Source: Lachnospiraceae bacterium
Lineage (GTDB): Bacteria; Bacillota; Clostridia; Lachnospirales; Lachnospiraceae
NCBI GenBank assembly: GCA_017626325.1
Contig: JAGAIZ010000078.1
Span: 1-40,130, forward strand
Length of the DNA stretch: 40,130 bases
Reading direction: 5' to 3'
Part shown: in pieces, positions 1 to 40,130 of the stretch
Position numbering within the stretch: position 1 is the stretch's first letter
Layout of the letters: each line of letters starts with the position of its first letter
The notes under the pieces: generated by a model
What the model saw: only the letters and a program-made list of their open reading frames with translations
The model's database searches: none
What the model was told of the DNA's origin: nothing
Translations under genes and position numbers: made by a program

Positions 1-246
1 AGGTTATCTCATCAAAGATGAACCTTTACCAATTTCCTGATTAGGTGTTGCGTTTATATTCAATTTTTCAGCCACCAAAAGATGGCTTGTTTGCTATGCC
101 CTTTATTTCTTTGCTATCTTCTGCTTATATGTTTCAAACTTGAAATCCTGCTTTTAAATCCAAGACAAACAAAGAAGCAGGAAAGATGGGCGAGATAAGC
201 GGCACTGTATAAAGGCATTCCATATTTCCTGCGGTAAGGAGGAAAT
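1..246. other. upstream intergenic region with weak hairpins
   Basis: No convincing gene is seen here. A short hairpin with arms AGCCACC/GATGGCT (about 70-87, one mismatch) could be the weak terminator of a gene outside the window. An 8-bp inverted repeat, GCAGGAAA at 177-184 and TTTCCTGC at 225-232, lies just before the ribosome site of the next gene. Its 40-base loop makes a regulatory role speculative. Confidence 0.3.
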
Positions 247-1176
247 ATGGAAGAAAGACAGTCACGTATATTACAATTGGCTGAGTTGAATCTGCTGGAT
301 AAGTTTCTGTTTGATGAGGTCATGGAGGATTCCGGAACTTATGAGACGATGATCAGCATTTTGCTGGAGAATGAGGTCCGGCTGATCGGGAAGCCGGAGG
401 CAGAAAAGGAGCTTCGTGTATCCTCGCAGCTTAGAGCAATCCGACTGGATGTGGTAAGCATGGACGATAAGAAGAAACTTTACTACACAGAGATGCAGAA
501 GAAGAATACGGGCAATTTGAAGAAAAGGAGCAGGTATTATCAGGCGCAGATGGATGTTTCCCTGTTAGAACCGGGAACGAAGAACTTTAATCTGCTGAAT
601 GACAGTTGTATGATACTGATTGCGCCTTTTGACCTTTTTGGTAAAGGATTGTATCGGTATACTTTCGAGGGAACATGCAGAGAGTGCCCTGAACTTCGGT
701 TAGAGGATGGGGCTACCAGAGTTTTTATTAATACCAAGGGGAATAACAGAGAAGCATTCAGTCAGGAATTTCTTGATTTGATGGAGTATCTGTCTTCTTC
801 TACCCGGGCAACAGTAAACAAGAGCGCAAGCGAGAATATCTGGCGAATTCACCGCAGAGTAGAACAGGTAAGACAATCGGAAAAGGCAGGTGTCAAATAT
901 ATGCAGAGATGGGAAGAACTTGCAGAGGCACGTGATGAAGGATGTGAAGAGGGGCGCAGAGAAGGCATTATCATGGGAGAAGCAAGAGGCAGAGAGATGG
1001 CATTGATTTCTATGGTATGCAGGAAACTGAAGTCGGGAAAGAGCATTGGACAGATAGCGGGGGAACTGGAAGAGAAAACAGCTGTGATCAGACGTATCTG
1101 TGATGCGGCAGGGGATTGTATTCCGGCGTATGATGAAGCGGCGGTTTATACCAGACTACATGAAAAGGATGTCTGA
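247..1176 (+). CDS. Rpn/PD-(D/E)XK nuclease family putative transposase
   Basis: This 309-residue protein looks like the PDDEXK_2 / Rpn 'recombination-promoting nuclease' family, which is often mislabelled as transposase. Seen in sequence: the nuclease core near residues 65-85 has an Asp in the strand IRLDV and the E-x-Q signature in YYTEMQKKN. A Glu/Gly/Arg-rich helical segment near 225-245 (EGCEEGRREG, GEARGRE) is typical of the C-terminal half of these proteins. The start is firm: AAGGAGG lies a few bases before the ATG. Family members cut DNA and can raise RecA-independent recombination in E. coli, but the cellular role in Firmicutes is unclear. No terminal repeats or partner transposition genes flank it, so it is a solitary gene here and not part of a visible insertion sequence. 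Confidence 0.85.
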   Translation: MEERQSRILQLAELNLLDKFLFDEVMEDSGTYETMISILLENEVRLIGKPEAEKELRVSSQLRAIRLDVVSMDDKKKLYYTEMQKKNTGNLKKRSRYYQAQMDVSLLEPGTKNFNLLNDSCMILIAPFDLFGKGLYRYTFEGTCRECPELRLEDGATRVFINTKGNNREAFSQEFLDLMEYLSSSTRATVNKSASENIWRIHRRVEQVRQSEKAGVKYMQRWEELAEARDEGCEEGRREGIIMGEARGREMALISMVCRKLKSGKSIGQIAGELEEKTAVIRRICDAAGDCIPAYDEAAVYTRLHEKDV

Positions 1177-1254
1177 AAAGAGCATTAAACAGCCATTTTA
1201 TAAAAAGTTTAGAATTGCCTAAACCCGCGTAAAATCTGAATAAAACGGAAATTG

Positions 1255-1281
1255 TTAGCACTCATATGAAATGAGTGCTAA
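1255..1281. promoter_or_regulatory. CIRCE operator (HrcA-binding site) for htpG
   Basis: The sequence is a perfect CIRCE: TTAGCACTC, nine bases, GAGTGCTAA. CIRCE is the operator of the heat-shock repressor HrcA, normally in front of groESL and hrcA-grpE-dnaK. Here it ends 7 bases before the -35 box of a good sigma-A promoter and stands 118 bases before the htpG start, so htpG is predicted to be under HrcA control. No groE or dnaK gene is nearby. Confidence 0.95.
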
Positions 1282-1288
1282 TTTTGTC

Positions 1289-1317
1289 TTGACTTCTAAA
1301 TTTAGTAGGATTAAACT
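1289..1317 (+). promoter_or_regulatory. sigma-A promoter of htpG
   Basis: A -35 box TTGACT (1289-1294) and a -10 box TAAACT (1312-1317) are separated by 17 bases. Transcription would start near 1324, giving a leader of about 75 bases. The CIRCE element sits immediately upstream of the -35 box. Confidence 0.7.
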
Positions 1318-1399
1318 ATTTTTCAGAATATAGAACGCGGGCGTAGTAATCAGAAAGCCCGGCATGGTATGTAGAACGGCAGAAAGGAATGTGATAGCA

Positions 1400-3478
1400 A
1401 TGGCAGCGAAACACGGTAATTTATCAATTAACAGCGACAATATTTTCCCGATTATCAAGAAGTGGTTGTATTCCGATCACGATATCTTTTTCAGGGAACT
1501 GATTTCCAATGGATGCGACGCAATCACCAAGCTTAAGAAACTGGATATGATGGGCGAGTATACGCTTCCTGGTGATTACAAGGCCAAGGTGCAGGTGATT
1601 GTCAATCCTGAGAAGAAGACGCTGAAGGTTATTGATAACGGTATCGGTATGACGGCGGAAGAGGTAGAGGAGTACATCAATCAGATCGCTTTTTCCGGTG
1701 CGACGGATTTCATTGAGAAATATAAAGATAAGGCCAATGACGATCAGATTATCGGTCATTTCGGACTGGGCTTCTATTCGGCGTTTATGGTAGCGGACGA
1801 GGTGCATATCGACACGTTATCCTACAAGGATGGCGCGCAGGCGGTTCACTGGGAGTGCGACGGCGGTACGGAATTTGATATGGAAGAGGGGACGAGGACG
1901 GAAGTCGGTACGGAGATCACCCTTTTCATCAATGAGGACTGCCTGGAGTTCTGTAACGAATATAAAGCCAGAGAGGTTATCCAGAAGTACTGCTCTTTCA
2001 TGCCTACAGAGATTTATCTGTCCAAGGCTGACACCAAGGAGACGCAGATCATCAAGGCGGAGGAGAAATTAGACACAGACGAGGTAATCGAGGAAATCGC
2101 CAAGGAGAAGGAAGAGGACGAGCAGAAGCTTAAGATTAAGAAGCGTCCCGAGTTGATGAACGATACCCATCCGCTCTGGGCGAAGCATCCTAATGAGTGT
2201 ACGAGGGAAGAATATCTGGAATTTTACCGCAAGGTATTCCATGATTATAAGGAACCCCTGTTCTGGATTCATCTGAATATGGATTATCCTTTCAATATGA
2301 AGGGGATTCTGTATTTCCCTAAGATTAACATGGAGTATGAGTCTATCGAGGGAACGATCAAGCTGTATAACAATCAGGTATTTATCGCGGATAATATCAA
2401 AGAAGTTATTCCTGAGTTCCTGCTTCTGTTAAAGGGCGTAATCGATTGTCCTGATCTGCCCCTTAACGTATCCAGAAGCGCGCTGCAGAATGACGGCTTT
2501 GTGAAGAAAATCAGCGAATATATTACGAAGAAGGTGGCTGACAAGCTTTCCGGCATGTGCAAGACAGAGAAGGAAGAGTATGAGAAATACTGGGATGATA
2601 TCAGCCCGTTTATCAAGTTCGGCTGTCTGAAGGATGATAAGTTCTGTGAGAAGATGACGGATTATATCCTCTTTAAGAATCTGGACGGCGTATATATGAC
2701 GCTGCCGGAGTGTCTGGAGGTCAATAAGACGGACCCGGATGAAGCAGGCGAGAACGCTGTGGATGAGAACGGTGAAAAAGTAGAAGCCGAGGTAGTAGAC
2801 GAGAACGGCGAAGCAGTATCCGGAGAAGACGGCGACGCTTCGGAAGAAGAGAAGAAAGAGAAAGTCATCTATTATGTAACTGACGAAAAACAGCAGAGCC
2901 AGTACATTAACATGTTCAAGGCGGCGAAGATGGATGCGGTTATTCTGACCCACAACATCGACCAGCCTTTTGTATCTCAGTTGGAGGCGAAGAACGAGGG
3001 TATCAAGTTCCAGAGAATCGATGCGGATTTGACCGACGTCTTCAAGGCCAAGACATCGAAGAAGGCTGAGAAGGAGATGGAAGAGCAGGCAGAGGCAGTC
3101 TCTAAGCTGATGAAGAAGGTTCTTAAGAAGGACGCTATTAAGATTAAGGTCGAGAAGCTGAAAAACAAGAAAATTGCTTCTATGATTACACTCTCCGAAG
3201 AGTCCCGCAGAATGCAGGATATGATGAAGATGTACGCAATGCAGGGCATGGGCGGCATGGATATGGGCATGTTTGGCAAAGAGGGCGAAACGCTTATCTT
3301 AAACGCAAACCATCCGTTGGTACAGTATGTTCTGGAGCATCAGGACGGCGAGAATGTGAAGATGATTTGTGAGCAGCTCTATGATCTGGCATTGCTGCAG
3401 CAGGCGCCGCTCGAGCCGGAGGCTATGACGAAATTCGTGGCGCGGAGCAATGATATTATGATGCTGCTGACTAAATAA
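1400..3478 (+). CDS. htpG: HtpG, Hsp90-family molecular chaperone
   Basis: Cytosolic ATP-dependent chaperone of the Hsp90 family, about 692 residues. The N-terminal GHKL ATPase motifs are all visible: ELISNGCDAI (metal/ATP-binding Asn), DNGIGM, and the lid glycines GHFGLGFYSAF. The middle domain carries the conserved NVSRSALQND segment with its catalytic-loop Arg. I chose the ATG at 1400 (MAAKHGNLSIN) over the in-frame ATG at 1364 because AGAAAGGA lies just upstream and homologues begin here. Two features stand out: a very acidic Glu/Asp-rich insertion at about residues 443-489, between middle and C-terminal regions, and a Met/Gly-rich stretch near 610-630 (MGGMDMGMFG). Upstream are a CIRCE operator and promoter, downstream a terminator, so the gene is probably monocistronic and heat-inducible through HrcA. 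Confidence 0.97.
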   Translation: MAAKHGNLSINSDNIFPIIKKWLYSDHDIFFRELISNGCDAITKLKKLDMMGEYTLPGDYKAKVQVIVNPEKKTLKVIDNGIGMTAEEVEEYINQIAFSGATDFIEKYKDKANDDQIIGHFGLGFYSAFMVADEVHIDTLSYKDGAQAVHWECDGGTEFDMEEGTRTEVGTEITLFINEDCLEFCNEYKAREVIQKYCSFMPTEIYLSKADTKETQIIKAEEKLDTDEVIEEIAKEKEEDEQKLKIKKRPELMNDTHPLWAKHPNECTREEYLEFYRKVFHDYKEPLFWIHLNMDYPFNMKGILYFPKINMEYESIEGTIKLYNNQVFIADNIKEVIPEFLLLLKGVIDCPDLPLNVSRSALQNDGFVKKISEYITKKVADKLSGMCKTEKEEYEKYWDDISPFIKFGCLKDDKFCEKMTDYILFKNLDGVYMTLPECLEVNKTDPDEAGENAVDENGEKVEAEVVDENGEAVSGEDGDASEEEKKEKVIYYVTDEKQQSQYINMFKAAKMDAVILTHNIDQPFVSQLEAKNEGIKFQRIDADLTDVFKAKTSKKAEKEMEEQAEAVSKLMKKVLKKDAIKIKVEKLKNKKIASMITLSEESRRMQDMMKMYAMQGMGGMDMGMFGKEGETLILNANHPLVQYVLEHQDGENVKMICEQLYDLALLQQAPLEPEAMTKFVARSNDIMMLLTK

Positions 3479-3526
3479 TTGTGATGGAAACGATTTTTAG
3501 TTACAAGAAAATATTCTTTTTGACCA

Positions 3527-3565
3527 GGCGGTACAGATCTGTTATAAGGGCTGTGCCGTCTTTTT
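3527..3565 (+). terminator. rho-independent terminator after htpG
   Basis: Ten-base arms GGCGGTACAG (3527-3536) and CTGTGCCGTC (3551-3560), paired with two G-U wobbles, are followed by TTTTT. This separates htpG from the glycan locus. Confidence 0.75.
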
Positions 3566-3590
3566 CATCAAGAAAAGTATTTTGCGCATA

Positions 3591-3619
3591 ATGACTTTTC
3601 AGGTGCAATATGATAAAAT
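3591..3619 (+). promoter_or_regulatory. possible promoter of the DUF5722 gene
   Basis: ATGACT (3591-3596) and TAAAAT (3614-3619) are 17 bases apart and match sigma-A boxes only in part. A second -10-like TATGAT at 3609 overlaps. It is the best candidate between the htpG terminator and the next gene. Confidence 0.35.
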
Positions 3620-3685
3620 AAAGCGTATGAAGAAGCAAAAACGGTGTGCGGCTCCAGGATGGAAATGCGCGGAAATGAGGGAATG

Positions 3686-5338
3686 ATGAGACGATTACGG
3701 AAGATGATATTGGCAATGATAATAGCGGCGGCAGCGTTTGGCTTTATGTCTGGTTATGGCGGGGCATGGGGAGAACTGCCCGGAACCGTTATGGCAGCGG
3801 GCCGCCCGGTGGCGATTGAGTCCTGTCAGATATCCGGAAGCAGCGTGGAGTGCCGGATTAAGACAGCAAGCGTTCCGGCAAGCGACGACGGCAAGTTCTA
3901 TATCTATGCGGACGAGGTGTATCAGGACGGTACTGCAGGCAAGGTCGTTGCGACGGTGGATGCCGGTACTTCTGTGACTGCGTCTTTTCCGCTGCAATAT
4001 AATACGGCGGACTCCAACTTAAGCCGCAAATTTCTGGTTGCGGTGAAAAGCGGCGGGCAGATGGTACAGGTCAGCGATGAGCATTACATTACGAACCCGG
4101 AGGCAATCGCCGCGCATACGTCGCCCAGAAAGAGCGCGGGAATCAAGGGTATCCTGCCGGATCTGACCAAGTGTTCCAACGGAGAACTGCAGGCGCTCGG
4201 GGTAAGCCAGGTGGTCTATAATTTATATGTGGACGATATCTGCTCTGACGCTTCGGTGGCGGGTGCGATTCCTTTTGACTATAATGGTCAGACTTATTAT
4301 TTCGACAGCGCCATGGTCGGAAAATATGATTCTATGATCAGAAGCTTCAATGCCTATGGCATGCAGGTGACGATGGTGCTGTTAAACGGGGGACACGGCG
4401 CATATTCCCAGGATCTGATCCATCCTACGGCACAGGGGGCGGACTGTCCCGGTTATGCCCTGAATGTGGCGGACGCATCGGGTACGAATCATCTGAAGGC
4501 GATCGCGGCTTTCCTCGGGCAGCGTTATTCCGGTACTGCGGGCAAGGGACAGGTGGATAACTGGATTCTCGGCAATGAGGTTAATGCCAGAACCTCCTGG
4601 TGGTACACAAGTTCCACGTCTCTTGATTTTAATGTCAATATTTATGTGAAAGCGTTCCGTATTGTCTATAATGAATTAAAGAGCCAGAACGCTAATGTGC
4701 GTGTTTACAATTCTATCGACCAGGAGTGGAACCGCAAATCCAATCCGGGCAGCTTCCTGGCGAAGGAATATTTAGATCAGTTTAATTATTACATGAACAG
4801 GGAGGGCAATATCGACTGGAGCCTGTCCTTCCATCCCTATAATTCGCCGCTGTATGATCCTTATGCATGGAACGGTCCGGCGGTCTGGGTGAAGAACAGT
4901 ATTACCACGCCTTATATTACGATGCAGAATCTCGATATTCTGATTGATTATATGCACAGGTCGGAGTTCTTAAATCCGGCGGGACAGGTGAGAAGTATTT
5001 CGCTGGCAGAGATCGGTTATACGTCAAGCTTCGGTACCAAGGAACAGGAAGCGTCGGTTGCTTACGGATATCTGAAAGCGGCTTCCCTGCCGGATGTGGA
5101 TGCCTTTATCCTGTTCAGACAGACAGACGACGCTCACGAGATGGAGAGTAACCTGGCGCTTGGCCTGTATGATCTGAACGGCAATAAGAAACCTGCTTAT
5201 TATATCTATCAGAGTCTTGGCACGGCCAACGAGGCTTCGGCGAAAGCCAGGGCTTCGGAGATTATCGGTATGGATATCGATGAAATGATCAGTAAGGATA
5301 TTATGTGGACCAGAGGCGGAGACGGCGTGGTCCAGTAG
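3686..5338 (+). CDS. secreted DUF5722 protein, probable glycoside hydrolase
   Basis: About 550 residues with an N-terminal basic region and hydrophobic segment (KMILAMIIAAAAFGF) that reads as a signal peptide. After a small beta-rich domain (about 50-145), the remainder looks like a TIM-barrel sugar hydrolase. It has NWILGNEVN, with Glu298 where clan GH-A enzymes carry the acid/base, and SLAEIGYTS, with Glu442 in the position of the nucleophile on the seventh strand. I recognise the family from memory as DUF5722, which has no assigned reaction. The GH51-type gene follows after 50 bases, and galactanase and transporter genes lie nearby, so a role in breaking plant cell-wall or host glycans outside the cell is inferred. 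The start could also be the adjacent ATG at 3683 or an upstream one at 3644; GAGGGA fits 3686 best. Confidence 0.7.
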   Translation: MRRLRKMILAMIIAAAAFGFMSGYGGAWGELPGTVMAAGRPVAIESCQISGSSVECRIKTASVPASDDGKFYIYADEVYQDGTAGKVVATVDAGTSVTASFPLQYNTADSNLSRKFLVAVKSGGQMVQVSDEHYITNPEAIAAHTSPRKSAGIKGILPDLTKCSNGELQALGVSQVVYNLYVDDICSDASVAGAIPFDYNGQTYYFDSAMVGKYDSMIRSFNAYGMQVTMVLLNGGHGAYSQDLIHPTAQGADCPGYALNVADASGTNHLKAIAAFLGQRYSGTAGKGQVDNWILGNEVNARTSWWYTSSTSLDFNVNIYVKAFRIVYNELKSQNANVRVYNSIDQEWNRKSNPGSFLAKEYLDQFNYYMNREGNIDWSLSFHPYNSPLYDPYAWNGPAVWVKNSITTPYITMQNLDILIDYMHRSEFLNPAGQVRSISLAEIGYTSSFGTKEQEASVAYGYLKAASLPDVDAFILFRQTDDAHEMESNLALGLYDLNGNKKPAYYIYQSLGTANEASAKARASEIIGMDIDEMISKDIMWTRGGDGVVQ

Positions 5339-5388
5339 AAAGCAGACTAAAAAGTGTTTAAGTGCGAGAAACGCGGAAATGGGGAAAA

Positions 5389-7602
5389 ATGAGACGAAAA
5401 TTAGCAAAAACAGTACAAAAGGGGATTGCCTGCACCTTGTGCGCGGCGATAGCGCTTAGTGCGGCGGGCTGCGGCGGCAGCCAAACGGCCGGGGAGACTG
5501 CGGCAGGGGGAGATGGCAGCACGGCAGACGGCGCGGCTGAGGCAGAAGCAGACGGACAGAAGAGCGCAGGAGACGGCGAAGCCTCCGGCGGAGAGAACGG
5601 CGCATCGGGCGCGGCAGGCGACGGTACGATTACGTATACGGTACATATGGATACCGCTGGCCTGGATGAAAGCCACCGGATATCCGATACGCTGTTTGGT
5701 CTGTTCTTGGAGGACATCAACTATGCCGTAGATGGCGGCATGTATGTGGAGATGGTCAAGAACCGTTCTTTCGAGTACGGTATGGAAGCCAGGGATGCTG
5801 AACTGCACGGCTGGGACAAGACGGATGAGAGCGTAATCTTCGGGGTGGCAGACGGCAGCGAGAACGGCACGGCGTTAAATGAACAGAATCCCCATTATGC
5901 GATCGTTTCAAATCCGGGCACATCCTCTCAGAAGCCCTATGTTGGCATCAGCAACGGCGGTTATATCGAGGGAATGGCGATTACGGCAGGCGCTTCTTAT
6001 GACGTCTCCTTCTATTGCAGGACGCAGGAGAGCGCAGCGGATCAGGTGCATGTAACGCTGTGCAATGAGGACGGTACAGTCTACGATGAGCAGGTGATAG
6101 AAGGCATTACCGGAGAATGGATGAAATATGAGACTACGCTGACTGCCGGCGAGACAGCCAATAAGAAGGTACAGCTTGCCATCGAGATTCCTGCCGGTAC
6201 GGTATGCTTCGACATGATCTCCATGATGCCCCGGGAGACCTATAAGGGACTGCCGGTGCGCAGGGATTTCGGAGAATATTTAGAAGCCCTGAATCCTAAG
6301 TTTCTGCGGTTCCCCGGCGGCTGTGTGGTGGAAGGCAGAGACGAGGAAAGTATCTATAGCTGGAAGGACTCCGTAGGCAACGGGCTTGCCTTTCGTATTA
6401 ATGGCGAAGAGACCGTGGGTGATGTGGCGACCCGTCCCCAGGGCAAGGATATCTGGCAGGGCTCTAAGGCGAACCCCTATTATATGACCTATGGTCTGGG
6501 CTTCTATGAATATTTCGAACTGTGCGAAGCCCTTGACTGTATGCCTGTGCCGGTACTCAACGCGGGTATGACCTGCGAGATACAGAGTCCCTTCTACGAG
6601 GTGTACAGCATCGCCAGCGACGAGTTTAAGCAGTATGTGCAGGACGCGCTGGATCTGGTAGAGTTCTGCAGGGGAGACGAGAGTACCACATGGGGTGCGG
6701 TGCGTGTTGCTATGGGACATCCTGAGCCTTTCGACCTGAAATATATCGCCATCGGCAACGAGCAGTGGCAGACGGAATACCATCAGCATTATAAGCAGTT
6801 CGTCAAAGCCTTCGAGGAAGCGGCAGAAGAAAATCCCGCATTATACGGAGATATTGAATTGATTGTGGCAAACGGTACGGTTTCTGAGAGTGAGGACGGC
6901 TGGAATTACCTGATTCTTAATCCCGATTCGATTACGACGCTGGTTGACGAGCATTATTATCAGACGCCGGAATGGTTCTTAGCCAATACGGAGCGTTACG
7001 ACAGCTATGACAGAAACAGCCAGGCGAAGGTATTCTTAGGAGAATATGCGGCAAAGGCCAATACCCTGGACGCCGCGCTGGCGGAAGCCGCCTATATGAC
7101 GGGCCTTGAGAAAAACGGCGACGTGGTGGCGATGGCATGTTATGCGCCTCTTTTTGCCAATGTGAAATTGAACCAGTGGCAGCCGGATATGATTTTCTAT
7201 TCTAACGACAGTATTTTTGCCACCGCGAATTATTATGTGCAGCAGCTTTACGGTAACAATGCGGGTGTGATGAGCCTGAATGCGGAGCTTACGGGAGCGG
7301 CGGAGCAGACGCTGTATGAATCTGCGGTCTGCGACGAGAACGGCGACGTTATCTTAAAGCTTGTCAATGTGACCGGAGAGGAGATGCCCGTGGATGTGGC
7401 GCTGGACTGCGGCGGTACGGACTTCGGCGGATATGCGGCGCAGGCGGATGTGACTGTGCTGAGCGGGGATAACGAAAAGGCGACCAACAGCATGGAAGAG
7501 ATGCAGGTCGTACCGCAGGAAAGTACGATGGAAATCGGCGAAAGCTTCCGGTATACGGCTCCGGCGTACTCCCTGACGGTGATTCGGATTGAGAAGAATT
7601 AA
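5389..7602 (+). CDS. GH51-type alpha-L-arabinofuranosidase, surface lipoprotein
   Basis: This 737-residue enzyme begins with a lipoprotein signal peptide (hydrophobic core, then LSAAGCGG, with Cys as lipidation site) and a Ser/Gly/Glu-rich linker up to about residue 75. A CBM_4_9-like beta domain (about 110-285) precedes the catalytic barrel. GH51 marks are FPGGCVVEG, AIGNEQW with acid/base Glu458, DEHYYQTPEWF, and VFLGEYAA with nucleophile Glu552, followed by the family's C-terminal beta domain. GH51 enzymes release arabinose from arabinan, arabinoxylan or arabinogalactan. Most Firmicute members are cytoplasmic, so the lipid anchor is notable and implies work on the outer face of the membrane. 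The start is taken as ATG 5389 (GGGGAA upstream); a GTG at 5362 is possible. It probably shares a transcript with the DUF5722 gene. Confidence 0.85.
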   Translation: MRRKLAKTVQKGIACTLCAAIALSAAGCGGSQTAGETAAGGDGSTADGAAEAEADGQKSAGDGEASGGENGASGAAGDGTITYTVHMDTAGLDESHRISDTLFGLFLEDINYAVDGGMYVEMVKNRSFEYGMEARDAELHGWDKTDESVIFGVADGSENGTALNEQNPHYAIVSNPGTSSQKPYVGISNGGYIEGMAITAGASYDVSFYCRTQESAADQVHVTLCNEDGTVYDEQVIEGITGEWMKYETTLTAGETANKKVQLAIEIPAGTVCFDMISMMPRETYKGLPVRRDFGEYLEALNPKFLRFPGGCVVEGRDEESIYSWKDSVGNGLAFRINGEETVGDVATRPQGKDIWQGSKANPYYMTYGLGFYEYFELCEALDCMPVPVLNAGMTCEIQSPFYEVYSIASDEFKQYVQDALDLVEFCRGDESTTWGAVRVAMGHPEPFDLKYIAIGNEQWQTEYHQHYKQFVKAFEEAAEENPALYGDIELIVANGTVSESEDGWNYLILNPDSITTLVDEHYYQTPEWFLANTERYDSYDRNSQAKVFLGEYAAKANTLDAALAEAAYMTGLEKNGDVVAMACYAPLFANVKLNQWQPDMIFYSNDSIFATANYYVQQLYGNNAGVMSLNAELTGAAEQTLYESAVCDENGDVILKLVNVTGEEMPVDVALDCGGTDFGGYAAQADVTVLSGDNEKATNSMEEMQVVPQESTMEIGESFRYTAPAYSLTVIRIEKN

Positions 7603-7634
7603 GCGGCATGAGCTGTGCAGGCAGGCAGTCTGTG

Positions 7635-8714
7635 TCATTGCTGTTCTCCGGCAGCCGTATCCTCCTTGGCGCCATGCAGCTTCCGGTATTCCTTCGGGGT
7701 CATGCCGTACTTATTTCTGAAGACCTGGTAGAAGTAGGTGCGGTTGGAGAACTGCAGGCGCGCGCCGATTTCCGCGATGGAATCGTGCGTGGAGAGCAGG
7801 TCGTCGGCGGCCTTCTGAACGGCGAAATCCATGCTGTAATCGTGCAGGCACATGCCGGTGTATTTGTGGACGATACGATTAATGTAGTCGCCGCTGTAAT
7901 TGAGGCGTTTGCTCAGCTCCTGTCTGGACAGACGCCCGTTTTCATCCTCTAACAAGTGGCTGATTCGCTGGAACAGCAGGTGGTCGCTGTCGTTGCTCAC
8001 CTCCACGGCGGTACAGTGGAAGTTTCTCTTATCCGCCAGGAAGGAGACGATATCGCACAGCGCGCCGTTAATCTGGTGGGTCGCGCCGAACCTGGGAAAA
8101 AGGATGGCGTCCATAAGAAGCCGGATATTGCGGCATTCCTGTAAGGTTTTAATCACATTATCATTGGCGGGCAGAAAGTCGAGGTAGACTTTTTTGCCCG
8201 GATTTTTCATATCTTCTATAATAAATTTATACAGTTCACTGTTCTTGATCGCCCGTTCCTCCGGGAACCAGGCATCGTCCGCTGAGTGCAGCAGCCCCGC
8301 GATGAAGCGGGCGCTGAAGCCGAAGAAGCATATCTTGCTTTCCTTCTTGAAGGTCTCTTTGTGCAGAATGTTCCGGTTGATCAGGCAGCAGGTCCCTGCG
8401 GGATAGAGGTAGTTTTTGCCCTCGATCTGGTGGATTACCGTGCCCTCTAACACCAGCAGGAACTCGTAATGGTCATGGAAGTGCGCCGCCCGCCCGTTGA
8501 AAAAGCTGTTGTGGGTTTTCATGGATTCCTGCAGATAGAAAGGCTCGTTCTCCGAGAGCGTCACAATATTCAGATAATCGTCGTCCTGAATCCCGCTGCA
8601 GACCTCGTAGGTAATCTGAAACGGCGTGGGCAGCCGGAAGAAAAGACTGACCTTGCTGTCTACGTTGCTGATATCGATGGAATTGTTGTCGTAGGGATGT
8701 TTCTCTTGTGGCAT
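7635..8714 (-). CDS. AraC-family transcriptional regulator of the glycan locus
   Basis: A 359-residue regulator. The N-terminal half carries a cupin-like sensor domain (HFHDHYEFLLVLEG, about residues 100-115) and the C-terminal 100 residues form the paired AraC helix-turn-helix (LSRQELSKRLNYSGDYINRI and IAEIGARLQFSNRTYFYQVF, then KYGMTPKEYRK). The start is well supported: reading on the minus strand, AGGAGA lies six bases before this ATG, whereas the longer frame upstream lacks a site. It is convergent with the GH51-type gene and divergent from the GH53-type gene. AraC regulators of this layout usually bind a sugar and switch on neighbouring hydrolase and transporter genes, so it is the likely local activator. 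The 200-base divergent region contains two inverted repeats that could be its sites. Confidence 0.9.
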   Translation of the reverse strand: MPQEKHPYDNNSIDISNVDSKVSLFFRLPTPFQITYEVCSGIQDDDYLNIVTLSENEPFYLQESMKTHNSFFNGRAAHFHDHYEFLLVLEGTVIHQIEGKNYLYPAGTCCLINRNILHKETFKKESKICFFGFSARFIAGLLHSADDAWFPEERAIKNSELYKFIIEDMKNPGKKVYLDFLPANDNVIKTLQECRNIRLLMDAILFPRFGATHQINGALCDIVSFLADKRNFHCTAVEVSNDSDHLLFQRISHLLEDENGRLSRQELSKRLNYSGDYINRIVHKYTGMCLHDYSMDFAVQKAADDLLSTHDSIAEIGARLQFSNRTYFYQVFRNKYGMTPKEYRKLHGAKEDTAAGEQQ

Positions 8715-8784
8715 ATCGGTTCTCCTGATGTTACGCTTGTATCCAATGTCTGTTTCAACTCTTAATTCTTTATCATTCCCATAT

Positions 8785-8807
8785 TTGATACAAAACAAAT
8801 TTATCAA
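8785..8807. repeat. inverted repeat in the AraC/GH53 divergent region
   Basis: Arms TTGATA (8785-8790) and TATCAA (8802-8807) are separated by 11 bases, in the leader or promoter region of the AraC gene. A role as protein-binding site is inferred from position only. Confidence 0.4.
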
Positions 8808-8814
8808 GGCTACA

Positions 8815-8831
8815 TATGACATTGTGTCATA
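8815..8831. promoter_or_regulatory. 17-bp palindrome, candidate operator
   Basis: A near-perfect palindrome with arms TATGACA/TGTCATA around a 3-base centre lies between the divergent AraC and GH53-type genes. The flanking DNA is strongly AT-rich and must hold both promoters. The palindrome is a natural candidate site for a dimeric regulator, although AraC proteins more often use direct repeats. Confidence 0.45.
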
Positions 8832-8921
8832 CTACTAAAATAGCTAAAATTTAATTATAAATCAATAGAAATTTAAGATTTATAAAGAGCTTATAAAATG
8901 AAACCGGATGGAGAAACAGAA

Positions 8922-9929
8922 ATGATACAAAAATTGGTTCTTGGAGTAGATTTGGGATGGATGACGCAGTTAGAGGATATGGGGATGCGCTGGGTAGATG
9001 AGAAGGGGCAGGAAACAGACCTGCTCGACGACGTCATTGCCAAAGGAGCGGATGCGGTCAGACTGCGGGTATTTGTTGATCCGCCGAAGGACGCCTACTG
9101 GCAGAAGGCTGAGGATGTGCTGTGTATGCTGGGCTACTGCGATGCGCAGAGCGTGCTGCAGGCGGCGAAAAGAGTGCGGGAGAAGAAGCTTAAGCTGATG
9201 CTTGATTTTCATTACAGCGACCATTTTGCGGATGCGCAGATTCAGGATATCCCTGAGGCGTGGCTTTCCGACAGCGACGAGGAACTTGCGGAACACGTCT
9301 ATGCGCATACGAAGGAGGTGCTGACGCTTTTTAAGGAGGAGGGCATATGTCCGGAGTGGGTACAGGTAGGCAATGAGATCAATCCGGGACTTCTGCTTCC
9401 GAGAGGAGACGTCAGGGAGAATCCGCAGCTTATGGTAAAAGTGCTGAACCGGGGATATGACGCGGTGAAGGAGTGTCTGCCGGACTGTCAGGTCATCACC
9501 CATCTGGCCGGCGTGACCTCGAAGCGGGGGTGCGACCCATTTCTGGACGCGTTCTTTGCGTTGGGCGGCAAGACGGATATTCTGGGCTTTTCCTATTATC
9601 CGTTCTGGGATAAAAAGATGGACAGCGACGAGCCGGCGCGTTTCTACAATCCGCTGATTACATATGCTCAGAAATTCGGCAAGCCCGTGATGATCTGTGA
9701 GGTGGGAGAAGAGGCAACCCAGGAGGAACGGTCTGCGGAGGTAATAGCCAATACCATAGAGGCCGTTCTGCAGGTGCCTGATCATCAGGGACTTGGCGTA
9801 TTCTTCTGGGAACCGGAGGTCAGCGCGGATATGGTGCCCGACGGGTATCCGCTGGGAGCGGCAAGGCTGGTTGCGGATAAGACGCTGCAACTGACGGAGG
9901 CGCTTGCGGTATACAGAAAGTATAGATAG
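8922..9929 (+). CDS. GH53-type arabinogalactan endo-beta-1,4-galactanase
   Basis: A 335-residue TIM-barrel enzyme with clear GH53 marks: GVDLGWMTQLEDMG at the start, ADAVRLRVFVDPP, MLDFHYSDHFADAQIQDIP, WVQVGNEINPGLLLP with acid/base Glu152, and KPVMICEVGEE with the nucleophile expected at Glu260. The family cuts beta-1,4-galactan of pectin type I arabinogalactan. No signal peptide is present, so this copy should be cytoplasmic, unlike most GH53 enzymes, and may act on imported galacto-oligosaccharides. GGAGA seven bases upstream supports ATG 8922; an ATG at 8898 is in frame but has no good ribosome site. It opens a plus-strand operon: the permease gene follows within 30 bases. Confidence 0.88.
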   Translation: MIQKLVLGVDLGWMTQLEDMGMRWVDEKGQETDLLDDVIAKGADAVRLRVFVDPPKDAYWQKAEDVLCMLGYCDAQSVLQAAKRVREKKLKLMLDFHYSDHFADAQIQDIPEAWLSDSDEELAEHVYAHTKEVLTLFKEEGICPEWVQVGNEINPGLLLPRGDVRENPQLMVKVLNRGYDAVKECLPDCQVITHLAGVTSKRGCDPFLDAFFALGGKTDILGFSYYPFWDKKMDSDEPARFYNPLITYAQKFGKPVMICEVGEEATQEERSAEVIANTIEAVLQVPDHQGLGVFFWEPEVSADMVPDGYPLGAARLVADKTLQLTEALAVYRKYR

Positions 9930-9954
9930 AAGAAAGGAAAGTGTGAGAGAAGTG

Positions 9955-10896
9955 ATGAAGAAGAAAAGACAAAAGGGGCTGTCCCCGTCGCCGCTTAAGG
10001 TGATTCAGAAACATTGGATGCTGCTTCTGATGCTGGCTCCGGCAGTTATCTACGTATTGATTTTCAGTTATGCGCCTATGACGGGCATCGTGCTTGCGTT
10101 TAAGAAATATCAGTATGCGGGCGGAATCTACGGTTCGCCGTGGAACGGGCTTAGCAATTTCAAGGCCCTCCTGATATCCGGCAAGCTGGGGCAGGTAACA
10201 AGGAATACGTTGCTGTATAACGTGGCGTTTATCTTCTTAGGCGTTATCTGCGAGATGGGAAGTGCGATCTTAATCAACGAACTGACCAGCAAATATTTCA
10301 AGAAGGGCGCGCAGACGCTGATGTTTCTGCCCTACTTCATAAGCTGGGTTGTGGCGGGCGCCATTATGTACAATATCTTCAATTATGAAAAAGGCGTGTT
10401 CAACCATATCTTAAATTTCTTCGGCGCGACGTCCTTTGACTTGTATAACACGCCGGGTGCATGGCCTTTCGTGCTGGTGTTCCTGAAATTATGGAAAGGA
10501 ACGGGATATGGCTCTGTAGTGTATCTGGCGGCGATTACGGGTATGGATCAGGAGATGTTCGAGGCGGCTTCCATAGACGGGGCAAGCGCATGGCAGAAGA
10601 TCAAGTATCTGACGATCCCTTCGCTGATTCCGACGATGATGGTTCTGGTGCTTCTGGCAATCGGCAATATCTTCAGAGGCGATTTCGGACTCTTCTACCA
10701 GACGGTAAAGAGCAGCGCGCTATTGCAGCCGATGACGGACGTTATTGACACTTATGTGTTCCGCTTGCTGATCGATACCGGAGATATCGGCGTATCCGCT
10801 GCGGCAGGCTTGTATCAGTCCGTTCTGTGCTTTATCACAATTACGATCTGTAACAAGCTGGTTAAGAAGGTAAATCCTGATTATGCACTCTATTAA
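9955..10896 (+). CDS. ABC transporter permease, LplB type
   Basis: About 313 residues with six predicted membrane segments (for example MLLLMLAPAVIYVLIFSY) and the permease EAA loop AASIDGASAWQKIKYLTIPSL, the site that docks the ATPase. It belongs to the carbohydrate-uptake CUT1 group, LplB/YteP subfamily, which handles complex polysaccharide breakdown products such as rhamnogalacturonan or mannan oligomers. It pairs with the next permease and the lipoprotein downstream. The start is not certain: ATG 9955 follows GAGAGAAG, while GTG 9943 lies after AGAAAGGAAA. No ATP-binding subunit is encoded in the window, as is common for CUT1 systems powered by a shared MsmX-type ATPase. Confidence 0.9.
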   Translation: MKKKRQKGLSPSPLKVIQKHWMLLLMLAPAVIYVLIFSYAPMTGIVLAFKKYQYAGGIYGSPWNGLSNFKALLISGKLGQVTRNTLLYNVAFIFLGVICEMGSAILINELTSKYFKKGAQTLMFLPYFISWVVAGAIMYNIFNYEKGVFNHILNFFGATSFDLYNTPGAWPFVLVFLKLWKGTGYGSVVYLAAITGMDQEMFEAASIDGASAWQKIKYLTIPSLIPTMMVLVLLAIGNIFRGDFGLFYQTVKSSALLQPMTDVIDTYVFRLLIDTGDIGVSAAAGLYQSVLCFITITICNKLVKKVNPDYALY

Positions 10897-10916
10897 TGGA
10901 AGGAATGGAGAGAATT

Positions 10917-11834
10917 ATGAAAGCAGAAGCTTATCAAAGCCCAAAGGTTAAAAGAGGGAAGGACGCGGTGGCCATCAGCGTTATCGGTTATGTGGTAATC
11001 GGTCTGTTTGCCCTGATTTGTCTGGCTCCCTTTTATCTGATTGTGATTGCATCCTTTACGGATGAGACGGCCCTGATCCGAAATGGCTATCCGCTCTGGC
11101 CGCAGATCAAAGATTTCAGCGTGCAGGCATATCAATTATGTCTGAAGAATCCGACGGCGATTCTGCACGCATACGGAACCACCATAGGCGTGACGATTGT
11201 CGGAACATTTCTGGCGGTGCTGATGGCGACTATGACAGGGTATGTGCTGTCCCGTAAGGATTTTCCGTGGAGAAATCAGATTTCCTTCTTCTTTTTCTTC
11301 ACGACGCTGTTTAACGGCGGACTGGTTCCCTGGTACTTAATCTGTATCAGATACATGCACTTTAAGAATACCTATTTAGGACTGATTCTGCCGCTGATGT
11401 TTTCCGTGTGGAATATGATTATTGCCAAGTCCTTCATGAGCGGTATCCCGGCGGAGATTTCCGAATCCGCCAAGATGGACGGCGCAAATGACATGGTGAT
11501 TTTCGTCCGGCTGATTCTGCCGCTCAGCAAGCCGCTTATCGCGACGTTAGGTCTGTTCGCGGCGCTGGCATACTGGAATGACTGGTACAACTGCATGTTA
11601 TTCCAGACAGAGGAGAATATGTTTACCCTGCAATATTATCTGCAGAGAGTCTTAGGCAGCGCGGAGGCAATGAGGATTGTGGCGGAGAAGTCGGGTATGG
11701 CGCTTCCGTCTATACCGCTGGAGAGTATGAAGATGGCCATGACGATTATTGCTACGGGACCGATCGTACTGCTCTACCCCTTCGTACAGCGCTACTTCGT
11801 GAAGGGGCTGACGATCGGCGCGGTGAAAGGCTAA
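10917..11834 (+). CDS. ABC transporter permease, LplC/YtcP type
   Basis: A 305-residue partner permease with six predicted membrane helices (first: VIGLFALICLAPFYLIVIASF) and an EAA loop at ESAKMDGANDMVIFVRLILPL. The C-terminus VQRYFVKGLTIGAVKG is typical of carbohydrate permeases of the MalG/LplC side. I prefer ATG 10917 behind GGAGAG; ATG 10905 and an ATG at 10896 that overlaps the preceding stop codon are alternatives. The gene is tightly coupled to the LplB-type permease, so both should be made together and form the membrane pore of the importer. Confidence 0.9.
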   Translation: MKAEAYQSPKVKRGKDAVAISVIGYVVIGLFALICLAPFYLIVIASFTDETALIRNGYPLWPQIKDFSVQAYQLCLKNPTAILHAYGTTIGVTIVGTFLAVLMATMTGYVLSRKDFPWRNQISFFFFFTTLFNGGLVPWYLICIRYMHFKNTYLGLILPLMFSVWNMIIAKSFMSGIPAEISESAKMDGANDMVIFVRLILPLSKPLIATLGLFAALAYWNDWYNCMLFQTEENMFTLQYYLQRVLGSAEAMRIVAEKSGMALPSIPLESMKMAMTIIATGPIVLLYPFVQRYFVKGLTIGAVKG

Positions 11835-11853
11835 ATTAAGAAACCAATAAGAC

Positions 11854-11897
11854 TGACAGGCAGCAGGACGGAAGAGAAGCCAATCGCTGTCCTGTCA
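11854..11897 (+). other. intercistronic stem-loop before the binding-protein gene
   Basis: Arms TGACAGG-CAGC (11854-11864) and GCTG-T-CCTGTCA (11886-11897) can pair with a single bulged T. No run of T follows, so it is probably not a full terminator. Such stem-loops often stabilise or process transcripts so that binding proteins are made in excess over permeases. Confidence 0.55.
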
Positions 11898-11921
11898 TAA
11901 AAAGAAAAGGAGAGATTTGAT

Positions 11922-13580
11922 ATGAAAATGAAGAAAGTACTTTCTATGCTGTTAGTGGCAGCAATGACCGCTTCGGTATTATCCGGGTGCGGCGGCTCTG
12001 CTTCCGGTACGGCGGCCCAAGACGGCGGCACGGAAGCTGCGGAGAGTGAAGGAACAGAGGCGGCTGCGGCAGATACAGCGGCGGTAAGCGACGCGCTGGC
12101 AGGCCTTCCGGAAGTCATAGGAGAAGGAACGGTTGCCGCTACGCCTGAGATGTATGCCAACACGGATTTGAGCAAAGAGGAAACGGTCAACATGTATCTG
12201 ATTGGCGATACGCCCAACGACTGGGACGAGGTACTCGGACTTGTCAATGAGTATCTGGCGCCTTTTAACACCAAGCTGGCAGTAACCTTCATGAGTTGGA
12301 GTGATTACCAGACGATGTATTCTCTGGTGCTTGCAGGCGGCGAGGATGTGGATATTATCTTTACGGCTCCCTGGTGCTATATGTACACAGAGGCGGCGAA
12401 GGGTTCCTTCTATGAACTGACAGAGGATTTCAGGGCGGCGTATATGCCGCTTACCAATAAGTATCAGGCGGCGGAAAGCTGGGACGAAACAACTATCGCG
12501 GGCAAAACAATCGCCGTACCCACCAACACGGCGCAGGCGGCAGGTAAGATTGTGGCAATCCGTCAGGATATCGCCGACAAATACGATATCAAGTCTCTGG
12601 ATAGCTGGGAGGACTATAAGAATTTCTGTCTCACCATTGCGGAGAAGGAGACGCCGGATACGGGCGTTTACGCGCTGGCCGCTTCTGTTGACAACAACGA
12701 ATTGTGGGATGTATACCGTCAGCAGTACGATACCTTCCTTGCACTGGACAGCGATTACCTGGATCTGATGTACATTGACAACGGCGGACTTCCTGCGGCA
12801 GATGACATCTCCCTTGTCTATGAGACAGAAGAGTTCCGCAAGTACGCATACGATATGAAGGAACTGGCAGACGCCGGTGCGTGGAGCCGTTCCGCACTGA
12901 CCAACACGGTAACAGACGACGATGCCTTCGGTGCATTACAGGGCGCTTCTATTGCATGGAACACCTCTGTATTCACCTATATCAAGCAGGCGGAGCAGAC
13001 AGAGGGTGTTGTGGGCGCTGCTTATGACCTGACCAAGGATCATTTCGTAGGCTGTGAGGCTTATTCCAACAATGATATGGCGATCACGGCAAGCTCTAAG
13101 AATCCTGAGAGAGCGGCTATGGTGCTTGACCTGATTAAGATGGATACGTATCTGAATCATCTGCTGATTCTCGGTGTGGAGGGTAAGCATTATTCCATCG
13201 ATGAAGATAACAAGTATCAGGAGTTGGACGCTGCAGCGGATTATGCGGCATATGCCATCTCCGCTTCCTGGGCAATCAAGAACGGAGAATTGGGTGAAAC
13301 GGGCTCAGATCCGAGACAGACTGCTATCACAGATGACTGGGAAGACCGCGTTAAGAGTAATCCGACGATTACCTTCGTCTTCGATGACAGCTCGGTAGAA
13401 TCCTACAAAGCGGCGGTCAATGCGGTATTGAACGATTATGTGCCGATGATCGAGCTGGGACTGGTGGACGATGTGGACGCAACCCTTGATAAGATGATCG
13501 AGGAGTGCTACAACGCAGGCTTCCAGGAAGTGATGGATGAATTCAAGAGACAGTACGAGGAATGGTATGCGACCAGATAA
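11922..13580 (+). CDS. extracellular oligosaccharide-binding lipoprotein, LplA type
   Basis: A 552-residue solute-binding protein. The signal peptide ends in the lipobox VLSGCGG, with the Cys near residue 23 as lipid anchor. An Ala/Glu-rich linker follows, and then a type I sugar-binding fold (VNMYLIGDTPNDWDEV ... DVDIIFTAPWCYMYTEAA). The C-terminal section resembles the DUF3502 tail of LplA-like proteins (LDKMIEECYNAGFQEVMDEF). A strong AAAGGAG site precedes the ATG. It is the capture subunit for the two permeases upstream; the substrate is inferred to be an arabino- or galacto-oligosaccharide from the neighbouring hydrolases, not from the protein itself. Confidence 0.92.
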   Translation: MKMKKVLSMLLVAAMTASVLSGCGGSASGTAAQDGGTEAAESEGTEAAAADTAAVSDALAGLPEVIGEGTVAATPEMYANTDLSKEETVNMYLIGDTPNDWDEVLGLVNEYLAPFNTKLAVTFMSWSDYQTMYSLVLAGGEDVDIIFTAPWCYMYTEAAKGSFYELTEDFRAAYMPLTNKYQAAESWDETTIAGKTIAVPTNTAQAAGKIVAIRQDIADKYDIKSLDSWEDYKNFCLTIAEKETPDTGVYALAASVDNNELWDVYRQQYDTFLALDSDYLDLMYIDNGGLPAADDISLVYETEEFRKYAYDMKELADAGAWSRSALTNTVTDDDAFGALQGASIAWNTSVFTYIKQAEQTEGVVGAAYDLTKDHFVGCEAYSNNDMAITASSKNPERAAMVLDLIKMDTYLNHLLILGVEGKHYSIDEDNKYQELDAAADYAAYAISASWAIKNGELGETGSDPRQTAITDDWEDRVKSNPTITFVFDDSSVESYKAAVNAVLNDYVPMIELGLVDDVDATLDKMIEECYNAGFQEVMDEFKRQYEEWYATR

Positions 13581-13661
13581 GAGAGGGCGGAGAGATTCCT
13601 GTACAGTGTGACAGAAAGAATGAATTAGCTGAATACATATACTTCTTCATACACTGATTTG

Positions 13662-13703
13662 GCGGCAGAGTACCTGTAACACAGGCTCTGCCGCTGAATT
13701 TTT
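13662..13703 (+). terminator. terminator after the transporter operon
   Basis: Perfect 9-bp arms GCGGCAGAG (13662-13670) and CTCTGCCGC (13686-13694) enclose a second short stem, CCTGT/ACAGG. TGAATTTTTA follows. It ends the plus-strand operon and lies in the convergent gap to the SpoIID-like gene. Confidence 0.75.
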
Positions 13704-13735
13704 ATACAGGGCCTGACAGTGCGCGGCGGCTGTTG

Positions 13736-15001
13736 TCATCCGGGTTCCGCAATCCTGCTGACGCCCACGTAGATCTCCGAGATTTTGTACCAGGTAGGAT
13801 AGTCCACGATGCCGGACTGGGGCAGATTGAAGATGCGCTGGAAGGTGCGTACCGCGTTGGCAGTACCGGAGCCGTAGACGCCGTCTGCCGTGATGCGGGG
13901 GATAGCGGGGTAGTTCTGGGCGATGCGGTTAAGCTGCTGCTGGATCTGGAGCACTTTGTCGCCGGAGGCGCCGATATTTAAGTTATAGCCGGGCCAGGAG
14001 GAGGGGACGCCGGATACAGCCACGGCAGAATTGATATACATGTCGCTGCCGTAATAGTAGCGGATGATTTCGATAGGGGAATAGCCTTCGTCTCCCAGAT
14101 ACTTGGAGCCCCACTGGCTTAAGCCGCTGCAGGTCACGTTCTTGCCGTCGCAGTAAGAAGTAAAGATGGGCTGGCGCACACCGGGGCGGGAGAGGAAATT
14201 GGCGAAGATAGTATCTACCAGTCTGTCGATGTTGGTGTAGATGTTGCGTCCGCGGATCCATTTCTGGTCGTAGGCGGTGGAAGACGTAATGGTGAAATTA
14301 TAGCCTTGATTCCGGTACCACTCGGTGTAGACGCGATTCAGCGTCACAGACATAATCGCCAGCGTGTTGGCATAGATGGCGCTTTCCGGCCATGTGGCGT
14401 AGATTTCCGAGGAAACCACGTTCTTGATATAATCTCTGTAACGGACATAGTAGTTGCCGGCGGTGGAGTCGGAGGGCACGCCGTCGTGTACGATGATGTA
14501 TTCGGGAATAACCACGCGGCTTAAGACGATCTCTCCGGTCTCGTCCATTGGTTTGATTTCATCCTCGGGGATTTTGGGCGGATAATCGCCGTAGAGGGTG
14601 TGGTCCGGAATGGTAATGGTCTCTTCCGGCTCCCGGGATACTTCGGTAGGAGTTAATTCAATATTCTGGACGGCGGTTACATCCGGCAGCACTTCTACGC
14701 CGGATACGGTTACCGGCTCGTAGCCGGGGGCGGTTACTGTTACGGTATATTCGGAATAGGGCATGGGTGAGTTGGGGGTTAAGCTGTATTCCAGGGGCGG
14801 AGTCCTCAAGTCTACGGTATCCGTCTGACCGGAGGAATCAGTGTTTAAAGTCTCTAATGTGCTGTCCGGCTCTCCGGTGAAGGAGATGGATATGGCAGCA
14901 TTCTGAATGGGAATCTGTCCAACGTCAGCGGTAACATTGATCTGCAGTCTGCCGGTATCTATGGTATCGGTCTGCATACTTTTTAAAATGGGCTTTTCCA
15001 T
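13736..15001 (-). CDS. SpoIID-like and peptidoglycan-binding domain protein
   Basis: A 421-residue protein with three parts. Residues about 20-120 form a carboxypeptidase-regulatory-like beta domain (GRLQINVTADVGQIPIQNA, VTAPGYEPVTVSGVEV). Residues about 180-335 resemble SpoIID/LytB: SEIYATWPESAIYANTLAI aligns with the region of the catalytic Glu, and CSGLSQWGSKYLGDEGYSP with the Gly-Ser-Gln-Trp-Gly motif and the terminal YYYG. Residues about 345-415 form a PG_binding_1 domain (DGVYGSGTANAVRTFQRIF). SpoIID trims denuded peptidoglycan during engulfment. GGAGGAT before this ATG sets the start. There is no signal peptide or membrane helix, which is odd for a wall enzyme and suggests expression inside the mother cell or non-classical release. 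The sporulation link is inferred. Confidence 0.75.
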   Translation of the reverse strand: MEKPILKSMQTDTIDTGRLQINVTADVGQIPIQNAAISISFTGEPDSTLETLNTDSSGQTDTVDLRTPPLEYSLTPNSPMPYSEYTVTVTAPGYEPVTVSGVEVLPDVTAVQNIELTPTEVSREPEETITIPDHTLYGDYPPKIPEDEIKPMDETGEIVLSRVVIPEYIIVHDGVPSDSTAGNYYVRYRDYIKNVVSSEIYATWPESAIYANTLAIMSVTLNRVYTEWYRNQGYNFTITSSTAYDQKWIRGRNIYTNIDRLVDTIFANFLSRPGVRQPIFTSYCDGKNVTCSGLSQWGSKYLGDEGYSPIEIIRYYYGSDMYINSAVAVSGVPSSWPGYNLNIGASGDKVLQIQQQLNRIAQNYPAIPRITADGVYGSGTANAVRTFQRIFNLPQSGIVDYPTWYKISEIYVGVSRIAEPG

Positions 15002-15067
15002 AAGATATATCCTCCATTTGGGTTTAGCCTGCAAATTCTGTCTTAGTTTTAGGGTATGCATTTGAGG

Positions 15068-15097
15068 TTGCACATGCTACCTTATAAATGATATAAT
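15068..15097 (+). promoter_or_regulatory. promoter of the DUF5717 operon
   Basis: A perfect -10 box TATAAT (15092-15097) follows TTGCAC (15068-15073) at an 18-base spacing. Transcription would start near 15104, inside the first of two palindromes, leaving a leader of about 120 bases. Confidence 0.6.
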
Positions 15098-15098
15098 A

Positions 15099-15137
15099 GG
15101 CTAAATCAAAGATTTAGCCACTAAATCAAAGATTTAG
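15099..15137. repeat. tandem palindromes at the DUF5717 operon start site
   Basis: A perfect palindrome with arms GGCTAAATC (15099-15107) and GATTTAGCC (15111-15119) around AAA is followed, exactly 20 bases on, by a second copy with arms CTAAATC/GATTTAG (15121-15137). They begin one base after the -10 box, which is a classic repressor position. The 20-base period puts both copies on nearly the same face of the helix. At RNA level both could form small hairpins. Confidence 0.7.
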
Positions 15138-15139
15138 CC

Positions 15140-15164
15140 GGAAGAATCCTCTCGGGATTCTTCC
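15140..15164 (+). other. leader hairpin upstream of the DUF5717 gene
   Basis: Arms GGAAGAATCC (15140-15149) and GGATTCTTCC (15155-15164) are perfectly complementary. No T run follows, so it is not a normal terminator. It sits about 60 bases before the start codon and could affect transcript stability. Confidence 0.5.
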
Positions 15165-15227
15165 AAGTCTGCGCGGGCGGAAGTTTTTAGACAACAACGA
15201 AAGCATCGAGAAGCATGGAGTGGAGTT

Positions 15228-18200
15228 GTGAGACAGGTTATAGAAGAAATACGTAATGGTAATTTTAATTTTGACAATGGTTCCTTAGATTTTTCCTGTC
15301 CACGTATAGAGTTATCTCTGCATGCAGATACGGTGGAGGAAGGCTCTTTCTTTGTCTATGGACCCAGGGGACGGGCGACGGAAGGATATGTGGTGTCGTC
15401 TGATCTGCGCATGGAATGCATGACGAGGAACTTCAGTGGGAGTCAGGACGAGATATTCTACCGGTTTGATGCCCGTGGAACGGAAGAAGGGGAAGAGGTC
15501 AAGGGCGCTTTCCATATGATATCCAATCAGGGAGAATATTATCTTCCTTTTTCTGTGGTCATTGTACCGAGGGTTATTACTTCGAGTCTGGGCAATATCA
15601 AGAATCTGTTCCATTTTACGAATCTGGCCAAAACGAATTGGGATGAGGCGGTTAAGCTTTTCTACTCTCAGGAGTTTGGGGAAATATTTAACGGCAACGA
15701 CAATAAATATTATGCCGCCTATAAGGGATTGTCGGCAGTTTACGGCAATGAGCATAATGTAGAGGAATTCCTGTTGGAGATTCATAAGAAAAAAACAGTG
15801 GAATTTATTCCAGAGGAAACCAGGATTAAGATAGAGGATCCGCTTGAGAAGACGCGGTATACGCTGGGAATTAACCGGAATGGCTGGGGCTATACGCATT
15901 TGCGGATTAAGACGGAAGGAGAGTTTCTGTGTGTCGAGGAAGATACGGTCACAGACTCTGCTTTTTTAGGTAATCTTTACCGGTTATATTATTATGTGGA
16001 TCATGAGAAGCTTCATGCCGGGAATAATTACGGCGCTATTGTGTTAGAGCGGGAGCATGAAACGATACGAATACCGGTTACGGTAATACAGCATGTCACT
16101 TCCAGAAAGACATTGGGGCTGCACCGGGAGAAAAAGAGGCTGACTGTTTCTTTGATGGAGTATTATCAGGCATTTCGCTTAAAAAAGATCAGTGCCAGAA
16201 CCTGGATGACGGAGACGAACAAGCTGTTAAACCGTATAGAGGAAGTGGATGGCAGGGACGTCTCCATGAAGCTTTTTCAGGGACAGGTGCTTTTGACGGA
16301 AGAGCGGGACAATGAAGCCAGATGGCTGATTGAGAAGCAGGAAGAGCGGGTTCTTGCCATGCGGGAGGAACGCCCGGAGGTATGGTGCTATTATTTGTAT
16401 CTGACCACCTTGTACAGTAAGGATGATCAGTATGTAGACGATGCCGCAGAACTTGTGAAGGACATCTATCTGCGCAACAGGGGCAACTGGCGTATTGCCT
16501 GGCTATTGATGTATCTGTCTGAGGAATATGTCAAAAGTCCTTCCCGCAGATGGGCTCTGCTGGAGGAATTGGTGCAGTATCACTGCAGCTCGCCGGTTAT
16601 CTATATTGAAGCGTGGCATATTCTGTGCATGAATCCCGCTATGCTCATGAAGCTGGGTAATTTCGAACTGCAGGTTCTGTGGTATGCGGTAAGAAATGAT
16701 CTGATGAAAGACGAAATCGTCATGCAGATCGTATATCTGGCACAGAAGCAGAAAACTTATTCGGAGCAGTTGTTTCGTATTCTGAAGGGGTGTTATGAGA
16801 GAAAGCCGCAGAATGATATTCTGCATGCAATCTGTACACTGTTAATCAAAGGGAACTGTCAGGGAGAGAAATTCTTCCCGTGGTATCAGGCCGGCGTGGA
16901 AGAAAATCTTCGTATTACCCGGCTGTATGAATATTATATGATGTCCATATCTTTGTCCTATGACGGGCCGCTGCCGAAGATGATTCTGATGTACTTCGCG
17001 TATCAGAGCGATTTGCGTTATGATATTACCGCGTATCTGTATGCTTATGTCTATAAGCACAGAGAGGAAATTCCTGATATTTATGTAAACTATTGTGCCG
17101 CTATGGAGCGTTTCGTGTTAGAGCAGATACGGCATGGCAGGATTAATAAGGATCTGGCATATCTGTACAGCAATCTGATCAGTCTGCCGATGATCGATGA
17201 AGAAAGCGCGGGACAGCTTGCGTCGCTTCTGTTCATGCGGGAGATCCGGGTGGATTCCGACCGGATTACGGAAGTGATTCTTGTATATCCTTATGGCATC
17301 GGGCAGGCGGTGTATCCGGTTTCGGCAGGCAGGGCGATGGCGCCTGTGTATGATTCCGACTGCAAGATTCTTTTGGGCGACGGCAAAGGGAACCGATATA
17401 CCGCCAGCGTGAAATATCAGGTGCAGGCTGTTATTTCCCCTGCGAAGCTGGCGCTTATGATTTCTCCTTTCGTGCGGGAACATCTGGGATATGCAGTCTA
17501 TGCATGTTACGAATGTCAGAACAGTCCGGCAGTACATGAGGACAATGCGGATCTGTTTGTCCGTCTGACGGAGTCTGATCAGATAGAAGAAAGCATGAAG
17601 CAGGAAATCCGTATGATGCTGGTGGATTTCTATTATGAGAAGGACAGGATGCGGGAACTGGACGAATATCTCCTGGCGTTAAAGCCGGAGAATATGCGCA
17701 AGCGTGATCATAAGAAGATCATCCGCTATATGACGATCAGGGGAATGTATGAAGAAGCCTATGACTGGGTAAAGCGTGTGGGACCGTATCATGTGGATGC
17801 CAAGGTGCTGCTGAAGCTTTGCAGCAGGCTTCTGGACCGGGAAGAGAGAGAAGAAGATCCGGTTATGACGGGAGTGCTGTTCCATATCCTGCGCAAAGGC
17901 AAGTACGATGAGAATGTATTGGCATATCTGGTCAGATATTATTCCGGCAGCATCAAGGATATGCGGGATGTCTGGAAGACGGCTTATTCCTTCGGGACAG
18001 AGACTTACAGCCTGTGCGAGCGTATGCTTGTGCAGATGCTTTATACAGGCTCCCATGTGGGAGAAAAGGGAGAGATATTCCGCTACTATAGTAAGAATGG
18101 CGGCAATGAAGAGCTTATGGCGGCGTTTCTGTCGAAGGGCTGTTATGATTATGCGGTGGGCGAGCAGATCACGGAGCCGTATATTTTCGAGAGCGTTCAG

Positions 18201-18794
18201 GAATTGTGCCGCAGGCAGGTGCCGCTTCATCTGGTCTGCAAGATCGCTTTTCTCCAGTATTATGCGGAGAATAAGGGGGAACAGACAGAGAAATGCAGAC
18301 AGGTATGCGTCCGCTTCCTGGAAGACCTGCTGGCGGAGAATATTGTGCTGCCTGTCTATAAAGAGTACCAGGGATATCTTCCCCGGATGGATGGATACCA
18401 GGATAAAACCATGGTGGAATATCGTGCCAGACCCGGCGGCAGGGCCGTGATCCATTATGTGATACAGAATGAGGGCGGCGGAGAGAATGAATACCGCAAA
18501 GAAGAGATGAAGGATATGTTTGCCGGAATCTGTGTAAAGGAATTCGTCCTTTTCTTCGGGGAACGCCTGCAGTTCTATATAACGGAGGAAGAAGACGGCA
18601 GGGAACAACTGACGAAGAGCGGTACCATCAGCAGAGGCGACAGCGGACAGGAAAGCTTCGAGAGCAGATTCAGCATGCTCAACGACATTATGATAGGCAT
18701 GAATCTGCAGGATTATGATACGGTAGATCATTTGCTGCGGGAATATTACAGGCAGGATTTTATGGTGGATAAGATATTCCGTATAAGACTCTGA
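15228..18794 (+). CDS. DUF5717 family protein, large beta/helical-repeat protein
   Basis: An 1188-residue protein of unknown function, recognised from memory as DUF5717. No signal peptide or membrane segment is seen, so it should be cytosolic. Two beta-rich blocks open it (about 15-120 and 200-300, the latter with ETIRIPVTVIQHV). A long helical array follows (about 310-650 and 750-1090), in which short paired helices rich in Tyr, Leu and Arg resemble TPR-like repeats. A beta block sits near 680-750 (AVYPVSAGRAMAPVYDSDCKILLGDGKGNRY) and a mixed C-terminal domain closes the protein (about 1060-1188). GTG at 15228 is the start, supported by GGAG seven bases upstream; no in-frame ATG is nearby. 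It opens a four-gene unit with the Hsp70-like, TPR-like and coiled-coil genes, and is probably the scaffold of that group. Confidence 0.85.
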   Translation: MRQVIEEIRNGNFNFDNGSLDFSCPRIELSLHADTVEEGSFFVYGPRGRATEGYVVSSDLRMECMTRNFSGSQDEIFYRFDARGTEEGEEVKGAFHMISNQGEYYLPFSVVIVPRVITSSLGNIKNLFHFTNLAKTNWDEAVKLFYSQEFGEIFNGNDNKYYAAYKGLSAVYGNEHNVEEFLLEIHKKKTVEFIPEETRIKIEDPLEKTRYTLGINRNGWGYTHLRIKTEGEFLCVEEDTVTDSAFLGNLYRLYYYVDHEKLHAGNNYGAIVLEREHETIRIPVTVIQHVTSRKTLGLHREKKRLTVSLMEYYQAFRLKKISARTWMTETNKLLNRIEEVDGRDVSMKLFQGQVLLTEERDNEARWLIEKQEERVLAMREERPEVWCYYLYLTTLYSKDDQYVDDAAELVKDIYLRNRGNWRIAWLLMYLSEEYVKSPSRRWALLEELVQYHCSSPVIYIEAWHILCMNPAMLMKLGNFELQVLWYAVRNDLMKDEIVMQIVYLAQKQKTYSEQLFRILKGCYERKPQNDILHAICTLLIKGNCQGEKFFPWYQAGVEENLRITRLYEYYMMSISLSYDGPLPKMILMYFAYQSDLRYDITAYLYAYVYKHREEIPDIYVNYCAAMERFVLEQIRHGRINKDLAYLYSNLISLPMIDEESAGQLASLLFMREIRVDSDRITEVILVYPYGIGQAVYPVSAGRAMAPVYDSDCKILLGDGKGNRYTASVKYQVQAVISPAKLALMISPFVREHLGYAVYACYECQNSPAVHEDNADLFVRLTESDQIEESMKQEIRMMLVDFYYEKDRMRELDEYLLALKPENMRKRDHKKIIRYMTIRGMYEEAYDWVKRVGPYHVDAKVLLKLCSRLLDREEREEDPVMTGVLFHILRKGKYDENVLAYLVRYYSGSIKDMRDVWKTAYSFGTETYSLCERMLVQMLYTGSHVGEKGEIFRYYSKNGGNEELMAAFLSKGCYDYAVGEQITEPYIFESVQELCRRQVPLHLVCKIAFLQYYAENKGEQTEKCRQVCVRFLEDLLAENIVLPVYKEYQGYLPRMDGYQDKTMVEYRARPGGRAVIHYVIQNEGGGENEYRKEEMKDMFAGICVKEFVLFFGERLQFYITEEEDGREQLTKSGTISRGDSGQESFESRFSMLNDIMIGMNLQDYDTVDHLLREYYRQDFMVDKIFRIRL

Positions 18795-18816
18795 CATAAG
18801 GACAGAGTAAAGCTCA

Positions 18817-18930
18817 CTCTGATGGACCGGAGCGGAGATTAGATTGAGGAATCGCTCTGATGAGCCGGAACAGAGATTAGGTTGAGAAATTGCTCTGGTG
18901 AGCCGGAATGAAGATTGGTGTGTAGAATCT
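18817..18930 (+). repeat. three 38-bp tandem repeats ending at the DUF5716 start codon
   Basis: Three imperfect copies begin at 18817, 18855 and 18893. Each starts CTCTGATG or CTCTGGTG, continues GAGCCGGAA or similar, then (A)GATTAG-TTGAG-AAT. The third copy is the most diverged and ends exactly one base before ATG 18931. The unit length is not a multiple of three and nothing suggests the copies are translated. They fill the whole gap between the DUF5717 and DUF5716 genes apart from about 20 bases. Confidence 0.85.
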
Positions 18931-20277
18931 ATGTTTCTTGAGAAAAGAGAGGAGAACAAATTACATAACGGAAGCGTGCTGGTGGGGTATGACCTGGGGG
19001 AGCAGTATTCCCAGATCAGCTACTGCGTCTATGGAGAAGGCGATGTGGAGATGGTAGCGACTGTGATCGGCACCAGACAGTATAACATCCCGACTATGTT
19101 ATGTAAACGAAAAGGCGTCAATCAATGGTATTACGGCAAGGACGCTGTGAAGCACAGAGAAGAAGAGGATATGTTTCCGGTGGAAGGACTTTTGTCTCTG
19201 GCGAAAAAGGGCGAGGATGTGGAACTGGATGGAGAGACCTATGATCCGGTTGCGCTCCTGACGCTTTTCATAAGGCGCAGCATGACATTGATGAATCTGA
19301 TTGCCGCGATTGAAAATATAGACGGGATCATGTTTACCGTGGATGAGCTGGATGACCGGATGGTGGAGGTGCTGGCACAGGCGGCGGTGAACCTGAATCT
19401 GAAGACGTCACGCATATATTTCCAGAGTCATACGGAGAGCCTGTATTTCTTCGTGCTGCATCAGCCGCCGGAATTATGGAATTATCAGGTGATTGCCTGT
19501 GAGCATAACGGTATGCGGCTTAAGACCTACCGGATGGAGTGTAATAAACATACGACGCCCATCGTGGCGCTGATCGAGGAACAGACCTATGAGACGCTGG
19601 TGCTTCCGGAAGAAAGGGCCGAAGATTCTTCCGGTGAGAACACGCAGGCAGAGCAGGAAGAACGAATAAAGCAGGACGCCTACCGGATGGCGGATGAGCG
19701 TTTCTTAGGGATTCTGCAGAAGATGTGCGAAGGAAGAATCGTCTCGTCGGCGTATTTGTTGGGAGATGGTTTCCGTGCCGGATGGGATGAACAATCCTTG
19801 CAATTTCTCTGCCGCAACAGGAGAGTTTTCAAAGGAAATAACCTTTTTAGCAGAGGAGCATGTTATGGACTCCTGGAAAAGTTAGACCCCAGCGAGATAG
19901 GACAGAAGCATGTTTTTCTGGGTAAGGACAAGCTGAAATCCAATATCGGCATGAATGTGCTGCGGCAGGGCAGAGAATCTTATTTTGCACTGTTAGATGC
20001 CGGAGAGAACTGGTATGAGATCCGAAAGGAATGCGAATTCCTGTTAGGGGATGAGAAAGAGCTTGCTTTCGTGGTCACGCCGCTTGACGGGAAAGATAAG
20101 GAAAGCAGGGTGATATCACTCCGGAATGCAGATTCGGGAGGTGCGCCTTTTACAAGATACCGTCTGGAGGCGTCTATGTGTGCGGCGGATACTGTTCGGG
20201 TCAAAGTGACAGATCTGGGTTTCGGAGAGTTATTTCCCGCAAGCGGACAGGTGTGGGAGGAGTCTTTTACAGTATAA
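18931..20277 (+). CDS. DUF5716 protein with degenerate Hsp70/actin-like fold
   Basis: A 448-residue protein, recognised as the DUF5716 family. It follows the Hsp70 nucleotide-domain order. VGYDLGEQYSQISYC matches the phosphate-1 loop (DLGTTxS). IPTMLCKRKGVNQWYYGKDAVKHR matches the 'TPS ... GxxA' segment. AYLLGDGFRAGW is in the place of the adenosine LVGG motif, and FSRGACYGLLE in the place of the final GAA helix. The expected phosphate-2 motif (DxGGGT) is replaced by CEHNGMRLKTY, so ATP hydrolysis may be lost. A C-terminal beta domain (about 335-448, ending DLGFGELFP) stands where Hsp70 has its substrate domain. The start is uncertain: a GTG at 18898 would put the N-terminus inside the 38-bp repeats, and ATG 18931 has no clear ribosome site. 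Function unknown. Confidence 0.8.
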   Translation: MFLEKREENKLHNGSVLVGYDLGEQYSQISYCVYGEGDVEMVATVIGTRQYNIPTMLCKRKGVNQWYYGKDAVKHREEEDMFPVEGLLSLAKKGEDVELDGETYDPVALLTLFIRRSMTLMNLIAAIENIDGIMFTVDELDDRMVEVLAQAAVNLNLKTSRIYFQSHTESLYFFVLHQPPELWNYQVIACEHNGMRLKTYRMECNKHTTPIVALIEEQTYETLVLPEERAEDSSGENTQAEQEERIKQDAYRMADERFLGILQKMCEGRIVSSAYLLGDGFRAGWDEQSLQFLCRNRRVFKGNNLFSRGACYGLLEKLDPSEIGQKHVFLGKDKLKSNIGMNVLRQGRESYFALLDAGENWYEIRKECEFLLGDEKELAFVVTPLDGKDKESRVISLRNADSGGAPFTRYRLEASMCAADTVRVKVTDLGFGELFPASGQVWEESFTV

Positions 20278-20301
20278 GAAAGGGGAAAGGAGCGTGCCGG
20301 T

Positions 20302-21147
20302 ATGAGTCGGATTATCTTGGGGACAGGCAGATATGCCGAGAAACCCTTTTACATGGATAAATTTTATGTAAACTTGTATTCGGTGGAGGAATTGTGCTAT
20401 CTTATTGTGGATAAGGCAGAACTGCTGGATCAGGATGTGATGCTGCCGGAGCTGGTAAAATGGCTGGATGAACAGTGCGGGTTGAACCAACTGGCGCATA
20501 CCTTGTATACGCTGCTGAACCAAAAGGCTTCCGCAGCCGCTTTTGCAGGCACGATATTGGAGTATGTGAATCTGTACCCGGAAGATGTGATTGCAAGGAC
20601 CGGGGAGATAATAAGAAGCAACGAAGGATTAAATCCCTGCGAACGGAAGAAGGCGAAGGCGGATTATCTGCTGCAGAACCGGAAGTATCACGCGGCGATA
20701 GAACAGTACCATATACTGCTTGCTCAGATACCGGAAACAGACAGATTGCTGCGGGCGAAGATCCTGCATAACATAGGCTCGGCGTACGCGGGCATGTTCA
20801 TGTTCAGGCAGGCGTCGGATTTTTTCCTGCAGTCTCATGAGACAGACCAGAATAAGGAAAGCCTGCTGTCGTATCTTGCCGCGCTGCGCATGAGCTGTCA
20901 GGATAAAGACTATATCGCTTTTATTTCCGAGCATCCCGAATACCATGACGCGTCGCTTAAGGTAGAGCGGCAGATAGAGCAGGCGTCCGGGCAGTTCGAA
21001 GGGACGGATGAGAACCGGATGCTTTTTACCCTGCAGGTATTTAAAGAAGAGGGCAACAGTAATCTGGGAAGTACCGTGCATTATTATAATGAGATAGAGA
21101 AGCTGACGGCAGATCTTAAGGAGCAATACAGAGATTATGTATCATAG
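20302..21147 (+). CDS. TPR-like protein of the DUF5717/DUF5716 operon
   Basis: A 281-residue, mostly helical cytosolic protein. Residues about 25-105 form an unrecognised helical domain. Residues about 112-200 read as two to three TPR-type helix pairs (AKADYLLQNRKYHAAIEQYHILLAQIP and AKILHNIGSAYAGMFMFRQASDFFLQSHE). A charged C-terminal tail follows. It begins 24 bases after the DUF5716 stop with AAAGGAG upstream, so the two are co-transcribed. TPR proteins often dock onto Hsp70-type partners, which fits the neighbour, but that interaction is inferred. I do not recognise a named family. Confidence 0.75.
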   Translation: MSRIILGTGRYAEKPFYMDKFYVNLYSVEELCYLIVDKAELLDQDVMLPELVKWLDEQCGLNQLAHTLYTLLNQKASAAAFAGTILEYVNLYPEDVIARTGEIIRSNEGLNPCERKKAKADYLLQNRKYHAAIEQYHILLAQIPETDRLLRAKILHNIGSAYAGMFMFRQASDFFLQSHETDQNKESLLSYLAALRMSCQDKDYIAFISEHPEYHDASLKVERQIEQASGQFEGTDENRMLFTLQVFKEEGNSNLGSTVHYYNEIEKLTADLKEQYRDYVS

Positions 21148-21176
21148 CTGTTACGACAGCCTGAATGGAGACAAGT

Positions 21177-22361
21177 ATGGGTTTTATCAGAAACTTACTG
21201 GAAAAATTTAGACGGAAGGATGAAGAGGCGTATGATGAGGAGTCATGGGATGAGGAAGAGGAAGTCAGGCAGATAGACTATCATGATAAGGAGCAGAGGA
21301 ACGACTATGTCAGGAATTGTCTGGAGCGGATGGCAGATGCCACCAAAGAGCTGGAGAATCTGAACTTCGAATACGACATGGTGACTTCTTATCTGAAGGA
21401 TATGGAAGAAATCGAGGCGCTGCCCCCGGAAGAGAGTGAACAGCTTAAGGAATGTGCCAAGAGAGTAGCGCTTCTGCAGGACAGCAAGGCGGATTTCATG
21501 GGCAGACCGCGGAGAATGACTGATGAGCAGTATAACCGGATGGAGCGTATCGCCGATCAGGTCCAGGAGGGACATGATAAACTGACTGAGGCGGAGAATT
21601 ACCAGAAGCTGATTAAGCAGGATCTGAACCGGCTGGATGGTGAGCGGCACGCATATCAGTACCGGAAGAATGAAGTGATGGGAATTATTGCGGATACGAA
21701 AGGAATGGCGCTTATCTGCGTGACTGCGCTGGGCTTGTGTATTCTGCTGCTTCTGTTATTACAGTTTTTCCTGGAGATGGACACGAAGCTTGGGTATCTT
21801 CTGACAGCGGCAGCGGCGGCATTCGCCATCACCGTGATCTATGTCAGGCATATGGATGCGAAGCGGGAGCTGCGGCGCGTGGAGACTGGCATCAATAAGA
21901 TTATCCTGCTGCAGAATAAGGTGAAAATACGATATGTGAATAATACGAACCTGCTGGATTATCTCTATCTGAAATATGGGGTGTCCAGCGTTCAGGAACT
22001 GGATGATATGTGGCAGAAGTATCTGCTGGAGAAGGATGAGAGGGAGAAATACCGCAGGGCAGAGCTGGATCTGGATTACAGCCAGCAGGAACTGCTGCAG
22101 ATCTTGAAGCGCTATCAGATTAAGGATCCTGCGATCTGGCTGCATCAGACCGAGGCGATTCTGGATCATAAAGAGATGGTGGAGATCCGGCATAATCTGA
22201 TTATCAGACGGCAGTCTTTAAGACGCCGGATGGATTATAACAAAGACGTCGTGGCTGCCTCTTCCCAGAAGGAAATCAAAGAACTGGTGGAGAAATATCC
22301 GCAGTATGCGAAAGAGGTCATGGCGACGGTGGACGAGTATGAGAAGAAGTTTCAGGAGTAG
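21177..22361 (+). CDS. two-TM coiled-coil membrane protein of the operon
   Basis: A 394-residue protein with a very acidic N-terminal stretch (KDEEAYDEESWDEEEEVRQ), a long heptad-like helix up to about residue 165, two adjacent membrane helices (about 175-225: ALICVTALGLCILLLLLLQFF and YLLTAAAAAFAITVIYV) with only a few residues between, then a second long coiled coil to the C-terminus. The short hairpin of membrane helices implies that both coiled-coil arms face the cytosol. GGAGACAAGT before ATG 21177 favours this start over ATG 21165. As the only membrane protein of the four-gene unit it is the probable anchor of any complex formed by the others. No known family recognised. Confidence 0.75.
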   Translation: MGFIRNLLEKFRRKDEEAYDEESWDEEEEVRQIDYHDKEQRNDYVRNCLERMADATKELENLNFEYDMVTSYLKDMEEIEALPPEESEQLKECAKRVALLQDSKADFMGRPRRMTDEQYNRMERIADQVQEGHDKLTEAENYQKLIKQDLNRLDGERHAYQYRKNEVMGIIADTKGMALICVTALGLCILLLLLLQFFLEMDTKLGYLLTAAAAAFAITVIYVRHMDAKRELRRVETGINKIILLQNKVKIRYVNNTNLLDYLYLKYGVSSVQELDDMWQKYLLEKDEREKYRRAELDLDYSQQELLQILKRYQIKDPAIWLHQTEAILDHKEMVEIRHNLIIRRQSLRRRMDYNKDVVAASSQKEIKELVEKYPQYAKEVMATVDEYEKKFQE

Positions 22362-22441
22362 GAAATGGGCGCAGGGGAGAAACAGAAAATCAGAAGCCTC
22401 TTTGCTTTAGGAGAGCGTTTCGGAATGGAGAAAAGTTGAAA

Positions 22442-23893
22442 ATGAACACGGAACAGGAAAGTAAACTGGAACAGGAAATGGACAAGCTTGGAGAAGAGTG
22501 CGGCGTATTCGGCATCTATGACTTCGACGGAAACGACGTGGCGTCTACGATTTATTATGGACTTTTCGCTCTCCAGCACAGGGGACAGGAAAGCTGCGGT
22601 ATCGCGGTCAGCGATACAAGCGGTCCTAAGGGCAAGGTGTTAAGCGCCAAAGAGATGGGCTTGCTCAATGAGAATTTCACCCCGGATATTCTGGAGAAGC
22701 TCAAAGGCGATATCGGCGTGGGACATGTGCGCTATTCCACTGCCGGAAGCAGCACGAGGGAGAACGCCCAGCCATTGGTTCTCAATTATGTGAAGGGAAC
22801 GCTGGGACTGGCGCATAATGGCAATCTGATCAACGCGCCGGAACTGCGGCATGAACTGGAATATTCCGGCGCTATTTTCCAGACTACCATAGATTCGGAA
22901 GTGATTGCTTACCATATCGCCAGGGAGCGGTTAAACAGCAAGACCGTCGAAGAGGCGGTGGGGCGCGCCATGAAGAAAATCAAGGGCGCTTATTCCCTGA
23001 TCGTCATGTCGCCCCGCAAGCTGATCGGCGCAAGAGATCCTTACGGCTTCAAGCCCCTCTGCATCGGCAGACGGGACAACGCCTATATTCTGGCGTCGGA
23101 GACCTGCGCGCTGGATACCATAGGCGCGGCCTATGTAAGAGACGTGGAGCCAGGCGAGATTGTGACCATTTCCCCGGAGAAGGGAATCGAATCAGATAAA
23201 AGCATGTGCCTGCCCAGAGAACAGCACGGCAGATGTATCTTCGAGTATATTTATTTCGCGAGACCGGACAGCCATATCGACGGCGTAAGTGTCTACGAGT
23301 CCAGAATCAAGGCAGGACGGTTCTTAGCCATAGATTCGCCTGTGGACGCTGATCTGGTGGTGGGTGTGCCGGAGTCAGGCAACTGCGCGGCACTGGGCTA
23401 TTCCATGCAGTCGGGGATTCCCTACGGGCAGGCTTTCGTCAAGAACGCATATGTGGGGCGGACCTTCATCAAGCCCAAGCAGAAGAGCCGTGAGAGCAGT
23501 GTGCGGGTGAAATTAAACGCCATCAAGGAAGCGGTCAACGGCAAGCGAATCATCATGATAGATGATTCCATCGTGCGGGGTACTACCTCGGACCGCATCG
23601 TGAAGATGCTCCGCGAGGCAGGCGCCAAAGAAGTGCATATGAGAGTCAGCTCGCCGCCGTTTCTCTATCCCTGCTATTTCGGAACGGACGTACCGGCCCG
23701 CGAGCAGCTTATCGCCTACAACCGTTCCGTAGAAGAGATTTGCCGGATGATCGGTGCGGATTCGTTGGGGTATCTGCGGATGGAACGTCTGTCTGAACTG
23801 GTGAACGGACTGGATATCTGCAGAGGATGTTTTACCGGGAAGTATCCCATGGAGCCGCCGACACAGGATATTCGCGGAGAGTATGAGCGGTAA
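22442..23893 (+). CDS. purF: amidophosphoribosyltransferase
   Basis: First committed enzyme of purine synthesis: PRPP plus glutamine gives phosphoribosylamine. The N-terminal nucleophile-hydrolase domain starts at GEECGVFGIYDF; the Cys, about residue 20, must be exposed by removal of a propeptide. The phosphoribosyltransferase domain has the PRPP loop IIMIDDSIVRGTTSDRIV. Cys residues in GRCIFEYIYF, FLYPCYFGTD and DICRGCFTG match the four ligands of the [4Fe-4S] cluster of the Bacillus-type, oxygen-sensitive enzyme. The start is ATG 22442, or TTG 22436 (five bases after GGAG). Only 80 bases separate it from the coiled-coil gene, with no obvious terminator or promoter, so transcription from the operon upstream may reach it. 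Confidence 0.96.
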   Translation: MNTEQESKLEQEMDKLGEECGVFGIYDFDGNDVASTIYYGLFALQHRGQESCGIAVSDTSGPKGKVLSAKEMGLLNENFTPDILEKLKGDIGVGHVRYSTAGSSTRENAQPLVLNYVKGTLGLAHNGNLINAPELRHELEYSGAIFQTTIDSEVIAYHIARERLNSKTVEEAVGRAMKKIKGAYSLIVMSPRKLIGARDPYGFKPLCIGRRDNAYILASETCALDTIGAAYVRDVEPGEIVTISPEKGIESDKSMCLPREQHGRCIFEYIYFARPDSHIDGVSVYESRIKAGRFLAIDSPVDADLVVGVPESGNCAALGYSMQSGIPYGQAFVKNAYVGRTFIKPKQKSRESSVRVKLNAIKEAVNGKRIIMIDDSIVRGTTSDRIVKMLREAGAKEVHMRVSSPPFLYPCYFGTDVPAREQLIAYNRSVEEICRMIGADSLGYLRMERLSELVNGLDICRGCFTGKYPMEPPTQDIRGEYER

Positions 23894-23918
23894 CCTGTTA
23901 ACAGCCGTAAGGCGTCAG

Positions 23919-23947
23919 TTGATTCCTATAAAGTTGATTAGTATAAA
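23919..23947 (+). promoter_or_regulatory. promoter of purB
   Basis: TTGATT (23919-23924) and TATAAA (23942-23947) with a 17-base spacer lie between purF and purB. This suggests purB has its own start in addition to read-through. Confidence 0.55.
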
Positions 23948-23971
23948 ATAAGAGAAAACAGGAGAACAAGT

Positions 23972-25423
23972 ATGAGTACAGACAGATATGTAAGCCCCTT
24001 ATCGGAGCGTTATGCCAGCAAAGAGATGCAGTATATTTTTTCACCGGACATGAAGTTCCGTACGTGGCGGAAACTGTGGATTGCCCTTGCGGAGACAGAG
24101 ATGGAACTGGGCTTAAGCCAGAACGGCAGGCCGGTTATTACGAAGGAGCAGATCGATGAGTTGAAAGCGCACGCCGAGGATATCAACTATGATGTGGCGA
24201 AGGCGCGGGAGAAAGAGGTGCGTCATGATGTTATGAGCCATGTGTACGCGTACGGGCAGCAGTGCCCCAAGGCGGCGGGCATCATCCATCTGGGCGCAAC
24301 ATCCTGCTATGTGGGCGACAATACGGATATTATCGTGATGACGGAGGCTCTTAAGCTCGTGAAGAAGAAGCTGGTGAACGTGATCGCAGAGCTTGCGAAG
24401 TTCGCTGATACCTATAAGAATCTGCCAACGCTGGCGTTTACCCATTTTCAGCCCGCGCAGCCCACTACGGTAGGCAAGCGAGCGACATTATGGGCGCAGG
24501 AGTTTTGCCTGGACTTAGAAGACCTGGATTATGTATTGTCCACGATGAAGCTCTTAGGGTCCAAGGGAACGACGGGCACGCAGGCGTCTTTCCTGGAGCT
24601 GTTCGACGGCGACCAGGAAACGATCGATAAGATTGATCCGATGATTGCCAAGAAGATGGGCTTCGAGAAATGCTATCCGGTATCGGGACAGACCTATTCC
24701 CGGAAGGTGGACACGAGAGTCTGCAATATTCTGGCGGGAATCGCCGCTTCCGCGCACAAGATGTCCAATGATATCAGACTGCTGCAGCATTTGAAGGAAG
24801 TGGAAGAGCCTTTTGAGAAGAGCCAGATTGGTTCCTCCGCGATGGCCTATAAGAGAAATCCGATGCGCAGCGAGCGAATTGCCTCTTTGTCCAGATTCGT
24901 CATGGTGGATGCGTTGAATCCCGCGATCACCTCCGCGACCCAGTGGTTTGAGAGGACGCTTGACGACTCTGCCAACAAGCGGCTTTCCATTCCGGAGGCG
25001 TTTCTGGCGGTGGACGGCATTCTGGATCTGTGCCTGAATGTGGTAGACGGTCTGGTGGTATATGATAAGGTAATTACGAAGCGTCTGATGAGCGAACTGC
25101 CTTTTATGGCGACGGAGAATATTATGATGGATGCGGTGAAGATGGGCGGCAACCGTCAGGAGCTGCATGAGAAAATCAGAGAGTTGTCCATGATTGCCGG
25201 AGCCAACGTGAAGCGTGAGGGCAAGGACAACAATTTGTTAGAACTGATTGCGGAGGATCCGGCTTTCAATATGAGCCTGGAAGATCTGCAGAAAACAATG
25301 GATCCTTCCAAATACGTGGGACGTGCGCCGCTGCAGGTAGAGAAATTCTTAGAGGAAATCGTGAATCCGATTCTGGAGGAGAATAAGGAGCTGCTGGGCG
25401 TGAAAGCGGAGATTACCGTATAG
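23972..25423 (+). CDS. purB: adenylosuccinate lyase
   Basis: A 483-residue fumarase/aspartase-superfamily enzyme acting twice in purine synthesis: it releases fumarate from SAICAR and from adenylosuccinate. The superfamily signature is present as SSAMAYKRNPMRSERI, the flexible loop with the catalytic Ser. HLGATSCYVGDNTD and TLAFTHFQPAQPTTVGKR carry the active-site His residues. AGGAGAACAAGT precedes the ATG. It follows purF by 78 bases and has its own promoter-like site, and a strong terminator downstream. Length is within the family range for the longer, eukaryote-like clade of PurB found in Clostridia. Confidence 0.96.
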   Translation: MSTDRYVSPLSERYASKEMQYIFSPDMKFRTWRKLWIALAETEMELGLSQNGRPVITKEQIDELKAHAEDINYDVAKAREKEVRHDVMSHVYAYGQQCPKAAGIIHLGATSCYVGDNTDIIVMTEALKLVKKKLVNVIAELAKFADTYKNLPTLAFTHFQPAQPTTVGKRATLWAQEFCLDLEDLDYVLSTMKLLGSKGTTGTQASFLELFDGDQETIDKIDPMIAKKMGFEKCYPVSGQTYSRKVDTRVCNILAGIAASAHKMSNDIRLLQHLKEVEEPFEKSQIGSSAMAYKRNPMRSERIASLSRFVMVDALNPAITSATQWFERTLDDSANKRLSIPEAFLAVDGILDLCLNVVDGLVVYDKVITKRLMSELPFMATENIMMDAVKMGGNRQELHEKIRELSMIAGANVKREGKDNNLLELIAEDPAFNMSLEDLQKTMDPSKYVGRAPLQVEKFLEEIVNPILEENKELLGVKAEITV

Positions 25424-25519
25424 AAGAAAAGGTGAACAGCAAAAAGGCGGCATATTAGACCGCGGCGAAACAAATAGGTGTGCCTGTAAGCGAAAGGCAC
25501 GATTCATAGAAACAAAGAG

Positions 25520-25566
25520 AACTTCCCGGCGTACGTCCATAAGGCGTTATGCCGGGAAGTTTTTTG
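25520..25566 (+). terminator. strong terminator after purB
   Basis: Perfect 10-base arms ACTTCCCGGC (25521-25530) and GCCGGGAAGT (25551-25560) are followed by a run of T. It closes the purF-purB region. Confidence 0.9.
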
Positions 25567-25582
25567 CATAAATTGCACGTCA

Positions 25583-25650
25583 GGCAAAACGATTCTGTTG
25601 GTTCGGACAAAACGATCCGGTTAGTTTGGACAAAGACGTCCAGTTAGTTT
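25583..25650. repeat. three short imperfect tandem repeats, about 23 bp
   Basis: Copies at 25583-25604, 25605-25627 and 25628-25650 share GG(A)CAAA(A/G)ACG followed by TCC-GTTAGTTT, and a partial fourth begins at 25651. The 382-base gap between purB and the cation transporter otherwise holds only a terminator and a promoter. Confidence 0.7.
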
Positions 25651-25696
25651 AGACGAACTGCCGATTTGTAATAAATGTTATATCAATAAAAAGAAC

Positions 25697-25725
25697 TTGC
25701 GGCAGAATGATGAGTATGATAGAAT
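25697..25725 (+). promoter_or_regulatory. promoter of the cation-efflux gene
   Basis: TTGCGG (25697-25702), a 17-base spacer, and TAGAAT (25720-25725) lie about 80 bases before the transporter start. Confidence 0.5.
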
Positions 25726-25805
25726 AGGTTTCAATCAATTATGATCAAACACGGCATGACAGGTTATCAAGGGGAACCTGGCTGAGTTGGAACAGGGGAG
25801 TTTAT

Positions 25806-26693
25806 ATGGGAAAAGAGCAGGATTTTGAAAAAGACGCAATGAAGGTATCGACAGTCAGTATCGTGGCAAACGCCGTACTGACCGCGTTTAAACTGTTTGC
25901 GGGCGTTATTGCCCATTCCGGGGCGATGATTTCAGATGCGATTCACTCCGCTTCCGATGTGTTCAGCACCATTGTGGTTATTATTGGCATTAAGATATCC
26001 AGGAAGGAGTCGGATAAGAATCATCCCTACGGGCATGAGCGGCTGGAGTGCGTGGCGGCGATCGTGCTTGCGACGATTCTTGCGGCTACCGGTCTGGCTA
26101 TCGGGTACTCCGCTGTGACAAAGATTGCAGGAGGAGAATATGACAGTCTGGCTGTGCCGGGAATGCTGGCGCTTATCGCGGCGGCGCTCTCGATTCTGGT
26201 CAAAGAGGGCATGTACCAGTATACGAAGTTCTATGCCAGAAGAATCGATTCCAGCGCTTTGATGGCGGACGCATGGCATCACAGGTCTGACGCGCTTTCT
26301 TCCGTGGGCGCTTTGATTGGTATTGCGGGCGCGCGGATGGGATTCCCGCTTCTTGATCCGGTTGCCAGCCTGGTAATCTGTTTCTTTATTGAGAAAGCCG
26401 CTTATGATATATTTATGGATGCCATAGACAAGATGGTGGATAAGGCATGTGACGAAGAGACGGAGAAGGCGCTTCGAAGCTGCGCCATGGAGCAGGCGGG
26501 CGTCCTGGGAGTGGATCTTTTACATACCCGGGTCTTTGGCAATAAAATATATGTGGATATCGAAATCAGTCTGGACGGCGGTATGACGCTGCTGGAGTCC
26601 CACGGTATCGCAGAGCGCGTGCATGATTCCATCGAGAAGTCTTTTCCGAAAGTGAAGCATATTATGGTGCATGTGAATCCGGCGGAGAAATAA
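25806..26693 (+). CDS. cation diffusion facilitator metal transporter
   Basis: A 295-residue CDF-family exporter that swaps cytosolic divalent metal for protons. Membrane helices cover about residues 15-205 and the rest is the cytosolic ferredoxin-like domain (GVLGVDLLHTRVFGNKIYVDIEISL ... MVHVNPAE). Metal-site positions are visible in the second helix (SDAIHSASD, Asp44/His47/Asp51) and in the fifth (AWHHRSDAL, His158 and Asp162, the HxxxD pair of FieF-like proteins). Metal preference cannot be read with certainty; zinc, manganese or iron are possible. GGGGAG five bases before the ATG supports the start. It stands directly before a P1B metal ATPase, making this a metal-export cluster. Confidence 0.93.
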   Translation: MGKEQDFEKDAMKVSTVSIVANAVLTAFKLFAGVIAHSGAMISDAIHSASDVFSTIVVIIGIKISRKESDKNHPYGHERLECVAAIVLATILAATGLAIGYSAVTKIAGGEYDSLAVPGMLALIAAALSILVKEGMYQYTKFYARRIDSSALMADAWHHRSDALSSVGALIGIAGARMGFPLLDPVASLVICFFIEKAAYDIFMDAIDKMVDKACDEETEKALRSCAMEQAGVLGVDLLHTRVFGNKIYVDIEISLDGGMTLLESHGIAERVHDSIEKSFPKVKHIMVHVNPAEK

Positions 26694-26766
26694 GGAGTCT
26701 GATTCGAAATGATTGCAGCAAAGTCTGACCAAAGCAGATAAAAAGCAGATAAAATATAAAATACTC

Positions 26767-26795
26767 TTGACAAACAATTAAATAAATGTTTAAAT
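26767..26795 (+). promoter_or_regulatory. promoter/operator region of the metal ATPase
   Basis: A perfect -35 TTGACA (26767-26772) and a -10 TTAAAT (26790-26795) are 17 bases apart. The -10 lies within the direct repeat AAATGTT-TAAATGTT, an AT-rich layout similar to ArsR/SmtB operators. The repressor is encoded two genes down. Binding is inferred. Confidence 0.55.
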
Positions 26796-26857
26796 GTTCA
26801 TACAAGGAAACAATAAACAGATTTATGATATTGTAAAACTCAGACAGGAGGATGAAT

Positions 26858-28726
26858 ATGACGAAGAAACAAAAAAAGGTGCTGATACGTATTCTCATAG
26901 CGGCGGTGCTCGTGATCGCCCTGCATTTTATCCCGGCAGGGAATCAGTACCTCCGGCTGGGACTGTATCTTGTACCGTACCTGATTATCGGATATGATAT
27001 TCTGAAAAAAGCGGTGCTCGGCATCATACACGGAGAAGTATTTGACGAAAATTTCCTGATGGCGGTGGCCACCGTGGGCGCTATGATTCTCGGCGAGTAT
27101 GCAGAGGGCGTGGCCGTTATGCTTTTCTACCAGATCGGAGAGCTGTTTCAGAGCTATGCGGTGGGGAAGAGCCGCAGGAATATATCCCAGCTTATGGACA
27201 TCCGTCCGGATTATGCTAATATAGAAGTGGAAGGCAGACTGGAGCAGACAGACCCTGACGAGGTGGCTGTGGGAACGGTCATCGTGGTGCAGCCCGGGGA
27301 AAAGGTGCCGATTGACGGCGTGGTGACAGACGGCACGGCTTCCTTAAATACCAGTGCGCTGACGGGAGAGAGCCTGCCCAGAGAGGTCAGAGAGGGCGAC
27401 GAAGTAATCAGCGGCTGTGTGAATATGTCCGGCGTGCTCCGCATCAGAACCACCAAGGCGTTTGGAGAATCCACCGTATCTAAGATACTGGAGCTGGTGG
27501 AGAATTCCAGCATGAAAAAGTCCAGGTCGGAGAATTTTATCACAAGATTCGCCAGATATTACACGCCGATCGTCTGTTACGGCGCGCTGGCGCTGGCGCT
27601 TGTGCCGCCTGTGATCAATTTGATTATGGGAAATCCCGCTAATTTCGCACAGTGGGTAACCAGAGCGTTGACTACACTGGTCATTAGCTGCCCCTGTGCG
27701 CTGGTGATTTCCATACCGCTTAGCTTTTTCGGCGGTATCGGCGGCGCATCCGCCAGGGGAATTCTGGTAAAAGGTTCCGTGTATCTGGAAGAACTGGCGC
27801 AGACGAAATACGTGGTCTGTGATAAGACAGGAACACTGACCAGGGGAGTCTTCGAAGTAACGCAGGTGGAAGCGGCGGAAGGCTTTTCGGGAGAAAAGCT
27901 TCTGGAAATGGCGGCTTACGCGGAGAGCTACTCGAATCATCCCATCAGCAAGAGCCTGAAGGAAGCCTACGGCGGGGAAATCGACATGGCGAGAGTCAGC
28001 GACGTGGAAGAAATCAGCGGTCACGGCGTGCAGGCTTATGTAGACGGAAGAGTAGTGGCGGCAGGAAACAGGAAGCTGATGGAACAACTGGGGATTGCCT
28101 GTGCGGCGCCGGAGCGGACGGGTACAGAGGTGCATGTGGCGGTGGATGGCCGCTATGCCGGATATATTCTTATTTCCGACGTGGTAAAGCCTGGCGCGGC
28201 GAAGGCGGTGGCCGGACTGAAGGCGGCGGGCGTGAAACAGGTGGTTATGCTGACCGGAGATTCCAGACGCGTGGCGGACGCGGTGGCGGAAGAACTGGGC
28301 GTAGACGTGGTGAAGAGCGAGCTGCTTCCGGGCGATAAGGTAACGGAAGTGGAGAAGCTGCTAGCGGGAAAGGACAAGAAGGAAATGCTCGCCTTTGTGG
28401 GCGACGGCATTAACGACGCCCCGGTGCTTTCCAGAGCGGATTTGGGAATAGCCATGGGTGCGCTGGGTTCCGATGCTGCCATCGAGGCGGCGGACATCGT
28501 GCTGATGGACGACGACCCGGCGAAGATTGCGGTGGCGATGAATATTTCCCGCAAGACGCTGCGCATCGTACACCAGAACATCGTCTTTGCACTGGCAGTG
28601 AAATTCGCCTGTCTGGCGCTTGGCGCGGTAGGCTTTGTCAATATGTGGTGGGCGATTTTTGCCGATGTAGGCGTTATGATACTTGCGGTGCTGAATGCGA
28701 CAAGAGCGCTTCAATATAAAGATTGA
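26858..28726 (+). CDS. P1B-type heavy-metal-exporting ATPase (Zn/Cd/Pb type)
   Basis: A 622-residue P-type ATPase. Seen in order: AGEYAEG membrane region, the actuator loop TGES, the transmembrane metal site SCPCALV (Cys278, Cys280), the phosphorylation motif DKTGTLT (Asp322), the P1B-specific SNHPIS His-Pro pair, GDGINDAP, and an Asp in the last helix (FADVGVMIL, Asp603) that marks the zinc/cadmium/lead subgroup. There is no N-terminal metal-binding domain and no CxxC, so it is a short form. AGGAGG six bases before ATG 26858 selects that start over ATG 26852. The ArsR-type gene that follows is its likely regulator, and a CDF exporter precedes it. Confidence 0.94.
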   Translation: MTKKQKKVLIRILIAAVLVIALHFIPAGNQYLRLGLYLVPYLIIGYDILKKAVLGIIHGEVFDENFLMAVATVGAMILGEYAEGVAVMLFYQIGELFQSYAVGKSRRNISQLMDIRPDYANIEVEGRLEQTDPDEVAVGTVIVVQPGEKVPIDGVVTDGTASLNTSALTGESLPREVREGDEVISGCVNMSGVLRIRTTKAFGESTVSKILELVENSSMKKSRSENFITRFARYYTPIVCYGALALALVPPVINLIMGNPANFAQWVTRALTTLVISCPCALVISIPLSFFGGIGGASARGILVKGSVYLEELAQTKYVVCDKTGTLTRGVFEVTQVEAAEGFSGEKLLEMAAYAESYSNHPISKSLKEAYGGEIDMARVSDVEEISGHGVQAYVDGRVVAAGNRKLMEQLGIACAAPERTGTEVHVAVDGRYAGYILISDVVKPGAAKAVAGLKAAGVKQVVMLTGDSRRVADAVAEELGVDVVKSELLPGDKVTEVEKLLAGKDKKEMLAFVGDGINDAPVLSRADLGIAMGALGSDAAIEAADIVLMDDDPAKIAVAMNISRKTLRIVHQNIVFALAVKFACLALGAVGFVNMWWAIFADVGVMILAVLNATRALQYKD

Positions 28727-28827
28727 GGCGTGTTGGCTTTGCTTCTGACAGGACGGCATCCGGTGTTTCCCGGTGTTCGGCTTCCGGGACGGGGATAAGG
28801 AAAAGGGATAAGGAGTAAGATTATCTT

Positions 28828-29190
28828 ATGGCACAGATTGCAATGCCCCATGATCATGGGCAGGAAATAGAGAGGATATTGGAGAAGCTGCCGCCGCAGG
28901 AGCTGTGCGTACAGGTGGCGGAAATTTTCAAATTAATCAGCGACGGCTCCAGACTGCGGATTCTGTGGCTGTTATGCCACTGTGAGGAATGCGTCAGCAA
29001 TATCGCGGCGGCGATGGAGATGAGCGACCCGGCGGTGTCCCATCACTTAAAGCTTCTTCGTGCAAGCGGGCTGATTGTGAGCAGACGCGAGGGCAAGGAG
29101 GTCTACTATAAGCTGGCGGATACCGCCCAGGCACAGCTTGTGCATCACGCCTGCGAGGAGATGTTCCAGATATCCTGTCCGCTGGCATAG
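28828..29190 (+). CDS. ArsR/SmtB-family metal-responsive repressor
   Basis: A 120-residue winged-helix repressor. The DNA-recognition helix is in MSDPAVSHHLKLLRASGLI, followed by the wing REGKEVYYKL. Metal ligands are unusual in mix: Cys50, Cys52 and Cys55 form LCHCEECV at the alpha-3N/alpha-3 position used by CadC and ArsR, yet the second Cys of the CadC CVC pair is a Ser. The C-terminal helix LADTAQAQLVHHACEEM carries His106, His107 and Cys109 where CzrA/SmtB use His, and further possible ligands are His8, His10 and Cys117. It follows the metal ATPase by about 100 bases in the same direction, so it is probably co-transcribed and represses its own operon. The AGGAG site is somewhat far (about 11-12 bases). 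Confidence 0.92.
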   Translation: MAQIAMPHDHGQEIERILEKLPPQELCVQVAEIFKLISDGSRLRILWLLCHCEECVSNIAAAMEMSDPAVSHHLKLLRASGLIVSRREGKEVYYKLADTAQAQLVHHACEEMFQISCPLA

Positions 29191-29263
29191 AGAGGAAAGG
29201 AACCTGGTGATCTGTATCGGGAATATGAGATACAGGAAACCATCAACGTGAGGGAAACCAGCC

Positions 29264-30586
29264 ATGAATCAGATATCCTTATTTGACAGAGAACTTCCAC
29301 AGCCCCTGGCGGCGAAGCTAAGACCGCAGACGCTGGAGGAATATGTGGGGCAAAGCCATTTGCTTGGGCCGGGCAGAGTACTGTACCGCCTGATTGAGAG
29401 CGATCAGATTTCGTCCATGATTTTCTGGGGGCCGCCGGGTGTGGGCAAGACCACGCTTGCGCGGATTATCGCCAACCGGACGAAAGCGTCTTTTATTGAT
29501 TTCTCCGCAGTCACAAGCGGTATCAAGGAAATACGCCAGGTAATGGAGCAGGCGGAGATAAACCGGCAGTACGGCACGAAGACGATAGTGTTTGTGGACG
29601 AGATTCATCGCTTCAATAAGGCGCAGCAGGACGCATTTCTGCCTTTTGTGGAGAAGGGCAGTATTATACTGATCGGCGCGACGACGGAGAATCCTTCTTT
29701 TGAAATCAACAGCGCGCTGCTGTCCAGGTGCAGGGTGTTTGTGTTAAAGGCGTTAGAGGAGGCTGATCTGGTAAAGCTTCTGCAAAATGCGATTCACAGT
29801 CCGTCAGGCTTTGGCAATATGGACGTTGAAATAACAGAGCCGCAGCTTCAGGCAATTGCGGCTTTTGCCAACGGGGACGCCAGAAGCGCTTTGAATACGC
29901 TGGAAATGGCTGTTCTGAACGGAGAGATGACGCCGGAGGGACGTATCATAGTGACGGAGGAGGATATGGCGCAGTGTATCAGCCGGAAATCCCTGCTCTA
30001 TGATAAGGCGGGAGAAGAGCACTACAATCTGATTTCCGCGCTGCACAAGTCCATGCGCAACAGCGATCCCGATGCGGCGATTTACTGGATGTGCCGGATG
30101 CTGGAGGGCGGGGAGGATCCTCTTTATATTGCCAGAAGGCTGGTGCGGTTTGCCAGCGAAGACATTGGCATGGCGGATTCCCATGCGCTGCAGGTGGCAG
30201 TGGCGGCTTATCAGGCATGCCATTTTCTGGGAATGCCGGAGTGTGATGTGCATCTGACCCACGCGGTAACCTATCTTGCCATGGCGCCCAAGTCAAATGC
30301 GCTTTATGCGGCGTGTGAACGGTGCAAGCAGGATGTGAAGAACGGGAGTGCAGAGCCTGTACCGCTGCAGTTACGCAACGCCCCGACCAGGCTTATGGAA
30401 GAGCTGGAATACGGCAAAGGGTATCAATATGCGCATAATACGGAAGAAAAGCTGACGAATATGGAGTGTTTCCCGGAATCCATGAAGGGAACCCGGTATT
30501 ATTTTCCTGCGGAGCAGGGTGAGGAGAAGAAGGTAAAAGAGCGGCTCGAGGAAGTGATGACATGGAAAGAGGAACACCGTGAATAA
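29264..30586 (+). CDS. rarA: replication-associated recombination protein RarA (MgsA)
   Basis: A 440-residue AAA+ ATPase of the RarA/WRNIP1 family that acts at stalled replication forks. Walker A is WGPPGVGKTTLARI, Walker B is FVDEIHRFNKAQQDAFLP, sensor 1 is GATTENPSFEI, and the arginine-finger region is SALLSRCRVF. The C-terminal tetramerisation part (DIGMADSHALQVAVAAY, YLAMAPKSNALY, PLQLRNAPTRLMEE) is complete. It starts 73 bases after the metal repressor; a GGG-containing weak ribosome site precedes the ATG. A short hairpin (arms CTGTATC at 29212 and GATACAG at 29229) lies in that gap. Confidence 0.95.
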   Translation: MNQISLFDRELPQPLAAKLRPQTLEEYVGQSHLLGPGRVLYRLIESDQISSMIFWGPPGVGKTTLARIIANRTKASFIDFSAVTSGIKEIRQVMEQAEINRQYGTKTIVFVDEIHRFNKAQQDAFLPFVEKGSIILIGATTENPSFEINSALLSRCRVFVLKALEEADLVKLLQNAIHSPSGFGNMDVEITEPQLQAIAAFANGDARSALNTLEMAVLNGEMTPEGRIIVTEEDMAQCISRKSLLYDKAGEEHYNLISALHKSMRNSDPDAAIYWMCRMLEGGEDPLYIARRLVRFASEDIGMADSHALQVAVAAYQACHFLGMPECDVHLTHAVTYLAMAPKSNALYAACERCKQDVKNGSAEPVPLQLRNAPTRLMEELEYGKGYQYAHNTEEKLTNMECFPESMKGTRYYFPAEQGEEKKVKERLEEVMTWKEEHRE

Positions 30587-30639
30587 CGTGAAAGAAAATG
30601 ATATAGGAAGAAGTTATGATACATATAATAAATATTGAT

Positions 30640-30668
30640 TTTACTTATGATAAGATTTGCTTTATAAT
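30640..30668 (+). promoter_or_regulatory. candidate promoter of purA
   Basis: TTTACT (30640-30645), a 17-base spacer and a perfect TATAAT (30663-30668). The start would be near 30675, only about 11 bases before the hairpin at 30686, so the purA transcript would begin with that hairpin or be cut short by it. Confidence 0.5.
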
Positions 30669-30685
30669 CATTAAGTAAGAAACAG

Positions 30686-30713
30686 AAGGCAGGTTTTTTA
30701 CAACCTGCCTTTG
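30686..30713 (+). terminator. hairpin between rarA and purA, terminator or attenuator
   Basis: Perfect arms AAGGCAGGTT (30686-30695) and AACCTGCCTT (30702-30711) are followed by a weak T-rich tail TTGTTGTG. It may end rarA transcripts. Because a promoter lies just upstream, it could also act on the purA leader. The rest of the gap to 30873 shows no known riboswitch. Confidence 0.65.
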
Positions 30714-30873
30714 TTGTGTGTATCGGACGGCGTATGACTGCAATAGGCTGCGGTATGCATAAGAATGAATGGGTCAGGGTGAAAAATGGAATTTCATCCG
30801 GCAAATCTGCGGTGGTGCGCTGCTTGCGCGGATTTGGCGAGGGTATAGAAGCGGCGCAGAAATGAGGTAAATA

Positions 30874-32166
30874 ATGGTCAAAGCAGTAGTAGGCGCTAAC
30901 TGGGGCGACGAAGGAAAAGGCAAGATCACGGATATGCTGGCGGAGAAGGCCGACATTATCGTGCGTTTTCAGGGAGGAGCAAACGCGGGTCACACGATTG
31001 TGAACAATTATGGCAAGTTTGCACTTCACACCCTGCCGTCCGGCGTTTTTTATAATCATACGACAAGTATTATCGGAAACGGCGTTGCACTCAATATTCC
31101 GATACTTTTTAATGAAATCAAATCTATTACGGACAGGAATGTACCGATGCCGAAGATTCTCGTGTCAGAGCGCTGCCAGATGGTGATGCCTTATCATATT
31201 CTGTTCGACCAGTATGAAGAAGAGCGGCTGGGCGGCAAGTCCTTTGGCTCGACCAAATCGGGTATCGCGCCTTTCTATTCCGATAAATATGCGAAAATCG
31301 GTTTCCAGGTCAGCGAGTTATTCGACGAAGACCTGTTAAAAGAAAAAGTGGTACGTATCTGTGAGACGAAGAATGTCATGCTGGAGCATCTGTATCACAA
31401 GCCGCTGCTGGTGCCGGATGAACTGTTAGCCACCCTGCATGAATATAAGGAGATGATCGCGCCTTATGTCTGTGACGTTTCCGCCTATCTCGATCAGGCG
31501 ATTAAAGACGGCAAGACTATTCTCTTAGAGGGACAGCTTGGAACGTTAAAGGATCCTGACCACGGCATCTATCCGATGGTGACGTCTTCCTCTACATTAG
31601 CGGCTTACGGCGCGATCGGCGCAGGGATTCCGCCCTATGAAATCAAGCAGATCGTGACGGTGTGCAAGGCATATTCCTCTGCGGTGGGCGCAGGCGCTTT
31701 CGTATCCGAAATCTTCGGGGACGAGGCGGATGAACTGAGAAGACGCGGCGGCGACGGCGGTGAGTTCGGCGCTACCACCGGACGTCCGCGCCGTATGGGA
31801 TGGTTCGACTGCGTGGCTTCCAAGTATGGATGCAGACTGCAGGGTACGACTGATGTAGCTTTTACCGTGTTAGACGTGCTGGGCTATCTGGACGAGATTC
31901 CGGTCTGCGTGGGCTATGAGATAGACGGAGAGGTGACGACAGACTTCCCGGTTACCCATAGGCTTGAGAAAGCAAAACCGGTGTTAAAGACGCTGCCGGG
32001 CTGGAAATGTGATATTCGCGGCATCAAGACCTACGAGGAACTGCCGGAGAACTGCCGGAAGTATGTGGAATTTATCGAGGGGCAGATTGGATACCCGATT
32101 ACGATGGTTTCAAACGGTCCGGGCAGAAGCGATATTATTTATCGCAAGAGTCCGTTTAGTAAATAA
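30874..32166 (+). CDS. purA: adenylosuccinate synthetase
   Basis: A 430-residue GTP-dependent ligase joining IMP and aspartate, the first step from IMP to AMP. The phosphate-binding start GANWGDEGKGKITDMLA is diagnostic; QGGANAGHTIV holds the catalytic His, and the core GTP/IMP segments (STKSGIAPFYSDKYAKIG, LLEGQLGTLKDPDHGIYP, TTGRPRRMGWFDC) are intact. GAGGT lies before the ATG. It is separate from purF and purB by eight kilobases and has a strong terminator downstream. Its product feeds purB, whose gene is in the same window. Confidence 0.97.
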   Translation: MVKAVVGANWGDEGKGKITDMLAEKADIIVRFQGGANAGHTIVNNYGKFALHTLPSGVFYNHTTSIIGNGVALNIPILFNEIKSITDRNVPMPKILVSERCQMVMPYHILFDQYEEERLGGKSFGSTKSGIAPFYSDKYAKIGFQVSELFDEDLLKEKVVRICETKNVMLEHLYHKPLLVPDELLATLHEYKEMIAPYVCDVSAYLDQAIKDGKTILLEGQLGTLKDPDHGIYPMVTSSSTLAAYGAIGAGIPPYEIKQIVTVCKAYSSAVGAGAFVSEIFGDEADELRRRGGDGGEFGATTGRPRRMGWFDCVASKYGCRLQGTTDVAFTVLDVLGYLDEIPVCVGYEIDGEVTTDFPVTHRLEKAKPVLKTLPGWKCDIRGIKTYEELPENCRKYVEFIEGQIGYPITMVSNGPGRSDIIYRKSPFSK

Positions 32167-32224
32167 GGAACAGGTCTGATTGGTTTTACAGAACAGACGC
32201 CTGGATGGAATTGTTGTGTATCAG

Positions 32225-32254
32225 AAAAGATCAGCGCAGGCTGGTCTTTTCTTT
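32225..32254 (+). terminator. rho-independent terminator after purA
   Basis: Arms AAAAGATCAGC (32225-32235) and GCTGGTCTTTT (32240-32250) pair with one wobble, with loop GCAG and a T-rich tail TTTTCTTT. Confidence 0.85.
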
Positions 32255-32277
32255 ATTATGGCTTTCAGGACAATTAC

Positions 32278-32307
32278 TTGCCATCTTCTAAATATGATGT
32301 GTATAAT
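32278..32307 (+). promoter_or_regulatory. promoter of the LysR operon
   Basis: TTGCCA (32278-32283), an 18-base spacer and a perfect TATAAT (32302-32307). Transcription should start near 32314, at the foot of the leader hairpin. Confidence 0.65.
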
Positions 32308-32316
32308 AGGAATGGA

Positions 32317-32346
32317 ACAAAAGCGCTTGTGAAAGAGCGCTTTTGT
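32317..32346 (+). other. leader hairpin upstream of the LysR gene
   Basis: Perfect 11-bp arms ACAAAAGCGCT (32317-32327) and AGCGCTTTTGT (32336-32346) with an 8-base loop begin about three bases into the predicted transcript and end a few bases before the AGGAG site of the small upstream ORF. The 3' arm ends in TTTTGT and lacks a clean T run, so stabilisation or translational control is as likely as attenuation. Confidence 0.6.
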
Positions 32347-32357
32347 GCAGGAGACAT

Positions 32358-32405
32358 ATGGAAAACCAGCAGACCGGCAGGAACGGGAGCCGTGGAGACG
32401 CATGA
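32358..32405 (+). CDS. 15-codon upstream ORF overlapping the LysR start
   Basis: The sequence reads MENQQTGRNGSRGDA, then TGA. It has the best ribosome site of the region (AGGAG five bases before ATG) and its stop codon overlaps the LysR start codon as ATGA. This is the arrangement of translational coupling: ribosomes ending the small ORF can restart on the regulator. The peptide has no run of a single amino acid, so classic amino-acid attenuation is not suggested. Translation itself is inferred. Confidence 0.5.
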   Translation: MENQQTGRNGSRGDA

Positions 32406-33295
32406 TTCATAATCTGGAATACTATAAGGTTTTTTATTACGTGGCGAAGCATAAGAGCCTTACGGCGGCGGCAGGGGAGCTTGCGATTTCCCAGCCTGCG
32501 GTAAGCCAGTCGTTGCGGCAGCTTGAGACGGCGCTGGGCGTGAAGCTTTTTACCAGGGTGTCGAAGGGCGTGCGGCTGACGAAAGAGGGAGAGATGCTCT
32601 ACAGCTATGTGTCCAAGGGCTATGAGCAGATTCTGTTAGGACAGCAGAAGGTGCGGCAGATGCTGAATCTCGATTTGGGAGAAATCCACATCGGCGCCAG
32701 CGATATGACGCTGCAATATTATCTGCTGCCGTATCTGGAACGGTTTCACGAGAAATATCCCGGCATCAAGGTGGTGGTGACCAATGCGCCCACGCCTGAG
32801 ACGCTGCGCAACCTGCGGGACGGAATCATCGATTTCGGCGTCGTCAGCACGCCCTTTGACGCAGGAGAAGACGTGCAGGCGATTATCGTGCAGGAAATAG
32901 AAGATGTCTTTGTGGCGGGCAGAAAATTTATTCCTTATAAGAACAGGATGCTGGACTTACAGGAACTGGAGCGTCTGCCGATTATCTGTCTGGAAGGAGA
33001 GACCAGCAGCAGAAGCTACATGGACGGTTTTTTGAAGCAGAACCATGTGCAAATCAAGCCGGAGTTCGAGCTGGCCACCAGTGATATGATTGTTCAGTTT
33101 ACCCTGCGGAATCTGGGCGTGGGCTGTGTGGTGCGTAATTTCGCCAGCGAATATCTGGATTCGGGACAGCTCTTTGAACTGCGGTTCAACCAGATTATTC
33201 CGAAACGGCATTTCTGCGTGGTGACGGCGGGCAAAAGTCCGGTGTCTGCGGCGGCGAAGAATCTGCTGGAGCTGGTGTATGCGGATGTCTACTGA
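32402..33295 (+). CDS. LysR-family transcriptional regulator
   Basis: A 297-residue regulator. The N-terminal helix-turn-helix is canonical (YVAKHKSLTAAAGELAISQPAVSQSLRQLETALGVKLFTR), followed by the linker helix and the periplasmic-binding-like sensor domain (LGEIHIGASDMTLQYYLLPYL ... GIIDFGVVSTPFD ... NLGVGCVVRNFA). The ligand cannot be deduced. ATG 32402 is chosen because homologues begin close to NLEYYKVFYYVA and GGAG lies nearby; the longer GTG frame from 32345 would run through the upstream ORF and leader. It is first in an operon with HAD, tcdA and the large secreted protein; purA is upstream behind a terminator. Confidence 0.92.
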   Translation: MIHNLEYYKVFYYVAKHKSLTAAAGELAISQPAVSQSLRQLETALGVKLFTRVSKGVRLTKEGEMLYSYVSKGYEQILLGQQKVRQMLNLDLGEIHIGASDMTLQYYLLPYLERFHEKYPGIKVVVTNAPTPETLRNLRDGIIDFGVVSTPFDAGEDVQAIIVQEIEDVFVAGRKFIPYKNRMLDLQELERLPIICLEGETSSRSYMDGFLKQNHVQIKPEFELATSDMIVQFTLRNLGVGCVVRNFASEYLDSGQLFELRFNQIIPKRHFCVVTAGKSPVSAAAKNLLELVYADVY

Positions 33296-33310
33296 GAAAG
33301 GAGACAGACT

Positions 33311-33913
33311 ATGATTACAACGATTATATTCGATATCGGCAATGTGCTGGCTGATTTCACCTGGAAGGAGCACTTTGAAAGCTTTGGATACGATGCGGCG
33401 ATGGTGGAACGGCTTGCGGCGGCCACCGTTTTGAGTAAGGAGTGGAATGAATATGACAGAGGCGTCATATCAGATGAGGAAATTATAGAGAGCTTTGTAG
33501 TAAACGACCCTGCCATCGAGGCGGATATCCGCAGAGTCCTTGCCGATGTGAAAACTATCATTAAGCGGAACGATTATGCGATTCCGTGGATTCAGGAGCT
33601 GAAAGCGAAGGGCTACCGCTGTCTGTATCTTTCCAATTTCTCTCATAAGGCGGAAACCGAATGCGCTCATGCGCTGGATTTCATCCCTTATATGGACGGA
33701 GGTATCCTGTCCTATCGGGATCAGGTGATTAAGCCTATGCCGGAAATCTATCAGCTTCTGATAGACCGGTATGCTTTGAAGCCGGAGAAATGCGTATTTA
33801 TGGACGATACGCCGCAGAACCTGGAGGGCGCGGAGAAGTTCGGCATTCACACGATTCATTTCAGAAATCAGGCGCAGGCGGCGGATGAACTGCGGACGCT
33901 TGGCGTGGAGTGA
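33311..33913 (+). CDS. HAD-superfamily phosphatase, YihX-like
   Basis: A 200-residue HAD subfamily IA hydrolase. Motif I is IIFDIGNVLADF (nucleophile Asp near residue 8, with the Gly-Asn variant seen in YihX-type sugar phosphatases), motif II LYLSNFS, motif III the Lys of VIKPMPEIYQLL, motif IV VFMDDTPQNLEGA. The cap is the small helical type (about 15-80). YihX removes phosphate from glucose-1-phosphate, but substrate choice in this group is loose, so no reaction is assigned. AAAGGAG precedes the ATG and the gene starts 15 bases after the LysR stop, in one transcript. Confidence 0.9.
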   Translation: MITTIIFDIGNVLADFTWKEHFESFGYDAAMVERLAAATVLSKEWNEYDRGVISDEEIIESFVVNDPAIEADIRRVLADVKTIIKRNDYAIPWIQELKAKGYRCLYLSNFSHKAETECAHALDFIPYMDGGILSYRDQVIKPMPEIYQLLIDRYALKPEKCVFMDDTPQNLEGAEKFGIHTIHFRNQAQAADELRTLGVE

Positions 33914-34079
33914 CAACTGGCCGTGCCTGTGTGCGGACGGTATACGGCATCTGCAGAGTAATGCCATGTGCCGTTTGGAGCAGGAAGCGAAGGAGAAGAC
34001 GGCGGCAGGATAAAGGCAGCCGGAAAGCCGGTGAAATATTCATACAGGAAAGGATCAGCAGAAAGATAGGGAGGAAATC

Positions 34080-34874
34080 ATGCAGGAAATGTCTGAGCAG
34101 AAAGAAACAATGCGGGAGCAGTTCTCCAGGACGGAAATGCTCTTAGGAGCCGCCGCTTTGGAGAAGCTGCGCGGCTGTCGTGTGGCGGTATTCGGCATTG
34201 GGGGCGTAGGCGGCTATGTCTGTGAGGCACTGGCAAGATGCGGCGTGGGCGCTATGGATTTAATAGACAATGACCGGATATGTCTGTCCAATCTGAACCG
34301 CCAGATTATTGCCACCCATAAGACTGTCGGGCGGTATAAGACAGAAGTGATGCGGGAGCGGATTCTTGACATCAATCCTGAAGCGCAGGTACGTACCTGT
34401 CAGTGCTTCTTCCTGCCGGAAAACGCGGAACAGTTTCCCTTTGCGGAATATGATTATATCGTGGATGCGGTAGATACCGTGACGGCGAAGCTGGAACTGG
34501 TGATGAAAGCGCGGGAATACGGCGTACCGATCATCAGCAGCATGGGAACCGGCAATAAGCTGGACGCAGGCGGCTTTCGCGTCGCTGACATCTACGAGAC
34601 GAAGGTATGCCCGTTGGCGAAGGTGATGCGGAGAGAATTAAAGAAACGCGGTGTGGACAGGCTTAAGGTGGTCTATTCGGAGGAAGAGCCGACGCGGCCG
34701 GGCGAGACAGCAAGGCCAATGGAACTGGTGCGACCGCGCGAGGAAATCAAATCGGAGGAAGCTGTCAATCCGGGCGCGCCAAACAGGCGCGCCACTCCCG
34801 GCAGTATTGCCTTTGTGCCGCCGGCGGCAGGGCTGATGCTGGCGGGGGAAGTGGTGAAGGATTTGATCAGGTAA
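34080..34874 (+). CDS. tcdA: tRNA threonylcarbamoyladenosine dehydratase
   Basis: A 264-residue E1-like (ThiF/MoeB) enzyme that uses ATP to cyclise the t6A modification at tRNA position 37. The nucleotide loop FGIGGVGGYVCEALARCGVG, the segment LIDNDRICLSNLNRQI and the VDAVDTVTAKL strand mark the family. The C-terminal PGSIAFVPPAAGLMLAGEVVKDLI is typical of TcdA. Between VVYSEEEPTRP and that block lies an unusually long Pro/Arg/Glu-rich stretch (about residues 203-238), probably a disordered loop. GGGAGGAAATC before the ATG supports the start. It follows the HAD gene after 166 bases that hold no convincing gene. Confidence 0.92.
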   Translation: MQEMSEQKETMREQFSRTEMLLGAAALEKLRGCRVAVFGIGGVGGYVCEALARCGVGAMDLIDNDRICLSNLNRQIIATHKTVGRYKTEVMRERILDINPEAQVRTCQCFFLPENAEQFPFAEYDYIVDAVDTVTAKLELVMKAREYGVPIISSMGTGNKLDAGGFRVADIYETKVCPLAKVMRRELKKRGVDRLKVVYSEEEPTRPGETARPMELVRPREEIKSEEAVNPGAPNRRATPGSIAFVPPAAGLMLAGEVVKDLIR

Positions 34875-34902
34875 GTGATAAATAACCAGAGGGGGATCAA
34901 AG

Positions 34903-37900
34903 ATGAAAAAGAGGTTATTAATTGCGGTATTAACGGCAGGAATGATTCTGCAGTCTTTGGCTTTGCCGGTTCAGGCGAAAGAGGCAGTTCCGGTGAGTGC
35001 GGAATATGCGGCACAATCGTTGGAAGACCTATCGGCAAGGATACAGGATAAAGGACTTGAGGAAGAGCCGGACAGAGAGTCGGGAGGAAATCCGGCGGAA
35101 GGAAGAACAGTCGGCAAACCGGGAGTGACAGAGCCGGCCGATGAAGCGGGAGAGAATCCGGAAAAAACAGACGGCGGGTCAGGAGAAGACTCAGAAGAAA
35201 AGAAGCCAGACGGCAATTCGGAGGAAGGCTCAGAAGAAAAGAAGCCGGATGGCGATTCACAAGAGGATTCGGATGAAAAGAAGCCAGACGGCGATTCAGA
35301 GGAAGATTCAGAAGAAAAGAATCCGGATAGCGAATCAGAAGAGAACCCGGAAGAAGAAGCAGATAATGAATTGGATGAAAATACAGAGGAAGAAGAGCCT
35401 GAGGACGGACTGGAAGAAGATTCCGGGGAAGAGGAAACGGATGAGCCGCTTGATGAGCAGGCAGAGAACGCGCTGAAACAGAAATCAGATGCGCTGCTGT
35501 CAACGGAATCAGTCCTGCATTCTGTCAGCGGCGGGGAAGGCGTATACCAGGAAGGTTCTTTTACCGTATTAGGAGAAAGCGGAGAGCCGGACGGCTCCGG
35601 CAAAACGATTTCATCCATGTCCGACGCGGACAGAAAAGAGGCGGAAGCGTATCTGTATAAGCAGTTAAAAGCAAAGAGCGCAAGCATTGATCTGTCAAAG
35701 TATGGCATAAGCACATCTGAGATCCGCAATTTCGTATTTGGAGTAGTAAATGACCATCCGGATCTGTATTTTGTAGGGAACAGTTTTAGTTACTATAGCC
35801 AGGGAACCACAGTCACCAGAATCCTTCCACAGTATATAGACGGCATGGACGACGCCGCGTTCCAGGCAGGATTAGCGGACGCTCTGGCAGTTGTGGAGCC
35901 GGGGATGACAGATCTGGAGAAGGCGGTTGCGCTGCATGATTATATAGTGCTGAATTGTGAATATGATTATGATAACTATTTAAATGGCAGTATTCCAAGG
36001 AGATCTTATTCCGCTTATGGCGTTCTGGCGGACCAAACGGCAGTATGCCAGGGATATGCGCTGGCGTATAAGCTTCTCTTAAATCAATCCGGCATCGAGT
36101 GTTATATGGTTACAAGCGACACAATGAACCATGCATGGAATCTTATTGTACTGGACGGAGAGTATTATCAGGTCGATGTTACGTGGGACGATCCGGTTTA
36201 TGATCGTTTCGGATTGGTGAGTCATAGCAATATGTTTGTCAGTGATGACGAATTCGAGACAAGGTGTGAGCATAAGGATTGGGAGATTACCAGAGGAAGC
36301 AGCGTGGTCAATCTGACGGCTGACGATACCAGGTATGATGATGCGTTCTGGATTGATGTAAGGTCTCCGTTGGTGATAGCGGATGACGCATGCTATTACA
36401 TACAGGAGTCAGACGGTCTTGTTAAGGGAACGCTGACAGGCGGCAGTGAGGAAGTCATTGTCAGTTCATCGAACATCGGTGTGTGGCGGCCTGTCGGTCA
36501 GCCGGGATATTATTATACGGGCAAATACTCGGGACTTTTTATGCTGGGCGGCCGGTTATATTATAATACGGCGGAACGGATCTGCAGTGTGTCCCCGGAA
36601 AATAAAGATATCAGGATGGAGACAAACGTCCTGTCTGCTTCTGACAGCTATGTTTACGGCAGCGCATACTGTCAGGGAGAAGTAAAATATGTGTTGAAAG
36701 GGGCGCCGAATGACGCGGGAACCATTCTGACAGCGGAACTTTCGCAGGAAACAGAGATACCGGTAAGCAGAATCGTTATGGATTGTGAGAAAGCGGTTCT
36801 CGGCAAAGGGGAAAGTATTAAGCTTTCAGCCGTGATTTATCCGGAAAGCGCCCGAAACAGGGAAATAACATGGAGTTCTGACAATCCGGCAGTGGCGGTT
36901 GTGAGCGCTGGGAAGGTTACTGCCGTCGGCAGCGGCAGTTGTTCGATCGTGGCGTCTGTGGATGGGAAGAACGCGGTATGTAAAGTGACGGTAAGACCGG
37001 AGAAACCTGTTTTCACACCAACGGGTACGATTGATAAAGGCGGTACCGTCACGATTGCTTCTGAACATGGCGAGGCCGTTTATTATACAGTGGATGGACA
37101 GACTCCGGCAGTTTCAGGTAAAACAACGAAGAAATATACCGCTCCTGTTGTTCTGAATCAGGATACGACAATCAAAGCAATTGCGGTTGATGCTTCCGAT
37201 CCGAATATTATCAGCGATGTTGCGGAGGCATCATTTAAGGTATGTACCAACAATCTTCTGATTGATCCGCAGTCGGTTACCATCAAAGAAGGGGACAAGG
37301 CGGAAATCGTTATTAAAGAACTGCCTACCACCAGAACGGAAGCGGATGTAACCTGGAAATCTTCTGATGCGGGCGTGGCATCTGTTAATCAAAAAGGGGT
37401 GGTAACAGCGTTAAAAGGCGGAAAAGCCAGCATTACGGCGAGCGTTCCCGATCATCAGGGGAGAATTGTAACCGCCGCGTGTGAAGTTACGGTAGAACTG
37501 CCGGTTTATCAGGTAACCTTTATTGGTTTTGGTGACAAGGTAATACAGACGGTGTCGGTTGCAAAGGGCGGAACCGCGAAGCTGCCGGATGTGACTGCGC
37601 CTGTTGGATATGAGTTTACCGGATGGGAAGGTCAGAATACCAATATTCAGAAGGATTGTGTGATAAGGGCGAAATATAAGGCGATCAAGTATCAGATTAC
37701 ATATCATCTGAAGGGCGGTGTGAACGCGGCAGGAAATCCGGGTACATATACAATTGAAGATTCCATCTCGCTCCTGCCGGCTTCCGGTAAGGATGGATAT
37801 CTGTTTGCGGGATGGTATGAGGATGAGGAATGTCAGGGCAGACAGGTCGCGCAGATCACGCAGGGAACGCACGGTGATATCGTATTATATGCCAAATGGA

Positions 37901-39726
37901 GGGATGAGAGAGGCTTGTGGCTGAAAGCGGCGGATTCCGAAACAGATAATGAAATTCCGGCGCAGACATATACAGGCAGTATCATAAAACCTGAGATTGA
38001 AGTGTATTACGGCGACACGCCGCTGATTGCGGGGACTGATTATACGGTAAGCTATCAGAATAATAAGGCTGCGAACCTGCTTCGTACAGACGCTGAACGG
38101 AAGAAAGCGCCGACCGTTGTGATCAAAGGAAAGGGTAATTATGCGGGAACGCTCACGAAGACATTTAAGATTACTCAGCAGAGTATTGAGGCGCAGGAAA
38201 TTCAGATAGATGCACTGGCGGCCGTATATAACAAAGGAAAAGTCATAAAGCCTGTTCCGGTGGTGAAATGGAACGGGAAGAAACTTGCCAATAAGAAAGA
38301 CTTCACGGTAGAATATCCCGATGCGGCGGATTCCGGCGCATACAGAGAGCCGGGGGAATATGTTATTCTTGTAAAGGGATGCGGAAATTACACAGGAACA
38401 CGGAAAGTGAAGTTTACCATTTCGGATCCGGCAAATGGAGAAATATTGTTCAGCAAGGTTAAAATATCCAATATTCCTAACCAGAATTATAAGGCCGGAC
38501 AGGCGGTAGTATTTTCACAGGATATGCCGAAGGTGACAATGGGCAAAGAGACGCTTATATTGGGTCAGGATTATACGTTGGAATACGGAGAATGCATCGA
38601 TATAGGTACTTATGATGTAATAATTACCGGCAAAGGCAGATATAAGGGCGCAAGGCGCGTAAGCTTCAAAATTGTCGGCGAACCCGCTAAAAATATCAAA
38701 GTATCCAAACTGCCGTCTCTTGTATATACGGGAGAAGAGCTCAAGCAGACGATCGGTTCGGCGAAGAAAGGCTTGCTTATCACAGATAAAGCCGGCAATG
38801 AACTGAAGGAAGGCGTCGATTATACACTGCAGTACAGCAATAACCGTAATGTGGGTACTGCTAAAATGATATTAACGGGCAAAGGCAGATATACAGGAAC
38901 TGTAACGAAAACCTTTAAGATTGTGCAGGCTTCTCTTGACAAAGAAAACAAAAGCGTACAGGCGGAATTTGTAAATGGAAGCAGAAATCAGATCTACCAG
39001 ATGGGCGGTGCACAGCCAAAAGTAAATGTGACTTTCAAGGGACAGCTTCTTGTGGAAGGGACAGATTATACTCTGAGGTATACCAATAATACTTCGCTTA
39101 AAGCCAAAAGAGGAGAGCCGACGGTGGTTATTACCGGCAAAAAGAATTTTAAGGGCACAAGAAGCATGACGTTTTCCATTCAGGCAAAAGCTCTTTCCGA
39201 CGTCGCTGTTACAGCGGCGGATCTGGAAGAAAATGCCAGGGCGGGAAAATACATGAGTACGCCCGTTCTTACGGATGCGAACGGCAAGAAACTCCGGGCA
39301 GGAACGGATTATGAGAAGCAGTATGTTTACAGAGATGAAAACGGAATCATATTGAGCAAAACTGACAGGCCTGAGGCGGGCTCCATACTGACTGTTACCG
39401 TAAAAGGGAAGGGAAATTATTCCGGAGAAGCGACGGCATCCTTCCGTATCATCAAAAAGGGCATGAACATATCCAAAGCAAAGGTAAAAGTAAACGGCAG
39501 CTATTACTATACCGGAGATGCCGTTACCTTGTCCAAGAGTAATCTTGTGGTAACAATAGGAAAGACTGCCCTGAAGAATGATGATTACGAAATTATCGGT
39601 TACAGCAATAATACGAAGAAAGGAACCGCTAAAGTGACCATAAAGGGGAAAGGGGCTTACGGCGGAACCAAAGAATTTACATTTAAAATTCTTTCCCAAA
39701 ATATGAAATGGTGGGAAAAGAAATAA
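34903..39726 (+). CDS. large secreted transglutaminase-like, Ig-like repeat protein
   Basis: A 1607-residue exported protein. Parts in order: signal peptide (KRLLIAVLTAGMILQSLALPVQA); very acidic low-complexity region (about 50-190) with four 13-residue repeats; transglutaminase-like domain (about 220-470) with the full catalytic triad Cys382 (AVCQGYAL), His410 (NHAWNL) and Asp425 (QVDVTWDDP); a BIG2 domain (about 620-700); a chitobiase-C-terminal-like domain (705-780, VYYTVDGQTP); a second BIG2 (785-866); two InlB/Listeria-Bacteroides-type repeats (870-1000, FTGWEG and FAGWYEDEE); and seven repeats of about 75 residues (1020-1600) with the pattern DYTL-Y-NN ... GKGxYxGT ... F-I. No LPXTG anchor; the end is MKWWEKK. 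It starts 28 bases after tcdA. Such proteins are probably cell-surface cross-linkers, proteases or adhesins; the reaction is unknown. Confidence 0.85.
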   Translation: MKKRLLIAVLTAGMILQSLALPVQAKEAVPVSAEYAAQSLEDLSARIQDKGLEEEPDRESGGNPAEGRTVGKPGVTEPADEAGENPEKTDGGSGEDSEEKKPDGNSEEGSEEKKPDGDSQEDSDEKKPDGDSEEDSEEKNPDSESEENPEEEADNELDENTEEEEPEDGLEEDSGEEETDEPLDEQAENALKQKSDALLSTESVLHSVSGGEGVYQEGSFTVLGESGEPDGSGKTISSMSDADRKEAEAYLYKQLKAKSASIDLSKYGISTSEIRNFVFGVVNDHPDLYFVGNSFSYYSQGTTVTRILPQYIDGMDDAAFQAGLADALAVVEPGMTDLEKAVALHDYIVLNCEYDYDNYLNGSIPRRSYSAYGVLADQTAVCQGYALAYKLLLNQSGIECYMVTSDTMNHAWNLIVLDGEYYQVDVTWDDPVYDRFGLVSHSNMFVSDDEFETRCEHKDWEITRGSSVVNLTADDTRYDDAFWIDVRSPLVIADDACYYIQESDGLVKGTLTGGSEEVIVSSSNIGVWRPVGQPGYYYTGKYSGLFMLGGRLYYNTAERICSVSPENKDIRMETNVLSASDSYVYGSAYCQGEVKYVLKGAPNDAGTILTAELSQETEIPVSRIVMDCEKAVLGKGESIKLSAVIYPESARNREITWSSDNPAVAVVSAGKVTAVGSGSCSIVASVDGKNAVCKVTVRPEKPVFTPTGTIDKGGTVTIASEHGEAVYYTVDGQTPAVSGKTTKKYTAPVVLNQDTTIKAIAVDASDPNIISDVAEASFKVCTNNLLIDPQSVTIKEGDKAEIVIKELPTTRTEADVTWKSSDAGVASVNQKGVVTALKGGKASITASVPDHQGRIVTAACEVTVELPVYQVTFIGFGDKVIQTVSVAKGGTAKLPDVTAPVGYEFTGWEGQNTNIQKDCVIRAKYKAIKYQITYHLKGGVNAAGNPGTYTIEDSISLLPASGKDGYLFAGWYEDEECQGRQVAQITQGTHGDIVLYAKWRDERGLWLKAADSETDNEIPAQTYTGSIIKPEIEVYYGDTPLIAGTDYTVSYQNNKAANLLRTDAERKKAPTVVIKGKGNYAGTLTKTFKITQQSIEAQEIQIDALAAVYNKGKVIKPVPVVKWNGKKLANKKDFTVEYPDAADSGAYREPGEYVILVKGCGNYTGTRKVKFTISDPANGEILFSKVKISNIPNQNYKAGQAVVFSQDMPKVTMGKETLILGQDYTLEYGECIDIGTYDVIITGKGRYKGARRVSFKIVGEPAKNIKVSKLPSLVYTGEELKQTIGSAKKGLLITDKAGNELKEGVDYTLQYSNNRNVGTAKMILTGKGRYTGTVTKTFKIVQASLDKENKSVQAEFVNGSRNQIYQMGGAQPKVNVTFKGQLLVEGTDYTLRYTNNTSLKAKRGEPTVVITGKKNFKGTRSMTFSIQAKALSDVAVTAADLEENARAGKYMSTPVLTDANGKKLRAGTDYEKQYVYRDENGIILSKTDRPEAGSILTVTVKGKGNYSGEATASFRIIKKGMNISKAKVKVNGSYYYTGDAVTLSKSNLVVTIGKTALKNDDYEIIGYSNNTKKGTAKVTIKGKGAYGGTKEFTFKILSQNMKWWEKK
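35173..35328 (+). repeat. four 39-bp in-frame repeats in the acidic region
   Basis: Residues 91-142 of the large secreted protein are four 13-residue units close to GDSEEDSEEKKPD. The DNA copies are imperfect but clearly related, so copy number may vary between strains by slippage or recombination. Confidence 0.8.
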
Positions 39727-39769
39727 TAATCCCTAAACTGGCATTGCCAAAAATATAAAAACTGGATAT

Positions 39770-39797
39770 TTCCTGGATGCCATAATAAAGCTATAAT
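39770..39797 (+). promoter_or_regulatory. possible promoter of pdxS
   Basis: A perfect -10 TATAAT (39792-39797) lies 53 bases before the pdxS start. The only -35-like sequence at suitable distance, TTCCTG (39770-39775), is poor, so an activator may be needed. Confidence 0.4.
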
Positions 39798-39850
39798 TCC
39801 TACAACATCCTAAAAGCAGTAAGGGGCGTAAGTCCCGGAACGGAGGAATT

Positions 39851-40130
39851 ATGAGCGAAGAAAGATATGCACTGAATAAACAGTTGGCGCAGATGTTAAA
39901 GGGCGGCGTTATCATGGACGTTACCACGCCGGAACAGGCGAGAATTGCCGAGGAGGCAGGCGCGTGCGCGGTTATGGCGCTTGAGCGGATTCCGGCGGAT
40001 ATCCGCGCGGCGGGCGGCGTGTCCAGAATGAGCGACCCGAAGATGATCAAAGGCATTCAGGAGGCGGTATCCATCCCGGTTATGGCGAAGTGCCGTATCG
40101 GACATTTCGTGGAGGCGCAGATTCTGGAGG
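39851..40130 (+). CDS. pdxS: pyridoxal 5'-phosphate synthase lyase subunit, partial
   Basis: The first 93 residues of PdxS (Pdx1), cut off by the window end. It forms PLP from ribose 5-phosphate, glyceraldehyde 3-phosphate and ammonia supplied by PdxT. Visible marks: [21 protein letters not shown] with the catalytic Asp, [22 protein letters not shown], and the Schiff-base Lys in [24 protein letters not shown] precedes the ATG. pdxT is expected just downstream, outside the window. Confidence 0.97.

Follow-up and report, generated by a model that had tools for sequence, protein, structure and literature searches.

A four-gene operon of Lachnospiraceae that looks like the stripped remnant of a larger Hsp70-GrpE machine

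Introduction

The accessible part of a 2021 review (PMC8215388) distinguishes three types of prokaryotic Hsp70 and describes HscA and HscC as specialised prokaryotic Hsp70s, HscC being tied to membrane-anchored J proteins. Eubacteria encode one GrpE, which rotates subdomain IIB and thereby opens the nucleotide pocket, according to the available portion of PMC4753570. The GAP1-N2 GTPase-centred systems of firmicutes and actinobacteria combine HSP70, GrpE and FNIII-TPR proteins, as set out in the available sections of Kaur et al. (2020, PMC7159879).

The locus analysed here lies in a 40,130-nucleotide stretch of DNA from a Lachnospiraceae bacterium, referred to as the window. Four of its genes, named A to D, form the subject of this work. 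The window has full matches, over the cut-offs, to DUF5717 and DUF5716 (Pfam PF18984, PF18983 and PF18980), families without an assigned function. Searches of the full-text literature returned no publication on what DUF5716 or DUF5717 proteins do, the single mention being an unrelated motif listing. Comparisons with other families of the order indicate that the window operon looks like the stripped remnant of a larger, undescribed Hsp70-GrpE machine; no paper on the expanded operon was found in the open-access literature, and the topics of pseudo-Hsp70 and lidless Hsp70, DnaK paralogues, pseudoenzymes and signature proteins of Lachnospiraceae yielded nothing of use there.

Results

The four genes of the window

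The sequence-only reading had proposed four same-strand open reading frames separated by short gaps, and the frames were found as described, all on the plus strand. The 1188-residue A (15228-18794) belongs over its whole length to DUF5717, with 1037.9 bits for DUF5717_N (E=0) and 339.9 bits for DUF5717 (E 1.7e-101; cut-off 25). B (18931-20277) matches DUF5716_C with 329.5 bits (E 2e-98; Pfam cut-off 34.7). The 281-residue C (20302-21147) has TPR matches that all lie below the Pfam cut-offs, exemplified by TPR_12 at 22.0 bits against a cut-off of 30.1. D (21177-22361) has one Pfam match, below the cut-off. NCBIfam gave nothing over cut-off for A, B, C or D, with two weak matches for C, and Rfam gave no match at 14900-22600. 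Hydropathy analysis singled out D as the proposed membrane protein of the four: it alone has 19-residue windows above 1.6, 20 in number at about residues 171-227. Together with the alignment with relatives, these predict two membrane helices flanked by charged arms, whose coiled-coil-like character was judged by eye. The statement that no gene of known function is present is correct for the window, and the ancestry of the operon becomes visible from its relatives.

The gaps of 136, 24 and 29 bases imply starts at 18931 for B and at 21177 for D. Longer starts are available, the B frame being openable from 18898 and the D frame from 21165. However, most aligned relatives start near 18931 (B, consensus MF...) and near 21177 (D, MG...), and these starts are thus preferred. 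A begins with a GTG codon at 15228, preceded by a G-rich stretch that by eye resembles a ribosome site. Upstream, on the plus strand at 15069-15097, lies a candidate promoter with TGCACA, a spacer of 17, TATAAT and a TG before the -10 element, agreeing with the consensus at 10/12 positions. The whole scan exceeded the shuffled sequences modestly (19 promoter-like sites vs. 11.8 ± 3.2), which makes this site weak evidence of a promoter. The one promoter assumed earlier thus has a single TG-extended candidate in its favour, but a weak one. A, B, C and D are real genes forming one operon.

In the window, purF starts 74 bases after D. The operon was considered as a partner of the purine genes and this was rejected, since genes other than purF follow in many loci. 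The upstream gene for a SpoIID/peptidoglycan-binding protein was likewise rejected as a member, an aminotransferase gene standing there instead in 15/41 loci.

Distribution and gene order in Lachnospiraceae

DUF5717 was detected in 293/299 sampled Lachnospiraceae genomes, a sample with nearly one genome per genus, and in 295/299 after a second search. The six genomes without an initial match include two (G396 and G426) that hold A in pieces; four remain without A, two of them more than 90% complete. Among the best 80 of 495 named loci, the carriers are mostly Lachnospiraceae, such as Kineothrix alysoides and Parablautia; a few DUF5717-bearing records in the same set are labelled otherwise, for example as Muribaculaceae. 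The Pfam DUF5717 profile matched 5/299 genomes of the phylum sample, four over the cut-off and all Lachnospiraceae, the fifth weakly and from another family. Further counts for the wider class sample (6/196) and the phylum sample (4/299) comprise Lachnospiraceae members only. Both samples miss the sister families because they include few genomes of the order. Restriction of DUF5717 to one family, as read from Pfam alone, was overturned by an iterated profile, which finds A in other families of the order.

Gene order was compared in 41 Lachnospiraceae loci, namely the window and 40 picked from rows with coordinates, so that the choice of loci guarantees A. B lies next to A, and C next to B, on one strand in 41/41 loci, with median gaps of 15 and -4 bases, an arrangement far beyond chance. 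The order is thus kept across the sampled family and is not confined to close relatives, the outcome on which the sequence-only reading had made itself depend. The best 80 of 495 named loci, in which close relatives are over-represented and some stretches are truncated at contig ends, show spacings of -60 to 150 bases for A-B in 75, B-C in 70 and C-D in 69.

The fourth gene is less constant: C-D adjacency was found in 19/41 loci, and D is missing at the other 22. Searches of those 22 genomes for D elsewhere gave nothing but three matches, all of them short and weak (E 5.7e-5 to 4.2e-4), whereas 3/3 controls were found. D was therefore lost rather than moved in these genomes. Because D is missing in 22/41 loci, and in 22/22 of the corresponding genomes, membrane anchoring is not general.

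An expanded operon in sister families

DUF5716_C matches occur in 89/196 genomes of the order, often twice per genome, and 22 of the 89 are Lachnospiraceae. The sister-family version of the operon has the order A, B1 (Hsp70), X (a long protein ending in GrpE), B2, B3 (Hsp70), B4 (Hsp70-vWA), C and sometimes D. The full run from A to C is present in nine loci of six families (L040, L041, L044, L049, L053, L190, L194, L195 and L200), some of its genes being split or short in L044. L191 and L196 also have the full run, but with a weakly matching C, and insertions or scattered or missing pieces were seen in L042, L043, L045-L048, L051/L052, L192, L193 and L197. B3 was missed by open reading frame calling in L045-L047 owing to overlap, and a PF00012 search shows B3 in genome G707.

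B1, B3 and B4 of L040 match HSP70 (PF00012) with 262.9, 215.3 and 308.8 bits (cut-off 20.6). These matches stop at profile positions 492, 477 and 509 of 599, leaving the C-terminal lid region unmatched; in B4 a vWA domain follows, which carries a DTTGSM motif. B2 of L040 scores 53.4 bits against PF00012. X is about 560-650 residues long, and in the two proteins scanned its C-terminal end matches GrpE (PF01025) with 42.5 and 43.9 bits vs. a cut-off of 25.8. Its profile also matches a solved GrpE (4ani, E 1.8e-4) among PDB sequences. X was found at E < 1e-30 in 69/196 genomes of the order, from 14 families, and 15 further genomes match it weakly, mostly over the part in common with normal GrpE. 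None of the matching genomes of the order sample is a member of Lachnospiraceae (22 family members in a comparable draw). The scanned operons showed no J-domain gene, and neither a co-chaperone nor a client gene accompanies the operon consistently.

The sister operons also throw light on A and C. C of L040 has strong TPR matches over the cut-off and is linked to the weakly matching window C by an iterated profile, in agreement with the TPR-like partner proposed earlier. In several sister families, the N-terminal part of A (about residues 1-290) is encoded by a gene of its own. A is split into genes of about 390 and 890 residues in six of the 16 sister loci of the second fetch and in L044, and forms one frame in Lachnospiraceae and in other sister loci. 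This occurrence as split and as fused genes suggests that both halves work together. TPR_19 is over the cut-off in the sister A halves of L200 and L186, and the A profile matches designed TPR proteins in the PDB (E 2.4e-6). These TPR-like matches and the split genes underlie the proposed role of A as a scaffold.

The aminotransferase gene, identified by Pfam for the L069 copy and by similarity for the others, lies beside A on the opposite strand in the 15 Lachnospiraceae loci mentioned above and in 10/16 sister loci. It is ten genes off in one more sister locus, and A is absent from the stretch in three of the 16. The shared neighbour suggests that the operon was reduced in place, at the same chromosomal locus.

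B groups with the divergent Hsp70 paralogue B2

Window B has no match to PF00012 up to E 1, and its profile has one match among PDB sequences, at chance level (E 0.94). Profile comparisons showed that B is related over nearly its whole length to sister B2 (100%, E 4.5e-45) and to B3 (98.4%, E 4.2e-15). On a tree whose outgroup comprises seven DnaKs plus two other Hsp70s (about 565 residues), Lachnospiraceae B and B2 form one group of 19 rows with support of 100/100, and Lachnospiraceae B is nearest to B2 of family f125 (100/99). B1, B3 and B4 form separate groups, apart both from DnaK and from the two other outgroup Hsp70s. The tree is to be read with caution, since a pair of long B2 branches group together and eleven rows are of odd composition. 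Identities to the first row between families are 26-43% for B2, 58-80% for B1, 59-77% for B3 and 63-76% for B4; B2 evolves fast, to judge from these alignments.

As B groups with B2, the Lachnospiraceae appear to have lost the three Hsp70s and X and to have kept the divergent Hsp70. Descent of B and of the operon from an Hsp70-GrpE machine is well supported by these comparisons, and the earlier hint of a chaperone-like nature is borne out as to origin, B being kin of B2 and B3, which stand beside Hsp70s and GrpE in the sister operons.

PF00012 searches of 12 Lachnospiraceae and 12 sister genomes found normal DnaK in 24/24. Extra Hsp70s of the sizes of B1, B3 and B4 are present in 12/12 sister genomes. 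In the 12 Lachnospiraceae genomes, neither B1 nor B3 nor any Hsp70 of about 700 residues was found. Four Lachnospiraceae genomes (G566, G344, G222 and G528) have a single additional Hsp70 (about 570-650 residues), scoring 321-656 bits, above the 148-252 bits of B1 or B3; that of G344 joins DnaK on the tree. The vWA part of B4 was found in 0/150 Lachnospiraceae genomes at E 1e-20, in a search run without a positive control.

B is probably a pseudo-ATPase

In a common alignment, the residues corresponding to DnaK Lys70, Glu171, Thr11 and Asp201 are present in 49/49 distinct B1, B3 and B4 sequences and in 0/114 distinct Lachnospiraceae B sequences (116 rows including duplicate copies). B2 has them in 0, 3, 4 and 0 of 21 sequences, respectively. 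In window B, the columns of the catalytic Lys and Glu are occupied by Leu and His. B is without the phosphate-2 loop, and of the 73 positions of subdomain IIB a median of 19 is kept in B vs. 62 in B2. Judged by the phosphate-1 and phosphate-2 loops and by Lys70/Glu171, window B falls outside Hsp70 proper. Other features are retained: the P1 Asp in 104/114 distinct B sequences (105/116 rows), and the adenosine-loop Gly and the Gly-Ala pair in 116/116 rows. Invariant glycines occur in the C-terminal region of B, which can be aligned with the end of B3.

Because the catalytic residues are missing, B is probably a pseudo-ATPase, catalytically dead yet not decaying. A kept function is argued for by the presence of DUF5717 in 293-295/299 genomes together with the invariant columns in B. 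With the P1 Asp and the glycines of the adenosine loop and Gly-Ala pair retained, B may still bind nucleotide. The ATPase-fold partner envisaged by the sequence-only reading thus survives as an Hsp70 homologue, but not as one with the catalytic Lys and Glu.

Discussion

The reading that best fits these observations is that the operon is what Lachnospiraceae have kept of a dedicated Hsp70-GrpE machine and now acts as a membrane-tethered, ATP-independent pseudo-chaperone or adaptor, to which we assign a probability of about 0.5, its present function being deduced from sequence. A, B, C and D would form one complex on the inner membrane face, anchored by D, a predicted membrane hairpin found in about half of the 41 loci, where D exists, with A as scaffold and C as TPR adaptor. 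B would hold unfolded segments or a client through its substrate-domain-like C-terminal part, without an ATP cycle, and might pass clients to the general DnaK-GrpE; the labels "substrate-domain-like" and "scaffold" are putative and derive from sequence comparison. Abandonment of the ATP cycle would fit the loss of X and the active Hsp70s, and the shrinkage of subdomain IIB in B to a small part. The most likely job would be the ATP-independent holding or recruitment of clients at the membrane, possibly with the general DnaK as recipient. The earlier idea of a membrane-linked, chaperone-like complex is thus kept as to conserved order, chaperone origin and the TPR-like and membrane proteins, but modified in that B is probably a pseudo-ATPase and the operon a cut-down version of the larger Hsp70-GrpE operon of sister families.

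Hsp70 and actin have the same fold, and an actin-fold B might build a membrane-linked filament or cell-shape scaffold with the scaffold A, chaperone activity being ancestral only. D is a membrane protein, and sister B1, B3 and B4 are over the MreB_Mbl cut-off. However, those scores are far below the ones for HSP70, and B is most closely related to Hsp70 paralogues encoded next to a GrpE-like protein, not to MreB or ParM, which makes a purely structural role unlikely. The operon would, with a slightly smaller chance, be a conflict or stress-response module akin to the systems with HSP70, GrpE and FNIII/TPR proteins around a GTPase in Kaur et al. (2020), whose parts list in the available sections (PMC7159879) is alike, with HSP70, GrpE, vWA and a TPR protein that has a further domain. 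Sister B3 and B4 also match PADLOC PDC-M61B (3.9e-11 and 2e-7), matches read as reflecting the common Hsp70 fold. However, 0/4 window proteins match PADLOC (E 0.01), no GTPase was found among the few neighbours scanned, and the operon is near-universal in one family and conserved in order, vs. the patchy occurrence of defence genes. Sister X has a PADLOC match as well, and the matches of B3, B4 and X are not trusted.

That B is a working ATPase or nucleotide switch using other residues, the operon being a small active Hsp70 system, is improbable. The retained P1 Asp and adenosine-loop Gly would speak for activity, but the catalytic Lys and Glu (0/114), the phosphate-2 loop and most of subdomain IIB are gone, as is the dedicated exchange factor, X. 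Least probable is that the genes are just co-transcribed and act separately: although D is absent from more than half of the loci, A, B and C are adjacent in all 41 with minimal spacing, the same parts stand together in other families, and some lineages have the halves of A joined in one gene.

Beyond the remnant reading of the window, there is about an even chance that many families of this clostridial order hold a new class of Hsp70 system, comprising a DUF5717 scaffold, three canonical Hsp70s without a matched lid (one a vWA fusion), a second, GrpE-like factor, a pseudo-Hsp70, a TPR protein and a membrane anchor. The ATPases and exchange factor would have been shed in Lachnospiraceae, where the core is near-universal and would have taken on a new ATP-independent job at the membrane. 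Two unstudied Pfam families thereby gain an origin and a testable function, and the operon offers a natural experiment on a chaperone machine after loss of its motor, in an abundant family of gut bacteria.

Compared with DnaK-GrpE (PF00012, PF01025), the sister operons are alike in holding three Hsp70s and a GrpE-domain protein over the cut-offs, with window B related to sister B2 and B3. They differ in that the matches of B1, B3 and B4 end before the lid, one Hsp70 is fused to vWA, X has about 560-650 residues and a DUF5717 scaffold is present; the Lachnospiraceae operon differs further in being without the ATPases and X and in having a B without catalytic residues. Like HscA and HscC as treated in the available part of PMC8215388, these Hsp70 paralogues are specialised away from DnaK. 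However, B1, B3 and B4 form their own groups on a tree drawn without an HscC reference, and their scores are far below the HscA cut-off. The GAP1-N2 systems, in the accessible sections of Kaur et al. (2020), resemble the sister operons in linking genes for HSP70, GrpE, a TPR-containing FNIII protein, vWA and membrane parts, but the operon described here has no GTPase among the few neighbours scanned and no FNIII match in A, and is near-universal rather than sporadic. An operon with multiple Hsp70s, its own GrpE-like factor and a vWA-fused Hsp70 goes beyond the three Hsp70 types and the single GrpE given in the available parts of PMC8215388 and PMC4753570.

Sequence features around the operon

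Two tandem 20-base palindromes followed by another hairpin (positions 15101-15163 of the window) are located immediately 3' of the candidate -10 box of the operon, and may represent an operator or a leader structure. A search of the genome with the palindrome core returned two occurrences, both of which correspond to this tandem pair. Comparison with named relatives showed an upstream palindrome with arms of at least 10 bases in 2 of the 32 checked. Upstream of the operon lies a divergent gene encoding SpoIID and peptidoglycan-binding domains (13736-15073), the position of which is taken by an aminotransferase gene in 15 of the 41 family loci.

The spacer between the DUF5717 gene and the DUF5716 pseudo-Hsp70 gene is unusually long in the window (103-136 bases, compared with a median of 15 over the 41 loci) and is occupied by 2.4 copies of a 38-base repeat unit with 85% matches (18817-18908). 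Farther upstream, a GH53 glycosidase gene, two ABC permease genes and the gene of a DUF3502 protein are arranged consecutively (8898-13580), a row that is likely a polysaccharide-uptake cluster. An open frame of 1607 residues (34903-39726) lies close to the end of the window.

Apparent occurrence in another family

The DUF5717, DUF5716 and TPR-like genes of the Lachnospiraceae type are also present at one locus (L050) of a genome, G749, that is placed in family f129. The DUF5716 protein of this locus groups within those of Lachnospiraceae, a case of either transfer or contamination.
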